Part shown: in pieces, positions 1 to 64,000 of the stretch
How the letters are laid out: every line of letters begins with the position of its first letter
How positions within the stretch are numbered: the first letter of the stretch is position 1
Source of the DNA: Jatrophihabitans telluris
Lineage (GTDB): Bacteria > Actinomycetota > Actinomycetes > Mycobacteriales > Jatrophihabitantaceae
Direction: 5' to 3'
DNA: 64,000 nt
Assembly (NCBI RefSeq): GCF_023516435.1
Contig: NZ_CP097332.1
Span: forward strand, 62,001 to 126,000
Notes under the pieces: generated by a model
Told to the model about the DNA's origin: nothing
Seen by the model: only the letters and a program-made list of their open reading frames with translations
The model's database searches: none
Made by a program: the position numbers and the translations under genes

Positions 1-221
1 ACGTCGGCGACACCCTGCTGCTCTACACCGACGGGCTCATCGAGCGCCGCGACGAGGACATCGACGAGAGCCTGTCCAAGCTCGCCCGGACCCTGCGCGA
101 CTGCGCCGGCCTCCCCCTGGAACAGCTGGGAGACACGGTGCTGGAGACGCTGCTCGGCCGGTCACCGGACAACGCCGACGACGTCGCGCTGCTCGCCCTA
201 CGTCCGGTCATGACCTCCTAA
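1..221 (+). CDS. SpoIIE-family PP2C serine phosphatase, C-terminal end (partial)
   Basis: The frame opens at base 3 and ends with TAA at 219-221, giving about 72 residues; the rest lies left of the window. The motif YTDGLIERR followed about 50 residues later by DDVALLALR is the end of the SpoIIE/RsbU phosphatase fold, where these aspartates bind the catalytic metal ions. Such proteins dephosphorylate anti-anti-sigma factors in partner-switching stress pathways. Whether sensor (PAS or GAF) domains precede it cannot be seen. The family is clear from the motifs, the partner is not. Confidence 0.8.
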   Translation, partial: VGDTLLLYTDGLIERRDEDIDESLSKLARTLRDCAGLPLEQLGDTVLETLLGRSPDNADDVALLALRPVMTS

Positions 222-248
222 CCCGTACCCGCGGCGGCCGGCTGGGCC

Positions 249-1226
249 TCACTCCTTGTTCGTCACGGGCTGGTCGAAGTCGACGTCGATGCTCTCGAAG
301 CCCTTGGCCTGCTCCGCCCTCGCCTGGTCGCCGTAGGCGCGCCGGTCGCCGGAGGTCAGCTGCACGTTGTCGGTGAACGGAGTGAGCAACGAGCGGGGCG
401 AGAGGCCATTGACGCGGACCACGTTGATCTCGATGCAGAGGACGACGATGACGGAGGTGACGTAGAGGAACGCGAGCAGTCCGAGGACCAGCGCGAAGAC
501 CCCGTTGGTCGCCGAGGCGCCGTGGACGACGTGCGCGACGTAGAGCACGCCGAAGGTCTGCAGGAGCTGCCACGAGACGGCGGCGATGAGTGCGCCCGGA
601 GCAACCTCGCGCACGGTCAGCGCCCGGGACGCGGCGACTCTGAAGGCGAAGACGAACACGGCCGCGTTGACGACGATGGAGCCGAGGAAGACCAGCACCT
701 TCACCGCGCCGCTCAGCGACCCCGCGTTGCTGGCGCCCAGCGCGGACAGCAGTGTCGTCGCGATGACAGCGACACCGGCGGTCGCCAACAGCAACAGGCT
801 GCGTCCGCGTGCCTTGAACGGGTTCGGTCTGCGGTTGCGGGGCACTCCCCACGCGGTGTTCATCGCGTACTGGGTGGCCTGGGCCACTCCGAGGCCACCG
901 TAGACCGAGCCCAGGATCCCGATGACCAGACCGGCCGTTCCACCGCTGAGCTTGCGGGGCTGGCCGAGCTGCGAACCGACGACGGGGAACTGTGCCAGCG
1001 CCGAGTTCAGCACTCTGTGCTGCAGGGCCGGGTCACCGGCAAGGACGATGCCGAGGACGGTGGCCAACAGCAGGAGCAGCGGGAACAGCGACACGAACGC
1101 GTAGTACGTGATGAGTGCGGCCAGATACCCACCGCTGTCGTCGACGTACTTGTACACGACGGCAAGGGGAAAACCGGCCGCGGGATGACGGCGCTGGAAG
1201 GAATCGAGCCGCTCGACTGCGCCCAT
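249..1226 (-). CDS. YihY/BrkB-family inner-membrane protein
   Basis: A 325-residue polytopic protein starting at ATG 1226, with GGGAG about 8 bases upstream as ribosome binding site. The first hydrophobic block (around residues 33-65, ITYYAFVSLFPLLLLLATVLG) carries the YYAFVSLFP signature typical of YihY/BrkB proteins, and about five more membrane segments follow, with a charged cytoplasmic tail rich in Glu, Asp and Lys. The family was once misannotated as ribonuclease BN; its molecular role is not settled. It converges on the phosphatase gene and may be co-transcribed with nothing else here. Confidence 0.85.
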   Translation of the reverse strand: MGAVERLDSFQRRHPAAGFPLAVVYKYVDDSGGYLAALITYYAFVSLFPLLLLLATVLGIVLAGDPALQHRVLNSALAQFPVVGSQLGQPRKLSGGTAGLVIGILGSVYGGLGVAQATQYAMNTAWGVPRNRRPNPFKARGRSLLLLATAGVAVIATTLLSALGASNAGSLSGAVKVLVFLGSIVVNAAVFVFAFRVAASRALTVREVAPGALIAAVSWQLLQTFGVLYVAHVVHGASATNGVFALVLGLLAFLYVTSVIVVLCIEINVVRVNGLSPRSLLTPFTDNVQLTSGDRRAYGDQARAEQAKGFESIDVDFDQPVTNKE

Positions 1227-1322
1227 GCGACTACTCCCGGTCTCGATGTGCTGCGGTGGGTCCGGTCTTCAGCGTGCCACCCCGCGTGGGTCGGGCTCGG
1301 CGCGGCCGGTTCGTCGGTCTGC

Positions 1323-2435
1323 TCATTCCTGGCTTCGTCCGGCTGTGAGGGCGACCGCGTCGCGTACGACGCCGACGAGGCTGCCCCGCCGCCTGCTGCG
1401 CCGCTGGGCATCGCCCGAAGTCCCTTTCAGCAGCAAGCGTTTGAGCAACTGCGCCAGCTCCTCGTACTCCTCGTGCTCCTCCAGATCGGGGCGCAGCTCC
1501 TGGAGCAGGTCCTCGATCGCGTCGTGCGCGCCGACCAGCTTCGCCTGCCGGGGACTCCACAGGCTGTCGGTCAGGCCGAAGCGCGCGGCCCGCCACCGGG
1601 CGGCCCGAAGCAGGCTGTCGGACAGCGACAGCGGTTGGTCGAGGGTTCGCGCGCCGAGCGTGCGCACCAGCGAGCGGACGAGTCCGGCGAACAACACGGC
1701 GTCCTCGACGTCGGTACAGACGTCGGCCACGCGGAACTCCAGGGTGGGGTAGCGCGAGGACGGCCTGATGTCCCAGAGCAACGCTCCAGCGTCCTCGATG
1801 AGTCCGCTCGCCACGAGCTCGTCCACGGCGCGCGTGTACTCCTGAGCTGACCCGAGGACCGCCGGGGGCCCGCCCTGGGGCCAGAGGGCCAACCACGCCA
1901 ACCGGAAGCTGTCGTAACCGGTGTCGCGGCCTTCGTGGAACGGCGAGCTGCCGGTCAGGGCACCCAGCACCGGAAGGTACGGCCGGGCCCGGGTCATGAT
2001 GGCGACCGCGGTGTCGAGGTCGGGCACGCCGACGTGGACGTGACATCCGCAGAGGTTGAACTGGGTGACGAGCGAGCCGAAGCGTTCGACCAGCGCGCCG
2101 TACCGCGGGCGGTCCATCAACTGGATGTCGCTCAGCGAGGCGAACGGGTGGCTGCTGGTCGCGAGAATGGTGGCGCCTGCCCACGATGCCGCCTGCTCCG
2201 CCTCGCGCCGGCCGGAGACGAGAGCGGCCCGAAGTTCGGCGAGCGAGGCGCAGACGTCGGTGGCGACTTCGATCTGGCTCGTCAGCATCTCGGGTTGGAC
2301 GTGCGGGCCGGCGCCGCCGTCCAGGGCTCGCGCGGACAAAGCCGGCGCCCGGACCAGTGCGAACGACTCCGGGTCGACCAGGTGGAACTCTTCCTCGACC
2401 CCGAAGCTCGCGCCGATGACTCCGGCCGGGCTCAC
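1323..2435 (-). CDS. YbdK-type carboxylate-amine ligase (glutamate-cysteine ligase 2 family)
   Basis: A 370-residue protein from a GTG start at 2435. Residues 11-21 (FGVEEEFHLVD) and the CGCHVHVG motif near residue 135 are the ATP/metal-binding signatures of the GCS2 family (YbdK, EgtA relatives), which join an amine to the gamma-carboxylate of glutamate or a similar acid. The length is normal for YbdK. The C-terminal 25 residues are Arg-rich and unlike the core. Actinobacteria make mycothiol rather than glutathione, so a true glutathione role is unlikely; the real substrate cannot be told from sequence. Confidence 0.85.
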   Translation of the reverse strand: MSPAGVIGASFGVEEEFHLVDPESFALVRAPALSARALDGGAGPHVQPEMLTSQIEVATDVCASLAELRAALVSGRREAEQAASWAGATILATSSHPFASLSDIQLMDRPRYGALVERFGSLVTQFNLCGCHVHVGVPDLDTAVAIMTRARPYLPVLGALTGSSPFHEGRDTGYDSFRLAWLALWPQGGPPAVLGSAQEYTRAVDELVASGLIEDAGALLWDIRPSSRYPTLEFRVADVCTDVEDAVLFAGLVRSLVRTLGARTLDQPLSLSDSLLRAARWRAARFGLTDSLWSPRQAKLVGAHDAIEDLLQELRPDLEEHEEYEELAQLLKRLLLKGTSGDAQRRSRRRGSLVGVVRDAVALTAGRSQE

Positions 2436-2540
2436 CGCGAGGGCCCCACGTCCGAATGTGATCGTCGAGCGGGCACCGGCTGAACCACCTCACCATCGCG
2501 GGCGACGCTGGGGTTCAGCGGAGCCAACCTTACCCAGCGG

Positions 2541-3563
2541 CTAGGCCGGGGCCGGTCCGGTGGTCGCACGCACGACGAGTTCGACGGGGAGCAGGCTCTG
2601 GGCCGGACGCGCCGCCTCCCCCGAGGTCGCGATCCACTCCAGCAAGGTGCGGGCGGCTGCGGCACCCATCTCGGTCAACGGCACGGCGACGGTGGTCAGG
2701 GCGGGGGTCAGCTTGCGCATGAAGGGCAGGTCGTTGAAGCCGGTGAGCGAATAGTCCTGCGGGCAGCGCAGTCCGGCCTCGCCGAGCGTGGCCATCGCCC
2801 CCAGCGCGAGCAGGTCATTGGCCGCCACGATGGCCGAGAACGGGCGGCCCCCAGCGAGCAGCCGCTGTGCCGCCTCCACTCCGGCCGCTTCGGAGTAGGC
2901 GGCGCACTCGATGACCGAGGAACGAACGGGGATGCGGTGCTCGCGCAGCGCCGCACGGAAGGCCACGGCGCGCTCCCGGCCGGTCGAGGTGTCCGCCGGA
3001 CCGGCGAGGTGGACGATCTCGCGGTGGCCGAGAGCGGCCAGGTGCTCGACGCACAGCCGGACCCCACGCTGGTCGTCGCTGCCGACGAAAGGCAGGGAGG
3101 CCTCCCGGCAGCGCCGGTTCACCAGCACCGTCGGAATGCCGGCCGACACCAGCTCGTCCACCACCGGGTCCTGCCAGCGGGCCGTGGCCACGATGAATCC
3201 GTCGACCCCGTGCGCGCGCATCGAGGCGACCTGGCCGCGTTCCATCTCCAGATCGTTGTTGGTGTCGGTGAGGACCAGCGTGAAACCCGCCCCGCTGAGC
3301 ACCTGTTCGGCCCCGCGGACGATGGGCGGGAAGAGACTGTTGGTGATGTCGGGGATGACCAGTGCCGCGACGAACGACCGGGAGGTACGCAGGCCCCGTG
3401 CCAGCGTGTTGGGGACGTAGCCGAGCCGCTCGGCCGCCCTCATCACCCGCTGTACGGTGCGCTGGTTGACCTCGCCGCGGGCGTTGGGGTTGAGCGCCCG
3501 GCTCGCCGTCGCCGGATGCACTCCCGCCTCGCGCGCCACCTCCACCAACCGGACCCTCGACAT
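2541..3563 (-). CDS. LacI-family transcriptional regulator of the adjacent transport/catabolic operon
   Basis: A 340-residue repressor with an N-terminal LacI helix-turn-helix (VRLVEVAREAGVHPATASRAL, first ~25 residues; hinge to ~60) and a periplasmic-binding-protein-like effector domain containing the usual AANDLLALGAM and FTSTRP-type region. I chose ATG 3563 rather than GTG 3569 because TAGGGT at 3570-3575 is followed by exactly 6 bases and then this ATG, implying a leaderless transcript. It is divergent from the HAAT transporter operon, and three matching LacI-type operators lie between and inside the two genes (3606, 3702, 3816), so it very likely controls that operon and itself. The inducer is unknown. 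Confidence 0.93.
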   Translation of the reverse strand: MSRVRLVEVAREAGVHPATASRALNPNARGEVNQRTVQRVMRAAERLGYVPNTLARGLRTSRSFVAALVIPDITNSLFPPIVRGAEQVLSGAGFTLVLTDTNNDLEMERGQVASMRAHGVDGFIVATARWQDPVVDELVSAGIPTVLVNRRCREASLPFVGSDDQRGVRLCVEHLAALGHREIVHLAGPADTSTGRERAVAFRAALREHRIPVRSSVIECAAYSEAAGVEAAQRLLAGGRPFSAIVAANDLLALGAMATLGEAGLRCPQDYSLTGFNDLPFMRKLTPALTTVAVPLTEMGAAAARTLLEWIATSGEAARPAQSLLPVELVVRATTGPAPA

Positions 3564-3605
3564 GCGCACACCCTAACGGTCGGCGCCGGCTCTGGCGGCC
3601 GTTAT

Positions 3606-3619
3606 CGCAATCCTTTGCG
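3606..3619. promoter_or_regulatory. LacI-type operator O1
   Basis: The sequence CGCAATCCTTTGCG is a near-perfect palindrome with CGCAA/TTGCG half-sites. It lies 43 bases upstream of the lacI-type start and about 30 bases upstream of its -10 element, so binding would block the regulator's own promoter (autoregulation). It matches O2 and O3 below. Confidence 0.75.
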
Positions 3620-3668
3620 GAATCCCCGCCGCTGGTTAAGACTTCCGTCGGTAATCCGGCGTGAACCC

Positions 3669-3697
3669 TTGACACGGGCAGTTAACACAGACATGCT
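3669..3697 (+). promoter_or_regulatory. Probable promoter of the transporter/catabolic operon
   Basis: TTGACA at 3669-3674 is a perfect -35 hexamer; 17 bases on, CATGCT (3692-3697) is a weak -10. The predicted start point (about 3704) falls inside operator O2, which suits LacI repression. The -10 is poor, so an activator or a different start is possible. Confidence 0.45.
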
Positions 3698-3701
3698 CGA
3701 C

Positions 3702-3715
3702 CGCAATCGATTGTG
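3702..3715. promoter_or_regulatory. LacI-type operator O2
   Basis: CGCAATCGATTGTG has the central CG and the CGCAA half-site of LacI-family operators, with one mismatch in the right half. It overlaps the predicted transcription start of the transporter operon. Spacing to O1 is 96 bases and to O3 114 bases. Confidence 0.75.
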
Positions 3716-3806
3716 GTTCGCGGCTGATTGTCATGTCGCCGCGCAGTCGACGATCACGTTGTAAGAACCCACCAGCATCCATCGCGAGCACAAAGGGGTA
3801 CACGCC

Positions 3807-5072
3807 GTGCAGTATCGCAATCGTTTGCGGACCGGAACCACCGTCGCCACCGCCGCCCTGGCGGTGATCGTCCTGGCCACCGGGTGCGCGTCCAAGGCAG
3901 GCGGCAACGGGCCGTCCACGACGGCCAGCAACGGGGGCGCCAGCAAGGCGCCCCTGGTGATCGGAGCGTCGGTCTCGCTCACCGGTGACTTCTCCGACTC
4001 CGGCAAGGGCGTGCAACGCGGCTACCAGCTGTGGGCCGACACGGTCAACGCCAAGGGAGGCATCCTCGGGCGCAAGGTCACGATCAAGATCGTCGACGAC
4101 GCATCGAGCCCCACCCAGGTCGTGACCAACTACCAGAACCTGATCAACAAGGATCACGTCGACCTCACCTTCGGGCCCTTCTCCACCTTGCTCACCATCC
4201 CGGCCTCCCAGGTCGCCAAGCGATACGGCTACGCCTTCCTCGCGCCGGCCGGCGGCGGACCCGATGTGTTCAAGCAGAAGCTGAACAACTTCTTCTTCGT
4301 CCAGCCCGCGCCCACGACCCAGTCCGGTGACGTCTTCGCCAACTACATCCTGTCGCTGAGCGCGGCGGACCGGCCCAAGACCGCCGCTTACGCCGAACTG
4401 GACGACCCGTTCTCGGCCCCCATCGCCGAGAACATCCGCGCGAAGTTCGAAGCGGCCGGGATCCAGACCGTCTACAAGCAGGTCTACCCGTCCGAGACGC
4501 AGGACCTCTCGCCCGTGATGGCCGCGATCGCCGCCAAGAAGCCCGACGTGATCATCGGTGGCACCCAGAGCGAGGACGCCTACGCCCAGGTCAAGAGCCT
4601 CGTGCAGCTGAAGTACAACCCCAAGTTCATGTTCCAGTCCAACGGGGCGAACTCGCCGCTGGAATACCCGAACAAGGTCGGCGCGGCCAACACGACGGGC
4701 ATCATGTCCTCCGCGGACTGGTACCCCGGCTCCAAGGCCTCCGGCAGTGATGCCTTCACCGCCGCCTACATCGCGAAGTTCGGCGGCAGCGCCCAGACGG
4801 TGGACGACAACAGCGCCGAGGCCTACGCGGCCGGACAGTTGCTCGAGGCGGTCGCCACCAAGACCGGCAAGATCGACAACGCCACCATCATCAGCTCGTT
4901 GCACTCGGGAAGCTGGCCGACCATCCTGGGCGACCTGGCCTGGGGTTCGGATGGGGCGCCGACCGGCGAGTACAGCCTCGTCCAGTGGCAGTCCGGCAAG
5001 TTGCTTCCGGTGTTCCCGTCCGGCGTGGCCCAGGCCAGCCCGGTCTTCCCCAAGCCCAACTGGGGCGGCTGA
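3807..5072 (+). CDS. HAAT-type ABC transporter substrate-binding lipoprotein
   Basis: A 421-residue lipoprotein from GTG 3807, preceded by AAAGGGG. Residues 4-8 are basic, residues 12-26 hydrophobic, and LATGC places the lipidated cysteine at residue 27. The mature part is a type I periplasmic-binding (LivJ-like) fold: VIGASVSLTGDFSDSGKG opens the domain. The family binds branched-chain amino acids but also amides, urea and aromatic acids, so the ligand is open. It is the first gene of an operon running to 16344, and its LacI operators and the catabolic genes downstream suggest the ligand is a carbon or nitrogen source degraded by those enzymes. Confidence 0.92.
   Translation: MQYRNRLRTGTTVATAALAVIVLATGCASKAGGNGPSTTASNGGASKAPLVIGASVSLTGDFSDSGKGVQRGYQLWADTVNAKGGILGRKVTIKIVDDASSPTQVVTNYQNLINKDHVDLTFGPFSTLLTIPASQVAKRYGYAFLAPAGGGPDVFKQKLNNFFFVQPAPTTQSGDVFANYILSLSAADRPKTAAYAELDDPFSAPIAENIRAKFEAAGIQTVYKQVYPSETQDLSPVMAAIAAKKPDVIIGGTQSEDAYAQVKSLVQLKYNPKFMFQSNGANSPLEYPNKVGAANTTGIMSSADWYPGSKASGSDAFTAAYIAKFGGSAQTVDDNSAEAYAAGQLLEAVATKTGKIDNATIISSLHSGSWPTILGDLAWGSDGAPTGEYSLVQWQSGKLLPVFPSGVAQASPVFPKPNWGG
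3816..3829. promoter_or_regulatory. LacI-type operator O3 inside the coding sequence
   Basis: CGCAATCGTTTGCG is the most symmetric of the three sites and lies within codons 4-8 of the substrate-binding protein, encoding the basic n-region (Arg-Asn-Arg-Leu-Arg) of its signal peptide. Its distance to O1 is 210 bases, about 20 helical turns, which would permit a repression loop. Confidence 0.7.
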
Positions 5073-5076
5073 TCCG

Positions 5077-5955
5077 ATGCATGCACTGATCCAAGGCATC
5101 ATCCTCGGCGTCCTGACGGCCGGCGTCTACGCCCTTATGGCGTCGGGTCAAACCCTGATCTTCGGCATCATGAAGGTGGTCAACCTCGCCCAGGGCGCGA
5201 TGGTCATCCTGGGCGCGTACCTGTCCTACCAGCTGTTCACCTCGTTCGGGATCGATCCCCTGCTCTCGATCCCGATCACCACGGTGGCGATGTTCGTCAT
5301 CGGCGTCGCGGTCGAGGTGTTCTTCCTCCGGCCGTTGCGCCGGGAGGACCGGTCCGAGCTCAGCCTGCTGGTCACCTTCGCCGTCGCGTTGCTGCTCGAA
5401 GGCATCATGAGCGTGACCTGGAAGACCACCGTCCGCAGCACGAACACCAGCTACGCAAACAGCAGCTGGACGGTCTTCGGCTACCAGATCACCCTGGTTC
5501 GACTGTGGGCCTTCCTGTTGTCGATCGCAGCGCTCGGGGTTCTGTACCTGCTGCTGAACCGCACCCGTTTCGGCCGCGCCATTCGGGCCACGGTCCAGAA
5601 TCCGGAATCGGCCCGGCTGCTCGGCGTCGAGTCGAGCCGGGTGTCCGCGCTCGGCTTCGGCCTCGGTGCCGCGACAGCCGCCGCGGCCGGCTCGGTGTAC
5701 GGCCTGCTGTACCCGTTCAACTCCGGTAGCCACTACGACCTGATCTCGCGGTTGCTGTCGATCGTCCTGCTCGGCGGTCTCGGCAGCATCGGCGGCGCGG
5801 TCGTGGGAGCGCTGATCGTGTCGACGTCGTCGGCGATCGTCGCCTCCACGATCTCGCCCAGCTGGTCGGAGATGACGTTCTTCGTCATCCTGCTGCTGGT
5901 TCTGCTCATTCGCCCGCAGGGATTGTTCGGCACCACCGCACGAGGAGCAATATGA
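5077..5955 (+). CDS. HAAT ABC transporter permease, LivH type
   Basis: A 292-residue inner-membrane permease from ATG 5077, four bases after the stop of the binding-protein gene. The frame stays open far upstream, but MHALIQGIILGVLTAGVYAL is the standard LivH N-terminus and fixes the start. About eight membrane segments are visible, with the family motif GIMKVVNLAQGAMVILGAY near residues 30-48. It pairs with the LivM-type permease to form the channel. Its stop overlaps the next start (ATGA). Confidence 0.93.
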   Translation: MHALIQGIILGVLTAGVYALMASGQTLIFGIMKVVNLAQGAMVILGAYLSYQLFTSFGIDPLLSIPITTVAMFVIGVAVEVFFLRPLRREDRSELSLLVTFAVALLLEGIMSVTWKTTVRSTNTSYANSSWTVFGYQITLVRLWAFLLSIAALGVLYLLLNRTRFGRAIRATVQNPESARLLGVESSRVSALGFGLGAATAAAAGSVYGLLYPFNSGSHYDLISRLLSIVLLGGLGSIGGAVVGALIVSTSSAIVASTISPSWSEMTFFVILLLVLLIRPQGLFGTTARGAI

Positions 5956-7016
5956 GGTCGACGTCCTGGCTCAGCCCCGTTCGCGGCGTGGCGTTCTTCG
6001 CCATCCTGGCCAGCCTGCCCTCGTTCAATCTTGCGCATTGGGTACTGAACATCGCGGTCTTCACCCTGATGTACGCGGTCATGTCCAGCTCCTGGAACCT
6101 GGTCGGCGGCTTCGCCGGCTACCCGTCGCTGGGGCACGCGGCCTTCTTCGGCATCGGCGCGTACTCGACCGCTCTGTGGTTCCAGCACCACAGCATCACC
6201 AGCGGATACGAACCGTTCATCCTGCTTCCACTGATCGGCGTGGTCGCGGCGCTCATCGGACTGCCCGTGGCCTTCATCGCGATGCGCACCCGATCGGACG
6301 TGTTCGCGATCGTCACGATCACCCTGCTCTTCGTCACGCAGACGCTGGCGTTCAACCTGCGCTCGCTCACCCATGGCGCGCAGGGTCTGGCCATCGCGGT
6401 GGCGCCGTTCTCCGCACGCACCTACGAGCGGCCCTTCTACTACGTGCTGCTCATCCTGCTTGCGGCGTCGATGGTCATCAGCTTCGCAACGATGCGCAGC
6501 AAGTTCGGGCTGGCGCTGGCCGCCGTCCGAGCCGATGAGGACAAGGCGCGCGGCATCGGCGTGCGGACCTTCGGGGTGAAGGTGCTGTCGTTCTCGATCA
6601 GCGTCGGTCTCACCGCGATGGTCGGCGGGATCTGGGCCTACTACGAAGGCTTCATCTACCCCCAGTTCGCCGTCGATCCGCTGGTCACCATCGCGATCGT
6701 GCTGATGACCTTCCTCGGCGGCCGCGCCACCCTGTGGGGTCCGGTGCTCGGAGCGTTCATCCTCGAGACGGCGCAGCAGACGCTGGCGTACTCGCTCGGC
6801 GGCAGCCAGTTCTACCTGATCGCGTACGCCATGGTCTTCCTGCTCGTCATGCTGCTCCTCCCGCGGGGCATCGTGCCCTCGATCCAGGACGGCCTGAGAC
6901 GGCGACGGCGACGGGCGGCGGTCGATGCCCCGGGCAGCGACTCGCTCAACCAACCCAAGGAGGCCAGAGGCCACGCCGGCCGAACACCGGCCTCGACCGT
7001 GAAGGGACACGCCTGA
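5952..7016 (+). CDS. HAAT ABC transporter permease, LivM type
   Basis: A 354-residue permease starting inside the stop of the LivH-type gene. It has about nine hydrophobic segments and the LivM signature GYPSLGHAAFFGIGAYSTA (residues ~56-74). The final ~40 residues are a charged cytoplasmic tail (RRRRRRAAVD then Pro/Ala-rich) longer than usual. It forms a heterodimer with the LivH-type permease. The stop overlaps the next gene by one base (TGATG). Confidence 0.92.
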   Translation: MRSTSWLSPVRGVAFFAILASLPSFNLAHWVLNIAVFTLMYAVMSSSWNLVGGFAGYPSLGHAAFFGIGAYSTALWFQHHSITSGYEPFILLPLIGVVAALIGLPVAFIAMRTRSDVFAIVTITLLFVTQTLAFNLRSLTHGAQGLAIAVAPFSARTYERPFYYVLLILLAASMVISFATMRSKFGLALAAVRADEDKARGIGVRTFGVKVLSFSISVGLTAMVGGIWAYYEGFIYPQFAVDPLVTIAIVLMTFLGGRATLWGPVLGAFILETAQQTLAYSLGGSQFYLIAYAMVFLLVMLLLPRGIVPSIQDGLRRRRRRAAVDAPGSDSLNQPKEARGHAGRTPASTVKGHA

Positions 7017-7747
7017 TGACCGCGTTGCTCGAGGTCGACGGCCTCGCCAAGAGCTTCGGGTCGGTGCACGCGGTGGATTCGGCCTCGTTCGAGGTGCAGC
7101 CCAACACCATCACCGCCCTGATCGGACCCAACGGCTCGGGCAAGACCACGCTGTTCAACCTGATCACCGGATACCTGCCGCCCGACCAGGGCCAGGTCCG
7201 CTTCCAGGGACGCGACATCACCGGTTCGAGTTCGGGACGGTTGTACCGGCGCGGGCTGTCGCGCACCTTCCAGCAGGCGCGGATCTTCCCGCAGCTCACC
7301 GTGCAGGAGAACCTCACGGTCGCGGCGGGGTATTCCTGGCAACAGCTGTTCGGCAGGCGGATGAGCCGGGCCGACCGCGAACGCGTGGGCAGCCTGCTCG
7401 AGGAGTTCCGGATGGGCCATGTGGCCGACCTGTTCGCCTCGGAACTGTCCTACGGCCAGCGCAAGTTGCTGGAGTTCGCCGCCGTGCTGATGAGTTCGCC
7501 CAGCCTCATCCTGCTCGACGAACCAACGGCCGGGGTCAACCCCGTCATGATCGAGACGATGGAGCACCACATCCGCGAGCGTCACGCCGCTGGAATCACC
7601 TTCCTGATCGTCGAGCACGACATGAACTTCGTGATGCGGCTCTGCGATCCGGTCATCGTGCTGGACCAGGGCCGGGAGATCTTCGTCGGACCCCCGAGTC
7701 AGGTTCAGACCAATCCGCTCGTCCTCGACGCCTACCTGGGGAGTTGA
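7016..7747 (+). CDS. HAAT ABC transporter ATPase, LivG type
   Basis: A 243-residue ATP-binding subunit from ATG 7016. The frame is open upstream, but that part is LivM in another frame; MTALLEVDGLAKSFG is the usual LivG start. Walker A (GPNGSGKT, about residues 38-45), signature LSYGQ and Walker B LILLDEPTAG with the catalytic Glu are intact, so it should hydrolyse ATP. It works with the LivF-type ATPase on the cytoplasmic face of the permease pair. Confidence 0.93.
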   Translation: MTALLEVDGLAKSFGSVHAVDSASFEVQPNTITALIGPNGSGKTTLFNLITGYLPPDQGQVRFQGRDITGSSSGRLYRRGLSRTFQQARIFPQLTVQENLTVAAGYSWQQLFGRRMSRADRERVGSLLEEFRMGHVADLFASELSYGQRKLLEFAAVLMSSPSLILLDEPTAGVNPVMIETMEHHIRERHAAGITFLIVEHDMNFVMRLCDPVIVLDQGREIFVGPPSQVQTNPLVLDAYLGS

Positions 7748-7749
7748 TC

Positions 7750-8526
7750 GTGAACACCTTGCTCACCCTGCACGACGTGGTCGCCGGCTACGGCGCGGGC
7801 GACATCCTCAAAGGCGTGGACCTCGAGGTCAGCGCCGGGACCGTGACCTGTCTGATCGGTCCGAACGGCGCGGGCAAGTCGACCGTGCTCAAGTGCGTCA
7901 GCGGCCTGCTTCGACCGCGGCTTGGTTCGGTGCGTTTCCAGGACGAGGAGATCAATCGTCTGTCCCCCCGGGCCCGCCTGCTGAAGGGGATCGTGCACGT
8001 GCCGCAGGACCGCAGCCTGTTCCCGGCCATGACGGTCATGGACAACCTGCTGATGGGCGGCTACGTGATGTCGGACCAGAAGGCGGTACGGCGCCGGATC
8101 GAAGAGGCGGCGGAGGTCTTCCCCATCTGCCGCAAGCGCGCCAACGACCACGCCGGATCGTTGTCCGGAGGCGAGCAGAAGCAGGTCGAATTGGCTCGCA
8201 CGCTCGTCCTCGACCCTGCCCTGATCCTGCTGGACGAACCCTCGATCGGGCTCGACCCGAAATCCCGGCATCAGGTCTTCGCCAGCATCCGCCGCCTCGC
8301 CGAGAGCGGACGCACCGTCCTGCTCGTCGAGCAGAACGCCCGCTCGGGGCTGGCCGCCTCGGACTTCGGCGCCGTTCTGGAAAGCGGCGTGGTGCGACTG
8401 GTGGCCACCGGAACCGAGTTGCTCGATGACCCCGAAGTTGCCCGGCTGTACCTCGGCGCCGCCGGCGCCCGCACAGCACCCACGAACTCAGTCGCCTCGG
8501 CGGCACCCGGAGAAGGAGCACGATGA
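7750..8526 (+). CDS. HAAT ABC transporter ATPase, LivF type
   Basis: A 258-residue ATPase. A TTG at 7744 is in frame, but GGGGAG at 7738-7743 sits six bases before GTG 7750, which I take as the start. Walker A GPNGAGKS, signature LSGGEQKQVE and Walker B LILLDEPSIG are complete. The last ~20 residues form an Ala/Pro-rich tail. Its stop overlaps the start of the dehydrogenase gene by four bases, which ties the transporter to the catabolic genes. Confidence 0.92.
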   Translation: MNTLLTLHDVVAGYGAGDILKGVDLEVSAGTVTCLIGPNGAGKSTVLKCVSGLLRPRLGSVRFQDEEINRLSPRARLLKGIVHVPQDRSLFPAMTVMDNLLMGGYVMSDQKAVRRRIEEAAEVFPICRKRANDHAGSLSGGEQKQVELARTLVLDPALILLDEPSIGLDPKSRHQVFASIRRLAESGRTVLLVEQNARSGLAASDFGAVLESGVVRLVATGTELLDDPEVARLYLGAAGARTAPTNSVASAAPGEGAR

Positions 8527-9470
8527 TCACAGAGCAGAGCCGCATCGGGTGGATCGGTGCGGGGCGGATGGGCCATGCCATGGCGGCCAGGTTGCTCAAG
8601 CACGGCCGCGACGTGACGGTGTGGAACCGCACCCGCGCCAAGGCCGAGGACCTGATCGGACTCGGCGGGCACCTGGCCGACACCATCGCCGAACTGGCCG
8701 ATCGCGACATCGTCTTCACGATGGTCTCGGCCGACGCCGACCTCCTCGAGGTCATGCTCGGCGAGGGTGGGCTGCTCAAGCAGGAATCCATCCCGGCCGT
8801 CATCGTCGACTCGAGCACCGTCTCGGCAGCGACCTCGGACATCGTCCGCGAGGCGGTCACCGCGCGCGGCTCGGCGTTCCTGGTCTGCCCCGTGAGCGGT
8901 AACGCCAAGGTCGTCAAGGCCGGTCGCCTGTCGATTGCGGCGTCGGGCTCGGAGGAGATCTTCAGCCAGGTCGAACCGCTGCTGTCCGACATCGCGGCTT
9001 CGGTCACCTACGTCGGCGAAGGCGACCTGGCGCGGTTGGTCAAGATCGCCCACAACGTCTTCCTCGGCGTCGTGACCCAGTCGCTGGCCGAAATCACCGT
9101 GCTCGCCGAGCAGGGCGGGGTGAGCCGGGCGGCCTTCCTCGACTTCCTCAACCGTTCGGTGATGGGCTCGACCTTCAGCCGGTACAAGGCGCCGGCAATG
9201 GTCAATCTGGATCTGACTCCGACCTTCACGACGACCCTGCTGCGCAAGGATCTGGACCTCGGCCTGGCCGCGGCTCGCGCCCTCAACGTGACCATGCCCC
9301 TCACCGCGGCCACTCATGCCCTCGTGCAGGCGGCCATCGGGCGCGGACACGGCGATGCGGACTTCGCTGCACTGCTCGTGGAGCAGGCGCGCTCCTCCGG
9401 CGTCGAACTCAAGCCGGAGAACGTCGAGGTCGACGACGGTCTGGGCACCGCGCCCCAGGCTTCGGTGTGA
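8523..9470 (+). CDS. NAD(P)-dependent beta-hydroxyacid dehydrogenase (3-hydroxyisobutyrate dehydrogenase family)
   Basis: A 315-residue enzyme. The Rossmann motif GWIGAGRMG (residues 9-17), the substrate-binding loop CPVSGNAKVVKAGRL and the catalytic lysine motif KIAHN are all present, as in 3-hydroxyisobutyrate, tartronate-semialdehyde and related dehydrogenases. It should interconvert a 3-hydroxyacid and its semialdehyde or oxoacid in the cytosol. It overlaps both neighbours by four bases. With the aldehyde dehydrogenase two genes on, it could supply an alcohol-aldehyde-acid sequence. The usual DGGASG-like stretch is CPVSGN here, so substrate preference may differ. Confidence 0.88.
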   Translation: MITEQSRIGWIGAGRMGHAMAARLLKHGRDVTVWNRTRAKAEDLIGLGGHLADTIAELADRDIVFTMVSADADLLEVMLGEGGLLKQESIPAVIVDSSTVSAATSDIVREAVTARGSAFLVCPVSGNAKVVKAGRLSIAASGSEEIFSQVEPLLSDIAASVTYVGEGDLARLVKIAHNVFLGVVTQSLAEITVLAEQGGVSRAAFLDFLNRSVMGSTFSRYKAPAMVNLDLTPTFTTTLLRKDLDLGLAAARALNVTMPLTAATHALVQAAIGRGHGDADFAALLVEQARSSGVELKPENVEVDDGLGTAPQASV

Positions 9471-10720
9471 GTGCCACGCACGACGCTCGACCGCTGGCCG
9501 CCCCGGGCCACATGGGCGTCGACTACGAGATGCGCATCGATTTCGACCGGTTGCGGAGCTATCGCCTGCAGCGGGCGAAGGAATCGCTGTCGGCGAGTGG
9601 TTGCGGGGCCTTCCTGCTGTTCGACTTCTACAACATCCGCTACGTCACCCAGACCTGGATCGGCGGCGCGCTCGGCGACAAGATGACGCGCTACGCGCTG
9701 CTGACCGATCCCGGCGAACCGATGCTGTGGGACTTCGGCTCGGCGGCACGGCACCACCGGCTGTACTCGCCCTGGCTGGAGCCGGAGAACTGCCACGCCG
9801 GGATGCTCGGCCTGCGCGGGGCGATCGCGCCGAGCGCAGGGCTGATGGAGTCGGCCGTGCGGCAGATCAAGGGGCTGCTCACCGATGCGGGCGTCGCCGA
9901 CTCACCGGTCGGGGTCGATATCGTCGAGCCGGCCTTCCTGTTCGAGATGCAGCGCCAGGGGCTGACCGTCGTCGATGCCCAGCAGTTCATGCTCGACGCC
10001 CGGGTGATCAAGAACCAGGACGAGATCATCCTGCTCAACCAGGCCGCAGCGATGGTCGACGGCGTCTATCAGGACATCGTCGAGGCCCTGCGGCCCGGCA
10101 TTCGCGAGAACGAGATCGTCGCCCTGGCCAGCAAGCGCCTGTACGAGATGGGATCGGACCAGGTCGAGGCGATCAACGCGGTCAGTGGCGAACGCTGCAA
10201 CCCGCACCCGCACAACTTCTCCGACCGCCTGATCCGTCCTGGCGACCAGGCCTTCTTCGACATCATCCACTCCTACAACGGCTATCGGACCTGCTACTAC
10301 CGAACCTTCAGTGTCGGCAGCGCCACCGCCAGCCAACGGGATGCCTACACCAAGGCCCGCGAGTGGATGGACGTCGCTATCGCCGCGGTCAAACCGGGCG
10401 TCGGTACCGACGAGATCGCCGCGCTGTGGCCGGCGGCGACCGAGTTCGGTTTCGCCACGGAGATGGACGCCTTCGGTCTGCAGTTCGGGCACGGTCTCGG
10501 ACTCGGCCTGCACGAGCGGCCGATCATCTCCCGGCTCAACAGCATGACCGAGCCGATCGAACTCCAGGCCGGGATGGTGTTCGCCCTGGAGACGTACTGC
10601 CCCGCCAGCGACGGGTTCTCCGCCGCCCGGCTGGAGGAGGAGATCGTCGTGACGGAGTCCGGTCCCCGGCTGCTGACGCTCTTTCCGGCCCAGGACCTCA
10701 TCGTCACCAATCCGTTCTGA
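9467..10720 (+). CDS. Creatinase-fold M24-family hydrolase with an altered metal site
   Basis: A 417-residue protein from GTG 9467 (GTGA overlap). Residues ~20-165 form the creatinase/prolidase N-domain and ~180-410 the pita-bread catalytic domain. The five metal positions of M24 peptidases read D265, C276, H342 (FGHGLGLGLHERP), E375 (LETYCP) and E390 (EEEIVV): the second aspartate is a cysteine, with the normal 11-residue spacing to D265. Creatinase also lacks this aspartate and is not a metallopeptidase. I therefore read it as a C-N hydrolase on the imported compound, not a general Xaa-Pro peptidase. The reaction is inference. Confidence 0.85.
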   Translation: MSATHDARPLAAPGHMGVDYEMRIDFDRLRSYRLQRAKESLSASGCGAFLLFDFYNIRYVTQTWIGGALGDKMTRYALLTDPGEPMLWDFGSAARHHRLYSPWLEPENCHAGMLGLRGAIAPSAGLMESAVRQIKGLLTDAGVADSPVGVDIVEPAFLFEMQRQGLTVVDAQQFMLDARVIKNQDEIILLNQAAAMVDGVYQDIVEALRPGIRENEIVALASKRLYEMGSDQVEAINAVSGERCNPHPHNFSDRLIRPGDQAFFDIIHSYNGYRTCYYRTFSVGSATASQRDAYTKAREWMDVAIAAVKPGVGTDEIAALWPAATEFGFATEMDAFGLQFGHGLGLGLHERPIISRLNSMTEPIELQAGMVFALETYCPASDGFSAARLEEEIVVTESGPRLLTLFPAQDLIVTNPF

Positions 10721-10738
10721 CCAACCGAGGAAACTGAC

Positions 10739-12184
10739 ATGACCCTCTCGACCGAGCTTTCCACGGACCTGTTCATCGGTGGCAAGAGCGTGGCCGCCTC
10801 CGATGGCAGCCGCTTCGACGTCATCGATCCCGCGACCGGGCAGAGCATCGCCACGGTGGCCGACGCCTCCGTCGCGGATGCGATCGCCGCGGTCGACGCC
10901 GCCGACAACGCCGCACCGGGCTGGGCCGCGCTGGCTCCGCGCCAACGGGCCGAGATCCTGCGGCGCGCCTTCGAGCTCATGACCGAGCGGGCGGAGGAGT
11001 TCGCCCAGCTCATCACGCGCGAAAACGGCAAGGCCCTCCCCGACGCGCGCGGCGAGGTTGCCTACGCGGCCGAGTTCTTCCGGTGGTATTCGGAGGAGGC
11101 ATCGCGGATCACCGGCTCGGTGGCCACCGCCCCGAACGGCGCGAACCGGATTCTGGTCGTTCGGGAACCCGTGGGGATCTGCGTCCTGGTCACCCCGTGG
11201 AACTTCCCGGCGGCGATGGCCACTCGCAAGATCGGGCCCGCCCTGGCGGCTGGCTGCACCGTGGTCCTCAAACCGGCCAGCGACACCCCGCTGACCGCGC
11301 TGGCGATGGCCGCGCTCCTGGACGAGGCCGGCGTTCCGCCCGGCGTGGTCAACGTGATCCCCGGCCGTCGCTCGGGCGCGATCGTCTCGGCGATGTTGCA
11401 CGACCCACGGGTCCGCAAGTTGTCGTTCACCGGTTCCACCGAGGTGGGACGGCTGCTGCTGCGCGAGTCCGCCGATCACATCGTCAACACCTCGATGGAA
11501 CTGGGCGGCAACGCGCCGTTCCTGGTCTTCGCCGACGCGGATCTGGACGCGGCCCTCGACGGCGCCATGATCGCCAAGATGCGTAACGCGGGCGAGGCAT
11601 GCACGGCGGCGAACCGGATCTACGTCGAGGCGTCGGTCGCGCCGGAATTCAGTCGACGGCTGGCCGAGCGGATGGCGGCCCTGGTCCTCGGCCCTGGGCT
11701 GGAGGACGGCGTGCAGGTCGGCCCGCTGGTCAACCAGGACGCCGTCGACAAGGTGTCCCAGCTGGTGTCCGACGCGGTCGACAACGGAGCGCGGGTGCTG
11801 CTCGGCGGGCAGGTTCCCGAGCGCGCCGGCTTCTACTACGAGCCGACCGTGCTCGTTGACGTCGATCCCGAATCCGCCTTGCTGCGCGAGGAAATCTTCG
11901 GCCCGGTCGCGCCGATCGTCACCTTCCAGACCGAGGACGAGGCCGTCCGGCTGGCCAACGCCACCGAGTACGGACTCGTTTCCTACGTCTACACCGGGGA
12001 TCTGGCGCGCGGCCTGCGGGTCAGCGAGCGCTTGGAATCGGGCATGGTCGGGCTCAACCGCGGACTGGTCAGCGATCCGGCCGCACCGTTCGGCGGCGTC
12101 AAGCAGAGCGGGATCGGCCGTGAGGGTGGCCACGAGGGCGTGCTGGACTACACCGAATCCAAGTACATCGCGGTGGCGTGGTGA
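10739..12184 (+). CDS. NAD(P)-dependent aldehyde dehydrogenase (succinate-semialdehyde dehydrogenase-like)
   Basis: A 481-residue ALDH with GAGGAAACTGAC before ATG 10739. The nucleotide-binding FTGSTEVGR, the general base E254 in MELGGNAP and the nucleophile C288 in GEACTAAN are all in place. Sequence style is closest to succinate-semialdehyde and related straight-chain semialdehyde dehydrogenases. It presumably oxidises an aldehyde made by the preceding enzymes to the acid. It is separated from the M24 gene by 18 bases and overlaps the VOC gene. Confidence 0.93.
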   Translation: MTLSTELSTDLFIGGKSVAASDGSRFDVIDPATGQSIATVADASVADAIAAVDAADNAAPGWAALAPRQRAEILRRAFELMTERAEEFAQLITRENGKALPDARGEVAYAAEFFRWYSEEASRITGSVATAPNGANRILVVREPVGICVLVTPWNFPAAMATRKIGPALAAGCTVVLKPASDTPLTALAMAALLDEAGVPPGVVNVIPGRRSGAIVSAMLHDPRVRKLSFTGSTEVGRLLLRESADHIVNTSMELGGNAPFLVFADADLDAALDGAMIAKMRNAGEACTAANRIYVEASVAPEFSRRLAERMAALVLGPGLEDGVQVGPLVNQDAVDKVSQLVSDAVDNGARVLLGGQVPERAGFYYEPTVLVDVDPESALLREEIFGPVAPIVTFQTEDEAVRLANATEYGLVSYVYTGDLARGLRVSERLESGMVGLNRGLVSDPAAPFGGVKQSGIGREGGHEGVLDYTESKYIAVAW

Positions 12185-12756
12185 GCTCGGTGAGCACGCC
12201 GGAATCCGCGGCACCGGAAACCGAACCGCACCGGCGCCCGGGACTCCCCGGGATGACCGGTGTGGACCACATCGGTTTCACCGTCCCCGACCTCGACCAG
12301 GCCCGGCGGTTCCTCGTCGACGTCCTGGGCTGCGAATACCTCTACGCCCTTGGGCCCTACGTCCACGACGACGACTGGATGAGCGAGCACCTCGACGTCC
12401 ACCCGCGCGCCGTCATGCAGCAGTTGCACTTCTTCCGCTGTGGCGACCAGGCCGTCTTCGAGGTTTTCCAGTACTCGGCGCCCGACCAACGAACCGACCG
12501 CCCCCGCAACAGCGACGTCGGCGGCCATCACGTGGCGTTGTACGTCGAGGACATGGACGAGGCGGTGACCTATCTGACCGAGCGCGGCGTGACGGTGCTC
12601 GGGCAGCCGACCGCCAGCAGCGGTCCCAGCAGCGGCCAGCGCTGGGTGTACTTCCTGGCGCCGTGGGGCATGCAGTTCGAACTGGTGTCCTACCCGAACG
12701 GCAAGGCCTTTGATCCTCAAGCGACCGCGGGCGGTCCCCACCGGAGAAGCGCATGA
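12181..12756 (+). CDS. VOC-superfamily metalloenzyme (glyoxalase/epimerase/dioxygenase fold)
   Basis: About 191 residues from GTG 12181, which overlaps the ALDH stop as GTGA; GTG 12178 and 12190 are also possible. After a Pro/Glu-rich N-tail, the VOC fold begins at MTGVDHIGFTVPDLDQARRF. Candidate metal ligands are the His of VDHIGF, the His pair in GGHHVALYV and the Glu of FELVSYP. VOC enzymes do isomerisation, epimerisation, lyase or ring-cleavage chemistry. Its place between the ALDH and the 2-oxoacid dehydrogenase says it handles a pathway intermediate, but not which. Confidence 0.8.
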   Translation: MSSVSTPESAAPETEPHRRPGLPGMTGVDHIGFTVPDLDQARRFLVDVLGCEYLYALGPYVHDDDWMSEHLDVHPRAVMQQLHFFRCGDQAVFEVFQYSAPDQRTDRPRNSDVGGHHVALYVEDMDEAVTYLTERGVTVLGQPTASSGPSSGQRWVYFLAPWGMQFELVSYPNGKAFDPQATAGGPHRRSA

Positions 12757-14933
12757 CCGATTACAAGTCCCTCGACCCCGCCGCGACCTGGCAGGAGGTC
12801 AGCACCTCGGAAGCGGATTGGGATTCGGCTGCGCCCGAGCTGCTGAGCGCCATGTTCAGCCAGCTCGTCCTGATCCGCAGCTTCGAGGAGTTCGTCCTGG
12901 AACTGGCCGCCGAAGGCCTCGTGCACGGGCCGGCCCACTCCAGCATCGGCCAGGAGGGCGGGGCTGTCGGCTCCGTCCTCGCCCTGACCAGCGAGGACAC
13001 GGTCAACGGTTCGCATCGCGGGCATCATCAATTCCTGGCGAAAGTGCTCCAGCACATCGAACCGAAGGGGATCGACCCCACGGCGCCGTACTCGGACGAG
13101 ATCCGCGGGGTGCTGCTCACCAGTCTGGCCGAGATCTGCGGACTGGACCGCGGCTTCAGCCACGGACGCGGTGGATCGATGCACCTGCAGTGGAAACAGG
13201 CCGGTGCGATCGGCACGAACGCCATCGTCGGCGGTGGCGTCCCTCTGGCGGCGGGCTCGGCCTGGGCCCACCGGCAGGCAGGCACCGACGCGGTCGCCGT
13301 CACGTATTTCGGCGACGGCGCCATCAACATCGGCTCCACGCTGGAGACGTTCAACCTGGCCGCGGCGTGGAAGCTGCCGATCTGCTTCTTCGTCGAGAAC
13401 AACGGTTATGCGGTGTCCACCAGTGTGGCCGAGGCGACCGGTGAACCCCGCCTGTCGGGCCGAGGACCCGGGTTCGGCATTCGCAGCTTCTCCGTCGACG
13501 GGATGAATCCGCTGGCCGTCTACCTGACGATGGTCGAGGCGGTGGAGCACATGCGTGCCGGCCACGGCCCGACCCTGGTCGAGGCCCACGTCTACCGCTA
13601 CTTCCACCAGAACGGCGGCTTCGCCGGCAGCGCGTTCCGGTATCGCACGAAGGAGGAGGAGACGGCCTGGCGCGCCCGCGATCCGATCGAGCAGCTCGCA
13701 TTCCACCTGCAACGGCGCGAGATCCTCACCTCCGACGAGCTGAGTGACAGCAGGCACCGCGCGCAGCAGTTGATGGCCGACGTCGGTGGCGTACTGCTCG
13801 AAGCCGTGCCCGGCGGCAAGCCCGGCCAGCGCCGGATCGTCGCCACCGAGTGGCCGGATCCGGCCTTCGTCGACGTGGGTGTGCGCGGTGACCTGAGCGA
13901 GTTCGAGGACGCCTATATCAGCGACCGCGACAGCTTCACCGGCCAGCTCGCGGAGACCAAGTTCATCGACGCCGTCGCCACCGTGATGAACCGGCGCATG
14001 TCCACCGACCCCGGCATCGTCGTGATGGGCGAGGACGTTCATCACCTCAACGGCGGAACCAACGGAGCCACCCGAGGACTCAAGGAGGCCTACCCGGACC
14101 GCGTGCTGGGCACGCCGATCAGCGAGAACGCCTTCACCGGCCTCGGCGGCGGGATCGCGCTCGACGGCCGGTTCACGCCCGTCGTCGAGCTGATGTACGC
14201 CGACTTCATGTGGGTCGCGGCCGATCAGCTGTTCAATCAGATCGGCAAGGCACGGCACATGTACGGTGGGACCGGCGCGGTCCCGTTCGTGCTCCGCAGC
14301 AAGGTCGCGATGGGCACTGGGTACGGCTCCCAGCACTCGATCGACCCGGCCGGCATCTTCGCCACCGCACCGGGCTGGCGGATCGTCGCCCCGTCCACCC
14401 CGTTCGACTACGTCGGTCTGATGAACACCGCTCTGCGCTGCCAGGACCCCGTCGTCGTACTGGAACACGTCGACCTCTACAACTCCGTCGGCGAGGGACC
14501 CGTCGAGGACTTCGACTACTGCCTGCCGGTGGGGCGGGCCGCGGTTCGCCGGGAAGGTACGCAGGTCACGATCCTGAGCTACCTGGCCATGACCAACTAC
14601 GTCCTGGAGGCCGTCGCCGAGGTCGAATCGGTCGACGCCGAGGTGATCGACCTGCGCTGGCTGGACCGGGCGAGCCTGGACTGGGACACGATCGGCGCGA
14701 GCATCGCCAAGACCAACTGCGTCATCATCGCCGAGCAGGGCCCCCGCGGGACCTCCTACGGCGCCTGGCTGGCCGACGAGATCCAGCGGCGGTACTTCGA
14801 CTGGCTCGATCACCCGGTGCAGCGAGTAACCGGCGGTGAGGCCTCCCCGAGTATCAGCAAGGTGCTCGAACGCGCCGCGATCGCCCAGAGCGCTGAGGTC
14901 GTCGCGGCCCTGCGCGAGATCGAGGGACGCTGA
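12753..14933 (+). CDS. 2-oxoacid dehydrogenase E1, alpha and beta subunits fused
   Basis: A 726-residue thiamine-diphosphate enzyme. The alpha-like half (about 25-360) has the ThDP motif GDG...ENN (FGDGAINIGSTLETFNLAAAW to CFFVENN); the beta-like half (about 405-726) has GEDVHHLNGGTNGATRGL and EQGPRGTSYGAWLADEI. Many relatives are two separate proteins; a single-chain E1 is less common. It decarboxylates a 2-oxoacid and passes the acyl group to lipoyl-E2. Acetoin, pyruvate and branched-chain oxoacids are all possible substrates. It overlaps the VOC gene and is one base from the E2 gene. Confidence 0.9.
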   Translation: MTDYKSLDPAATWQEVSTSEADWDSAAPELLSAMFSQLVLIRSFEEFVLELAAEGLVHGPAHSSIGQEGGAVGSVLALTSEDTVNGSHRGHHQFLAKVLQHIEPKGIDPTAPYSDEIRGVLLTSLAEICGLDRGFSHGRGGSMHLQWKQAGAIGTNAIVGGGVPLAAGSAWAHRQAGTDAVAVTYFGDGAINIGSTLETFNLAAAWKLPICFFVENNGYAVSTSVAEATGEPRLSGRGPGFGIRSFSVDGMNPLAVYLTMVEAVEHMRAGHGPTLVEAHVYRYFHQNGGFAGSAFRYRTKEEETAWRARDPIEQLAFHLQRREILTSDELSDSRHRAQQLMADVGGVLLEAVPGGKPGQRRIVATEWPDPAFVDVGVRGDLSEFEDAYISDRDSFTGQLAETKFIDAVATVMNRRMSTDPGIVVMGEDVHHLNGGTNGATRGLKEAYPDRVLGTPISENAFTGLGGGIALDGRFTPVVELMYADFMWVAADQLFNQIGKARHMYGGTGAVPFVLRSKVAMGTGYGSQHSIDPAGIFATAPGWRIVAPSTPFDYVGLMNTALRCQDPVVVLEHVDLYNSVGEGPVEDFDYCLPVGRAAVRREGTQVTILSYLAMTNYVLEAVAEVESVDAEVIDLRWLDRASLDWDTIGASIAKTNCVIIAEQGPRGTSYGAWLADEIQRRYFDWLDHPVQRVTGGEASPSISKVLERAAIAQSAEVVAALREIEGR

Positions 14934-14934
14934 C

Positions 14935-16344
14935 ATGCCGGTACTGCTGCGGATGCCCGAGGTCGCCGCGAACACCACCGAAGCCGTGCTGCTGAGCTGG
15001 CCGATGGCCGAGAACGTGCCCTTCGCCTCCAGGGACACCATCGCCACCGTCGAGACGGCCAAGGCCGTGGTGGACGTCGAAGCCGAGTCGGCCGGGGTGA
15101 TTCTGCGGACCCTCGTGAGCGAGGGGACCGAGGTCGCGGTGGGCGATCCGATCGCGCTCATCGCTGCCACCGACGAGCAGGTCGCCGACGTGGACGCGGC
15201 GCTGCTGGCCTTGGGCTACGTCGCCGGCGGGTCATTGACCCCGGACATCGCCGATGCCCCCGACATTCCCGAGGCTGCCGACATTCCCGAGGCTGCCGAT
15301 GTTCCGGATGGTGGCGACGTCGCTGAGGCTGCCGATGTTCCGGATGGTGGCGACGTCGCTGAGGCTGCCGACGTCGCGCCGATGCCCGGCCAGAACCACA
15401 GCGAGAGCACGACCGCGAGGGTCTTCGCGAGCCCGCTCGCACGACGACTGGCACGCGAGGCCGACCTTCGCGTCGCCGACATCCAGGGCACCGGCCCCAA
15501 TCGCAGGATCGTGCGCCGCGACGTCGAACAAGCTTTGCAGCGAAGGGCGAAATCGGCGTCGGAGCCGACCCCGGTGACGGCCTCGCTACCCGACTCACCG
15601 CCCAACTCACTGCCGCCTGCGGGACCGATCTCAGGATCGGCAGCGGGATCGGCAGCGGGATCGGCCGAGTTCCAGGACAAGCCACACTCCCGGCTCCAGC
15701 GGTTGATCGCGGCCCGGTTGACCGAGAGCAAGCAGACCGTCCCGCATTTCTACCTTCGCGCCGCGGCGCGGGTGGACCGGCTGCTGGCGCTGCGGGCCGA
15801 GTTGAACGACAACGCCACGGTCCGGGTGTCGGTGAACGATCTGGTCGTCAAGGCCGTGGCGTGCGCGCACGCGCAGGTACCGGCCCTGAACGCCCAATGG
15901 ACCGACGAGGCCATGCGGTGGTTCGCCGCCTCCGACATCGCGGTGGCCATTGCGGCCCCGGCCGGGCTCGTCACGCCCGTCCTGCGCGATGTCGGCCGGC
16001 TGTCGATCACCGACGTGGCCCGGGGCACCAAGGACTTCGTCGCGCGCGCCGGCGACGGACAATTGCGCCAGGCCGAGCTCGAAGGCGGGAGCATCACCGT
16101 CACCAACCTGGGCATGTACGGCGTGCACGACTTCGACGCCATCATCAACCCGCCCCAAGCGGCGATCCTCGCGGTCGGCGCGGCAACGCAGGAACCCCTG
16201 GTACGTAAGGGAACCGTGCGGGTGGCGACGATGATGCACCTGACCCTGTCCGTCGACCATCGGGTCGCCGACGGGGCGGCGGCCGCGCAATGGTTGGCGG
16301 CGCTGGTCGAGGTGCTGGAGCGTCCGATCCGGATCCTGGCCTGA
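14935..16344 (+). CDS. 2-oxoacid dehydrogenase E2 acyltransferase (lipoyl protein)
   Basis: A 469-residue protein from ATG 14935. The lipoyl domain (1-75) has the lipoylation lysine K43 in VETAKAVVDV. An acidic Ala/Pro linker (~100-150) contains repeats of a PDGGDVAEAADV unit. A peripheral-subunit-binding domain follows (ASPLARRLAREADLRVADI, ~165-200), then the CoA-acyltransferase domain with catalytic H442 and D446 in DHRVADG. It is the acyl-CoA-forming core for the E1 upstream. No E3 gene follows, so lipoamide dehydrogenase must come from elsewhere. It is the last gene of the operon. Confidence 0.92.
   Translation: MPVLLRMPEVAANTTEAVLLSWPMAENVPFASRDTIATVETAKAVVDVEAESAGVILRTLVSEGTEVAVGDPIALIAATDEQVADVDAALLALGYVAGGSLTPDIADAPDIPEAADIPEAADVPDGGDVAEAADVPDGGDVAEAADVAPMPGQNHSESTTARVFASPLARRLAREADLRVADIQGTGPNRRIVRRDVEQALQRRAKSASEPTPVTASLPDSPPNSLPPAGPISGSAAGSAAGSAEFQDKPHSRLQRLIAARLTESKQTVPHFYLRAAARVDRLLALRAELNDNATVRVSVNDLVVKAVACAHAQVPALNAQWTDEAMRWFAASDIAVAIAAPAGLVTPVLRDVGRLSITDVARGTKDFVARAGDGQLRQAELEGGSITVTNLGMYGVHDFDAIINPPQAAILAVGAATQEPLVRKGTVRVATMMHLTLSVDHRVADGAAAAQWLAALVEVLERPIRILA
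15256..15385 (+). repeat. Tandem repeats encoding the E2 linker
   Basis: Two near-identical 36-bp units (GCTGCCGATGTTCCGGATGG...) follow two shorter GACATTCCCGAGGCTGCC units. They encode a flexible acidic Ala/Pro linker between the lipoyl and E3-binding domains, a segment that tolerates length change. Confidence 0.8.
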
Positions 16345-16369
16345 AGGTAAAAGCCGGTCCCGAGGCTGA

Positions 16370-17473
16370 CTACCCGTCGGTCCCGAGCGGCAGCACGAAC
16401 GTGGCGCTGGGGGCCTGGACCGTCAAGACGTCGCCCGCGCTCCCGGTTTCGTGCAGCCGGACGGCCACCACCGTGCCCGAGACCTCGTTGGCGATGTAGA
16501 GCCAGTCGGCGACCACGGCGATGTGCCGCGGCCACTGACCGTGGGCCGGCACGGCCCCGATCCGCTCCACCCGGTGCGCGCAAGACGCGTCGATACTCGC
16601 TGTTCCGTCCACCGCGAACAGCGTGATCTCGTCCGCACCGCGCTGCGAGGCGAACAGTCGCGACCCTTCCAGCACGAGGGTCGCCGCGAGGTTGCCGGAC
16701 GAGTTCGCGTCCGCAAGGCACGGGACGTGCTGGCTCACTTCCGGCCGCTGCGCCGACCAGTCGATGACCGCCAGCGAACTGTCGAGCTCGCCCAACACGT
16801 AAGCGGTCGATCCGTCCGGCGCGAACACGATCTGGCGCGGCCCGGAACCGCTCGGCAGCGAAACGGCCGCAAGGTCGGGTCCGAACCGTCCGGTCGACGG
16901 ATCGAACGGCACCCGCCGGACCACGTCGGCGCCGAGGTCGGCCACGGCCAGCTCGGAATGCCCCGGCCGCAGCGCGATCATGTGCGGGTGCGAGCTCTGC
17001 TGCCGCGCGGCCAGCGGCCCACTGCCGGTGAAACGCCGGACGTCCGTCGCAGGACCGAGCTCGCCGGACGGCGAAACCGGATGCACCGCGATCGTCGATC
17101 CCGAGTAGTTCGCGGTGAAAAGAAACTCCCCCGACGGGTCGAGCAACAGGTGGCACGGGTCCGCGCCCCCACTGGGCCGACTCGAGACCGGGACCAGTGA
17201 GACCGACGAGGCCGGCCCGTAGGCATCCAGCCGAAAGCTGTGCAGCACGCCCGGATCACCCTCCTCGACCGCGAAAACCACCTCGCCGTCGAGGGAAACC
17301 GCCAGCGCGCTGGGTGATACGGCCGCGCCCGCGAGGCCGGTGACGGTCAGCGTCGCCGCCGCGTGATCGTGTGTGAGGAGCAGCATCCCGACGCCGGTGC
17401 CGCGGGGTGGGGTGTAGCAGCCGATCAGCAACCGCAGCGGATCGGTCGGCTCGAAGGCGCTCACGGCCGTCAC
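16370..17473 (-). CDS. Seven-bladed beta-propeller lactonase (6-phosphogluconolactonase YbhE family)
   Basis: About 367 residues from GTG 17473, directly after the stop of the aldolase gene (one base apart), so the two are one operon. The sequence shows the lactonase family pattern, for example LLIGCYTPPRGTGVGM at the N-terminus, DPSGEFLFTANYSGSTIAVHPV, SSHPHMIALRPGHSELAVADLGAD and GQWPRHIAVVADWLYIANE, the last two being conserved blade motifs. The family hydrolyses sugar lactones. Together with the KDPG-aldolase-like gene it suggests a sugar-acid route converging on the LacI operon, though co-function is inference. Confidence 0.87.
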   Translation of the reverse strand: MTAVSAFEPTDPLRLLIGCYTPPRGTGVGMLLLTHDHAAATLTVTGLAGAAVSPSALAVSLDGEVVFAVEEGDPGVLHSFRLDAYGPASSVSLVPVSSRPSGGADPCHLLLDPSGEFLFTANYSGSTIAVHPVSPSGELGPATDVRRFTGSGPLAARQQSSHPHMIALRPGHSELAVADLGADVVRRVPFDPSTGRFGPDLAAVSLPSGSGPRQIVFAPDGSTAYVLGELDSSLAVIDWSAQRPEVSQHVPCLADANSSGNLAATLVLEGSRLFASQRGADEITLFAVDGTASIDASCAHRVERIGAVPAHGQWPRHIAVVADWLYIANEVSGTVVAVRLHETGSAGDVLTVQAPSATFVLPLGTDG

Positions 17474-17474
17474 C

Positions 17475-18182
17475 CTAACGCCGCAGTCCAGCCAGGATCT
17501 CCAGCTCGCGTTTGTCGTCCAGGGCCGAACCGACGGCGACAACCCGAGCCCCCGCGCGCAGGAAGACCTCGGCGTTCGCGGCCGATATCCCGCCGGTGGC
17601 GACGAAGTTCATCGTGGGGAACGGGCCCTGCATCGCTTGAAACCATGCGGGTCCGAGCACCGAGGCGGGAAAGGCCTTGAGCCAGCGCACGCCGATACGC
17701 TGCGCCAGCTGGATCTCCGAAGCGGTCGCCACGCCCGGCAGGTTCGGCAGTCCGGCAGTGAGCGAGGCGGTCACCACCGTCGGGTCCAGCCCGGGGCTCA
17801 CGGTGAATTGCGCACCGGCCTCGGCGGCCATCCTCACCTGGCCCGGGTCCAGGACGGTGCCTGCTCCGACGCGGAGCCCGCGCTCGCGGCCGGCGGCCAC
17901 GACCAGTCGCAAGGCAGCCACGGCCTCGTCGCTCTGGATGGGTACCTCGACCAACTGCACGCCCAGGTCCCAGGCACGCACGGCCAGTTCCAGCGTTCGC
18001 GACGGAGAATAGCCCCGCAGAATGGCCATAACGGGGTGCCGAGCCAACGCCGCGGTGAACCAGTCCGCCGCAGGTGTCGGCTCCGCCGCAGGTGTCGGCT
18101 CCGCCGCAGGTGTCGGCTCCGCCGCGGGTGCCGGCTCCGCCGCGGGTGCCGGCTCCGCTGCGGGTCGCGCTGCGCTCACCAT
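17475..18182 (-). CDS. KDPG/KDPGal aldolase family protein (Entner-Doudoroff aldolase)
   Basis: About 235 residues from ATG 18182, with GGGGGA seven bases upstream; a GTG at 18212 would add ten residues. The aldolase core begins near residue 42 after an Ala-Glu-Pro repeat tail. ILRGYSP, the acid/base Glu in VEVPIQS, GAGTVLDPGQV, FTVSPGLDP and the Schiff-base lysine in WLKAFPAS match Eda. It cleaves 2-keto-3-deoxy-6-phospho sugar acids to pyruvate and a triose phosphate, or a relative of that. The N-terminal low-complexity tail is unusual for this family. Confidence 0.88.
   Translation of the reverse strand: MVSAARPAAEPAPAAEPAPAAEPTPAAEPTPAAEPTPAADWFTAALARHPVMAILRGYSPSRTLELAVRAWDLGVQLVEVPIQSDEAVAALRLVVAAGRERGLRVGAGTVLDPGQVRMAAEAGAQFTVSPGLDPTVVTASLTAGLPNLPGVATASEIQLAQRIGVRWLKAFPASVLGPAWFQAMQGPFPTMNFVATGGISAANAEVFLRAGARVVAVGSALDDKRELEILAGLRR
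18067..18156 (-). repeat. Five tandem 18-bp units in the aldolase N-terminus
   Basis: Five consecutive 18-bp units (three GCCGCAGGTGTCGGCTCC, two GCCGCGGGTGCCGGCTCC) encode Ala-Ala-Glu-Pro-Thr-Pro or -Ala-Pro on the minus strand. The identity within each subtype points to recent slippage expansion. Confidence 0.9.
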
Positions 18183-18362
18183 GTGCTCATCCCCCGTCTG
18201 CCCGGTCTCCACCTTGCCACCTGTGCCGGTACGGCCGGTAGAGCGGATAGGGCCGATGGGGACGGGTGGGGCAGCGCCCCTCGTACCTGGGCGAAGGTAG
18301 TTGTACGTTCACAGAAGGGACTCCGACGTAGGAGAGTCCGATCGAGAGGATGAGGAATACCC

Positions 18363-18905
18363 ATGTCCGGAAACGACTTCTTCGCGCGACTGCCCGACAA
18401 GCCCTGGTTCACCGTGACCAGCACCGACGCGACCGACGGTCAGCCGTTCGCGCCGGCCCAGATGTCCGGTGCCTTCGGCGTGCCCGGCGGCGAGGACGTC
18501 TCGCCGCACCTGTCGTGGTCCGGCTTCCCGGCAGAGACGAAAAGCTTCGCCGTCACCATCCATGACCCCGACGCCCCGACCGGCTCGGGCTTCTGGCACT
18601 GGGCCGTCGCCGACATTCCCGCCTCGGTGACCGAGCTGGGCAGCGGAGCCGGCGAGTCTTCGGGAGCCGCGCTGCCCGATGGCGCGTTCCAGCTGCGCAA
18701 CGACGGAGGCGCAGCCGGCTTCATCGGGGCCGCCCCACCGGCCGGCCACGGCGAACACCGTTACTTCATCGTCGTCCACGCCCTGGACGTCGAGAGCCTG
18801 GGCGTCCCCCAGGACGCCAGCCCGGCATTCCTCGGATTCAACATCACGAGTCACGTCCTGGCTCGCGCCGTCATCACGCCCACTGCGGAGATTCCGGGCG
18901 ACTGA
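18363..18905 (+). CDS. YbhB/YbcL-type PEBP-family protein
   Basis: A 180-residue cytosolic protein from ATG 18363 with GAGGATGAGG upstream. The phosphatidylethanolamine-binding (RKIP-like) fold shows in [32 protein letters not shown] and [18 protein letters not shown], with the ligand-pocket residues Asp and His preserved. The biochemical role of bacterial PEBPs is unknown. Divergent from the aldolase gene; an imperfect GGACTC...GAGTCC inverted repeat lies just upstream (around 18319-18340) and could be an operator. Confidence 0.9.
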
Positions 18906-18966
18906 GCCCCGATCGAGGGTGCCGCTACTCCGTTACAGGCGGTTGATCGGCCGATGAGAACCTGGA

Positions 18967-19008
18967 GGGGTGCTGGCCTGCCGAGCGGCCAGCCCCTTTC
19001 AGCACCCC
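18967..19008 (+). terminator. Hairpin, probable terminator after the PEBP gene
   Basis: GGGGTGCTG at 18967-18975 pairs perfectly with CAGCACCCC at 19000-19008, with an inner GGCC/GGCC helix. There is no U-tract, which is common for actinobacterial terminators. It separates the PEBP gene from the riboswitch. Confidence 0.55.
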
Positions 19009-19032
19009 CGCCGATCCGTCCCCTAGAGTGAT

Positions 19033-19148
19033 CGGTGAACGGGAGTAGTCCCTCTGAGCCATCCTGCTGACTGTCGACACACTGGCCGGCGCGAGCCGTC
19101 CCGGCATTCAGGGCCTGAGCAATTCGGGCTGGACGAGACGTTCGGACA
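19033..19148 (+). ncRNA. yybP-ykoY manganese riboswitch (probable)
   Basis: The leader holds GGGAGTAG at 19041, GTCGACACAC around 19073-19082 and GAGACGTTC at 19135-19143, the conserved blocks of the yybP-ykoY Mn2+ aptamer in the correct order. GAACG (19037-19041) can pair with CGTTC (19139-19143) as helix P1. TAGAGT at 19024-19029 is a fitting -10 just upstream. It precedes a GDT1/UPF0016 cation exporter, a gene class often controlled by this riboswitch. Just before the start codon, GAGA and TCTC flank the Shine-Dalgarno GGG, so translational control by occlusion is plausible. Confidence 0.78.
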
Positions 19149-19232
19149 TCGCCAGCCTCGGCTGCCGGTTTCCGGATGCTCGGTTCCCGACCTCGCAGCC
19201 CGGACCGGCGGCCCCGACCCGAGAGGGTTCTC

Positions 19233-19835
19233 GTGCTCGACTTCGCTGTGATCGCCACGGTCTTCGTGCTGATCTTCGTAGGAGAACTTCCCGACAAGAC
19301 CGCTGTGGCCGGCCTGGTGCTGGGCACCCGGTTCCCCGCGCGGTGGGTGTTCGCCGGCATCGCCGCCGCCTTCCTCACCCACGTCGTCATCGCCGTGGCG
19401 GCCGGTTCGTTGATATCGCTGCTCCCGCGTCGCCCGGTCGAGGCCATCGTGGCGGTGCTGTTCCTGCTGGGTGCGGTCCTGATCTGGCGCGAGGGCCGTC
19501 ACGATGAGGAGGAACTGGAAGCCGAGGAGGAGGCCGCGGTCGGCACCGTGCCCGCGACCGCCGGCTTCTGGAAGGTCGCCTCGCTCGGCTACGGGGTGAT
19601 CTTCCTGGCTGAATGGGGCGACCTCACCCAGATCCTCACGGCGAATCTGGCCGCGAAGTACCACGACCCGATCTCGGTGGGCATCGGCGCCGTGCTGGGG
19701 CTGTGGACCGTCGGCCTGCTCGCCATCCTCGGCGGCCGGACATTACTGAAGGTGCTGCCGATCCGGTGGATCACCCGGATCGCCGCCGTGGTCATGCTGG
19801 CGCTGGCGGCCTTCAGCTTCACCCAAGCCCTGTAA
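19233..19835 (+). CDS. TMEM165/GDT1 (UPF0016) family manganese/calcium exporter
   Basis: A 200-residue membrane protein from GTG 19233, with GAGAGGG five bases upstream; an in-frame ATG at 19176 lies in the leader and lacks the fit. Both family signatures are present: GELPDKT near residue 17 and AEWGDLTQ near residue 125, in two inverted three-helix halves joined by an acidic loop (EEELEAEEEAA). Family members export Mn2+ or exchange Ca2+/Mn2+ for protons. The upstream Mn riboswitch supports a manganese-export role. Confidence 0.9.
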   Translation: MLDFAVIATVFVLIFVGELPDKTAVAGLVLGTRFPARWVFAGIAAAFLTHVVIAVAAGSLISLLPRRPVEAIVAVLFLLGAVLIWREGRHDEEELEAEEEAAVGTVPATAGFWKVASLGYGVIFLAEWGDLTQILTANLAAKYHDPISVGIGAVLGLWTVGLLAILGGRTLLKVLPIRWITRIAAVVMLALAAFSFTQAL

Positions 19836-19837
19836 GC

Positions 19838-19901
19838 GCATAGTGCGGCCCGAACTTTGGTCGGCGACCGGCGTGTCGCCAAAGTTCGGGCCGCACTATG
19901 C
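19838..19901. repeat. 64-bp perfect inverted-repeat element, copy 1
   Basis: Two 23-bp arms (beginning GCATAGTGCGGCCCGAAC) are exact reverse complements around an 18-base loop. It starts two bases after the GDT1 stop and ends 40 bases from the adh stop, so it could act as a bidirectional terminator. An identical copy in the same orientation lies at 20997-21060. Confidence 0.95.
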
Positions 19902-19941
19902 ATCGACGGAGCAGGAAAAGAGCGACAGGGTGGGCGGGCCG

Positions 19942-20961
19942 TCAGTCGGTGGTGAGAACCATGCGGAAGCGGGCCTGGCCGGACAGCATCCGTTCGAAGG
20001 CGGACTGAGCCTGCTCCAGCGGGACCTGCTCGACCCAGGCACGAACGCCGGACTGGGCCGCGAACTGCAGGGTGTGCTCGGTGTCCAGCGCGATGCCCGA
20101 GGCGTGACCGTAGATCTTGCGCGAACCTCCCAGCAGCTGAAGCCCGGTGACCTGCAAGGCCTCCGGGGTGGCCCCCACGATGATCAGTTCGCCGCGCCGG
20201 GCGAGCCCGTCGATGGTGGCCGACATGGCATCGGCGTTCGTGACCGTGGCCAGCACGACCTTGGCGCCGCCGAGGGCCTGCAAGGATTCGGCCACGTTCT
20301 GCGAGGTGCTGTCGATGTATTCCTCGGCCCCGAGTTCCTTGGCCAGCGGACCCTTGTCGGCCCCGCGGGCGATCGCAACGGGGCGAAAGCCCATCGCGGC
20401 GGCGAACTGCACTCCGAGGTGTCCGAGTCCGCCCACGCCGAGAATTGCCACCACATCACCCGGGCGGGCGGCGCTGCGCCGCAGTGCGTTGAAGACGGTC
20501 ACGCCTGCGCAGGCCAGCGGAGCGGCCTCGACGGAGGTCAGCTCGTCAGGGATCCGGGCCAGGGCGATCGCCGGCACGATCACCTGATCGGCGTACCCGC
20601 CGGGGTAGGCGACGCCGGGAATCTGCAGGTGCGGGCAGTTGACCCCGTCGCCCTCTCGGCACGCCTCGCAGTAGCCGTCACTGCCCCCGTACCAGCCGAC
20701 CGCGACGCGCTGACCGACTTCGAAGCCCTCCACGTGCTCGCCGAGGGCGTCGATCCGGCCCGCGATCTCGTGGCCGGTGGTGCAGGGAAAGGTCACGCCC
20801 GGCAGGTGCCCGGCGGTGATCATGTCGTCGGAATGGCAGATCCCGCACGCCTCGACGGCGATCCGGACCTGGCCCGGTCCGGGGTTACGCGACTCGACGT
20901 GGACAAGGGAGAACCCGTCGCCAGGAGCGGCGACCTGCATGGAGCGGTAGGTATCAGTCAT
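19942..20961 (-). CDS. Zinc-dependent alcohol dehydrogenase
   Basis: A 339-residue MDR-family enzyme; MTDTYRSMQVAAPG at ATG 20961 fits the family, and CAGAGT ends six bases before it. Catalytic zinc ligands are visible in CGICHSDDM and GHEIAGRI. The structural zinc lobe reads GYCEACREGDGVNC, with three of the four usual cysteines. GVGGLGHLGVQFAAAMG is the NAD(P) Rossmann motif. It oxidises alcohols or reduces aldehydes in the cytosol. The gene is bracketed by the two identical 64-bp inverted repeats and looks like a self-contained unit. Confidence 0.92.
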   Translation of the reverse strand: MTDTYRSMQVAAPGDGFSLVHVESRNPGPGQVRIAVEACGICHSDDMITAGHLPGVTFPCTTGHEIAGRIDALGEHVEGFEVGQRVAVGWYGGSDGYCEACREGDGVNCPHLQIPGVAYPGGYADQVIVPAIALARIPDELTSVEAAPLACAGVTVFNALRRSAARPGDVVAILGVGGLGHLGVQFAAAMGFRPVAIARGADKGPLAKELGAEEYIDSTSQNVAESLQALGGAKVVLATVTNADAMSATIDGLARRGELIIVGATPEALQVTGLQLLGGSRKIYGHASGIALDTEHTLQFAAQSGVRAWVEQVPLEQAQSAFERMLSGQARFRMVLTTD

Positions 20962-20996
20962 GCTTCCACTCTGCCTGCTCCCGGCGCCCGATGTAG

Positions 20997-21060
20997 GCAT
21001 AGTGCGGCCCGAACTTTGGTCGGCGACCGGCGTGTCGCCAAAGTTCGGGCCGCACTATGC
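20997..21060. repeat. 64-bp perfect inverted-repeat element, copy 2
   Basis: Identical in all 64 bases, loop included, and in the same orientation as copy 1. It lies 35 bases upstream of the adh start and upstream of the divergent gene at 21131, a place where a simple terminator is not needed. No target-site duplication is evident around either copy. Confidence 0.95.
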
Positions 21061-21130
21061 ACTTGTCGGCCGACCCGCACGGTACGGGCTTTTGCGCTGA
21101 CCGCACGGCACCGGCTCTAGCGTCGGGCCC

Positions 21131-21721
21131 ATGGACCCGTTGCAGACCGCTGATCTTCTCCGTCCGGTGCTGAGTGAGCTCACCGAGGTGGTGGGCGGCG
21201 TCAAGCAATCCCAGCTTTCGGACCCGACCCCGTGTTCGGAGCGGGACGTGGCCGAGCTGCGCAGGCACGTCGTCGGGTGGTTGAGCGCGTTCTCCGGCGG
21301 CTTCGCCGATCCCGAGGGCAAGGCGCCGATGGCCGATCTGGACGGGTACACCGCTCCGGACGATCCCGCCGCCGCGGTCGCTGCGGCAGCGCGGGAGCTG
21401 GACACCGCCGTGCGTTCTGGCGCGGCGGAGCGGCCACTGACGTTGGGTGAGTCCGCAATGCCGGCCGACATGGCGTTGTCCATGATCCTGTGGGAGTACC
21501 TGGTGCACGGCTGGGATCTGGCCCGCGCGACCGGACAGAACTGGTCCCCGTCGGCCGCCGCCGCGCAGGCCGCGCTCGACTTCGCCCCGGGCATGCTCAC
21601 GGCGGACTACCAAGGCGAGGGAAAGGCCTTCGGTCCGCCCGTCGAAGTACCGGAGGGCGCTCCTCCGCTGGATCGCCTGGTCGGTCTGTCCGGTCGGGAT
21701 CCGTCCTGGCGGGCGGGCTGA
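21131..21721 (+). CDS. TIGR03086-like DinB/mycothiol-dependent metal-binding protein
   Basis: A 196-residue protein from ATG 21131; TAGCGT at 21118-21123 ends seven bases upstream, so the mRNA is probably leaderless. The four-helix DinB-like fold shows in DPTPCSERDVAELRRHVVGWL near residue 38 and LWEYLVHGWDLARATGQ near residue 120, whose His residues are the metal ligands of the mycothiol maleylpyruvate isomerase N-domain family. Members are mycothiol-S-transferase-like; substrate unknown. Its stop meets that of the convergent CGNR gene with one base between. Confidence 0.83.
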   Translation: MDPLQTADLLRPVLSELTEVVGGVKQSQLSDPTPCSERDVAELRRHVVGWLSAFSGGFADPEGKAPMADLDGYTAPDDPAAAVAAAARELDTAVRSGAAERPLTLGESAMPADMALSMILWEYLVHGWDLARATGQNWSPSAAAAQAALDFAPGMLTADYQGEGKAFGPPVEVPEGAPPLDRLVGLSGRDPSWRAG

Positions 21722-21722
21722 C

Positions 21723-22289
21723 TCAGCCCGCTTGTTCGCGGCGGCGGGCCCGGTAGGCCGCCACATTGGCCCGGTTGCCGCACCCCCGGTCGCAGAATCG
21801 GCGGGAGGAGTTCTTCGACAGATCGACGAGGACGTCCTCGCAGTCCTCCGCGGCGCAGGTGCGCAGCCGGCCCAGTTCGTCCATCCTGATCACATCGACG
21901 AACGCCATCGCGGCCTCCACGGCCATGCGTTGCGCCAGCGGAGCCGCCGAATCGGTGGCGTGCAGGTGGTAGTCCCACTGATCGTGCTTCACCAACTGCG
22001 GCAGCGCGCGCGCCTCGGTCAGTAGCCGGTTGACGATCTGCACGGCCTGGTCGAGGTCGGCGTCCCACAACGGCCGCAGCCGCACCCGGAGCGCGCGGAC
22101 CTCCGCCAGCTCGGCCTCGCGCGCGGCCGAGCCGACCGCCCGCGAGCCCGTCCACTCCCAGGTGCGCACGAACTCGTCGAGCCGGGCCGTGTCGGGCAGT
22201 TCTTCGCTTCCGGACAACCGGTCCGGCGAGGTGTTCACCAGCGCGGCGGCGCCGGCCAGCGCCACTTCGGTGTCATGGGCAAAAAGCAA
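21723..22289 (-). CDS. CGNR zinc-finger transcriptional regulator
   Basis: A 188-residue protein. The frame is open further upstream, but AAGGAG precedes TTG 22289 with ideal spacing, and LFAHDTEVALAGAAALVNT is the usual start of the family (an ABATE domain). The C-terminus carries the CGNR finger: CAAEDCEDVLVDLSKN then RRFCDRGCGNRANVAAYRAR, likely DNA-binding. It is divergent from the EamA exporter and may regulate it. The family's ligands are mostly unknown. Confidence 0.87.
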   Translation of the reverse strand: MLFAHDTEVALAGAAALVNTSPDRLSGSEELPDTARLDEFVRTWEWTGSRAVGSAAREAELAEVRALRVRLRPLWDADLDQAVQIVNRLLTEARALPQLVKHDQWDYHLHATDSAAPLAQRMAVEAAMAFVDVIRMDELGRLRTCAAEDCEDVLVDLSKNSSRRFCDRGCGNRANVAAYRARRREQAG

Positions 22290-22329
22290 CTTGACTCCTT
22301 TCGCACCCGGGCCTAGCGTCGGTCCTGTA

Positions 22330-22395
22330 ATGATCGTAAACCTCTTTGCTCCTGTCATCACCGCGGAGCGTCGCACCTGGAGTCGGTATTCATGA
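22330..22395 (+). CDS. Possible 21-residue leader peptide upstream of the EamA gene
   Basis: ATG 22330 opens a 21-codon frame (MIVNLFAPVITAERRTWSRY then Ser) whose TGA (22393-22395) overlaps the ATG of the exporter gene as ATGA. TAGCGT (22314-22319) ends ten bases upstream. The overlap would couple translation of the exporter to the peptide. It may also be chance, since the exporter has its own GGAG at 22387 region. No homology is claimed. Confidence 0.35.
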   Translation: MIVNLFAPVITAERRTWSRYS

Positions 22396-23384
22396 GCGAA
22401 CAGCCCGGTAGCACCGCAACCGCGGAACCGACCGGTGTTACCGCAACCGTGAAGACGCGTCTCAGCGGCGGGACCGCGCTCGCGTACGGGTCAGGTTTCG
22501 CCCTGCTGTCCGCGGCCACCTTCGGCACGTCGGGCAGCTTCGCGACATCGCTGATGGGCGCGGGCTGGAGTTCAGGCGCCGCGGTCACCGTGCGGATCAC
22601 CGTCGCCGCGCTTGTCCTGGCGCTGCCCGGGGCGTACCAGCTGCGCGGCAAGTGGGCGGCGGTCTGGCGGGAGCGGTGGTCGCTCGCGCTGTACGGCCTC
22701 GTCGCGGTTGCGGGCTGTCAGCTGTTCTTCTTCAACGCCGTCAACCACCTCTCGGTCGGCGTGGCGTTGCTCCTGGAGTACTCGGGCACCCTGCTCGTCG
22801 TCCTGTGGCTGTGGGCGAGCCAGGGCAAACGACCGAGTCGGACGACCGCACTCGGCATCGCCGCCTCGGTCCTCGGCCTCGTCCTCGTGCTGCAGATCTG
22901 GAACGAGCGGCAACTGGACCTCGTCGGCCTGGCCTGGGGCCTGGCCGCGGCCGTCGGGCTGGCCGTGTTCTTCGTGATCTCGGCGCGTACCGACAGCGAA
23001 CTGCCGCCGGTGGCCAGCGCCTGGGTCGGGATGAGCGTGGGTGCGTTGGCCTTGGCTGCCAGCGCGGCGGTCGGGGTGCTGCCGCTGCACGCCTCCACCC
23101 GGCCGGTGACCCTCGCCGGGACGCAGCTGAGCTGGCTGGTCTCCGTTGCGGGCCTGTCCCTCGTGGCCGCCGTCGTCGCCTACTGCGCGGGGATCTCGGC
23201 CGCGCGCCGGCTCGGGGCGACGGTCGCGTCCTTCTTCGGGCTCACCGAGGTCCTCTTCGCGGTCTTCTTCGCGTGGGTCCTGTTGTCGGAGAAGCCATCG
23301 GGCATCCAGGCGGTCGGCGGTCTTGCCGTGCTGGTCGGCATCGCCCTCATCCAGCTCGGTGAACGCGGCGCGCCGACCCACTGA
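22392..23384 (+). CDS. EamA/DMT-superfamily exporter
   Basis: A 330-residue inner-membrane protein with ten hydrophobic segments in two EamA repeats. After an N-tail (to ~30), LLSAATFGTSGSFATSLMGAGWSS begins repeat one, and the second half ends FFGLTEVLFAVFFAWVLLSEKPSGIQAVGGLAVLVGI, a typical RhaT/EamA ending. Such proteins export amino acids or other metabolites. It is divergent from the CGNR regulator gene. Confidence 0.9.
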   Translation: MSEQPGSTATAEPTGVTATVKTRLSGGTALAYGSGFALLSAATFGTSGSFATSLMGAGWSSGAAVTVRITVAALVLALPGAYQLRGKWAAVWRERWSLALYGLVAVAGCQLFFFNAVNHLSVGVALLLEYSGTLLVVLWLWASQGKRPSRTTALGIAASVLGLVLVLQIWNERQLDLVGLAWGLAAAVGLAVFFVISARTDSELPPVASAWVGMSVGALALAASAAVGVLPLHASTRPVTLAGTQLSWLVSVAGLSLVAAVVAYCAGISAARRLGATVASFFGLTEVLFAVFFAWVLLSEKPSGIQAVGGLAVLVGIALIQLGERGAPTH

Positions 23385-23407
23385 GGCGTCGGGCCACCGC
23401 GGGCGCA

Positions 23408-24445
23408 TCAGTCCGGGACGAGCCAGGCGTTCAGTTCCACGAGGCCGCGCGGTTGACTCTCGGCGATCCGGGCGAGCTGCTCGGTGACGAAGGCGAGTTG
23501 CACGTCGATGACGGGCGAACCGTCGCGCGTCAGGCCCTGGCCGGTGGCGTACAGCCCGCTTCCCGGAAACGCACCCTCGGTGGGCGGTGCGAAGGCTTTC
23601 TGCGCCGAGTCGATCTCGGCCCGGGAGTAGGGCGAGGTGTGGGTGCACAGGCGGTCACCGTAGGTCGGTCGGAGCGCGGCATCCGCAGCCGACGGGTGTC
23701 CCGCCGTGAGGACGTAGGCCACGACGGCGGTGCGGGACGGCCGAAGGATGGCCACCTGGACAACGTCGGCCGGGTGCCTTTCCTGATAGGACGTGGCCGC
23801 GCGGAGGTCATCGGCCAAGTTGATCGGGCCGCCCCGGGGCCAGCCGCCGGCCGGTGCCGGACAGGGCGGGATGTCGAATCGGCTGCTGGGGACGAGTCCG
23901 TACGCCGGGACCCGGGACTGGCTCGTGACTGTCACCGCGCCGGCGGCGTACCGGCCGGAAATCCGGGCTGTTCCGGCGATGGTGCCGCCCACGGCGAGGC
24001 GACCGGTGAGCTGATCGAGGTTCGCGCCGTGCAGGTCGACCCCGATCGGGCAGTACTTGGCCGGTTGTGGCGGCCCGGCGGTTCCAGTGGCCGCCTCAGC
24101 GGCCGGAGCGCACCAGCGCACCGGATGCCCGGGCACCGACACCACCTCGCCGGTGGCGGTGACGGACTGGCCGTCGTGCAGGATCAGGGCGCGGTAGTCC
24201 GCCCGCGTGCGTTGCGTCGGATCCGTGGGTGCCGCTGAGGACGGCGGGCTCGCCGGGGTCGGGTGGCGTGTCTGCCCGCCGGTGGCTGACTGTTGGGCAG
24301 CGGTTCGGGCGGCGGTTCGAGGGGCGGTTCGGGGGGCGGTGGACGACGAGGGCTGCGCGGCGCAAGCGCTCAGCACGATCAGCGGAAGAACAGCCAGCGC
24401 CCAGCCGGCCGTGGTGTTCCGGGAGCGGAACGGCGACACAGTCAT
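23408..24445 (-). CDS. Putative lipoprotein of unknown function
   Basis: A 345-residue protein from ATG 24445. The frame continues upstream only into the repeat array, so the longer version is an artefact. MTVSPFRSRNT, a hydrophobic stretch and LSACAAQ give a lipoprotein signal peptide with Cys at about residue 28, followed by a low-complexity Thr/Ala/Arg stretch (PRTAPRTAARTAA). The C-terminal domain has four Cys (WCAP, YCPI, PPCP, LCTH) that may form disulfides outside the membrane. I do not recognise the domain. Confidence 0.75.
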   Translation of the reverse strand: MTVSPFRSRNTTAGWALAVLPLIVLSACAAQPSSSTAPRTAPRTAARTAAQQSATGGQTRHPTPASPPSSAAPTDPTQRTRADYRALILHDGQSVTATGEVVSVPGHPVRWCAPAAEAATGTAGPPQPAKYCPIGVDLHGANLDQLTGRLAVGGTIAGTARISGRYAAGAVTVTSQSRVPAYGLVPSSRFDIPPCPAPAGGWPRGGPINLADDLRAATSYQERHPADVVQVAILRPSRTAVVAYVLTAGHPSAADAALRPTYGDRLCTHTSPYSRAEIDSAQKAFAPPTEGAFPGSGLYATGQGLTRDGSPVIDVQLAFVTEQLARIAESQPRGLVELNAWLVPD

Positions 24446-24468
24446 ACCGACTTGACGCGGCGACCCCC

Positions 24469-24648
24469 CGTTGACGTTGCCCTCGTTGCGCCCCACCTCC
24501 CGTTGAGGTTGCCCTCGTTGCGCCCCACCTCCCGTTGAGGTTGCCCTCGTTGCGCGCCACCTCCCGTTGAGGTTGCCCTCGTTGCGCGCCACCTCCCGTT
24601 GAGGTTGCCCTCGTTGCGCGCCACCTCCCGTTGAGGTTGCCCTTGTTG
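24469..24648 (-). repeat. 32-bp-period repeat array A (six copies)
   Basis: Six copies of the 20-bp core CGTTGAGGTTGCCCTCGTTG start at 24469, 24501, 24533, 24565, 24597 and 24629, exactly 32 bases apart, with 12-base spacers (CGCCCCACCTCC or CGCGCCACCTCC). The two end copies are variants (TTGACG in the first, CCTTG in the last). The array fills most of the divergent gap between the lipoprotein and protease genes. Related arrays occur at 55265, 56683, 60137 and 62830. Confidence 0.95.
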
Positions 24649-24746
24649 CGCGCCGCAGCGAGTCGTTCGCCCACGCCGGGGGCGGAATCCGTCCTCACCG
24701 GGCCGGGCTACACACAGCCGTCACACTGATTGGCTACCGTCGGCGC

Positions 24747-25553
24747 GTGACGTTGCTGCGCCGCTTCCGCCGCCCACTACTCCCGTTGCTGCTCGCGGTC
24801 ATCGTTCTGGTGACTCTGGTCCTGATGGCCGAACCCGCAGTCGCGGGCAGGCCGCCAGGCACGCCCGTGGCAACGACTTTCCTCGGTGACCCAACGGTGG
24901 CGGCGGTGTTCCGCGACGGCTTGGCCGCCGGGCATGAGTGCACGGCGAGCGTCGTGCGCAGCCCGAGCCGGTCCGTCCTGATCGGGGCCGCTCACTGTTT
25001 CTCGGGCACCGCCGCCGGTGTTCAGGTCGTCCCGGGCTACCACGACGGATTGGCGCCCTACGGGGTCTGGACCGTCACCGCGGCCTACGTGGATCCGGCC
25101 TGGATCGCGAACCAGAACCCGCAACGTGACTGGGTCTTCCTAGTCGTGGCTGCGCAGAAACAGCACGGACGGACAGTTCGGATTCAGGACGTGGTGGGAG
25201 GAAACCTCCCCCTGTTCCGGATCGCGAACCACCAGCGCGTCACCGTGCCTGCCTACGGCGGAGGGATCAACGACCGACCGATCACCTGCACGGTTGCGTC
25301 CTACCGGTTCCAGGGTTATCCGGCCTTCGACTGCGACGGCTACATCGGAGGGACGAGCGGATCCCCGTGGCTGGTCCGCACGCCGGCGGGCTCGGCCGTG
25401 ACCGGTGTGATCGGGGGGCTGCACCAAGGAGGTTGCGTGACCTGGACGTCGTACTCGTCTGTGCTGGGGGCACCAGCCTGGCGGGGCTACCTGCGCGCCA
25501 CCACGAACACGGCACCGGACGTGCTGCCGGTTGCCGGCAGCGACGGCTGCTGA
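24747..25553 (+). CDS. Secreted trypsin-like serine protease
   Basis: A 268-residue protein from GTG 24747; TACCGT (24735-24740) ends six bases upstream, so leaderless. Basic residues and a long hydrophobic segment then AVAGRP form a signal peptide of about 33 residues. The chymotrypsin-fold triad is visible: His in IGAAHCF, Asp in QRDWVFLVV and Ser in GGTSGSPW. Cysteines near the His, in ITCTV and in FDCDG suggest disulfides. It should act outside the cell; target unknown. Confidence 0.87.
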   Translation: MTLLRRFRRPLLPLLLAVIVLVTLVLMAEPAVAGRPPGTPVATTFLGDPTVAAVFRDGLAAGHECTASVVRSPSRSVLIGAAHCFSGTAAGVQVVPGYHDGLAPYGVWTVTAAYVDPAWIANQNPQRDWVFLVVAAQKQHGRTVRIQDVVGGNLPLFRIANHQRVTVPAYGGGINDRPITCTVASYRFQGYPAFDCDGYIGGTSGSPWLVRTPAGSAVTGVIGGLHQGGCVTWTSYSSVLGAPAWRGYLRATTNTAPDVLPVAGSDGC

Positions 25554-25667
25554 CCGCCGCTGACGACGCTTGACGACGGCTGGCGACGCTTGACGACGGC
25601 AAGAGCCGCGGACGGCGGCGAACCGCGGCCGGACAGCGGCCGGACAGCGACGCGCGATGATGAGGGC

Positions 25668-26213
25668 ATGACCGTCTTCATCGGGCTCTTGCGCGGAATC
25701 AACGTCGGCGGTCACGCCACGTTGCCGATGGCCGACCTCCGCCGGATCGCCGGCCAGGCGGGCCTGTCCGACGTCAAGACCTACATCCAGAGCGGAAATC
25801 TGGTCTTCACGTCCAGCCGGCGGGACGAGCAGGGTCTTGCCGATGACCTGACCGCGGCGATCAAGGCGGATGCGGGCATCGAGCCGGCGGTCGTGCTGCG
25901 GACCCTTGCTCACTGGCAGCAAGCCATCAGCTCGAATCCGTACGCCGTAGGCGCGGTCGACCCCAAGTCGTTGCACGTGTGCTTCTTCGCCGACACGCCC
26001 CCCAACGACGTGTTGGACGGCATCGAGCTGAGCGCCTACGAACCGGAAGCGGCGCAGGTCGTGGGGCGCCAGCTGTACTACTTCCTCCCGAACGGACTGG
26101 GCCGGAGCAAGCTGGCGGCCGACCTGAGCCGAAGGAAGCCCATCAAAGCGGGCACGGTCCGCAACTGGCGGACGGTACAGAAGCTGGCGGAGTTGGCGCA
26201 CGAACTGCGCTGA
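25668..26213 (+). CDS. DUF1697 family protein
   Basis: A 181-residue protein, the normal length for DUF1697. MTVFIGLLRGINVGGHATLPMADLR at ATG 25668 is the family's hallmark N-terminus, which rules out the longer in-frame extension from 25590. NGLGRSKLAADLSRR and KAGTVRNWRTVQKLAELA are conserved near the C-terminus. Function of the family is not established. GATGAT/GAGGGC precede the start; it is unclear which is read as -10 or ribosome site. Confidence 0.92.
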   Translation: MTVFIGLLRGINVGGHATLPMADLRRIAGQAGLSDVKTYIQSGNLVFTSSRRDEQGLADDLTAAIKADAGIEPAVVLRTLAHWQQAISSNPYAVGAVDPKSLHVCFFADTPPNDVLDGIELSAYEPEAAQVVGRQLYYFLPNGLGRSKLAADLSRRKPIKAGTVRNWRTVQKLAELAHELR

Positions 26214-26252
26214 GGCCCTGCACCCGTCTCACGTGCTGGCTAGGGTGGCACG

Positions 26253-26783
26253 GTGCATCTTCGTCCTCGCCCCGTAGCCCTCGCCCTGGTCACCCTCTCG
26301 ATCTTGGGCGTCAGTTCCTGTTCGAGCGCCAAGAAGGCGGCGGCCTCCAGCGACTGCGGAGGCACGTTCAAGGGGGTCGCGGTCGCGAACCTGACCGACC
26401 TGTCGAAGGATCCGGGGGTCAGCTCGTCGTGCTCCCAGACACCGACCACGCTGGAGGTGAAGGATCTGGTCACCGGGACCGGCACCGCGGCAACGCCGAC
26501 CTCGACGGTGACGGTCCAGTACTCCGGAGTGCGTTACCAGGACGGCTTCGCCTTCGATGCCTCCTGGAAGGGTGGCGCGCCGATCGCCTTCCCGCTGACC
26601 GGCGTCGTGCCCGGTTTCACCCAGGGGATCGGGGGCGCTCCGGGAGTCGCTCCGATGAAGGTCGGGGGTCGACGGATCATGATCCTGCCCGCCGATCTCG
26701 GCTACGGCGCCCAAGGAGGCGGGGCTGACATTCCCCCCAACACCCCGATCGTTTTCGTCGTCGATCTGGTCAAGGTGCAGTAG
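26253..26783 (+). CDS. FKBP-type peptidyl-prolyl isomerase, lipoprotein
   Basis: A 176-residue protein from GTG 26253, with TAGGGT ending six bases upstream (leaderless). The signal peptide ends in LGVSSC, giving a lipidated Cys at about residue 24. The FKBP domain (about 65-176) has VQYSGVRYQDGFAFDASW, FPLTGVVPGFTQGI and PADLGYGAQGGGADIPPNTPIVFVVDLV. The conserved active-site Asp and Trp-like positions are recognisable. It catalyses proline isomerisation in exported proteins at the cell surface. Confidence 0.92.
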   Translation: MHLRPRPVALALVTLSILGVSSCSSAKKAAASSDCGGTFKGVAVANLTDLSKDPGVSSSCSQTPTTLEVKDLVTGTGTAATPTSTVTVQYSGVRYQDGFAFDASWKGGAPIAFPLTGVVPGFTQGIGGAPGVAPMKVGGRRIMILPADLGYGAQGGGADIPPNTPIVFVVDLVKVQ

Positions 26784-26804
26784 GCCCCGCACGACCCGCG
26801 CTAA

Positions 26805-26865
26805 GCCCCGCCGGACGACCCGCCGGACAGCCCCGCCGGACAGCCCCGCCGGACTCCCCCGCCGG
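26805..26865. repeat. Short GC-rich tandem repeat after the FKBP gene
   Basis: Four imperfect copies of a CCGCCGGACAGCCCC-like 15-base unit fill the convergent gap between the FKBP gene and the sedolisin stop. No hairpin terminator stands out. Confidence 0.6.
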
Positions 26866-28615
26866 TCAGGCCGGCCGACGGTGGCCCGGATGCCGGTGAC
26901 GTTTGTGGCGCTTGCCAGGGGTACCCGGTGTCCCGGGAGCGCCCGGCGTCCCGGGAGCGCCCGGCGTGGATTGCAGGGCGGCCAGCAACGCGGTGCCGTC
27001 CGGAACGCCCAGGCCGGTGCACGCATCCCATCCCGGCCCCGCCTGGTAGGCACCGTTGTTGCCCTCGGTGATGTCTCGGAACCCCGGCGCCACCGAACCG
27101 GCGGCCGTCGCGCCGTAGAGGGCGGGCTGCAGCAAGCCGAACCGCTTCCCGGTGGCTTGCGCGAGCCGGGCGATCAGGGCGGCCCATAACGGGGCCACCG
27201 CGCTGGTGCCGCCGATGACCTCGTCCGAGCCGTCCACCCGAATCCGGTAGCCGGTCTGCGGATCGGCCACCGCCGCCACGTCGGGGACGCCTCGGCCGGA
27301 CTGGCCGGCTGGTCCCGCCGGGACGCCGACGGACTGCTGCCAGGCGGGCCGGTCGAAGGTGTCGCTGACGCCACCACCGGTCGCCCCGTGCCCGGCACCG
27401 TTGTTCCACACTGTCTCGGCGCTGACCTCGCCGGAGCTGCCGCTGGCGGTGAGGCGGGTGCCTCCGCAGGCCAGCGCGTGCGGACTGGCGGCCGGGAAGT
27501 CCACATGAGCCTTGCCATCGGCGGCGCGATCGGTGGAGCCGTCGTCGCCCGCCGCGACGGTCACCGTGACCCCCAGAGCGGCGGCGTCGGCCAAGGCACC
27601 GTCGAAGGCCGCTCGCGCCTGCGGCGTCCAGTCGTCCTCGTTCTGTCCCCAGCTGATGGAGATGGCCACGGGAGCCGGGCTGGCGTGCGCCGCCTCGCTC
27701 AGCGCGTCCACGAAGCCGTCGTCGGTGTTCGGGGCGAAGTAGACGAGGAGTTCGGCGCCCGGCGCCAGCGCTCCGGCTACCTCGATGTCGAGCAGCACCT
27801 CACCGTCCGCGCCTGCGGGGTCCTGCCCGGGCACGTTCACGGCACCGTCGACGCCGACGGCCGTCACGGTCGGCCCCGTGATGCCGAGCCCGGAGAAGTA
27901 CGCGTCCAGATCGGCCTGGGCGAAGCCGCCACCGAGCTCGAGGATGGCGATCCGCTGGCCCGACCCGTCGGTGCCCTGCGGGAAGCGGTAGATCGTGCCC
28001 AGTTCCAGCGGGGTGTAACTGCTCGCCTTGGCCGCCTGGGCGAAGCGGAACAGCGCCCGCGACTGGGGGCGGTTGTCCAGCCCGAGCACGGCGGTGATGA
28101 CGCCGTCGAGCTGGCTCGGAACGCTCAGGCCGCCGACCCGCTGCCGATGGGCCACGGCACCACCGCCCGGGGCGTCGCTGGTGACCTCGCGCAGATCCGT
28201 GCCGAAGATGCGGGTGAGAAGGGCGACCGAGCCGGCCACCCGAAGACGGCGCGAGGGCGCGTCGGCCGAGACGATTCGGGCGCCGAGGCCGGTCAGCGTC
28301 TCCTCCACCAACTGCACGTCAGCCGGATCGGCGCCGTACTGCGCGGCCAGCCCGTCCCGGTCGAGCTCGCCGGCCGACACCACACCCTCGGGGAGCTCGG
28401 ACCGCCGACGGAGCATGAGGGTGGCCTCGAGTTGCTGGTCCGCGGGCAGGCCCCGGGGGCGCCGCAGCGGCGGCCACGCCCGGCGCCGGCGCTCGCTGGC
28501 TGCCGGGAAGCGGGGTCAGCTCCAACCCCGACAGGGCGGCGGCGATGGCGGAGTCAGCGCTCTCGGGAACAGCCGCCAGCGACCGGTCGGCAGGATCAGG
28601 CGTGTTGGTCGTCAT
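26866..28615 (-). CDS. S53 sedolisin (kumamolisin-like) protease precursor, apparent frameshift in the propeptide
   Basis: The intact frame below 28487 gives the LRRRSELPEG propeptide strand and the whole protease domain; catalytic Glu and Asp sit in GEVLLDIEVA and Ser in GGTSAVAPLW, with the oxyanion Asp region VSISWGQNED. The propeptide start, LELTPLPGSQRAPAPG, is in the neighbouring frame from ATG 28615. The frames can be joined at the CCCCGGGGG run at 28451-28459, giving APRGLPADQQLEATL. So a one-base shift, biological or from sequencing, splits the gene; starting at ATG 28416 would lose the propeptide motif. The C-terminus is a Gly-Pro-Thr repeat tail with no clear signal peptide. Confidence 0.75.
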
Positions 28616-28669
28616 GGAACAGGTCTACCCCTGACGACCGACAATTTCAGCAGTATCTCGACCCGAAAA

Positions 28670-28717
28670 CCCGAACCCGAACCCGAACCCGAACCCGAAC
28701 CCGAACCCGAACCCGAA
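28670..28717. repeat. (CCCGAA)8 hexamer microsatellite
   Basis: Eight perfect hexamers, flanked by decayed copies on both sides, lie between the sedolisin and LysR genes. On the minus strand the unit is TTCGGG. It encodes nothing convincing. Confidence 0.95.
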
Positions 28718-28801
28718 CCGAAGACTCGAACCGGAGACCGAACCCCACCGCGAACGGACATCTCGTATCGAACCCGCCCGCACCCGGCCGGGCAGGCGGC
28801 T

Positions 28802-29728
28802 TCACGCGAGCATGCGGACCCCGGGCGGCAACGACTGCGCGGCGGCGGAGGCCCGCAGGTAGTCGAGAATGCAGTCCTGCAAGGCCTGCGCGGCCCGGGG
28901 TGGGTCCACCTCCCGGCGCTGCGCCAGCGCGATCGTGCGCGACAGGCCGGGAGCGGCGAACGGTGTCACCTCGAAGCGGTCGGCCACCACGGTCGAGGGG
29001 ACCACGGCAATCCCCAGGCCGGCCTCGACAAAGCCGAGGACCGCGTCCATCTCGCCGCCCTCGATGGCGAAGGTCGGTTCGAACCCAGCGTCGCGGCAGG
29101 CCGCCACCGTGAACTCGCGGAGGTCGTAACCGCGGCGGAACATGGCCAGCGGTTGCCCCTCGAGTTCGGTGATCCGCATCCGTCGCCGGGGTACCGGTCG
29201 CGGACCGGACCGGCAGGACACGGCGACCAGTTCCTCCTCCAGCAGCGGCACCGTCGACAGCTGGGGATCGCGCGCATGGCGGGAGGAGATGATCAGGGCC
29301 AGGTCGAGGGCTCCTTGCGACAACTCCCGTTCCAGGTCGCGGGAGCCACCCTCGTGGATCACCAGCTGGATGCCCGGGTACCGACCCCGGAACGTCGCCA
29401 GCATCGAGGGCAGCAGTCCGGTGCACAAGCTGGGCGTGGCCCCGAGGCGCACCCGACCGCGACGTAGCTCACCCAGGTCCCGGATCTCCGAGCGCACCGT
29501 CTCGGCGTCGGCGAGGATCCGGCGGGCGATGGGGAGCAGCACTTCACCGGCCACGGTGAGCGTCACGTTGCCCCGTTCGCGATGGAACAATCGCTCCCCG
29601 AGGTCATCCTCCAGGGCCCGGATCTGCTGGGACAGCGAGGGCTGGGCGACCGACAGCCGCGCGGCCGCCCGGGTGAAGTGCAGGGTGTCCGCGACCGCTA
29701 CGAAGTAGGTCAGCTGTTGCAGCTGCAT
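28802..29728 (-). CDS. LysR-family transcriptional regulator
   Basis: A 308-residue regulator with an N-terminal winged helix (LTYFVAVADTLHFTRAAARLSVAQPSLSQQI is the recognisable HTH block, ~5-45) and a periplasmic-binding-like effector domain. TAGGAT ends six bases before ATG 29728, so the mRNA is probably leaderless. It is divergent from sdhCAB, and the inverted repeat at 29750-29766 in the shared gap has the T-N11-A form of LysR boxes, so it probably regulates succinate dehydrogenase. Confidence 0.93.
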   Translation of the reverse strand: MQLQQLTYFVAVADTLHFTRAAARLSVAQPSLSQQIRALEDDLGERLFHRERGNVTLTVAGEVLLPIARRILADAETVRSEIRDLGELRRGRVRLGATPSLCTGLLPSMLATFRGRYPGIQLVIHEGGSRDLERELSQGALDLALIISSRHARDPQLSTVPLLEEELVAVSCRSGPRPVPRRRMRITELEGQPLAMFRRGYDLREFTVAACRDAGFEPTFAIEGGEMDAVLGFVEAGLGIAVVPSTVVADRFEVTPFAAPGLSRTIALAQRREVDPPRAAQALQDCILDYLRASAAAQSLPPGVRMLA

Positions 29729-29749
29729 TAGGTGATCCTAACTGCGTTC

Positions 29750-29766
29750 GATAGCCATCGCCTATC
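29750..29766. promoter_or_regulatory. LysR-type binding box
   Basis: GATAG-N7-CTATC is a perfect 17-bp inverted repeat (TAG...CTA contains T-N11-A) in the 95-bp gap between the LysR gene and sdhC, 58 bases from the sdhC start. Confidence 0.6.
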
Positions 29767-29786
29767 AAGTCCAGGCGGATCACATC

Positions 29787-29816
29787 TTGGACGCATCGAC
29801 CCCGACGGACTACCGT
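29787..29816 (+). promoter_or_regulatory. Probable sdhCAB promoter (leaderless)
   Basis: TTGGAC (29787-29792), an 18-base spacer and TACCGT (29811-29816) are followed after seven bases by the GTG of sdhC. The LysR box lies 20 bases upstream of the -35, a usual activator position. Confidence 0.5.
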
Positions 29817-29823
29817 CCACGCC

Positions 29824-30525
29824 GTGGCCTCAGTACTGGCATCGCCCCGCGGCACCCTCCGCTCCTATTGGGATTCCAGCATCGGCAAGAAGCAGGTCAT
29901 GGCCGTGACCGGCCTGCTGATGCTGGCGTTCCTACTCGTCCACATGCTCGGGAACCTGAAGATCTTCTTCGGCCCCAAGGACTTCGACGCCTACGCGGGC
30001 TGGCTGCGCACGATCGGGGAGCCGGTGCTGCACGGCGCCTGGTACCTCTGGATCCAGCGGGTCGTCCTCCTGGCCGCCGTGCTGCTGCACATCACGGCCG
30101 CCGCCCAGCTGTCCAAGCGGGACCTGCAGGCTCGACCGATCAAGTACTCGCACGGTCAGCGCGCCAAGGCCAGCTTCGCCACCCGGACCATGCGCTGGGG
30201 CGGCGTCATCCTCGCCCTGTTCATCATCTGGCACATCCTGGACCTGACCGCGGGCAAGGTGAATCCGCACTTCATCAAGGATCACCCGTACCACAACATC
30301 GTCGCCGACTTCCAGACGTGGTGGATCAACATCATCTACATCGTGGCCATGATCGCCGTGGGGCTGCACATCTTCCACGGCTTCCGCAGCGCCGCGCAGA
30401 CCCTGGGCAACCGCCGCGCCTTCGCCGGCAAGTCCTTGCTCGCACTCGGTACGACCCTCGCGATCGTCATTTCGGTCGGCTTCATCGCCGTCCCGGTCGG
30501 GGTCATGATCGGACTGGTGGACTGA
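29824..30525 (+). CDS. sdhC: Succinate dehydrogenase cytochrome b subunit
   Basis: A 233-residue membrane anchor from GTG 29824 with five hydrophobic segments, starting [20 protein letters not shown]. Several histidines in or next to helices ([32 protein letters not shown]) are candidate ligands for two b hemes, as in the single-subunit cytochrome b558 class. It binds quinone and anchors SdhA/SdhB to the inner face of the membrane. The sdhA ATG follows after one base. Confidence 0.92.
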
Positions 30526-30526
30526 T

Positions 30527-32476
<1,950 letters not shown>

Positions 32477-32509
32477 TCCCGGGCCCGCGGCCGGAAAGAG
32501 GACAACAAC

Positions 32510-33277
32510 GTGACTAGCGCGACCGACTTGATGACGCTCACGGTTCGGGTCTGGCGGCAGCCGGGCGCCGAAGCCGAAGGCAGGATGGTCGACTACCGGG
32601 TCGAGGACGTCAGCCCGGACATGTCGTTCCTCGAGATGCTCGACATCCTCAACGAGGACCTCATCACCCGCGGCGAGGACCCGGTTGCCTTCGACCACGA
32701 TTGCCGCGAAGGCATCTGCGGATCCTGCGGCGTGGTGATCAACGGACTCGCCCACGGTCCGGAGCAGACCACCACCTGCCAGCTGCACATGCGGGCCTTC
32801 TCCGACGGGGACGTGATCGACGTGGAGCCCTGGCGCTCGCGGGCGTTCCCGGTGATCAAGGACCTGGTGGTGGATCGGTCCGCGCTCGACCGCATCATCG
32901 GTTCCGGCGGCTACATCTCGGCTCCGACCGGTTCGGCGCCCGAGGCCCACTCGACGCCGGTACCCAAGCCGGACGCCGATCGCGCCTTCGAGAACGCCAC
33001 CTGCATCGGCTGCGGAGCCTGCGTGGCCGCGTGTCCGAACGGCTCGGCGATGCTGTTCACGTCGGCCAAGGTCACCCACCTGAACCTCTTGCCCCAAGGG
33101 CAGCCGGAGCGGGAGACCCGGACCCTGAACATGGTCGCCCAGATGGACGCCGAGGGCTTCGGCGGCTGCACGAACTCCGGCGAGTGCACCGTGGCCTGCC
33201 CCAAGGAGATCCCGATGTTCTCGATCGCCAACCTGAACAAAGAATTCCTCCGGGCCAACCGCAAAAAGCGCTCCTGA
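32510..33277 (+). CDS. sdhB: Succinate dehydrogenase iron-sulfur subunit
   Basis: A 255-residue protein from GTG 32510, 33 bases after sdhA, with AGAGGACAAC upstream. The [2Fe-2S] ligands are [10 protein letters not shown] and TTCQLHM; the later [13 protein letters not shown] and [16 protein letters not shown] hold the two other clusters. It carries electrons from FAD to the quinone site. A strong hairpin 16 bases downstream (33294-33355) ends the operon. Confidence 0.95.
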
Positions 33278-33293
33278 CCCCACCCTCCAAACC

Positions 33294-33355
33294 GGCTTTC
33301 GCGGCTCCAATACTCAGATTTTCGCAATTATTTAAGTATTGGGGCCGCGAAAGCC
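33294..33355. terminator. Long inverted repeat between sdhB and the convergent UvrA-like gene
   Basis: Arms of 21 bases (33294-33314 and 33335-33355) match except at one G-U position, around a 20-base AT-rich loop. The structure should terminate both convergent transcripts. The right arm lies inside the UvrA-like coding region, encoding its last residues (AFAAPILK), and the stop codon lies in the loop. The arm shares GCGGC at positions 8-12 with the 64-bp elements around adh. Confidence 0.85.
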
Positions 33356-35928
33356 GCAAGGGGGCCGGTGGGGGCGGCGGCGAGATGGCGGCCGGTGGGG
33401 GTATCGGATGCGGCCAGCTCGGCAGGCGTGCCCGTGGCTACGATTCGACCGCCCGCGTCCCCGCCGCCGGGTCCGAGGTCGATCACCCAGTCCGCCTGGG
33501 CGATCACGGCAAGGTCGTGTTCGACCAGGACGACCGTGCTGCCCGCGTCGACCAGCGCGTGGAGCTGCGTCATGAGCACCTCGACGTCGGCCGGGTGGAG
33601 TCCCGTGGTCGGTTCGTCCAACACGTACAGGACCTTGCCGCGGCGCGCTCGCTGCAACTCGCTGGCGAGCTTGATGCGCTGAGCCTCTCCGCCGGACAGC
33701 TCCGTCGCGGGCTGCCCGAGGCGCAGATAACCCAGGCCGACGTTGAGCAAAGTCCGCAGGCTACGAGCGGCCGAGGGGACGTCGGCGAGGAACTCGGCTG
33801 CCTGCTCGACCGTCATGGCCAGTACGTCGGCGATGGATCGGCCGCGGTACCGGACCTCCAGCGTCTCGGCGTTGTAGCGCGCTCCCCGGCAGGTCGGGCA
33901 CGGTCCGTAGGTGCCCGGCAGGAACAACAACTCGACGGTCACGAACCCTTCGCCTTGGCAGGTCTCGCAACGGCCACCGGGCACGTTGAAGGAGAATCGC
34001 CCGACGCGATAGCCCCGTTCGCGCGCCAGTTCGGTATCGGCGAAGACCGCCCGCACCGCGTCGAACATCCCGGTGTAGGTGGCCAGGTTCGAGCGCGGCG
34101 TGCGGCCGATCGGCTTCTGGTCGACCCGGACGAGGCGTTGGACCCGTTCGACACCCGAGACCGTGACGTCATCGACCGACACCACGGCGTCGTCCACGAG
34201 ACCGGTTTCGCCTGACCCGTCCGCGGAATCAGTGAACTCCTCCTCGACTTCTGAACCTGACACGGACGCGCGCCCCAACCGGTCGGCCACGACCTCGACG
34301 AGCACCTGGCTGATCAGCGTGGACTTGCCCGAGCCGGAAACGCCGGTCACCGCGGTGAGAAGTCCGAGCGGCACCGACACGCTCACGTCGCGCAGGTTGT
34401 GGCGGGTGACCCGGCCAAGGGTCAGCCAGTCGGACGGGCGGCGTGGCGTGCGATCGGACGGTCGAGGCGTGAACAGGTACGGCGCGGTGACCGAACCAGG
34501 CACGGCGGCCAACCCGGCCACCGGCCCGCTGTAGAGGATCTCGCCGCCGTGCTCCCCGGCCCCCGGCCCCAGCTCGACCAGCCAGTCCGCGTGCCGGATC
34601 AGGTCCAGGTTGTGCTCGATGACGAACAGCGAATTGCCCGCCTCCAACAGGCGATTCAGCGTCGCCCGCAACGAGTCGGCGTCGGCCGGATGCAGGCCGG
34701 CCGAGGGTTCGTCCAGAACGTAGAGCACCCCGAACAGCCCCGAGCGCAGCTGCGTGGCCAGCCGTAACCGCTGTAGCTCCCCCGCCGACAGGGTGGGTGT
34801 GGACCGGTCGCAGCTGAGGTAACCGAGGCCCAGCTCGACCAACGGCCCGATCCGGGACCTGACCTGCCGGGCAAGCAGCACACCGGCCTCGCTGTCCTCG
34901 CCTGACAAAGGATCCCTCGGTGCCGCCGGGGCGTTCTCGATCGAACCCAGTGGCTGCAGGACCGCGGCCAACTCGGTGAGCGGCAGAGCGGCGAGTTCGG
35001 TGATGCTGTATCCGGCTACGGTCACGGCCAAGGACTCCGGACGCAGGCGCGCGCCGCGGCAGACCGGGCACGGGGAGATCTCGAGAAACCGGGCTACCCG
35101 TCGACGAAGCGGAGCGCTTTGGGTCGTCGCGTAGGTGTGCAGCACGTACCGCTTCGCGCTGGCGTAGGTGCCCTGGTAGTCGCGTTGGATGCGATCGGCC
35201 GTGCGGATCGGGTGCACGGTGACGACCGGCTGCTCGTCGGTGAACAGGATCCAGTCGCGGTCGGCCTGGTCGAGTTCGGCCCATGGACGGTCGACGTCGT
35301 AGCCGAGTTCGGCCAGGATGTCACGGTAGTTCTTGCCCAGCCACGCTCCGGGCCAGGCCGCGATCGCCTTGTCCCGGATGGACAGACTCGGGTCGGGCAC
35401 CAGCGAGCGCTCGCTGACCTCGTGGACGCGTCCGACGCCGTGGCAGTTCGGGCAGGCCCCGGCGGGCGTGTTGGCCGAGAAGGCGTCGGAGTCCAACCGC
35501 TCGACGGTTCCGGGGGGATAGCGGCCCGCCCGCGAGTAGAGCATCCGCAACGCGTTGGAGATCGTCGTCACCGTACCGACCGAAGAGCGGACGGTACCCG
35601 CTCCACGACGCTGCTGGAGAGCGACCGCCGGCGGCAGTCCCGTTATCTCACCGACCTTCGGCGCACCGACCTGGTCGATGAGCCGGCGGGCATACGGGGC
35701 GACCGATTCGAGGTAGCGCCGTTGCGCCTCGGCAAAGATCGTGCCGAAGGCCAGCGAGGACTTGCCGCTGCCCGAAACTCCGGTGAACACCACCAGGCGA
35801 TCGCGGGGCACATCCACGTCGACCGAGCGCAGGTTGTGTTCGCTCGCACCACGGACGCCGACGAAACCCCCCGCCGGTACCGAGGAACCCGCGTCCGAGC
35901 CCGTGCCTGAACCGTCCGCTCCGTCCAT
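33328..35928 (-). CDS. UvrA-family ABC ATPase (UvrA paralogue)
   Basis: An 866-residue protein from ATG 35928 (MDGADGSG); the longer frame to 36066 overlaps the next gene and does not look like UvrA. Two ABC modules are present: Walker A GVSGSGKSSL (~42) and GVSGSGKSTL, signatures LSAGELQRLRLA and LSGGEAQRIKLA, and Walker B VLYVLDEPSAG and VLYVLDEPTTG. Zinc-finger cysteines CPNCHG, CPVC and CETCQGEGF...CPTCRG are kept. The UvrB-binding region seems reduced compared with the ~950-residue housekeeping UvrA, so I call it a UvrA2/DrrC-like paralogue, linked in some species to drug or DNA-damage tolerance. Confidence 0.88.
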   Translation of the reverse strand: MDGADGSGTGSDAGSSVPAGGFVGVRGASEHNLRSVDVDVPRDRLVVFTGVSGSGKSSLAFGTIFAEAQRRYLESVAPYARRLIDQVGAPKVGEITGLPPAVALQQRRGAGTVRSSVGTVTTISNALRMLYSRAGRYPPGTVERLDSDAFSANTPAGACPNCHGVGRVHEVSERSLVPDPSLSIRDKAIAAWPGAWLGKNYRDILAELGYDVDRPWAELDQADRDWILFTDEQPVVTVHPIRTADRIQRDYQGTYASAKRYVLHTYATTQSAPLRRRVARFLEISPCPVCRGARLRPESLAVTVAGYSITELAALPLTELAAVLQPLGSIENAPAAPRDPLSGEDSEAGVLLARQVRSRIGPLVELGLGYLSCDRSTPTLSAGELQRLRLATQLRSGLFGVLYVLDEPSAGLHPADADSLRATLNRLLEAGNSLFVIEHNLDLIRHADWLVELGPGAGEHGGEILYSGPVAGLAAVPGSVTAPYLFTPRPSDRTPRRPSDWLTLGRVTRHNLRDVSVSVPLGLLTAVTGVSGSGKSTLISQVLVEVVADRLGRASVSGSEVEEEFTDSADGSGETGLVDDAVVSVDDVTVSGVERVQRLVRVDQKPIGRTPRSNLATYTGMFDAVRAVFADTELARERGYRVGRFSFNVPGGRCETCQGEGFVTVELLFLPGTYGPCPTCRGARYNAETLEVRYRGRSIADVLAMTVEQAAEFLADVPSAARSLRTLLNVGLGYLRLGQPATELSGGEAQRIKLASELQRARRGKVLYVLDEPTTGLHPADVEVLMTQLHALVDAGSTVVLVEHDLAVIAQADWVIDLGPGGGDAGGRIVATGTPAELAASDTPTGRHLAAAPTGPLAAFAAPILK

Positions 35929-35944
35929 CGGGATTCCGGTCCGC

Positions 35945-36916
35945 TCAGGCGAAGCCGACGACCTGATGCGGGGTGTACGGCTCCTCCAGGCGGCCGATCT
36001 CATCCGGCGACAGTTCGATCTCGACTGCGGCCACCGCGTCGGACAACTGGGTCTGCTTGGTGGCACCGACGATCGGCGAGGTCACGACCGGCTTGACCAG
36101 CAGCCAGGCCAGCGCGACCTGCGCGGCGGGGATGCCCCGCTGGCCGGCGATCTCGTTGACGCGATCGACGATTACGCGGTCGCTGTCCTGGTACAGGGTC
36201 TTTCCGAACTCGTCGGTCTCCGAGCGGGAAGTGGCCGTTCCCCAGGGTCGAGTGAGCTTGCCGCGGGCCAGCGGGCTCCACGGGATCACACCGACACCGG
36301 TCGCCTCGCACAGCGGGAGCATCTCGCGCTCCTCCTCGCGGTACAGCAGGTTGTAGTGGTTCTGCATGCTGACGAACTTCGTCCAGCCGTTCGTCTCGGC
36401 CACGTGCTGCGCGTGCAGAAACTGCCACGCCCACATCGACGACGCGCCGATGTAGCGGGCCTTGCCGGCCTTGACGACGTCGTGCAACGCCTCCATCGTC
36501 TCCTCGATGGCAACGTTGGGGTCCCAGCGGTGAATCTGGTACAGGTCGACGTAGTCCACACCCAGCCGGCTGAGGCTGTGGTCGATCTCGCTCAGAATCG
36601 CCTTTCTGGACAAGCCCTTTCCGTTCGGGCCGCGCCGCATCTCGCCGTGGACCTTGGTGGCCAGCACGATCTCGTCGCGGTCGGCGAAGTCGGCCAGCGC
36701 CCGTCCGACGATCTCCTCGCTGGAGCCGGCCGAGTAGACGTTGGCCGTGTCGAAGAAGTTGATCCCGGCCTCCAGCGCCTGCTGGATGAACGGACGGCTC
36801 CGCTCCTCCGGCAGCGACCACTCATGGTTGCCGCGCTGGGGGTCGCCGTAACTCATGCAGCCGAGCGTGACGACCGAGACGTCCAGACCGGTGCTGCCTA
36901 GTTTCGTGTAACGCAT
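35945..36916 (-). CDS. Aldo/keto reductase
   Basis: A 323-residue AKR from ATG 36916 (MRYTKLGSTGLDVSVVTLGC), with CAGGGG upstream; the longer frame to 37102 overlaps the adk gene. The tetrad is visible: Asp in FFDTANVYS, Tyr in the same motif, Lys in VLATKVHGE and His in YQIHRWDPN. It reduces carbonyls with NADPH in the cytosol; physiological substrate unknown. The gene is 16 bases from the UvrA-like gene and probably co-transcribed; it is divergent from adenylate kinase. Confidence 0.92.
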   Translation of the reverse strand: MRYTKLGSTGLDVSVVTLGCMSYGDPQRGNHEWSLPEERSRPFIQQALEAGINFFDTANVYSAGSSEEIVGRALADFADRDEIVLATKVHGEMRRGPNGKGLSRKAILSEIDHSLSRLGVDYVDLYQIHRWDPNVAIEETMEALHDVVKAGKARYIGASSMWAWQFLHAQHVAETNGWTKFVSMQNHYNLLYREEEREMLPLCEATGVGVIPWSPLARGKLTRPWGTATSRSETDEFGKTLYQDSDRVIVDRVNEIAGQRGIPAAQVALAWLLVKPVVTSPIVGATKQTQLSDAVAAVEIELSPDEIGRLEEPYTPHQVVGFA

Positions 36917-37018
36917 GAAGACCCCTGGTGTGAGCGTGTGGCGGACCGCGATCCACCTTAGCCGCGAGGGCACCCGGTAGGGTGGGCTGGCCAGCCGGGC
37001 GACCAGAGGGGGCGGCAC

Positions 37019-37594
37019 GTGAGGATCCTGCTGATGGGTCCCCCTGGGTCCGGTAAAGGGACCCAAGGCGTACGCCTGGCCCAAGCGCTGGGCATCCCAC
37101 ACATCGCCGTCGGAGACCTCCTGCGGGCCGAGGTCGAATCCGGCTCCGAGCGCGGGCAGGCCTTCGCCGAGATCATGGGCCGCGGCGAGCTGATCTCCGA
37201 TGACGTCATCACCGAGCTCATCACGCCGGTCGTGGTGGCGGCCGGCCGTTCGGGCGGTTACATCCTCGACGGGTTCCCGCGCACCCTCGTGCAGGCCGTG
37301 AACGCCCGACAGGCCGCCGACGAACTCAACGTCGACGCCGACGTGGTGATCTGGCTGGACGTTCCGCCGCGCGAGCTCATCGACCGGTTGGTCGGGCGGG
37401 CTGCGGAACAGGGCCGTGCGGACGACAACGCCGAGGCTGTCAGCCGCCGCCTCCAGGTCTATGAGGAGGCGACCCGGCCGCTGCTGGACTACTACAAGGG
37501 TCGCGGCATTCTCGCCGAGGTGGACGCCTCCAAAGACCCGGCAGTGGTGAACCGCGACCTGATGCGCGTGATCGAGTCCCGCCGCCCGTCCTGA
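37019..37594 (+). CDS. adk: Adenylate kinase, short form
   Basis: A 191-residue enzyme from GTG 37019, preceded by GAGGGGGCGG. The P-loop GPPGSGKGTQ (about residues 7-16), GYILDGFPRTLVQA and DRLVGRAAEQGRADDN are diagnostic. The LID is the short, zinc-free type, which explains the length. It balances ATP, ADP and AMP. In many actinobacteria the main adk sits in the ribosomal protein cluster, so this isolated copy may be a second one. Confidence 0.9.
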   Translation: MRILLMGPPGSGKGTQGVRLAQALGIPHIAVGDLLRAEVESGSERGQAFAEIMGRGELISDDVITELITPVVVAAGRSGGYILDGFPRTLVQAVNARQAADELNVDADVVIWLDVPPRELIDRLVGRAAEQGRADDNAEAVSRRLQVYEEATRPLLDYYKGRGILAEVDASKDPAVVNRDLMRVIESRRPS

Positions 37595-37641
37595 CCGTTC
37601 AATCGCCGGTATTCGTGGGCCTGCGTGAGAACATGGGGCGC

Positions 37642-38640
37642 ATGGTGGACACCCGGGCGCTGTGGGCCAGCGGCCTCGGTGTGCGCTACGGACGTCGGTG
37701 GGTCTTCCGCGATCTCGGGGTGAATCTGCCGCAGGGTGAGGTGCTCCGGCTATCCGGTCCGATCGGTAGCGGAAAGTCGACGCTGCTGCGGGTACTGGCC
37801 GGGGTGAGCCGCCCGACCGCGGGAGTGGTGCGACACCGGCCGCCTGTCGTCAGCTACGTCCCCACCCGATTGCGCGTGCCGGAGGGCTTGACCCTCGGCG
37901 AATACCTCACGCGACTGGGGCGGATCCGCGGGCTGGTCAGCGAGGAGATCGAGCGTCGGCGACACGAGCTGGTGGACGAGCTGAACCTGTCCCCCACGAC
38001 GGTGCTCAGCGAAGCATCGGCCGATGTCCGCTGCCGCGTTGCCATCGCCCAGGCCCTGCTGGAGCGCCCCTCCCTGCTGATCATCGACGACCCGTGGTCG
38101 AACATGGCCGCCCCGTCGCAGGTGGACACGATCGAGTTGATGAACAAGCGTGCCGAGCGGGGATGCATCGTGGTCTTCACCGCAGCGCCGAACTGGCGGC
38201 CCGCGCTCGAAGTCACCCGCCATCTCACGCTCTCAGGCGGCATCCTCCATCCAGCTCCGGCATCGGCGGCTCCCGGAGGCACCCTGAATCCCGGTGCCTC
38301 GGCCGCATCCGGCGCCTCGGGTTCGGCGGGTTCGGCGGGCTCGGCCGGTTTTGCGACCGTGGCGGGTTCGGCACGCTCCGGCTCGTCCCGGTCCGGCACG
38401 GCCGCGGGGTCTTCGACGGCGATCCTGCCCCCGACCAGGCCGGACCGAGGCCCGGCGATCCTGGTCCGGATCGTGCTGTACGGACAGGGAATCGCGCTCG
38501 AACCGGACACCGACGGCATCATCTCCATCACCCCGTACGCCGACGGGATCTCGATCATCGCCCAGGCCGAACACTCTGCCGAGGTGCAGGACCTGGCGTT
38601 GACCCACAACTGGCTGATCCGCCGCGTGGAGAGCGCATGA
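37642..38640 (+). CDS. ABC-type ATPase with degenerate catalytic motifs
   Basis: About 332 residues from ATG 37642, which has GGGG upstream; in-frame GTG 37615 and ATG 37633 are alternatives. Walker A is intact (SGPIGSGKST), but the Q-loop position reads VPTRLRVPEG, the signature is SADVRCRVAIAQ instead of LSGGQ, Walker B is LLIIDDP with Asp in place of the catalytic Glu, and the H-loop His is missing (VVFTAAP). A Ser/Gly/Ala-rich linker (~215-265) leads to a small C-terminal domain. It is followed by a membrane protein gene, its likely partner. ATP binding is likely, hydrolysis doubtful. Confidence 0.75.
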   Translation: MVDTRALWASGLGVRYGRRWVFRDLGVNLPQGEVLRLSGPIGSGKSTLLRVLAGVSRPTAGVVRHRPPVVSYVPTRLRVPEGLTLGEYLTRLGRIRGLVSEEIERRRHELVDELNLSPTTVLSEASADVRCRVAIAQALLERPSLLIIDDPWSNMAAPSQVDTIELMNKRAERGCIVVFTAAPNWRPALEVTRHLTLSGGILHPAPASAAPGGTLNPGASAASGASGSAGSAGSAGFATVAGSARSGSSRSGTAAGSSTAILPPTRPDRGPAILVRIVLYGQGIALEPDTDGIISITPYADGISIIAQAEHSAEVQDLALTHNWLIRRVESA

Positions 38641-38671
38641 AGACCAGCGACGGCGCGGGGACGGGGCGGCG

Positions 38672-39283
38672 GTGAGGGCGGCGGTCGGTCTCGAGTGGAG
38701 CCTGTTGCTCCGCCGAGGCGTCTGGGTGTGGCCGATAGCGCTGTACGCACTGGCCCTGATCGGCATCGGCGCGCTCGCGGTGGGCCCGGAACACTGGGCC
38801 TACCGACTGGTGACCCCGGCCCTGGTCCTGATCTCGGGCTGGCTCGGTTGGCTGATCGGATCCGCCACGCCCTCGTCGGCCTGGCGGGTCGCGGTGGTGG
38901 CTCTCGGTGGTCTGGAACGGGCCCTTGCGGCTCGCTGGCTGGCTGGGATCGGAGCGTCGGCGCTGCCGCTGATCGGTGCCTGGATCGCGGTGGAGGTCGG
39001 GCATTCGTCCGCGTCGGCCGGCGGCGGTCTGTGGTGGCCGGGCATCTGGCTGCAGTTGGTGGCGGCGATCTTCGGGACGTCGGTCGGCCTGTGGTTGGGC
39101 TTCACGGTCACCGAGGAGGCCGGCCAGCCGGTCGAGCCCAGCGTGGCGACGGCCTGGGCCTGCGGTGGCATCGCCGCGGCGGGGGTGTTCGCGCTGGTGC
39201 CCTACATCGGGATCCTGACCGCGTTCCTGTTCGTCCTGGCCACCGTTGTGGCCGCCGTGCTCGCGTTGCACACCCCGGCCTGA
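38672..39283 (+). CDS. Polytopic membrane protein, partner of the upstream ATPase
   Basis: A 203-residue protein from GTG 38672, 31 bases after the ATPase gene, with GGGGCGGCG upstream. It has about six hydrophobic segments (for example ALYALALIGIGALAV, TPALVLISGWLGWLIG, LVAAIFGTSVGLWLGF and GILTAFLFVLATVVAAVLAL). I do not recognise a family; ABC-2-type permease components are similar in size and layout. Function unknown. Confidence 0.75.
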   Translation: MRAAVGLEWSLLLRRGVWVWPIALYALALIGIGALAVGPEHWAYRLVTPALVLISGWLGWLIGSATPSSAWRVAVVALGGLERALAARWLAGIGASALPLIGAWIAVEVGHSSASAGGGLWWPGIWLQLVAAIFGTSVGLWLGFTVTEEAGQPVEPSVATAWACGGIAAAGVFALVPYIGILTAFLFVLATVVAAVLALHTPA

Positions 39284-39360
39284 GCCTGCCGGCGACCGGG
39301 CGCGCGACTGATTGCGCAGCACCGGTCCGGGCCGCGCCGCGGTCGGCTAGCGTCACCGGG

Positions 39361-40791
39361 ATGCGACTGGTGATCGTGGGCGGCGGTGGCTTTCGAGTCC
39401 CGCTGGTCTACCGGGCCTTGCTCGGCGAGCAGGCGCAGCCGATCACCGAGGTCGTCCTCTACGACACGGACCGGGCTCGGGCGGTGATCGTCGGCGGGGT
39501 GCTGGCAGACCTGGCTCGTCGCCCGGCTCCGGGCCGGGCGCCCTCCGTCCGCATCGCCGACGACCTCAACGATGCGCTGATCGGTGCCGATTTCGTGTTC
39601 TTCGCGGTCCGGCCGGGCGGCGTCGCCGGTCGGGTTCTCGACGAGCGGATCGCGCTGAGGCACGGCGTGCTCCGCCAGGAGACGGTGGGCGCCGGCGGGA
39701 TCGCCTTCGGCCTGCGCACCGTTCCGGTCGCGCTCGACCTCGCCCGTCGGGTGGACGAGCGAGCACCACAGGCGTGGACGATCACCTTCACCAACCCGGC
39801 CGGCCTGGTCACCGAGGCGATGCGGACGGTTCTCGGTGACCGGGTGATCGGGATCTGCGATTCGCCCAGTGGTCTGATCCGGCGCGTCGCCACCGTCCTG
39901 GGCGCCGAGGAGGTGGATTTCGACTACGTGGGCCTCAACCACCTCGGTTGGCTGAGATCGGTCACGGTGGATGGCCGTGACCTGCTGCCGGGGTTGCTGG
40001 CCGACGAGGCTCGACTGGCCCGGATCGAGGAGGGGCGCCTGTTCGGAGCGCCGTGGCTGCGGGCCCTGGGCGCAATCCCGAACGAGTATCTGCACTACTT
40101 CTACTTCGCCCGCGAAGCCCTCCGGTCGATCCAGACCGCGCCCCGCACCCGAGGGGAGTACCTGGCCGAACAGCAGGACGGCTTCTACGCGCGGCTGGGC
40201 CAGTACCCCACCGACCCCACCGACCCGACCGACCCCACCGGCCCCGCCGGCCCCGCCGCCCAGTGGGATCACGTTCGCGGTGAACGGGACGCGAGTTACC
40301 TGGCCGAGGCCCGGCACGCGGCAGGAGCGGGCGAACGCGACGCGGCGGACCTGTCCTCCGGCGGGTACGAGCACATCGCCCTGCAGCTGATGCTGCGACT
40401 GGCCGGTTCGGGCTCGGACCTCGGTTCCGAGGCGGGGTCCCGGGCGGACTCCGACTCCGGGTCGGTCGGCAAGCGCCCGCTGGTGCTCAACGTCGCCAAT
40501 GCCGCGGCGGTCACCGAACTCGACGACGACGCCGTCATCGAGGTGCCGTGCTCGGTGGACCCCACCGGCGTAAGGGCCCGTCCGGTCGCCCGGTTGACCG
40601 ATCACCAGGCCGGGCTGATGCGCACGGTCAAGGCCGTCGAGCGGGCCGTTGTCGAGGCGGCCACCACCGGCTCATCCGCCGCGGCGTTACGCGCGTTCGC
40701 CCTGCATCCGCTGGTGGACTCGGTCACCGTGGCGCGAGCCTTGCTCGCCGACTACCGGACGGCACTGCCGGAGCTGGGTTACCTTCGCTGA
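39361..40791 (+). CDS. Glycoside hydrolase family 4 (6-phospho-beta-glucosidase-like)
   Basis: A 476-residue enzyme from ATG 39361; TAGCGT (39348-39353) ends seven bases before it, implying a leaderless mRNA, and rules out the long upstream extension. MRLVIVGGGGFRVPLVYRAL is the NAD-binding start, and FTNPAGLVTEA, GICDSPSGL (metal-binding Cys) and GLNHLGW (metal-binding His) are GH4 signatures. GH4 enzymes cleave phospho-glycosides by an NAD/Mn redox mechanism. A DPT repeat insert and an Ala/Ser/Gly-rich segment (~345-380) enlarge it. No PTS gene lies nearby. Confidence 0.9.
   Translation: MRLVIVGGGGFRVPLVYRALLGEQAQPITEVVLYDTDRARAVIVGGVLADLARRPAPGRAPSVRIADDLNDALIGADFVFFAVRPGGVAGRVLDERIALRHGVLRQETVGAGGIAFGLRTVPVALDLARRVDERAPQAWTITFTNPAGLVTEAMRTVLGDRVIGICDSPSGLIRRVATVLGAEEVDFDYVGLNHLGWLRSVTVDGRDLLPGLLADEARLARIEEGRLFGAPWLRALGAIPNEYLHYFYFAREALRSIQTAPRTRGEYLAEQQDGFYARLGQYPTDPTDPTDPTGPAGPAAQWDHVRGERDASYLAEARHAAGAGERDAADLSSGGYEHIALQLMLRLAGSGSDLGSEAGSRADSDSGSVGKRPLVLNVANAAAVTELDDDAVIEVPCSVDPTGVRARPVARLTDHQAGLMRTVKAVERAVVEAATTGSSAAALRAFALHPLVDSVTVARALLADYRTALPELGYLR
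40201..40262 (+). repeat. Short tandem repeat insert in the GH4 gene
   Basis: Repeats of ACCGACCCC/ACCGGCCCC encode Asp-Pro-Thr and Gly-Pro-Ala units in a surface loop of the GH4 enzyme. The repeat keeps frame (multiples of three). Confidence 0.75.
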
Positions 40792-40827
40792 CAGTCCCGT
40801 CATCCGATCAGTTCCCGAGGAGCCGTT

Positions 40828-42636
40828 GTGGCCGCGAGCCCGTCTCTGATCCTGTCCCGCCGGGACCTCGACTTCCTGTTGTTCGAATGGCTGGACGTGA
40901 CCGGGCTGCTCGATCGGCCCCGGTTCGCCGAGCACTCTCGCCACACCTTCGCCGCGGTCCTGGACCTGGCCGAGGAACTGGCCACCGAGCGGTTCGCACC
41001 GCACAACAAGAAGGCGGACGCGACCGAGCCACGGATCGCCCCCGACGGCACCGTCGTGTTGATCGAGGAGATCGGTCAGGCCCTGCAGGCCTTCGCCAAG
41101 ACCGGCTTGATGGCCGCGACGTTCGACGAGCAACACGGCGGGATGCAGCTGCCGACGTCGGTGGCCAAGGCCGTCCTGGCCTGGTTTCAGGCCGCCAACG
41201 TCGGGACCTCCGCCTACCCGTTCCTGACCATGGCCAACGCCAACTGCCTCATCGAGCACGGCAGCGCCGAGCAGGTGGCGACGTGGGTCGAGCCGATGCT
41301 CGCGGGCCGCTTCTTCGGCACGATGGCGCTGTCGGAGCCGCAGGCCGGTTCGTCGCTGGCCGACATCACGACCCGCGCCGAACCGCAGCCGGACGGAACC
41401 TACCGGCTCTTCGGCAACAAGATGTGGATCTCCGGCGGGGACCACGAGCTGAGCGAGAACATCGTGCATCTGGTACTCGCGAAGGTCCCGGGCGGCCCCT
41501 CCGGCGTGAAGGGAATCTCGATGTTCGTGGTCCCGAAGATCCTGCTCACGGACTCGGGCCAACTCGGCGAACGCAACGACGTGGTGCTGGCCGGGTTGAA
41601 CCACAAGATGGGTTATCGCGCGACCACGAACACCCTGCTCAACTTCGGCGAGGGGGTGCACCGGCCGGCGGGCAGCCCGGGCGCGGTCGGCTACCTGGTG
41701 GGCGAGCTTCATCACGGCCTGTCATACATGTTCTCGATGATGAACGAGGCCCGGATCGGGGTGGGTCTGGGTGCGACGGCCTTGGGGTACACCGGCTACC
41801 TGCACGCTCTCGACTACGCCCGTACCCGGGTCCAGGGGCGGAGCGTCGCGGGGGCCGGACCGGTGGCGATCATCGAGCACCCGGACGTTCGGCGGATGCT
41901 GCTGGCGGCCAAGTCCTACGTCGAAGGGGCGCTGGCGCTGGGGCTCTATTGCGCAGCGCTGGTGGATGAGCAGGCAACCGCAACGTCCGTGCTGGCTCGT
42001 GAAGAGGCCGGACTGCTACTGCAGGTGCTGACCCCGATCGCCAAGGCGTGGCCCTCCCAGTGGTGCCTGGCCGCCAACGACCTGGCGATCCAGATCCACG
42101 GCGGCTACGGCTACACCCGCGACTACGACGTCGAGCAGTTCTACCGCGACAACCGGCTCAACCCGATCCACGAGGGAACGAACGGGATCCAGGCCCTGGA
42201 CCTGCTCGGGCGCAAGGTGCCGATGGCGGGGGGTGCCGGGCTGCGACTGCTGCTGGAGCGGGTGGGCCGCACCATCGAACGGGCCACTGCCGGCGGCGAT
42301 CGTGAGGACGGGGGGTACGCGGGGTACGCGGCCGAGTTGCAGGTCGCGGTCGACCGGATCGCACGGACCACGGCGACGTTGCTGACGTGCGGGGACACCG
42401 CGCTGATGCTGTCGAACGCGACGGCCTATCTGGAAGCGGTCGGTCACACCGTGATCGCCTGGCTCTGGCTGGATCAGGTGCTGTCGGCTGGAAGCGAGTC
42501 CGGTGCCTTCTACGAGGGCAAGCGCGCGGCGGCGCGGTACTTCTACGCGTGGGAACTGCCGAGCGTCCACGCGAAGCTGGATCTGCTGGACCGGCTGGAC
42601 CGGACCTTGCTCGACACCCCGCCCGAAGCCTGCTGA
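40828..42636 (+). CDS. Acyl-CoA dehydrogenase with C-terminal extension
   Basis: A 602-residue flavoenzyme from GTG 40828 with GAGGAG upstream. FGTMALSEPQAGSSLADITT and MWISGGDHELSEN are FAD-binding segments; YGYTRDYDVEQFYRDNRLNPIHEGTNGIQALDL is the dimer/FAD-pocket signature, in which the Glu of HEGTNGIQ is the catalytic base position of this longer class. The C-terminal ~130 residues match the extension seen in ~600-residue acyl-CoA dehydrogenases. It makes 2-enoyl-CoA; chain specificity is unknown. Confidence 0.92.
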   Translation: MAASPSLILSRRDLDFLLFEWLDVTGLLDRPRFAEHSRHTFAAVLDLAEELATERFAPHNKKADATEPRIAPDGTVVLIEEIGQALQAFAKTGLMAATFDEQHGGMQLPTSVAKAVLAWFQAANVGTSAYPFLTMANANCLIEHGSAEQVATWVEPMLAGRFFGTMALSEPQAGSSLADITTRAEPQPDGTYRLFGNKMWISGGDHELSENIVHLVLAKVPGGPSGVKGISMFVVPKILLTDSGQLGERNDVVLAGLNHKMGYRATTNTLLNFGEGVHRPAGSPGAVGYLVGELHHGLSYMFSMMNEARIGVGLGATALGYTGYLHALDYARTRVQGRSVAGAGPVAIIEHPDVRRMLLAAKSYVEGALALGLYCAALVDEQATATSVLAREEAGLLLQVLTPIAKAWPSQWCLAANDLAIQIHGGYGYTRDYDVEQFYRDNRLNPIHEGTNGIQALDLLGRKVPMAGGAGLRLLLERVGRTIERATAGGDREDGGYAGYAAELQVAVDRIARTTATLLTCGDTALMLSNATAYLEAVGHTVIAWLWLDQVLSAGSESGAFYEGKRAAARYFYAWELPSVHAKLDLLDRLDRTLLDTPPEAC

Positions 42637-42794
42637 GCCGCGGGGCGGCCGCGGGGCGCCCTCAGCTCGACCAGGCTTGCTCGGCGGGGTCCGGGCACCT
42701 GGACATGGCCGGCGCACGATCGTGTGGTCCCTCGGGAACGGCCGCCACTGGCGAGGGCGGTGCACGGCCTCCACCGCCGGTAGGCTGGGGGTCG

Positions 42795-44660
42795 ATGAGT
42801 ACTGAGTCCGCCGACCCGACGACCGCCCCCGACGACACCGAGCAGCGACCCGGTTTCGCTGACCTGGGGCTCTCAGCGCCGGTCCTGCAAGCCCTGTCCG
42901 AGGTCGGCTACGAGTCACCCTCGCCGATCCAGGCCGCGACGATCCCGCCGCTGATGGCCGGGCGGCACGTAGTCGGTCTCGCCCAGACCGGTACCGGCAA
43001 GACCGCCGCCTTCGCCCTGCCGATCCTGTCCCGGATCGACACCTCGGCCCGCAAGCCACAGGCGCTCGTGCTGGCGCCGACCCGGGAGCTGGCCCTGCAG
43101 GTCGCCGAGGCGATCGGCAAGTACGCCCATCACCTGCCCGAACTGCACGTCCTGCCGATCTACGGCGGCCAGAGCTACGGCATCCAGCTGTCGGGACTGC
43201 GCCGGGGCGCACAGGTCATCGTCGGAACGCCAGGGCGGGTCATCGACCACCTGGAGAAGCGAACCCTCGACCTGTCCGAGCTGAAGTTCCTGGTGCTGGA
43301 CGAGGCCGACGAGATGCTCAACCTCGGTTTCGCCGAGGACGTCGAGCGAATCCTGGCCGACACCCCGGACGACAAGCAGGTGGCGCTGTTCTCGGCGACG
43401 ATGCCCTCGCAGATCCGCCGGCTGTCCAAGCGCTATCTCACCGACGCCGCCGAGATCACGGTCAAGAACAAGACGGTCACCGCCGCCAACACCCGCCAGC
43501 GCTACGTCCAGCTCGCGCACTCGGCCAAGATGGACGCGCTCACCCGCTTCCTGGAGGTCGAGGACTTCGACGCGATGATCATCTTCGCGCGCACCAAATC
43601 GGCCACCGAGGACGTGGCCGAGCGGCTGCGTGCGCGCGGCCTGTCCGCCGCAGCCATCAATGGTGACCTCGTCCAAGCCCAGCGCGAACGCACGATCGGC
43701 CAGCTCAAGAGTGGCGCGCTGGACATTCTCGTGGCCACCGACGTCGCGGCCCGCGGGCTGGACGTCGAGCGCATCACGCACGTCGTCAACTACGACATCC
43801 CCGCCGACGCGGAGTCCTACGTCCACCGCATCGGGCGCACGGGCCGCGCGGGCCGTTCCGGTGACGCGCTGATGTTCGTCACACCGCGCGAGCGACACCT
43901 GCTCGCCACCATCGAGCGGGCGACCAGGCAGCCGATCACCGAGATCCCGCTGCCGTCGGTCGAGGACGTCAACGCCCAGCGCGTCGCCAAATTCGGGGAC
44001 TCGATCACCGCAAGCCTCGGCTCACCCGAGGTCGCCCTGTTCCGCCAGCTGATCACCGACTACGAGCGCGACCACGACGTGCCCGTGATCGAGATCGCCG
44101 CGGCGTTGGCGGTCTTGAGCCAGGACGACAAGTCCTTCCTGCTCAAGCCGGATCCCGTGCAGGATCGCCGGCCCCGCGAACGCAGCACCCGCGGACCCGA
44201 AGGCGCCGGCTCCGGCGCGCGCGTCGCCGGCCAGCGCAAGCACCGTTCCGAGGACGGTGCGGCACCCGAGCCGCGCGCCGGAATGGCCAAGTACCGGCTC
44301 GCGGTCGGACGGCGGCACAAGGTCCAGCCCGGCGCCATCGTCGGCGCGCTGGCCAACGAGGGCGGCCTGAGCCGCCAGGACTTCGGGCACATCGACATCC
44401 GGGGTGACCACACCCTGGTCGACCTACCGGCCAACCTGCCGGCCGACACGTATCGCGCGCTGGAGAAGACCCGGGTCTCCGGCCAGCTCATCCACCTGCG
44501 CCTGGACGACGGTCCGCCGCCCCGCCGCCGGGACGACAACCCGGTGACCGGCGGCGGCGCACCGCCGTACCGCGACGGTAAACCTTCCTATTCCGACGGT
44601 GGCAGGCCGCCGTACCGGCAGGGCGAGAAGCCGAAGAAGCCGCGTCACCGCGGGCAGTGA
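42795..44660 (+). CDS. DEAD-box ATP-dependent RNA helicase with DbpA RNA-binding domain
   Basis: A 621-residue helicase from ATG 42795; TAGGCT ends eight bases upstream. Motifs in order: Q motif (GFADLGLSAPVLQAL...SPIQ), AQTGTGKT, PTRELALQ, DEAD, SAT, ARGLDVERITHVVNYD and HRIGRTGRAG. Residues ~495-575 (AKYRLAVGRRHKVQPGAIVGALANEGG) are a DbpA-type RNA-binding domain, as in DeaD/CsdA. The tail is Arg/Gly/Pro-rich. It remodels rRNA or structured mRNA, often in the cold. Its stop overlaps the next start as GTGA. Confidence 0.94.
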   Translation: MSTESADPTTAPDDTEQRPGFADLGLSAPVLQALSEVGYESPSPIQAATIPPLMAGRHVVGLAQTGTGKTAAFALPILSRIDTSARKPQALVLAPTRELALQVAEAIGKYAHHLPELHVLPIYGGQSYGIQLSGLRRGAQVIVGTPGRVIDHLEKRTLDLSELKFLVLDEADEMLNLGFAEDVERILADTPDDKQVALFSATMPSQIRRLSKRYLTDAAEITVKNKTVTAANTRQRYVQLAHSAKMDALTRFLEVEDFDAMIIFARTKSATEDVAERLRARGLSAAAINGDLVQAQRERTIGQLKSGALDILVATDVAARGLDVERITHVVNYDIPADAESYVHRIGRTGRAGRSGDALMFVTPRERHLLATIERATRQPITEIPLPSVEDVNAQRVAKFGDSITASLGSPEVALFRQLITDYERDHDVPVIEIAAALAVLSQDDKSFLLKPDPVQDRRPRERSTRGPEGAGSGARVAGQRKHRSEDGAAPEPRAGMAKYRLAVGRRHKVQPGAIVGALANEGGLSRQDFGHIDIRGDHTLVDLPANLPADTYRALEKTRVSGQLIHLRLDDGPPPRRRDDNPVTGGGAPPYRDGKPSYSDGGRPPYRQGEKPKKPRHRGQ

Positions 44661-45799
44661 TCGCGATGCCGTCAGCGGAACCGCCCGTTTCAACGGCGTC
44701 AGCAACGGAGTCGGCGGCGGCTGCGGCGGCCGCCCGTTCCGCACCGGCCACGCCGTACCTGCAGGTCGACGTCGAGCGCCTGGAGCGCAACATCGCCACC
44801 ATGCAGGCCTTCTGCCACGCGCGGGGCATCGCGCTCAGACCGCACGTCAAGACGCACAAGTGCCTGCCGATCGCCCGGCGGCAGCTCGAGGCCGGCGCGA
44901 TCGGGCTCACCGTCGCGACGCTGGGGGAGGCGCACGCCTTCGCCGAACTGGGCCAGGTCTCGATCCTGGTCGGGTATCCGGTGTTCCTCGACGCGGGCGC
45001 GGCGGCGCGGATCCGCGACCTGTCCGACCGCGTCGACCTCATTCTCGGCGTCGATTCCCTCGACGGAATCAGGGCGATCGCAAAGGCCGTGCCCGGGGCG
45101 CGGGTCCGGGTGGAGGTCGATTGTGGCCTGGCTCGTACCGGTGTCGAACCTGCGGCGGCGGGGGCGCTGGGCCTTGCCGCCGTAGACCATGGGCTCGAGG
45201 TCGACGGCGTCTTCACCTTTCCCGGTCAGGGCTACGGTCCCGGCAACGCCGAGAGCGCCGCGGCGGCCGAGGCGGACGCGCTCGCCCGGGCGGCGGCGGC
45301 GTTCGCGGCCGCCGGGCTGGACTGCCCGGTACGCAGCGGCGGGTCCACGCCGACCGCGCGCCACGTCCGTGCGGGAACGGTCACCGAACTGCGACCCGGG
45401 GTGTACGCCCTCAACGATGCCCAGCAACGCGCGATGGGAGTAGCGGAGGACGACCTTGCCCTGTCGGTACAGGCCAGCGTGATCTCGACGGCGGTCGCGG
45501 GCCAGTTCGTCATCGATGCGGGTTCGAAGGTCCTGGCCGCTGACCGTCCCGGTTACGTCGATGGCCACGGCTGGCTGCCCGATCATCCCGGCGCCGTGTT
45601 CACCCGGATCTGGGAACATCACGGTGTCGTCGACACCAGCGGCCTCGATCCACGACAGTGGCCCGCCGTCGGCGACCGGATACGCGTCGTGCCCAACCAC
45701 GCCTGCACCGCGGTCAATCTCGTCGACGAACTCGTGGCCCGTCATCCGTCCGGGACGCTGGAACGCTGGCCGGTCACCGCGCGCGGCCGTAACAGCTGA
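44657..45799 (+). CDS. PLP-dependent D-threonine aldolase/D-serine dehydratase-like (alanine racemase fold)
   Basis: A 380-residue protein; GTG 44657 overlaps the helicase stop, though the core begins near residue 33 (TPYLQVDVERLERNIATMQ) after an Ala-rich tail. PLP-lysine K65 lies in RPHVKTHKCLP. The C-terminal metal pair reads VPNHACTAVNL: His and Cys, the Zn-binding form of D-serine dehydratase, rather than the His/Asp of classical D-threonine aldolase. It should cleave or dehydrate a D-3-hydroxyamino acid. Translational coupling to a helicase gene looks fortuitous. Confidence 0.88.
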   Translation: MIAMPSAEPPVSTASATESAAAAAAARSAPATPYLQVDVERLERNIATMQAFCHARGIALRPHVKTHKCLPIARRQLEAGAIGLTVATLGEAHAFAELGQVSILVGYPVFLDAGAAARIRDLSDRVDLILGVDSLDGIRAIAKAVPGARVRVEVDCGLARTGVEPAAAGALGLAAVDHGLEVDGVFTFPGQGYGPGNAESAAAAEADALARAAAAFAAAGLDCPVRSGGSTPTARHVRAGTVTELRPGVYALNDAQQRAMGVAEDDLALSVQASVISTAVAGQFVIDAGSKVLAADRPGYVDGHGWLPDHPGAVFTRIWEHHGVVDTSGLDPRQWPAVGDRIRVVPNHACTAVNLVDELVARHPSGTLERWPVTARGRNS

Positions 45800-45899
45800 G
45801 CCGAGTGCGATCGGGGGTCGGCCGCGGTCGCAGGCGGTACGGCCTCATATCGGCCTGATATCAGCCCGTCCCCCGGATCAGCCCCGGATCGGCCTCAGG

Positions 45900-46304
45900 T
45901 CAGCGTGGCTCGAGGACCACAACCGGGATCTGCCGATTCGTCTTGGACTCGTACTCGGCGAATCCGGGGTAGCGGAGCTTCTGCTCCTCCCAGATCCGGG
46001 TGCGCTCCTCGTCCCCGGCGACTCTCGCGCGGACGGGCTTGGTCTCGCTACCGATCTCGACGCTGGTGTCCGGATGGGCGAGCAGGTTGTGGAACCAGGC
46101 CGGGTTCTCCGGAGCGCCGCCCTTGGAGGCGAACACCGCGTAACCACCCTCGACGGCCTGGTACATCACCGGGTGCACCCGCTCGGTCCCGGACTTGGCT
46201 CCGAAGCTGTGCAGCAACAGCAACGGCGCGCCTTCGAACTGACCGCCCACCTTGCCGTCGTGGGCACGAAATTCGTCGATGATCTGAGCGTTCCAGTCCG
46301 CCAT
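45900..46304 (-). CDS. F420-type (deazaflavin-dependent) nitroreductase family protein
   Basis: A 134-residue split-barrel protein with GAGGACGCACG before ATG 46304. LLLLHSFGAKSGTERVHPVMYQ, YAVFASKGGAPENPAWFHNLLAHPD and WEEQKLRYPGFAEYESKTNRQIPVVVLEP are the standard Ddn-like motifs. Such proteins use reduced F420 (or heme/other cofactors) to reduce quinones or nitro compounds near the membrane. Length is typical. Supports an F420-making actinobacterium. Confidence 0.92.
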   Translation of the reverse strand: MADWNAQIIDEFRAHDGKVGGQFEGAPLLLLHSFGAKSGTERVHPVMYQAVEGGYAVFASKGGAPENPAWFHNLLAHPDTSVEIGSETKPVRARVAGDEERTRIWEEQKLRYPGFAEYESKTNRQIPVVVLEPR

Positions 46305-46396
46305 CGTGCGTCCTCGTCTCTCGTCCTCGGCTCGCTCGCGAGGGTTCGGCGCCGGGTACCGGCCTGCGTCTCGACGCTACCGGTACGGTCTGGGCT

Positions 46397-46909
46397 GTGG
46401 TAGCGATTCGTTTGGAACCAATGGGCGAACAGCATCTGGACGGCGTGCGAAGCCTCGTCCTCGATCCGAGCACCCGGCGCTTCACCCGCATCCCCGAGCC
46501 GCCGCCGGACGGGTTCGAGCGGACCTGGCTGGCCCGCTACCAACAGGGCCGGCTCGACGGCAGCCGGGAGTGCTTCGCCATCTTGGACGAGGCCTCCGGC
46601 GAGTTCTACGGCCTCGTCATGGCCCCGACGCTGGACGCCGAGGAGTCCACGGCCGAACTCGGCTACGCCGTGCTGTCCACAGCCCGCGGCCGGGGCATCG
46701 CGTCCGCCGCCCTGGCCGAACTGTCCCGCTGGACCTTCGCCCGCGGCATCCACCGGATCGAGTTGCTGATCAGCGCGGAGAATCCAGCGTCCAAGGCGGT
46801 CGCCCTGCGGTGCGGTTACCGCTACGAAGGCACGCATCGGTCGATGCACGTCAAGGGCGAGTTCCGCGAGGACACCGAGCGCTGGGCGCGCCTGGCCACC
46901 GACACCTGA
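46397..46909 (+). CDS. GNAT-family N-acetyltransferase (RimJ-like)
   Basis: A 170-residue protein from GTG 46397; TACGGT ends seven bases upstream. The acetyl-CoA loop is recognisable in LGYAVLSTARGRGIASAALAELSRW (~95-120), followed by GIHRIELLISAENPASKAVALRCGYRYEG, typical of the RimJ/RimL type. It acetylates an amine, perhaps an N-terminus or small molecule. Spacing of 28 bases to the NUDIX gene. Confidence 0.9.
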   Translation: MVAIRLEPMGEQHLDGVRSLVLDPSTRRFTRIPEPPPDGFERTWLARYQQGRLDGSRECFAILDEASGEFYGLVMAPTLDAEESTAELGYAVLSTARGRGIASAALAELSRWTFARGIHRIELLISAENPASKAVALRCGYRYEGTHRSMHVKGEFREDTERWARLATDT

Positions 46910-46937
46910 TCGGTGGCCGGTCGGGCAGACTGGGGCC

Positions 46938-47438
46938 GTGACTCCGGCCAAGCCCACCCGCCGCAGCGCCGGACTGCTGCTGTTCCGTCGCGCGCCCGGA
47001 TCGACGGGCATCGAGGTGCTGATCGCCCACACCGGCGGACCGTTCTGGGCGAAGAAGGACACGGCGGCCTGGTCGATTCCCAAGGGCGAGTACGAGGCCG
47101 ACGAACCTGCGCTGGACGCCGCTCGGCGCGAGTTCACCGAGGAGCTCGGGCTGCCGGTGCCCGATGGTGAGTTCATCGACCTCGGTGACGTCACCCAGAA
47201 GAACGGCAAGATCGTCACGGCCTGGGCGTTGGAGGCCGACCTCGATCCGGCTGCGGTCGTGCCCGGCACGTTCTCGATGGAGTTGCCGCGAGGCTCCGGT
47301 CGCTTCGTCGAGGTCCCCGAGGTGGACCGCGTGGCCTGGTTCACCCCCGAGCAGGCCGGTCCCCGCCTGTTCGCAGGGCAGTCGGAGTTTCTGGACCGGC
47401 TGCTCGATCGCGTGAGCGCGGGCCCCGGCGCCTCCTGA
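46938..47438 (+). CDS. NUDIX hydrolase
   Basis: A 166-residue protein from GTG 46938, with CAGACT ending six bases upstream. The Nudix box is seen as PKGEYEADEPALDAARREFTEELG: Gly, the REFxEE core and the following Gly are in order. W..PKGE is typical of the bis(5'-nucleosyl)-tetraphosphatase-like group, which hydrolyses nucleoside diphosphate linkages. Substrate not known. Confidence 0.9.
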   Translation: MTPAKPTRRSAGLLLFRRAPGSTGIEVLIAHTGGPFWAKKDTAAWSIPKGEYEADEPALDAARREFTEELGLPVPDGEFIDLGDVTQKNGKIVTAWALEADLDPAAVVPGTFSMELPRGSGRFVEVPEVDRVAWFTPEQAGPRLFAGQSEFLDRLLDRVSAGPGAS

Positions 47439-47567
47439 CCGCTTCACCCGCCCGTACCCGGCGGACTTTCGTGCTGCACGGGCGGAAACCGGCCACACGG
47501 CCCTGGGGGTAACGCCCGGTCGGTGAAAGGATGGCGGAACCCGTCCAACTCACCGGAGGTCTGGCCC

Positions 47568-48977
47568 ATGCTCCTGCCGATGTCGCCGACCGACTCGATG
47601 TTCCTCACCGTCGAGGCCCGGCAACGTCCGATGCACGTCGGCGGGCTGCACCTGTACCGACCGCCCCCCGACGCCGGGCCCGACTACGTCCATGACCTGT
47701 ATCGCCAGTGGACGTCGGTCACCGAAGTCGCGCCGCTGTTCCGCAAGCGGCCGGCCCGGTCGCTGATCAGCATGGGCCAGTGGGGCTGGGAAGAGGACCA
47801 GCAGTTCGACATCGAGCATCACGTCCGGCACAACGCGCTGCCCAAGCCGGGGCGCATCCTGGAGCTGCTCGCCTTGAGCTCGCGCCTGCACAGCACCCTG
47901 CTCGACCGAAACCGGCCGTTGTGGGAAGCGCACCTCATCGAAGGTCTGGCCGATGGCCGGTTCGCGATCTACTTCAAGATCCACCACGCCCTGGTCGACG
48001 GGATCTCGGCCGCGCGCCTGGTCGGCCGGGTGCTGTCGCCGAGCCCGGAGGAGCGGAACCAGCCCGCACCCTGGGCGGCTCGCCCGCCGACGCCGCAACC
48101 GGTCTCCGAGCCGGAGCTGGCGACCGAGGCCGGAGGCGCCTTCGAGACCGCGACCTCAGCACTGCGGTCGGCGCTGGGGATCGCCGGTGACGCGGCCGGG
48201 ATCCCGAAGGTTCTGGCCCGGACGGTGAAGCGCGGGTTGCGCGACGAGCCGGCTCCGGTCTCCTTCTCCGCCCCCAAGACGATCTTCAACGTGCCGATCA
48301 CCGGTTCGCGTCGCATCGCCGCCCAGTCGTGGCCACTGAGCCGCATCAGGCGCGTCGGAAAGTCCGGTGGGGCCACGGTCAACGACGTCGTCCTGGCGAT
48401 GTGCGCCGGCGCACTGCGGGCCTACCTGACCGAACTCGAGGCGCTGCCGGACACGTCACTGATCGCGATGGTGCCCGTGGCCCTCAACGCGCGAGACCTC
48501 AAGCGAGAAGGTGGCAACGCCGTCGGGGCGGTCATGTGCAACCTCGGTACGCACCTGCCCGACGCCGGGCAGCGCCTGGCCGCGGTGGTCCGGTCGATGA
48601 CCGACGGCAAGGAGGCGCTGTCGAGCATGACTCCGCTGCAGATCCTGGCGATGAGTGCCCTCGGGACGGGACCGCTGCTGTTGCAGGGGATTCCGGGTCT
48701 GCAGAACCTGGCCCGGCCACCGTTCAATCTGATCATCTCCAACGTCCCGGGTCCCCGCCGGCCGCTGTACCTCAACGGCGCCCGCCTGGACGGCATGTAC
48801 CCGCTGTCGATCCCGTTCGACGGCCAGGCCCTCAACATCACGTGCACGAGCTACGCCAGCGAGATGGCGTTCGGGCTGACCGGATGCCGGCGCACCGTGC
48901 CTCACCTGCAGCGACTGCTGGGACACCTGGACCGTGCGCTGACCGACCTGGAGCTGGCCGTCCAAGCCGTCGCCTGA
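47568..48977 (+). CDS. Wax ester synthase/diacylglycerol acyltransferase (WS/DGAT)
   Basis: A 469-residue acyltransferase from ATG 47568, eight bases after GGAGG; a GTG at 47523 is in frame but unsupported. The catalytic motif HHALVDG is present (HHxxxDG), with MSPTDSMFL at the N-terminus and NLIISNVPGPRRPLYLNGARL and GQALNITCTSYASEMAFGLTGC near the C-terminus, all typical. It makes wax esters or triacylglycerol from acyl-CoA at the membrane for storage, common in actinobacteria. Confidence 0.93.
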   Translation: MLLPMSPTDSMFLTVEARQRPMHVGGLHLYRPPPDAGPDYVHDLYRQWTSVTEVAPLFRKRPARSLISMGQWGWEEDQQFDIEHHVRHNALPKPGRILELLALSSRLHSTLLDRNRPLWEAHLIEGLADGRFAIYFKIHHALVDGISAARLVGRVLSPSPEERNQPAPWAARPPTPQPVSEPELATEAGGAFETATSALRSALGIAGDAAGIPKVLARTVKRGLRDEPAPVSFSAPKTIFNVPITGSRRIAAQSWPLSRIRRVGKSGGATVNDVVLAMCAGALRAYLTELEALPDTSLIAMVPVALNARDLKREGGNAVGAVMCNLGTHLPDAGQRLAAVVRSMTDGKEALSSMTPLQILAMSALGTGPLLLQGIPGLQNLARPPFNLIISNVPGPRRPLYLNGARLDGMYPLSIPFDGQALNITCTSYASEMAFGLTGCRRTVPHLQRLLGHLDRALTDLELAVQAVA

Positions 48978-49070
48978 CCGATCCGGCTCGCCGCGGTCGC
49001 CCAGCTGTGGTCGCCCGGCTGCGGTCGCCGCGGTCGCCCGGCCGCGGTCGCCCAGCGGGGGTGGACGCCG

Positions 49071-49769
49071 CTACAAGGTGACGATGCCCCGCGGTGTTCG
49101 AAGGACGGCGGACAGCCGTGCGTCCGGACCGGTTTCGACCTGCAGGATCAGGCCGATCGTCGACAGGGCGCGCCGGATCGGCTCGGGTTCCGGAGTCGTC
49201 GCGGTCAGGGCGAGCAGGTCGGCCTGGGCGAGTCCGGTTGCACTCGGATGGACGCTGTCTCGCCAGTCGATGAGGAAGGGCAGCAATCCACCGGCAGTAC
49301 TGACCGAGTCCGGGGTGAGCCGCCACTGAAGTAGGTCCCCGGACGGGGTCTGACGGGACATCGACGCCACCGCGCCCGGATCGTAACCGCGGGCCCGTGC
49401 GTCCACGAGGCACTGGTCCAGATCGGAGGGGCGCACGCACCAGGTGAGCAAGCGCGGCTCGGTCAGCCGCCCGACTCCGAACGGCATGCTCGCCGGCTCG
49501 GCGGCGGCGGCGCGGTCCGGGTCAGGGTCGCGGTCGGGGTCGGGGTCGGGGTCAGGGTCGCGGTCGGGGTCAGGGTCGGGGTCGCGCTCCGGGTCCGGGC
49601 CGATGATTTCCAGGTAGCGCCCCGGCCCGAGGCCCAGGAGGTAGTTCGCGGTTCCGCGACCGAGGTGACGGCCGCCGGGCACCGGAGCCAGGCCCGTCCG
49701 TTCGGCGAACTCGGCGACGCCGTCGATCAAGGACGGCACGCCGTAGACGAGGTGGTCGAGCTCGGGCAC
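49071..49769 (-). CDS. Glyoxalase-like (VOC) domain protein
   Basis: About 232 residues from GTG 49769: TAGCGT (minus strand, 49776-49781) ends six bases before it, so I prefer it to GTG 49775. ELDHLVYGVPSLIDGVAEFAERTGL and GTANYLLGLGPGRYLEIIGP match the glyoxalase-like PF13468 group. A run of Asp-Pro/Arg dipeptides (~55-85), encoded by a 6-bp repeat, is inserted in the middle. No function known. Confidence 0.8.
   Translation of the reverse strand: MPELDHLVYGVPSLIDGVAEFAERTGLAPVPGGRHLGRGTANYLLGLGPGRYLEIIGPDPERDPDPDPDRDPDPDPDPDRDPDPDRAAAAEPASMPFGVGRLTEPRLLTWCVRPSDLDQCLVDARARGYDPGAVASMSRQTPSGDLLQWRLTPDSVSTAGGLLPFLIDWRDSVHPSATGLAQADLLALTATTPEPEPIRRALSTIGLILQVETGPDARLSAVLRTPRGIVTL
49516..49600 (-). 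repeat. GGGTCN hexamer repeat inside the VOC gene
   Basis: About fourteen imperfect hexamers (GGGTCG, GGGTCA, CGGTCG) encode alternating Asp-Pro and Asp-Arg residues. Multiples of six keep the frame, so the length can vary without loss of the gene. Confidence 0.85.
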
Positions 49770-49816
49770 CCTCACACGCTAGCGGAGGGTCTCACCGAAC
49801 AGCCGAGAACGCGTGC

Positions 49817-50245
49817 TCAGCAGCACTCGGCGGTCTGATCACAGCACTGGTCGGCTTCCTCGGGCGAGCGGAAGGTGGCCGAGTCGGCCAGCACGGTGTA
49901 GATCTCCCAGCGCTCACCGCTCGGTGCGCCCTGGACCCAGAACTTGTCCTGCTTGGCGTAGCAACAGGTGGTCCCCCGCTCGTCGAGAGACGCGAGGCCG
50001 GCCGTCGCGAGCCTGCTCTGCGCGGCGTCCACCTCTCCGATGTCCGCGACCTCGACGCCGAGGTGGTTGATGGAACCCGCGTCGTCCGCGTTCTGCAGCA
50101 GAACCAGCTTCAGCGGCGGGTCGGCCACGGCGAAGTTGGCGTACCCGTCCCTGACCTTGGCCGGGGCGGTGTCGAAAAGCTTGCTGTAGAAGGCAATCGC
50201 CTCGTCCAGGTCGGCGACGTTGAGGGCCAGTTGTACTCGGGACAT
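49817..50245 (-). CDS. arsI: ArsI/CadI-family metalloenzyme (arsenic resistance)
   Basis: A 142-residue VOC protein with GGAGGAG before ATG 50245. SRVQLALNVADLDEAIAFYSKLF, NHLGVEV, and the cysteine pair in TTCCYAKQDKFWV with the final CCDQTAECC are hallmarks of the ArsI/CadI group, in which vicinal cysteines bind trivalent arsenicals and an Fe centre breaks the C-As bond. Cadmium binding is the alternative. It is divergent from arsR and controlled from the same gap. Confidence 0.9.
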   Translation of the reverse strand: MSRVQLALNVADLDEAIAFYSKLFDTAPAKVRDGYANFAVADPPLKLVLLQNADDAGSINHLGVEVADIGEVDAAQSRLATAGLASLDERGTTCCYAKQDKFWVQGAPSGERWEIYTVLADSATFRSPEEADQCCDQTAECC

Positions 50246-50265
50246 CGTTACTCCTCCGGGTCATG

Positions 50266-50277
50266 ACATCGATGGAC
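50266..50277. promoter_or_regulatory. ArsR operator, arsI side
   Basis: GACATCGATGGA matches the perfect palindrome GACATCGATGTC in 10 of 12 positions. It lies close to the transcription start expected from TATATA (minus strand, about 50281-50286), so binding would block arsI. Confidence 0.55.
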
Positions 50278-50301
50278 GTCTATATACGGGCTCGGCTCAG
50301 G

Positions 50302-50331
50302 TTGCACCCAGACATCGATGTCTGTCAATAT
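50302..50331 (+). promoter_or_regulatory. arsR promoter (leaderless)
   Basis: TTGCAC (50302-50307), 18 bases, and CAATAT (50326-50331) are followed after six bases by the GTG of arsR. The palindromic operator sits in the spacer between the two hexamers. Confidence 0.55.
50311..50322. promoter_or_regulatory. ArsR operator, arsR side
   Basis: GACATCGATGTC is a perfect 12-bp palindrome between the -35 and -10 of arsR, 45 bases from the arsI-side site. Confidence 0.65.
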
Positions 50332-50337
50332 CGACCG

Positions 50338-50697
50338 GTGTCGAAGTCTCTGACGGTCCTGTCCCCGGTCGATACCGTGGCGTGCTGCTCGCCGCTGTCC
50401 CGCGAGCCCCTGTCCCAACCGGCGGCCGAACAGATCAGCCTGCTTCTCAAGGCTCTCGCCGACCCGGTGCGGCTGCGCCTGATGTCGCTGGTGGCTTCGC
50501 ACGAGGGCGGTGAGGCCTGCGTCTGCGATCTCAACGATGCCTTCGACCTGTCCCAGCCGACCATCTCCCATCACCTCAAGGTGCTGCACGAGTCCGGCCT
50601 GCTCGAGCGCGACAAGCGCGGAGTCTGGGTGTACTACCGCGCCAGCGCAACGGCCCTGCGCGGCCTGGCCGAGTTGATCGGCACGACCAGCCCGTGA
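50338..50697 (+). CDS. arsR: ArsR-family metalloregulatory repressor
   Basis: A 119-residue winged-helix repressor. I start it at GTG 50338, six bases after the CAATAT -10; the longer frame to 50263 would contain the operators. The Cys pair in VACCSP (about 16-17) and CVC in EACVCDLNDAF (~60-62) fit the As(III) site of corynebacterial ArsR (two vicinal Cys plus one later Cys). LSQPTISHHLKVLHESGLL is the recognition helix. It should release DNA on As(III) binding and derepress both arsI and its own operon. Confidence 0.92.
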   Translation: MSKSLTVLSPVDTVACCSPLSREPLSQPAAEQISLLLKALADPVRLRLMSLVASHEGGEACVCDLNDAFDLSQPTISHHLKVLHESGLLERDKRGVWVYYRASATALRGLAELIGTTSP

Positions 50698-51404
50698 CCG
50701 TCGCCCTGGCTCGTCGGGCGCTGGCCGAGTTCGTCGGCACGGCCTTCCTCGTCGCCACCGTCGTCGGCTCCGGAATCGCCGCGGTACGGCTGTCCCCGCA
50801 CGACGTCGGCCTGCAACTGCTGGAGAACAGCCTCGTGACCGGGGCCGCGCTGGTCGCGCTCATCCTGGCGCTGCAGCCGGTGTCGGCGGCGTTCAACCCG
50901 GTCGTGAGCATGGTCGAACGCCTGCTCGGCGAGCTCGACAACCTCGCCGCGATCGTCCTCATCGCCTCCCAGGTCGCCGGCGGATGCCTCGGCGCCATCG
51001 TGGCGAACCTGATGTTCGGACTACCCGCGGTCACCCTCTCGGCTCACCACCGCACGGGCGCCGGTCTGTGGTTGGCGGAGGTCGTGGCCACCTTCGGCCT
51101 GGTGCTGCTCGTCCTGGCCACGCTGCGCGGTGATCGCGCTGACCGGGTGGCCTACGTCGTCGGCGGGTACATCGTGGCCGCTTACTGGTTCACCAGCTCC
51201 ACCAGCTTCGCCAATCCGGCCGTCACCATCGCGCGAACCCTGTCGGATTCGTTCGCGGGCATCGCACCCCGCTCCGCGCCCATGTTCGTCCTCATGCAGG
51301 TCGTGGGCGGATTGCTCGGCCTCGCGGTGATACGAGGGCTGCATCCCGCCACGAAGGATTCCCCGGAACCGTCCGCTCTCGACCAAGGAGCCGTCCATGA
51401 CTGA
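50694..51404 (+). CDS. Aquaporin/MIP channel of the arsenic operon
   Basis: A 236-residue six-helix channel overlapping arsR by four bases (GTGA). The two half-helix motifs are AAFNPVVS (~65) and SFANPAVT (~155), that is NPV and NPA. In the arsenic operon of Sinorhizobium meliloti the aquaglyceroporin AqpS, with ArsC, lets As(III) leave by diffusion; the same gene order here suggests this channel replaces an ArsB/Acr3 pump. It overlaps arsC by eight bases. Confidence 0.9.
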   Translation: MTVALARRALAEFVGTAFLVATVVGSGIAAVRLSPHDVGLQLLENSLVTGAALVALILALQPVSAAFNPVVSMVERLLGELDNLAAIVLIASQVAGGCLGAIVANLMFGLPAVTLSAHHRTGAGLWLAEVVATFGLVLLVLATLRGDRADRVAYVVGGYIVAAYWFTSSTSFANPAVTIARTLSDSFAGIAPRSAPMFVLMQVVGGLLGLAVIRGLHPATKDSPEPSALDQGAVHD

Positions 51405-51810
51405 CCGGCCTTCCGTTCTCTTCGTCTGTGTCCACAACGCCGGACGATCTCAGATGGCCGCGGGGTGGCTGACCCACCTGGCCGGCGACCGGGTCGAGGT
51501 CCGCTCCGCGGGCTCGGAACCCGCCGAGACGATCAACCCCGCGGCCGTCGCCGCGATGCGCGAGATCGGAATCGACATCGCCGGAGAGCAGCCCAAACGC
51601 CTTCACCCGGACGCGGTCGCGACCTCCGACGTCGTCGTCACGATGGGCTGCGGTGACACCTGCCCCTACTTCCCCGGGGTGCGCTACGAGGATTGGCAGC
51701 TCACCGATCCGGCCGGCCAGCCCATCGAGGTGGTCCGGCAGGTGCGTGACGAGATCAAGGCACGGATCGAAGTCCTGGTCGAGCAACTGCTGCCCACACC
51801 GAAACAGTGA
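51397..51810 (+). CDS. arsC: Arsenate reductase, low-molecular-weight phosphatase fold
   Basis: A 137-residue enzyme with AAGGAGCC before ATG 51397. The P-loop is CVHNAGRSQMA (CX5R with nucleophile at residue ~11), and VTMGCGDTCPYFPG carries the later cysteines used in the thiol relay. The final DPAGQPIEVVRQVRDEI fits the family. It reduces As(V) to As(III), using mycothiol/mycoredoxin or thioredoxin. Last gene of arsR-aqp-arsC. Confidence 0.94.
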   Translation: MTDRPSVLFVCVHNAGRSQMAAGWLTHLAGDRVEVRSAGSEPAETINPAAVAAMREIGIDIAGEQPKRLHPDAVATSDVVVTMGCGDTCPYFPGVRYEDWQLTDPAGQPIEVVRQVRDEIKARIEVLVEQLLPTPKQ

Positions 51811-51828
51811 CGGCCCGCGGCCCGGCGT

Positions 51829-52920
51829 TCAGCTCGTGCGGCAGTCGGTCAGGGTCGTGTCGAGCACCTGTACCCCACCCGAGCCCACCGCCAGCACCGT
51901 CTGCCCGCTGCCGGCGATCTCACCGGTGTAGCCCGTGAACGACTGCAGCGTCAGGGCGCTGACTCCGGTCGCGCAGCTGAGCACGCCCCGATTCTGGATC
52001 CACAGCCGACCCGCGGCCGCCGACACCGACACGTTGGCGTCGTAACTCGTGTTCTCCGGCGCTCCGACGAGGGCTCGCAGCGAAGCCGGATCGAGCCGAA
52101 CCAGCCAACCCGCGTTGTCCAGTCGCCGGCCCGCCACCCACAGATCGCCGCCATCGGCCACCGCCACGCTCACGTGGAGCAGCTCGAAGCTGGTGTCGGC
52201 GGCGACCTTGGGGTGATCGACCACGGTCCCCCCGCGCCCGTAGTAGGGAGTACGGGTGACGGAGGAGATCGTGGTGCGGACACCTGCGGTCGAAGCCACG
52301 ATCAAGCGCTGATTGACCTGATCGAGGGCCAGCCAGCGCACCGGATTGACGATCTTGGTCACCGCCTGGGGTCGAGACGAGTTCCCGTCGAGGATGTACA
52401 GGCCCGTCTCGGCCCCGATCCACATCCGGTCACCGTCGGGTGCCACCGCATCAATGACCAGCGGAATGACTCGCTCGCTCAGCTTGCTCAGCGAGAGCGG
52501 GTCCAGCTCGGTGACCAGCGTGTCGGCGCCGCGGTAACTGAAGACCCACAGCCGGTTGACCTCGGGATCGAGGACCACGTGGTACGCGTTCTGGTCGACG
52601 GCCACCGAGGTCAGCAGCTCGGTGGGCCGGGACGGGTCCAGGCGGTAGACCCGGGACGGACCGGTGGCCAGGGTGTACAGCAGCGGCAATTCGCCGGTCA
52701 CGTCGCTGGGGCGGCCAGGTACGTTCACCGGCCGTATCGGATTCGGCTTGGTCACCGGGACCGTGGGCGCGGGCCCCGGCCGCGCGTGCCCGACCCGATG
52801 CCGGTTGGCCACCCCCACGACGGCCACGATCAGCACCAGGACGGCCACGACGGCCGCCGTGCTCAGGCGGCCACGTGGCGCCGGTGGCGCCGGGTAGTCG
52901 TCCAGACCTGGAGCGATCAC
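51829..52920 (-). CDS. Membrane-anchored propeller-like protein of unknown function
   Basis: A 363-residue protein from GTG 52920. A Pro-rich N-tail is followed by one membrane segment (LSTAAVVAVLVLIVAVVGVANR, ~19-40) and a Pro/Thr linker. From ~75 onward, repeated strands such as YRLDPSRPTELLTSVAVD, NRLWVFSYRG, DRMWIGAETGLYILDG and GDLWVAGRRLDN suggest a beta-propeller facing outward. Two Cys (LSCATG, TDCRTS) may be disulfide-linked. It is divergent from the two-component system and might serve as its sensor partner, which is a guess. Confidence 0.75.
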   Translation of the reverse strand: MIAPGLDDYPAPPAPRGRLSTAAVVAVLVLIVAVVGVANRHRVGHARPGPAPTVPVTKPNPIRPVNVPGRPSDVTGELPLLYTLATGPSRVYRLDPSRPTELLTSVAVDQNAYHVVLDPEVNRLWVFSYRGADTLVTELDPLSLSKLSERVIPLVIDAVAPDGDRMWIGAETGLYILDGNSSRPQAVTKIVNPVRWLALDQVNQRLIVASTAGVRTTISSVTRTPYYGRGGTVVDHPKVAADTSFELLHVSVAVADGGDLWVAGRRLDNAGWLVRLDPASLRALVGAPENTSYDANVSVSAAAGRLWIQNRGVLSCATGVSALTLQSFTGYTGEIAGSGQTVLAVGSGGVQVLDTTLTDCRTS

Positions 52921-52958
52921 TCAGTCAGCATGCGACGAGACCAAGGCTGTGCGACCGC

Positions 52959-53001
52959 CGTTGTTCAGATCGTTACCGGCCCTGGCGGGTAACGAACAAC
53001 G
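52959..53001. other. Bulged inverted repeat in the divergent gap
   Basis: CGTTGTT(CAGAT)CGTTACC on the left pairs with GGTAACGAACAACG on the right: fourteen base pairs with a five-base bulge and a ten-base loop. It lies 90 bases before the response-regulator start and could be an operator or RNA hairpin. Confidence 0.5.
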
Positions 53002-53090
53002 CCGCGAGGCCGATCAGGCCGCGGCGGTTCGAACGAAACCCGAACATCAGGGTGACCTGCTGCCGAGCCGGGCTCAGTAGCATCCCGCGT

Positions 53091-53831
53091 ATGCCGACCG
53101 TCGCGCCCGCCGCGCCCGCCGGCACCGTGCGGGGACTCGTCCTGGTCGTCGAGGACGAGTCCAGCATCGCCGACGTGATCAGGCTGAACCTGGTCCAGGC
53201 CGGGTACGGCGTGCACATCGAGCGCGACGGGCTGGGCGCGCTGAGCGCGGTGCAGCGGTTGCGGCCGGCCGCGATCGTCCTGGACGTCGGGCTACCCGGG
53301 TTGGACGGTGTCGAGGTGTGCCGGCGGCTGCGCGCGTCCGGTGACTGGACACCGGTGCTGTTCGCCACCGCCCGCGACGACGAGGTCGACCGGATCGTCG
53401 GGCTGGAACTGGGTGCCGACGACTACATCACCAAACCGTTCTCGCCCCGGGAACTGACCGCGCGGGTGACCAGCGTGCTTCGCCGCACCCACGGCGTCGC
53501 CGCCGCTCGTCCGCCGCTCACCATGGGCACGGTCACCGTGGACGAGACCGAACGGCGCGTTTTCGTGGGCGATTCCGAGGTGGAGCTGACCGCGACCGAG
53601 TTCGAGTTGCTGGCGTTCCTGATGCGCAGACCCGGTCGCGTCTACAGCCGCGAACAGCTGATCAGCGAGGTCTGGGGCTACTCGGCGATCGCCGGGGTCC
53701 GGACCGTCGATGTGCACGTCGCCCAGGTCCGGGCCAAGCTCGCCGACGCCAGTCCGATCCGCACCGTGCGCGGCGTCGGCTACGCGGCCGAGGACCCGTC
53801 CCGGTCCGGGCGCGGTCGGCGCGACGGATGA
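53091..53831 (+). CDS. OmpR/PhoB-family response regulator
   Basis: A 246-residue protein from ATG 53091; TAGCAT ends seven bases upstream, so leaderless, and the longer frame is rejected. The receiver domain (~15-130) has acidic VEDE, the phospho-acceptor Asp in LDVGLPGLDG and Lys in YITKPFSPREL. The winged-helix domain (~150-235) has ELTATEFELLAFLMRRPGRVYSREQLISEVWGY and VDVHVAQVRAKL. It overlaps its kinase gene by four bases. Confidence 0.93.
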   Translation: MPTVAPAAPAGTVRGLVLVVEDESSIADVIRLNLVQAGYGVHIERDGLGALSAVQRLRPAAIVLDVGLPGLDGVEVCRRLRASGDWTPVLFATARDDEVDRIVGLELGADDYITKPFSPRELTARVTSVLRRTHGVAAARPPLTMGTVTVDETERRVFVGDSEVELTATEFELLAFLMRRPGRVYSREQLISEVWGYSAIAGVRTVDVHVAQVRAKLADASPIRTVRGVGYAAEDPSRSGRGRRDG

Positions 53832-55270
53832 TCGATCCTCGGCCACCGGCGTCAACCCGGCGCTTCGCGACCCGCGGCTCGCTCGCGCAGCGCATCTCGT
53901 TGCTCGCGGTCGCGGTCGCGGTCATCACTGCCCTACTGGCCGGTCTGCTGGCTATCGGTCTGGTGAGTTCGGCCAACCAGACGTCAGCCCGCAAACGTTT
54001 GGCCCGACTGGCCGATCTGGCTCAGACCACCGTCGCCGACACCGGGACCCGAGCCGCGCAACGGCGTGCGCTGCGCGCGCTGCCCGGGGTCAACGTGCAG
54101 TGGGCGCTGCTCGATGGCCAGGGTGGCGTACTGGCGGCGTCCGCACCGCTGGCCCGCAAGTCGGTGACGGCCTCGGACATCGGCGGGCTCACATCGTCCG
54201 GGTCGCTGTCGCTCACCCGCAGCGTGGCCGGATCCACCGTGCTCGTCGAGGGACGGCGGCTGCCCGCCGGGGGCGCGTTGCTGCTGGCCCAGCGCCGCGC
54301 CGACGCGACCCGCGCCGACGACCGGATCATCCGGCGTATCGAGCTCGCGCTGGTCGTAGGGGTGGTCATCGCCATCGCGCTCGGCCTCGTGGTCGCCTAC
54401 CGGATCGCGCGTCCGCTCAAGCGAACCGCCGCGGCGGCCCACGCACTGGCGCTGGGGCATCGAGACGTGCACGTCGGGACCCAAGGGCCGTCGGAGGTGG
54501 CCGAGGTCGGGCACGCGGTCAACACGCTGGCGGTGGCCCTGTCGCACTCGGAGGCCCGGCAGCGGGAGTTCCTGCTGTCGGTCTCGCATGACCTGCGCAC
54601 GCCGTTGACCGCGATCACCGGCTACGCCGAGTCGCTGGCCGATGGCGTGGTGCCCGCCTCCGAGGCGCCCCACGTGGGGGCGATCATGCTGACCGAGGCA
54701 CAGCGGCTCAACCGCTTGGTCTCCGATCTGCTCGACCTGGCGCGCCTGGACGCCCAGGAGTTTCGGATCGACCTCGGCCAGGTCGACGTCTGCGAGCTGG
54801 CCCGCGCGGCCGGCGCGGTCTGGGCCGACCGCTGCGCGGGGGTCGGCGTCCGGTTCTCGGCGGAGTTGCCGGCCGGGTCGCTGTTCGTCCAGACCGATGC
54901 GTCGCGGCTGCGGCAGGTGCTCGACGGGTTGTTCGACAACGCGTTGCGGGTGACCCCGGCCGGCGCCTGGATCGTGTTGGCGGTACGCGCCGAGTCCGCG
55001 GGCCCGCTCACGGCCTGGGTCGTGGCGGAGGTACGCGACGGCGGCCCGGGACTGGCGGAGGAGGACCTTCCCGTTGCCTTCGACCGGTCGGTTCTCTACG
55101 AGCGGTACCGGGGTCAGCGCCAGGTCGGCACCGGTCTCGGCCTGACGATCGTGCACGGGCTGGTGTCGCGACTCGGCGGAGTCATCGAGGCCGGTCACGC
55201 GCCCGAGGGCGGAGCCCGCTTCACCGTGCGGCTACCGGCTCCGCCCTCGTTGCCGGGCCCGGACCGTTGA
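53828..55270 (+). CDS. Sensor histidine kinase
   Basis: A 480-residue membrane kinase. Two membrane segments (about 25-47 and 175-197) flank a small extracellular sensor region; HAMP follows. The H-box is SVSHDLRTPLTAITGYAESL, and the ATPase domain has a N-box (LFDNALRV), DGGPGLAEED and GTGLGLTIVHGLV. It phosphorylates the regulator upstream. The last residues (SLPGPDR) and the TGA stop are encoded by the first, partly degenerate units of repeat array B, so the original 3' end may have been replaced. Confidence 0.93.
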   Translation: MIDPRPPASTRRFATRGSLAQRISLLAVAVAVITALLAGLLAIGLVSSANQTSARKRLARLADLAQTTVADTGTRAAQRRALRALPGVNVQWALLDGQGGVLAASAPLARKSVTASDIGGLTSSGSLSLTRSVAGSTVLVEGRRLPAGGALLLAQRRADATRADDRIIRRIELALVVGVVIAIALGLVVAYRIARPLKRTAAAAHALALGHRDVHVGTQGPSEVAEVGHAVNTLAVALSHSEARQREFLLSVSHDLRTPLTAITGYAESLADGVVPASEAPHVGAIMLTEAQRLNRLVSDLLDLARLDAQEFRIDLGQVDVCELARAAGAVWADRCAGVGVRFSAELPAGSLFVQTDASRLRQVLDGLFDNALRVTPAGAWIVLAVRAESAGPLTAWVVAEVRDGGPGLAEEDLPVAFDRSVLYERYRGQRQVGTGLGLTIVHGLVSRLGGVIEAGHAPEGGARFTVRLPAPPSLPGPDR

Positions 55271-55498
55271 GGTTGCCCTCGTTGCCGGCCCCGGACCGTT
55301 GAGGTTGCCCTCGTTGCCGGCCCCCGACCGTTGAGGTTGCCCTCGTTGCCGGCCCCGGACCGTTGAGGTTGCCCTCGTTGCCGGCCCCGGACCGTTGAGG
55401 TTGCCCTCGTTGCCGGCCCCCGAACCGTTGAGGTTGCCCTCGTTGTCAACCCCGGACCGTTGAGGTTGCCCTCGTTGTCAGCCCCGGACCGTTGAGGT
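55265..55498 (+). repeat. 32-bp-period repeat array B (seven full copies plus a partial)
   Basis: Cores of CGTTGAGGTTGCCCTCGTTG start at 55265, 55297, 55329, 55361, 55393, 55426 and 55458, with a broken copy at 55490. The step is 32 bases, once 33. Spacers are CCGGCCCCGGAC or variants. The array fills the whole convergent gap from the kinase stop codon (inside the first copy) to the stop of the secreted protein gene. A degenerate half-copy (CCCTCGTTG) lies inside the kinase 3' end at about 55244. Confidence 0.95.
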
Positions 55499-55987
55499 CT
55501 ACCTGGCTGTGTCCAGGATGTGCTTGGCGACGGCCGGAGTGCCGGTACCGCTGACCACGGCCTTGTCGCCTGCCTTGACGTCGGTGATCGCGGCGTCCTT
55601 CTTCTTGGCGTGGGTGCGGATTTTGGTGCCTGAATCGACCCCGTACGTGATACTCGTCCCGTCATCGGACTTCACCGTGATCGACGTCGCGCTCACGACA
55701 CTCACCGTGCCCCGGCTTGCCGTGTGGGTAACGCTGCCGGAGCCGTTCTTGGTCACCCACGTGCCATGTTCAAAGTTGCGCAGACGCTGGAACGCGAGTC
55801 GTTTGTGGGATTTGCCGGCCTTGGCACCGGGTGAGGACGAGCCCGCGGCGGCAGCTACCGCAGCTGAGGTTCGCGGCGTGGACGACGGCACGGACGGCGA
55901 CGACGAGCCGGACGTCGCGAGGGCGGCGGTTCCCGCGCCGAGGACGATGGCGCCGGCGGCTCCGGCAGTTGCGAGGGTCTTCCACAT
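55499..55987 (-). CDS. Secreted DUF5666-like protein
   Basis: A 162-residue protein from ATG 55987 with AGGAG upstream. MWKTLATAGAAGAIVLGAGTAALATSG is a signal peptide. A Ser/Pro/Ala linker precedes a small beta domain: GTVSVVSATSITVKSDDGTSITYGVD...VKAGDKAVVSGTG, the pattern of DUF5666-like (OB-type) repeats. Function unknown, outside the cell. Its stop lies against repeat array B. Confidence 0.78.
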   Translation of the reverse strand: MWKTLATAGAAGAIVLGAGTAALATSGSSSPSVPSSTPRTSAAVAAAAGSSSPGAKAGKSHKRLAFQRLRNFEHGTWVTKNGSGSVTHTASRGTVSVVSATSITVKSDDGTSITYGVDSGTKIRTHAKKKDAAITDVKAGDKAVVSGTGTPAVAKHILDTAR

Positions 55988-56182
55988 GGTGAGGGTCTCC
56001 TGTGCTCTACAGCGGGTGCGCACGAACCGGCCCGTGAGGGCGCCGGTCCGTGAGCGTCGGGGCGTTCCCGTCCTGGATCCACGATCGCCGCCCGGGGTGT
56101 GCGGGACGACAAGGAATTGTCAGGATCGTGTTCGGGCCGCTATCGGGGTCAGGCGCCCGTCGCGCCCGATACCGTTGCCGAC

Positions 56183-56677
56183 GTGATCACGCTGCACAAC
56201 GCCGAGCCCCGCACGATGTCGCTGATCGAGGCCTATCCGATCCTCAAACTGCGCATCGATGTGTTCGTGGTCGAGCAGGATTGCGCCTATCCCGACCTCG
56301 ACGACAGGGATCTGGAGGAGACAGCGCGTTGGGTTTGGGCAACGGACGACACCCGCCTGGCGGCGTTACCTGAGCAGGGCCACCCCGCGCCGGCCGACCA
56401 TCCGGTGATCGCCACACTGAGGATCCTGCTCGATCCGGACGGTCGGGCCCGGATCGGCCGGGTCGCCACCGCCGAGTCCGCCCGCTCGAATGGAACAGCC
56501 CGCCGGCTGATGGATCATGCCCTGGAACTCATCGGTCCCGGACGCGTGGTCGTTCTCGAAGCCCAGGCCTATCTGCAGGGCTGGTACGAGCGATTCGGTT
56601 TTGAGGTCAGCGGAAACCCTTATATCGAGGACGGCATACCCCACGTTCCGATGACGAGGGCCGTCCCGCTCGACTGA
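56183..56677 (+). CDS. ElaA-family GNAT acetyltransferase
   Basis: A 164-residue protein. TACCGT (56170-56175) ends seven bases before GTG 56183, so I reject the longer frame from 56099. LRIDVFVVEQDCAYPDLDDRDLE is the ElaA hallmark, and IGRVATAESARSNGTARRLMDHALEL the acetyl-CoA site. YLQGWYERFGFEVSG follows. Substrates are unknown. It converges on the esterase gene across repeat array C. Confidence 0.9.
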   Translation: MITLHNAEPRTMSLIEAYPILKLRIDVFVVEQDCAYPDLDDRDLEETARWVWATDDTRLAALPEQGHPAPADHPVIATLRILLDPDGRARIGRVATAESARSNGTARRLMDHALELIGPGRVVVLEAQAYLQGWYERFGFEVSGNPYIEDGIPHVPMTRAVPLD

Positions 56678-56682
56678 ACGCG

Positions 56683-56766
56683 CAACGAGGGCAACCTCAA
56701 CGCAACTACGCCCGCAACGAGGGCAACCTCAACGCAGCACCACCCGCAACGAGGGCAACCTCAACG
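56683..56766 (-). repeat. 32-bp-period repeat array C (three copies)
   Basis: CAACGAGGGCAACCTCAACG (the complement of the array A and B core) starts at 56683, 56715 and 56747, exactly 32 bases apart, with spacers CAACTACGCCCG and CAGCACCACCCG. The array begins six bases after the ElaA stop, and its last copy contains the TGA of the esterase gene (56761-56763, minus strand). Confidence 0.95.
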
Positions 56767-57645
56767 TACGACGGCGTGCTTGCGAAGGAACTCGCCCAGT
56801 TCGGTGACGGCGTCGCGGGCTTCAGCGACCAGTCCCGCCTGGGCCATGCCCGCGTGCCAGAGACGTTGCTCGGTCAGCGCCACATCGACGCCTTCCGCGC
56901 GCAATCGCTGGACGAAGTGGACCACCTGAGGGTGCAGGACCTCGGTCCTGCAGACGTGCACCAGCGTGGGCGGCAGATCGCCCAGCCGGCCGTGCAGCGG
57001 CGCGACCCCGGGGTCGGCGGGATCGGCAGACCCGATGTACTGCATCGCCGCCCAGCGCCCGAATCCCTCGGAGATGATCAGGTCGCGCTTGCGTCCCTCG
57101 GACAGCGCCATCGGGTCCACCCATGGCGAGGCGAGGGCAAGGGCGCAAACGATGTCCCGCCCGCCGTCCAGCAGCCGCCGGGTCGCCGACACGGCCAGGC
57201 CACCACCCGCCGAGTCTCCGCTGACCCCGACCGCCTCGTGCAGTGCCGAGACCTGCTGGATCGCCGCGACGGCATCGTCCAGCGCGGCGGGATAACGGTG
57301 TTCGGGCGCCAGCCGGTAGTCCGGCAGGTACACAACGGCTCCGGCCGCCTCGGCCAGAAACGCCGCCGCCGAGCGGTAGGCATACGGCGAGCCGACGACG
57401 AAGCCCCCGCCGTGCAGATGGACGATCGCGCGAGGCCGCTCGGTCGCGCCGACGCTGACCCGATAGCCCGGCCGTCCTGCCAGCTCGACCCGCCGGATGA
57501 CCGTGCCGGAGGGGAACGGCAGCGCCGAAGACGCCAGGTCCAGCCACCGGCGCTTTACTCCGATGGGGAAGGGGCGAATGAGTCCAGGGCGCTCGCCCAA
57601 CGCGGTGACGACCGCTGCGATCGGAAACGGCAACATCGGTCTCAT
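56761..57645 (-). CDS. Alpha/beta hydrolase (hormone-sensitive-lipase-like esterase)
   Basis: A 294-residue esterase. HGGGFVVGSPYAYRSAA is the oxyanion motif, GDSAGGGLA the nucleophile elbow and RLWHAGM the catalytic His; the acid seems to be Glu (CRTEVLHP) where Asp is usual. It overlaps the SDR gene by four bases. In a monooxygenase/SDR/esterase set it would hydrolyse the ester or lactone made by Baeyer-Villiger oxidation. Its stop codon lies in repeat array C. Confidence 0.9.
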   Translation of the reverse strand: MRPMLPFPIAAVVTALGERPGLIRPFPIGVKRRWLDLASSALPFPSGTVIRRVELAGRPGYRVSVGATERPRAIVHLHGGGFVVGSPYAYRSAAAFLAEAAGAVVYLPDYRLAPEHRYPAALDDAVAAIQQVSALHEAVGVSGDSAGGGLAVSATRRLLDGGRDIVCALALASPWVDPMALSEGRKRDLIISEGFGRWAAMQYIGSADPADPGVAPLHGRLGDLPPTLVHVCRTEVLHPQVVHFVQRLRAEGVDVALTEQRLWHAGMAQAGLVAEARDAVTELGEFLRKHAVVR

Positions 57646-58490
57646 ACCGGAGACTTCGACGGTGCGGGCATCGTCCGGGCCGACACCTTGGCCACCACCG
57701 CGGAGTACCGCCCACCGAAGAGGCGAACGAAGGCATCGAGGAACTTCGCGTCCGCCCCGATCACCACCCTGGGTTTGTTACCGATTATCCCGTCCACGAT
57801 CGCTCGCGCAGCCGATTCCGGCGTCGTCCGGGCCAGCTTCGAATCGAAGAAATCAGCCAGAGCGGTCTGATCGTGCGCCGCCGCGGCACGAGCGTTGCGG
57901 GCGATCGCGGTCTTGACTCCGCCCGGGTGGACAGCCGTGACGCCAACGGGAGAGCCCGCGACGAGCATCTCCATCCGCAACGATTCGGTGAAGCCGCGCA
58001 CCGCGAACTTGGCGGCGTTGTAGGCCGCTTGGGTCGGTACGGCCATCAGTCCGAACAGGCTGGAGATGTTGACGATGTGCCCGTCACCGCTGGCGATCAG
58101 ATGCGGCAGGAATTCCTTCGTCCCGTGGACCACTCCCCAGAAATCGATGCCCAGTACCCATTCGATGTCGGCGTAGTCGGACTCGGCGATCGTGCCGGTC
58201 ATGGCGACGCCGGCGTTGTTCACCACGACGTTGACGACTCCGAAATCGGACGCGACGGCGCTCGCGTAGGCCGCGAAGGCCGGGCGATCCGCTACGTCCA
58301 GCCGAGCCGTGCGAACCGTTGTCGTGGGATACCGGGCGGCGATTTCTCGTTCTGTCAGCGCCAATCCGCTCTCGTCAACGTCGGACAGGGCCAGCCGAGC
58401 ACCCCGGCCCGCGGCCTCCAACGCCACAGCGCGGCCGATACCCGACCCGGCTCCGGTGATCACAACCACCTTGTTCCGCAGGGTCTTCAT
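57642..58490 (-). CDS. Short-chain dehydrogenase/reductase (SDR)
   Basis: A 282-residue enzyme from ATG 58490, overlapping the monooxygenase stop (ATGA). VVVITGAGSGIGRAVALEAAGRG is the nucleotide motif; VNNAGVAM, the Ser in NISSLFGLM and YNAAK with the catalytic Tyr and Lys are complete. It would oxidise an alcohol to the ketone used by the monooxygenase, or reduce a carbonyl. The trio recalls the mymA region of mycobacteria (monooxygenase, lipase, SDR). Confidence 0.92.
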   Translation of the reverse strand: MKTLRNKVVVITGAGSGIGRAVALEAAGRGARLALSDVDESGLALTEREIAARYPTTTVRTARLDVADRPAFAAYASAVASDFGVVNVVVNNAGVAMTGTIAESDYADIEWVLGIDFWGVVHGTKEFLPHLIASGDGHIVNISSLFGLMAVPTQAAYNAAKFAVRGFTESLRMEMLVAGSPVGVTAVHPGGVKTAIARNARAAAAHDQTALADFFDSKLARTTPESAARAIVDGIIGNKPRVVIGADAKFLDAFVRLFGGRYSAVVAKVSARTMPAPSKSPV

Positions 58491-60064
58491 GCCCACGCCT
58501 TCTGATGGGAGGGGACGTCGTCCCGAGCTATCGCGTGGTACGCGGCCAGGTCGAACCTGGCGGTCATCCGCCGGAACGCCACCGTGGACCGTGGCCACAG
58601 CGTGACGTTGCGGCCGTGATCGTCGAGGTACCAGCTCGAGCAGCCGCCGGTATTCCACACGGTACGTTTCATCCGGCGCTGCAGGGCGATGTTGTATGCG
58701 GCCTCAGCTTCGCGGTCCACTTCGACCGAGGCCAGTCCGTGGCGTCGCATGGTGCGAACCGCGTCGATCAGGTACCCGACCTGGGACTCGATCATGAAGA
58801 CCATCGAGGAATGGCCCAGGCCGGTGTTGGGCCCGACGATGAAGAACAGGTTGGGAAATCCCGACACGGACGCACCCTTGTACGCCTGTACGCCGTGGTC
58901 GGACCAGTGTTCGGACAACGTTCGCCCGTCCTTACCGATGATGTGCTTGGCGACCGGCGTCTCCGTGGGCATGAATCCCGTGGCCACCACGATGGCATCG
59001 GCCTCGCGCGTCACACCGTCGGCCGTTACTACGCCGTTGCCGGTGATCGCGGTGATGCCGCTGGTGATCAGGTCGACGTTGTCGCGGGCAAGCGCTGGGT
59101 ACCAGTCACTGGAAATGAGAACACGCTTGCAACCCAAAGCGAAACTCGGCGTCACGGCCTCGCGAAGCGCGGGGTCGGCGATGGCCCGGGCGATGTTCTT
59201 CCTCGCCTGTCCCTGCGCGAGCCTGCCCAGTCCAGGCTTCAGGGTGAACATCGGCACGGTGGCTTCCCGAGCCCAGTAGACGCCCGCCCGCGCCAGGCGT
59301 TGCAGCGTTGGCACGCGGCGAAATACCACTCGCTCCACATCAGAAATGGCCCGGTCGTGTCTCGGCATGACCCACGGCGCCGTGCGCTGGTACACGTCCA
59401 CCCGCGCGGCGTGGCCGGCGATCTCGGGAACGATCTGGATCGATGAGGCACCGGTGCCGATGACCGCGACCCGTTTTCCGGTCAGGTCATAGTCGTGATT
59501 CCAGTGAGACGAGTGGAAGAGCTCCCCGCGGAACTCCGCGATCCCGTCGATGTCGGGCACCTTCGCGTCGGACAGCGCGCCGGTCGCGGCGACAAGCACC
59601 GTCGCGGTCAGCCCGCCGGCATCGGTGTTCACACGCCACAGGGCGGCTTCGGCGTCCCATGCCGCGTCGAGCAGGCTCGTGCGGAAGCGGAATCGGTCCA
59701 GCACACCCGCTGAGTTGGCCACCCGTCGCAGGTAGTCCTGGACCTCGCGCTGGGGCGAGAACGAGCGCGACCAGTCCGGGTTTAGCGCGAAGGAGAAGGA
59801 GTAGAGCTGGGACGGGACGTCACACGCCGCACCGGGATAGGTGTTGTCCCGCCAAGTGCCGCCGACCTCGTCACCCCGGTCGATCACCAGGTAGTCGTGC
59901 TCGCCGACTTCGTCCAGCTTGATGGCCGCGGCCAGGCCGCCGAAACCCGCGCCGACGACGAGGACCCCCACGTGCGCGGGAAGGGCGCCGGTGCCACTGT
60001 CGAGCGCGGTCTGGGCGTCGACGTCCGTCCCGACCTCGACGGAGCCGGACAGTTCGCTGCTCAT
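58487..60064 (-). CDS. Flavin-binding monooxygenase, Baeyer-Villiger type
   Basis: A 525-residue flavoprotein. VLVVGAGFGGLAAAIKLDEVG (about 33-53) binds FAD, VAVIGTGASSIQIVPEIA binds NADPH, and FRGELFHSSHW between them fits the Baeyer-Villiger fingerprint FxGxxxHxxxW exactly. It should insert oxygen into a ketone to give an ester. TAGTCT ends six bases before ATG 60064, so its mRNA is probably leaderless, and a palindromic site overlaps the -35. First gene of the three-gene operon, divergent from a TetR gene. Confidence 0.92.
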   Translation of the reverse strand: MSSELSGSVEVGTDVDAQTALDSGTGALPAHVGVLVVGAGFGGLAAAIKLDEVGEHDYLVIDRGDEVGGTWRDNTYPGAACDVPSQLYSFSFALNPDWSRSFSPQREVQDYLRRVANSAGVLDRFRFRTSLLDAAWDAEAALWRVNTDAGGLTATVLVAATGALSDAKVPDIDGIAEFRGELFHSSHWNHDYDLTGKRVAVIGTGASSIQIVPEIAGHAARVDVYQRTAPWVMPRHDRAISDVERVVFRRVPTLQRLARAGVYWAREATVPMFTLKPGLGRLAQGQARKNIARAIADPALREAVTPSFALGCKRVLISSDWYPALARDNVDLITSGITAITGNGVVTADGVTREADAIVVATGFMPTETPVAKHIIGKDGRTLSEHWSDHGVQAYKGASVSGFPNLFFIVGPNTGLGHSSMVFMIESQVGYLIDAVRTMRRHGLASVEVDREAEAAYNIALQRRMKRTVWNTGGCSSWYLDDHGRNVTLWPRSTVAFRRMTARFDLAAYHAIARDDVPSHQKAWA

Positions 60065-60070
60065 GGTCCG

Positions 60071-60099
60071 AGACTACGTAGTAATTGAATCATGGTCAA
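60071..60099 (-). promoter_or_regulatory. Promoter of the monooxygenase operon
   Basis: On the minus strand, TTGACC (60094-60099), exactly 17 bases, then TAGTCT (60071-60076), six bases before the ATG. A palindrome ACTACGTAGT (60073-60082) overlaps the -10. This is the cleanest promoter in the window. Confidence 0.7.
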
Positions 60100-60100
60100 T
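60084..60100. promoter_or_regulatory. Probable TetR operator
   Basis: ATTGA-N7-TCAAT is a perfect 17-bp inverted repeat covering the -35 of the monooxygenase promoter, as expected for repression by the divergent TetR protein. Confidence 0.55.
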
Positions 60101-60136
60101 AAGCTCCCTTCTCGTTGACGATGCCCATCTTGCGCG

Positions 60137-60220
60137 CAACAAGGGCAACCTCGACGGGTGCGGCCGCGCAACAAGGGCAACGTCAACGGGTGCGGGCGCG
60201 CAACAAGGGCAACCTCAACG
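60137..60220 (-). repeat. 32-bp-period repeat array D (three copies)
   Basis: CAACAAGGGCAACCTCGACG, CAACAAGGGCAACGTCAACG and CAACAAGGGCAACCTCAACG start at 60137, 60169 and 60201, 32 bases apart. This subfamily has CAACAAGG in place of CAACGAGG. It lies between the monooxygenase promoter and the TetR gene, ending six bases before the TAGGGT of the latter. Confidence 0.93.
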
Positions 60221-60237
60221 GGACTTAGGGTGGACCT

Positions 60238-60825
60238 ATGAATGCGCAGCGCAGGGTCCGGCTCAGTCCGGACCAACGGCGCGAGCAGCTTCTCGAACTC
60301 GGCGTCGAACTCCTGGCGACGCGCACCCTGGACGAACTGTCGGTGGAATTGCTGGCCGAGGAGGCCGGAATCTCCCGCGGCCTGCTGTTTCACTACTTCA
60401 AGAACAAACAGGAATTCCATCGGGAGGTCGTCCGCCGGGCCGCCGAGGACCTGCTGCGCGTGACCGACCCCGATCCGAACCTGCCCGCCGAGCAGCAACT
60501 GGCGTCGTCCATGGCGGCCTACGTCGACTACGTGAGCGAGAAATACCAGTCCTACGTATCGCTCGTTCGCGGAGCGGCCAGTGGCGACGACCAGTTGCGG
60601 GAGATCGCCGACGCCACCAGATCTGCGTTGACCGATCGGATAACCTCGAACTTGGCCAATCTGGGGCTGCATCACACGCCCGCCGCCTTGTTGGCCGCCC
60701 GTGGCTGGACTGCATACGCCGAAGAACTCGTCGTCAGCTGGGCCGCCGCTCCGCCGATTCCGCGCGATGAGCTGATCCGCATGTTGACCGAATCACTCGC
60801 TGCCGTCATCGCGACTGCCCGGTAG
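60238..60825 (+). CDS. TetR/AcrR-family regulator
   Basis: A 195-residue regulator from ATG 60238; TAGGGT ends six bases upstream, so leaderless. The HTH (about 12-60) reads [51 protein letters not shown] in separate parts, with the YF-KNK boundary typical of TetR. The ligand domain is unremarkable. It is divergent from the monooxygenase operon and likely represses it through 60084-60100. Confidence 0.92.
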
Positions 60826-60851
60826 CCCATCATTTACTAGGATGTCCAACT

Positions 60852-61940
60852 ATGGCTCTCACCGTCCACCGCAATCCCCATCCGCGCTCTGACGCCGACC
60901 GCGAGGCCATCCTGGCCGCGCCCGGATTCGGCCGCTACTTCACCGACCACATGGTCAAGATCGACTGGACCGCCGAGGCCGGCTGGGCGGCCGGGGACGT
61001 CCTGCCCTACGGGCCTCTCGCGCTCGACCCGGCCACGTCCTCGCTGCACTACGGCCAATTGATCTTCGAGGGACTCAAGGCCTACCGCCAGCCGGACGGT
61101 TCGATCGCCACCTTCCGTCCGGACGCGAACGCGGCTCGCTTCCAGCGCTCGGCGCGGCGGCTGGCGATGGCCGAACTGCCCGCGGAGCGGTTCGTGGAGT
61201 CGCTGCAGGCCCTCACCGACGTCGACGGTGCCTGGGTGCCCTCCGGCGCGGACGCGTCGCTGTACTTCCGTCCGTTCATGATCTCCACCGAGGTCGGCCT
61301 CGGGGTGCGTCCGGCCAACGCCTATTCCTACCTACTGATCGCCTCGCCGGCCGGCCCGTACTTCCCCCGCGGAGTGCAGCCGGTCAGTGTGTGGCTCTCG
61401 ACCGAGTACACGCGGGCGGCTCCGGGCGGCACCGGTGAAGCCAAGTGCGCCGGAAACTACGCCGCCTCGTTGGTCGCCCAGGCCCAAGCGGCCGAGAAGG
61501 GGTGCGATCAGGTCGTGTGGCTGGACGCGCACGAGCACCGGTACGTCGAGGAGATGGGCGGGATGAACCTGTACTTCGTGTACGGCTCCGGCGCCAACGC
61601 CCGCATCGTTACCCCGAAACTGTCCGGCACGCTGCTGCCCGGTATCACTCGGGACTCGCTGTTGACCCTGGCCGGCGACCTCGGCTACGCCGCCGAGGAA
61701 GGGCTCATCTCCATCGATGACTGGCGTGAGGGCAACGCCGGCGGCGAGCTCACCGAGGTCTTCGCGTGTGGGACCGCGGCCGTCATCACCCCCGTCGGTG
61801 AGGTCAAGAGCGCGGCGCACGAGTGGACGGTCGGCAACGGCGAGCCCGGTCCGGTGACCATGCGTCTGCGGCAGACGTTGCTCGACATCCAGACCGGCCA
61901 GGCGCCCGACCACCACGGGTGGATGCACACCCTGGTCTGA
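60852..61940 (+). CDS. ilvE: Branched-chain amino acid aminotransferase
   Basis: A 362-residue fold-type IV PLP enzyme from ATG 60852, with TAGGAT ending eight bases upstream. [27 protein letters not shown], the PLP lysine in [32 protein letters not shown] and [15 protein letters not shown] are the family signatures. It interconverts Leu, Ile and Val with their 2-oxoacids using glutamate, the last step of their synthesis. Length is normal for the actinobacterial form. Confidence 0.95.
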
Positions 61941-62081
61941 CGTCCGTCGCGGCGTCGGAGGGGCGGGGCTGGTTTCGGCTGGATGCTGGTGCAAGCCGAG
62001 GCGGTGGGGCACTCTGGACCAACGTTCGCTGGAAGGACGCGGACCAGAAATTCGTCGCGACTGTCAGAGGGGGCCGGGCTC

Positions 62082-62828
62082 GTGCAGGCTGAGTCGTTCC
62101 TGGACCGCATCGGCCCGGAGACCGAGCTGCTGACCCGGGCCGCAACGTGGGCCGGCTTGGAGGCGAAGGTCCCGTCCTGCCCCGGATGGACGGTTCGCAG
62201 GCTCGTGCAGCACACCACCAAGGTGCACCACTCGACCTTGGCCTTGCTGCGCGGCGGTGACCACGCCACTTTCAGCTTCGACCTGCCCCCGGACGAGGAC
62301 CTGTTCGAGATCCTCACCTCCGGCGCCGCGCAGCTGGAGTGGGCCCTGCGCGCGGCCACCGACGACCTCGCCGTGTGGACCTTTCTGCCGACGTCGGTGC
62401 CGCGGTTGTTCTGGGCGCGTCGTCAGGCCCATGAGACGGCCATGCACCGGGTCGACGCCGAACTCGCGGCGGCGTGCGGGGTGACGGAGTTCGACCCCGG
62501 TTTCGCCGCCGATGGCCTGGACGAGCTGCTCATCAGCTTCGTCGCCTCCCGTTTTCGCGGGGTCGGGGTGCCGCGTCCGTTCACGCTCGGAGTCACGCCC
62601 CTGGACGTCAATGCCGGCTGGACCGTTTCGGCCGGTGCGGGTGGCGTCTCGTCGGTGCGTGAGGTTCGCGACGGCTGTGACCTGATGGTGTTCGGAATGG
62701 CCAGCGACCTCTACCGCTGGGCCTGGAACCGGGCCGGGGACGACGAGGTGTCCCTGCGCGGCGATATGACGATCGCGGATCTGTGGCGCTCGACGTTCCG
62801 GGTCGGAGCCCGCCAGCCGTCCGCCTGA
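62082..62828 (+). CDS. Maleylpyruvate-isomerase-family mycothiol-dependent enzyme
   Basis: A 248-residue protein from GTG 62082, preceded by AGAGGGGG; the longer frame has no such site. The N-terminal DinB-like helix bundle shows CPGWTVRRLVQHTTKVHH (~37-55) and ARRQAHETAMHRVDAELA (~110), with His residues that bind metal. A C-terminal SCP2-like/MDMPI_C domain ends YRWAWNRAG. These enzymes use mycothiol as cofactor; substrate unknown. The stop is followed at once by repeat array E. Confidence 0.87.
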   Translation: MQAESFLDRIGPETELLTRAATWAGLEAKVPSCPGWTVRRLVQHTTKVHHSTLALLRGGDHATFSFDLPPDEDLFEILTSGAAQLEWALRAATDDLAVWTFLPTSVPRLFWARRQAHETAMHRVDAELAAACGVTEFDPGFAADGLDELLISFVASRFRGVGVPRPFTLGVTPLDVNAGWTVSAGAGGVSSVREVRDGCDLMVFGMASDLYRWAWNRAGDDEVSLRGDMTIADLWRSTFRVGARQPSA

Positions 62829-62829
62829 C

Positions 62830-63045
62830 CGTTGAGGGCCCGTTGAGGTTGCCCTCGTTGTCGACCCCCACCCGTTGAGGTTGCCCTCGTTGTCGTCCGC
62901 GGCCCGTTGAGGTTGCCCTCGTTGTCGACCCCCACCCGTTGAGGTTGCCCTCGTTGTCGTCCGCGGCCCGTTGAGGTTGCCCTCGTTGTCGAGCAACAAG
63001 GGCAACGTCAACGACTAAGCACGAGCAACAAGGGCAACGTCGACG
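62830..63045. repeat. 32-bp-period repeat array E (five copies, then two inverted)
   Basis: A partial copy at 62830 is followed by CGTTGAGGTTGCCCTCGTTG at 62841, 62873, 62905, 62937 and 62969. Two opposite-strand copies of CAACAAGGGCAAC(G)TC(A/G)ACG type follow at 62994 and 63026. Spacers alternate between TCGACCCCCACC and TCGTCCGCGGCC, so the higher-order unit is 64 bases. The junction copies (62969 and 62994) can form a 20-bp hairpin with a five-base loop. The array fills the convergent gap before the dcd stop. Confidence 0.95.
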
Positions 63046-63046
63046 A

Positions 63047-63625
63047 CTAGGAGGTGGGCCACCGGCGGAAGTTCAGGTACGACCGGGACGGGGTCGGTCC
63101 GCGCTGGCCCTGATACCGAGAGCCATAGACCTCGCTGCCGTAGGGATGCTCGGCGGCGGTGGACAGGCGGAACAGACACAGCTGCCCGATCTTCATCCCG
63201 GGCCACAACGTGATCGGCAGGTTCGCGACGTTCGACAGCTCAAGCGTGATGTGTCCGGAGAAGCCCGGATCGATGAAGCCTGCCGTGGAGTGGGTGAGCA
63301 GGCCGAGACGTCCGAGGGACGATTTTCCCTCCAACCGTCCAGCCAGGTCATCGGGCAACGAAACGACTTCCAACGTGGAACCGAGCACGAACTCGCCAGG
63401 GTGGAGCACGAAGGGGCCGTCCCCGTCCGGCTCGACCAGGGCGGTCAGTTCGTCCTGCTGAAGCGACGGATCGATGTGGGTGTACTGGCTGTTGTTGAAA
63501 ACCCGGAAGTACCGGTCGAGCCGGACATCGACGGAGGACGGCTGAACCAGGTCGGGCTCCCAGGGCTCGAGCCGGAGACGCTGAGACTGCACCTCGGCCC
63601 GGATGTCGCGATCGCTCAGCAGCAT
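63047..63625 (-). CDS. dcd: dCTP deaminase (probably bifunctional with dUTPase)
   Basis: A 192-residue enzyme from ATG 63625; TAACCT (minus strand, 63632-63637) ends six bases upstream, so leaderless. [84 protein letters not shown] are classic motifs; the Glu of [10 protein letters not shown]... region and [11 protein letters not shown] make the active site. Sequence resembles mycobacterial Dcd, which converts dCTP directly to dUMP and diphosphate. Confidence 0.95.
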
Positions 63626-63699
63626 GGGCGCAGGTTACCGGGTGGCGACGGGAACTGGGTCAGGGCCCACTGGGCGAGCGATCATCGCCGGAAATAGGT

Positions 63700-63734
63700 G
63701 GAGGCCCCGCCAAGTATGAGTTGGCGGGGCCTCC
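63700..63734 (-). terminator. Perfect 14-bp hairpin, probable terminator
   Basis: GGAGGCCCCGCCAA and TTGGCGGGGCCTCC are exact complements around a seven-base loop. On the minus strand it is followed by ACCTATTTCC, so it would end a transcript entering from the right, before dcd starts. Confidence 0.7.
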
Positions 63735-64000
63735 GGGATGATCCGGCGGTGACACGCCCGAATCTCGCGGAAGGCCCGTCGAGTTCTCGGACCATGTCAC
63801 TGGTCCGCGCGACCGGTTTCCCAGTCGCCTGATCCCTCGGTTGTCTTCCGGTCCCGCTCCCGTTGCCGGGTGCGTGAGAGAATTTCTACAGCCGGAATGC
63901 CCTTGTCCGCAAGGGGGTTTCGGCGATTCGCTTCAAGATCTTTTCTGCACCGGCGTGTCGCGCGACGGTTGTGACCAGTGGTGACTGGTGAGCCCACTGG
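63735..64000. other. Region without a convincing gene at the window end
   Basis: A minus-strand frame (63797-63997, GTG start, 66 codons) stays open to the window edge and is followed by the hairpin at 63700-63734. About 62 percent of its third codon positions are G or C, clearly below its neighbours, so it may be a small atypical gene, the end of a gene outside the window, or noncoding. CCAGT-GGTG-ACTGG at 63975-63988 is an inverted repeat. No tRNA is seen. Confidence 0.3.

Follow-up and report, generated by a model that had tools for sequence, protein, structure and literature searches.

The window analysed here is a 64,000-nucleotide stretch of the Jatrophihabitans telluris genome (assembly GCF_023516435.1, NZ_CP097332.1, contig positions 62,001-126,000), to which all coordinates are relative. 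Eleven genes lie on its plus strand at 3807-16344, with a divergent lacI-family gene in front, and adjoining genes of the eleven overlap by 1 to 7 bp or are separated by gaps of 1 to 18 bp (Table 1). Open reading frame and family calls bear out the sequence-only reading of this locus as a tightly packed operon that joins an importer to a set of enzymes.

Table 1. Genes and regulatory features of the operon (coordinates within the window)
Feature	Position	Strand	Evidence or remark
LacI-family regulator	2541..3569	-	Divergent from operon; NCBIfam LacI-family models
Possible promoter TTGACA-17-CATGCT	3669..3697	+	Read by eye from sequence
LacI operator candidate GCAATCGATTGTG	3703..3715		5 bp downstream of -10-like hexamer; predicted from sequence
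Second operator-like site GCAATCGTTTGCG	3817..3829		Within 5' start of SBP gene; one mismatch to pattern
HAAT substrate-binding protein (SBP; Peripla_BP_6)	3807..5072	+	Pfam 1.5e-51
HAAT permease 1	5077..5955	+	BPD_transp_2 2.8e-36
HAAT permease 2	5952..7016	+	BPD_transp_2 2.1e-33
HAAT ATPase 1	7016..7747	+	ABC_tran 1.7e-34; BCA_ABC_TP_C 25.1 bits, slightly below 25.5 cut-off
HAAT ATPase 2	7744..8526	+	ABC_tran 4.9e-32
Beta-hydroxyacid dehydrogenase (HIBADH/GLYR type; HIB)	8523..9470	+	Pfam/NCBIfam families; K174, N178
M24-fold enzyme, Cys276 replacing metal-ligand Asp	9467..10720 (alternative start 9512)	+	Pfam M24 1.6e-38
Aldehyde dehydrogenase (ALDH), succinate-semialdehyde-dehydrogenase-like	10739..12184	+	TIGR01780 599 bits, below 646 cut-off
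VOC protein	12178..12756	+	Family match; conserved H31, E95, H117, H118, E168
Fused E1 alpha-beta (TPP), FHQNG clade	12753..14933	+	Domain matches, alignment, tree
Lipoyl E2 acyltransferase	14935..16344	+	TIGR01349 379 bits, below 445 cut-off

Among NCBIfam LacI-family models, the regulator matches RbsR best (206 bits; cut-off, 382). A consensus scan returned no promoter at its threshold; a promoter-like element was seen by eye, and the palindrome CAATCGATTG lies directly 3' of it. The candidate operator is the sole exact match to the GCAATCGATTGYG pattern in the 4.19-Mb genome, and of the 23 intergenic gaps examined beside a divergent lacI, 20 contain the motif, compared with an average of 0.6 in random stretches. 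The lacI-family gene adjoins a conserved palindromic operator candidate, and both the palindrome and its recurrence support the proposal of LacI control, from which we infer that LacI would repress this operon. Near-matches occur elsewhere in the genome (2404908, 2426324, and 3578322), adjacent to genes with no visible catabolic link, and a reversed control pattern also gives two matches at one mismatch or fewer, so we do not claim a wider regulon.

The first five genes encode a HAAT ABC importer, comprising a Peripla_BP_6 SBP, two BPD_transp_2 permeases, and two ABC_tran ATPases. The solved chains closest to the SBP are Leu/Ile/Val-type binding proteins, and the importer resembles the Liv/HAAT branched-chain amino acid importers in its five components and matched families. 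Amino acids are frequent cargo of HAAT importers. Unlike the Liv/HAAT systems, this importer sits beside a LacI regulator and operator; the pairing is seen again in relatives and is therefore a feature of this system.

Gene presence and order were compared by tblastn (40% identity, 60% coverage) in the best 80 of 266 related loci, several of which end at contig edges. HIB lies immediately 5' of the M24 gene in 76 of these 80, ALDH immediately 3' of it in 46 but not in the other 34, and the contiguous order SBP-permease 1-permease 2-ATPase 1-ATPase 2-HIB-M24 recurs in 6. A lacI gene is found anywhere in the stretch in 62 of the 80 and E1 in 40. This recurrence of HIB, M24, ALDH, lacI, and E1 indicates an association beyond chance. 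One relative, in a 1.8-Mb genome, has the same gene order as the J. telluris operon minus ALDH, and its named families include no oxygenase unless VOC counts as one.

Two residues of the dehydrogenase that we take to be catalytic, K174 and N178, are kept in at least 95% of 72 aligned rows. The M24 protein has the DMSP lyase DddP as its top NCBIfam match, at 95.9 bits far under the 600-bit cut-off of NF043017, and prolidases as its top PDB matches. It shares the fold and most metal ligands with these enzymes but differs at one position: in the alignment to prolidases, the second metal-ligand Asp aligns with Cys276, which is invariant in 36 rows, so that the canonical D, D, H, E, E metallopeptidase set is incomplete while the remaining ligands are retained. 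Ectoine hydrolase models score 56.7 and 51.7 bits (cut-offs, 613 and 575), and no creatinase model or chain appears among the NCBIfam and PDB matches listed for this protein. The earlier label of creatinase-fold hydrolase holds at the level of the M24 superfamily and no narrower. An AlphaFold2 model of this protein was set aside (mean pLDDT, 63). Also set aside was a link to sulfonamides: M24 and HIB relatives adjoin sulR on a plasmid of Paenarthrobacter sp. R1, a neighborhood given no weight because the sad genes are described as mobile in PMC10873849.

ALDH scores below the cut-off of the succinate-semialdehyde dehydrogenase model (Table 1). The marked His and Glu residues of the VOC protein are conserved in two alignments (41 and 39 rows) and stand, by sequence, at places fitting a possible glyoxalase-I-type H/E/H/E ligand set. 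A fold search with its AF2 model (pLDDT, 87.5) placed the dioxygenase 6on3 among the top matches; since four ligand-like residues are conserved, we consider an extradiol dioxygenase less likely. Methylmalonyl-CoA epimerase was rejected (TIGR03081, 34.9 bits; cut-off, 115).

The E1 protein carries the TPP motif and the alpha and beta domains of a 2-oxoacid dehydrogenase E1 but lacks the (G/A)H(S/T)..D active-site loop typical of PDH and BCKDH. In its place, 59 of 60 fused rows read FHQNG and the remaining one FHQSG, whereas five other aligned E1s carry GH- or AH-type loops, and a tree built from 29 selected rows groups the fused proteins in a well-supported clade of their own (100/99). The canonical loop His may be replaced functionally by another His no more than one residue away, and the other E1 catalytic residues are retained, so the enzyme may yet act on 2-oxoacids. 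E2, in whose sequence the lipoyl and HxxxDG motifs of acyltransferases can be read, is PDH-like by its TIGR01349 match (Table 1). As had been proposed, E3 would come from elsewhere: the operon encodes none, and candidates are located at other genomic sites.

These enzymes bear on the pathway first suggested for the locus, in which a nitrogen-bearing compound is imported, its C-N bond hydrolyzed by M24, and the product oxidized to a true 2-oxoacid that E1/E2 would decarboxylate oxidatively to acyl-CoA. The TPP motif, the QH and Glu of the E1 beta half that align with PDH, the PDH-like E2, and the frequent amino acid cargo of HAAT importers agree with this route; the separate E1 clade with its replaced loop speaks against it, as does the absence of an aminotransferase or amino acid oxidase from the 11 genes (Pfam, NCBIfam), and we consider it rather unlikely. 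One LacI-controlled operon for uptake and degradation is retained from that proposal, C-N hydrolysis becomes one option for M24, and the step to a 2-oxoacid is put in doubt by the distinct clade and altered loop of the E1, members of which elsewhere stand beside polyol-, triose-, or cyclitol-like enzymes.

M24 associates with three types of E1, the fused clade and two split forms. In Phaeobacter and Pacificitalea, one split E1 occurs near M24 together with E2, ALDH, and a lipoyl protein, and Phaeobacter has lpdA there as well; the second (c51/c52) occurs near M24 in three related loci (L109, L111, L116), and the J. telluris genome has it too, in a paralogous cluster. Neighbors of E1 or M24 include a CUT2-type importer, an SDR, and DhaK, glycerol-kinase-like, GlpD-like, TIM, and aldolase genes; in Proteobacteria they include HAAT, SDR, and shikimate-dehydrogenase-like genes. 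IolM-like dehydrogenases (best match, 208 bits; cut-off, 450) and EboE are also among these neighbors, the IolM-like genes lying in the paralogous cluster. Glycerol-type genes beside E1 in three loci (L030, L039, L041) may be chance neighbors. FolD lies near E1 in 6 loci; as 4 of these come from one genome family, it may be an ordinary neighbor and is given little weight.

Other neighbors suggest that the operon could serve the later steps in degrading a methoxylated aromatic or N-heteroaromatic compound, with the ring attacked upstream by a Mo-hydroxylase, C-C hydrolase, LLM monooxygenase, or O-demethylase encoded only in some relatives. A relative of 2,6-dihydroxypseudooxynicotine hydrolase (c12; best PDB match 2JBW, 3e-45) is present in 26 loci and the Mo-hydroxylase subunits c14 and c15 in 21 and 19; LLM and flavin reductase genes lie on a Streptomyces plasmid; a single locus, L162, has a DesA-like O-demethylase along with a gene weakly matching MetF and another that looks PurU-like on inspection; and the VOC fold search placed a dioxygenase among its top matches. 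Against this, c12 has no match in the J. telluris genome (one negative search run without a positive control), and no clear oxygenase is found by Pfam and NCBIfam among the 11 genes, although VOC could be one. We regard an aromatic substrate as improbable.

We tentatively favor, as a possibility short of a probability, uptake and lower-pathway degradation of a non-aromatic, polyhydroxylated, possibly amino-substituted compound, with ketol or dicarbonyl cleavage to acyl-CoA and an aldehyde. Counted for it were the operon and operator, HIB-M24 pairing, the association of M24 with three E1 types, the fused E1 clade and loop, the polyol- and cyclitol-like neighbors, and the 1.8-Mb-genome relative; against it, the aromatic and N-heteroaromatic neighbors, weak IolM-like scores, retained E1 catalytic residues, the possible chance placement of the glycerol-type genes, and separation of ALDH from M24 in 34 of 80 loci. 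The gene set, its order, the operator motif, the HIB/M24/ALDH and VOC/E1/E2 modules, and the E1 loop change are read directly in the DNA, and from them we infer what kind of substrate is used and what each enzyme does to it. The operon would be repressed by LacI and induced by its substrate, one small polar compound, cyclitol- or hydroaromatic-like and perhaps with an amino acid or amine substituent, taken up by the HAAT importer. The HIBADH-type enzyme, in whose place some relatives have an SDR, would oxidize an alcohol, M24 would hydrolyze a C-N or C-C bond, and the VOC metalloprotein would isomerize the product. Like acetoin dehydrogenase, E1/E2, with E3 from another locus, would then split the alpha-ketol or alpha-dicarbonyl so formed into an acyl-CoA and an aldehyde, and ALDH would oxidize the aldehyde.

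Two narrower substrates can be considered. Degradation of a pantothenate- or pantoate-like compound would use M24 as amidase, HIBADH and ALDH on the hydroxymethyl group, and E1/E2 on a branched 2-oxoacid; all of these genes are in the operon and their functions fit much of the classical route, but no decarboxylating dimethylmalate dehydrogenase is among the 11 genes, VOC is left without a role, and the E1 clade occurs without M24 beside other polyol genes, making this reading very improbable. Equally much a long shot are mycosporine-type sunscreens (C7 cyclitol enaminones): M24 would detach the ring-bound amino acid, the ring hydroxymethyl would become a carboxylate through HIBADH and ALDH, and VOC and the fused TPP/lipoyl complex would open the ring, as ketol or dione, with CoA, leaving a citrate-like C6 acid. 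No catabolic gene cluster for mycosporine breakdown appears in the titles and abstract starts of the listed open-licence PubMed Central matches.

The favored ketol or dicarbonyl cleavage recalls two known systems. In aco systems with 2,3-butanediol dehydrogenase, a diol dehydrogenase, E1/E2(/E3), and an aldehyde dehydrogenase act in series. The operon would be alike in this serial logic, but its E1 is fused with another loop, and M24, VOC, HIBADH, the HAAT importer, and LacI are additional. Myo-inositol catabolism with IolM or IolD combines a cyclitol dehydrogenase with TPP-dependent ring cleavage, and IolM-like genes lie in the paralogous J. telluris cluster; however, their matches are below cut-off and the 11 genes include no iol-type dehydrogenase or dehydratase family. 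Keyword searches of open-licence PubMed Central titles and abstract starts found no published operon with this gene set or order, in keeping with the first impression that the pathway matches nothing nameable.

The operon is a conserved, apparently unstudied gene set that probably imports a small compound and degrades it to a CoA-activated acid by way of an unusual, fused relative of pyruvate dehydrogenase. Its HIB/M24/ALDH and VOC/E1/E2 modules recur in many actinobacteria, small low-GC genomes included, and the E1 clade extends to Proteobacteria, yet no function for them came out of the searches; since the modules recur in so many actinobacteria, the substrate is probably a common natural compound. 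Having importer, operator, and enzymes in one place makes the system readily testable. Because its active-site loop is replaced, this TPP/lipoyl E1 clade could add to the chemistry known for pyruvate dehydrogenase relatives and, if the mycosporine reading were true, the fused E1 would represent a type of complex not seen before, one that cleaves rings and forms acyl-CoA.

The sequence-only reading had described eleven tightly packed genes, and re-deriving their coordinates and families confirmed this: all lie on the plus strand of a 4.19-Mb, single-contig genome, with junctions of 1- to 7-bp overlaps or 1- to 18-bp gaps. The fused E1 consists of E1_dh, Transket_pyr, and Transketolase_C domains. 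We conclude that the catabolic operon is real and conserved. Keyword searches of open-licence papers aimed at the gene set did not find it described. The upstream flank carries YihY-like and carboxylate-amine-ligase-like genes (named by eye), apparently unrelated to the operon.

Coordinates of the operon, its control sites, and selected neighbors (window positions unless a locus is given)
Feature	Position	Strand	Remark
lacI	2541-3569	-	divergent from operon
Operator candidate GCAATCGATTGTG	3703-3715		sole exact genome match to GCAATCGATTGYG
Second operator-like site	3817-3829		one mismatch to GCAATCGATTGYG
Operon	3807-16344	+	in order: HAAT binding protein (SBP), two permeases (P1, P2), two ATPases (A1, A2), HIBADH-type dehydrogenase (HIB), M24, ALDH, VOC, E1, E2
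Lactonase-like and KDPG-aldolase-like genes	16370-18212	-	convergent, directly 3' of operon; apparently unrelated (named by eye)
c5	L058:1727-2635		relatives at 38 other loci
c12	L058:7863-8921		with relatives
c27, c20	L108:271-2689

As had been proposed for this importer operon, it is very probably LacI-controlled, judging from a motif (CAATCGNTTG or CAANCGATTG) present in 20 of 23 divergent lacI gaps, a figure that leans towards the motif because it was picked once these gaps had already been listed. These comprise the gap of the window and 22 from related loci; one gap was skipped for length. As controls, 500 rounds of single-base shuffling averaged 0.03 (maximum 1), and 200 rounds of random stretches drawn from these loci averaged 0.585 (maximum 3). 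The sequence between lacI and the operon contains CCGCAATCGATTGTGG. With one mismatch allowed, GCAATCGATTGYG has three further matches in the genome and the reversed control pattern has two; within the window alone, the operator core was found twice at one mismatch, which is not rare (21/100 shuffles reach 2). By eye, a promoter-like element (TTGACA-17-CATGCT) precedes the operator candidate, its end 5 bp away; an automatic scan found no promoter at its threshold.

For M24, the creatinase/prolidase-superfamily enzyme, the genome collection contains 266 relatives, and the locus counts that follow refer to the best 80. HIB lies directly upstream of M24 in 76/80 and ALDH directly downstream in 46/80, while the surrounding stretch holds lacI in 62/80, VOC in 44/80, E1 in 40/80, SBP in 33/80, and E2 in 32/80. 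Among the 40 loci with E1, VOC lies ≤1.5 kb from it in 37 and E2 directly beside it in 27. The same gene order had been suggested as something to look for elsewhere; from SBP through P1, P2, A1, A2, and HIB to M24, it is contiguous in 6/80. Seven low-GC loci lacked called genes, and a simple ORF list recovered the system in these and in others. On such lists, a 1.8-Mb genome (L159) carries, in this order, lacI, SBP, P1, P2, A1, A2, HIB, M24, VOC, E1, and E2 but no ALDH; L113 carries SBP through M24, and L094, L095, and L098 carry HIB, M24, VOC, E1, and ALDH. Judged by M24, the closest relatives with a name include MAGs under the titles Pseudonocardiales (92%) and Jatrophihabitans (87%). E1 is an accessory trait: counting its own genome, it occurs at E ≤ 1e-120 in 3/246 genomes of the phylum, 3/9 of the genus, and 21/249 of the order, and at E ≤ 1e-200 in 26/394 of the class.

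The best-scoring models for M24, DddP (95.9 bits, cut-off 600) at their head and archaeal PepQ (81.8 bits, cut-off 630), are yet both far under cut-off. In alignment to prolidases, Cys276 replaces the second metal-ligand Asp; it is invariant in 36 aligned M24 rows, at identities down to 56%. Ectoine hydrolase models scored <60 bits. The proposed C-N hydrolysis is possible despite the Asp replacement, because the remaining metal ligands and the His preceding the metal site are retained; the enzyme may instead carry out C-C hydrolysis or elimination.

By its sequence, E1 is unusual. The human PDH loop YRYHGHS..DP reads YR[YF]FHQNG..[PA]GS in 59/60 fused rows (the window, 35 M24 loci with E1 >690 aa, 11 plasmid loci, and 13 other loci) and FHQSG in the remaining one, from Shinella. 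Five other aligned E1s retain GH- or AH-type loops, namely, split forms from Phaeobacter, Pacificitalea, and an Actinomycetota MAG (L111) and two from the operon's own genome; a third from that genome is blank in the loop alignment. In a tree of 29 chosen rows, 24 fused E1s joined at 100/99 support, with long branches flagged for the outgroups and Shinella. The fused E1 retains the TPP motif as well as QH and Glu in its beta half. Loss of the catalytic His is unproven, since a His occurs no more than one residue from where it is usually found.

Elsewhere, E1 keeps varied company. One setting is proteobacterial plasmids. On a Cupriavidus plasmid, an unannotated stretch for which gene names are our own assignment, regulator-like, HAAT, SDR, E1, VOC-like, E2, LpdA, SDR, ALDH, and shikimate-dehydrogenase-like genes stand in a row. 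A Caballeronia plasmid stretch has a comparable set without ALDH, Phaeobacter inhibens p1 most of the Cupriavidus-type set, and Rhodovulum and Paracoccus plasmids parts of it plus a GMC oxidoreductase; the Pseudomonas oryzihabitans E1 locus has no HAAT. At L030, L039, and L041, E1 accompanies glycerol-kinase-like, GlpD-like, TIM, class II aldolase, and HAD genes, and at L036 and L037, a CUT1-type importer, DhaK, TIM, and SDR; a relative (44-45%) of the c20 neighbor protein also occurs at the latter two. In acetoin/butanediol catabolism, a diol is converted to a ketol, the ketol to acyl-CoA and an aldehyde, and the aldehyde to an acid. Taken together, diol- or cyclitol-type dehydrogenases, ALDH, and E1/E2(/E3) resemble that logic.

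M24 itself occurs with a CUT2-type importer and SDR at L028, L029, L169, and L170, where no HIB was seen. In Phaeobacter and Pacificitalea, it accompanies SDR, split E1, lipoyl protein, ALDH, and E2 (and lpdA in Phaeobacter), with a weak HIB relative (31-33%) further off. A second M24-E1-E2 cluster lies outside the window at 2.526-2.532 Mb of the operon's own genome (C1:2526000-2532500; L174, L175), adjoined by a CUT2-type importer. It encodes IolM-like dehydrogenases, including a Zn-ADH with IolM as best model (208 bits of 450), EboE (397 bits, cut-off 250), a VOC-like protein (33%), M24' (57-58%), split E1' (74-75% to the c51/c52 neighbor type), and E2'.

Other neighbors speak against reading the system as purely polyol-directed. 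Of the 80 M24 loci, 26 hold the alpha/beta hydrolase c12, a relative of 2,6-dihydroxypseudooxynicotine hydrolase (3e-45); 21 and 19 hold Mo-hydroxylase subunits; and 12 hold a CrtO-like FAD enzyme (224 bits of 1000). An LLM monooxygenase lies on a Streptomyces plasmid, and a DesA/LigM-like demethylase (556 bits of 800) at one locus, L162. A search for c12 in the operon's own genome gave no match.

Several further associations were observed. On a sulfonamide-degradation plasmid of Paenarthrobacter sp. R1 (L139, NZ_CP127116.1), M24 and HIB relatives adjoin sulR, a flavin reductase gene. A plasmid of P. ureafaciens SD-1 (L044, NZ_CP101190.1) carries one M24 and one HIB relative together with VOC, E1, E2, RidA, amidase, and a HAAT importer. 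The c5 protein (300 aa, weakly NMT1/TAXI binding-protein-like, with no obvious signal peptide in called sequences) often adjoins an MFS gene and lacI. In mycobacteria and others, c27 and c20, an LVIVD-repeat protein and a second protein weakly like beta-propeller anchors, accompany an NMT1-type ABC importer beside lacI-HIB-M24.

Mycosporines belong to the C7 cyclitol enaminones, and a single carbon of theirs bears both a hydroxymethyl and a tertiary hydroxyl group. A passage in PMC3083659 describes mycosporine-glycine heated in water as yielding a deoxygadusol and glycine, a release that marks its C-N bond as labile. A chemical argument would have the operon degrade mycosporines and carry their skeleton to a citrate-like acid, which we consider very unlikely.

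VOC has conserved residues H31, E95, H117, H118, and E168, and nickel glyoxalase I has a similar set. The VOC structure model is good, with glyoxalase I of E. coli and an extradiol dioxygenase among its fold neighbors; we favor a putative enediolate isomerase. No E3 was found among the eleven genes, and the rest of the genome has four LpdA-like matches of nearly full length (31-39%), so E3 is probably borrowed, in line with the sequence-only reading. M24 is accompanied by three differing E1/E2 sets, so an E1/E2 step probably comes after the M24 step.
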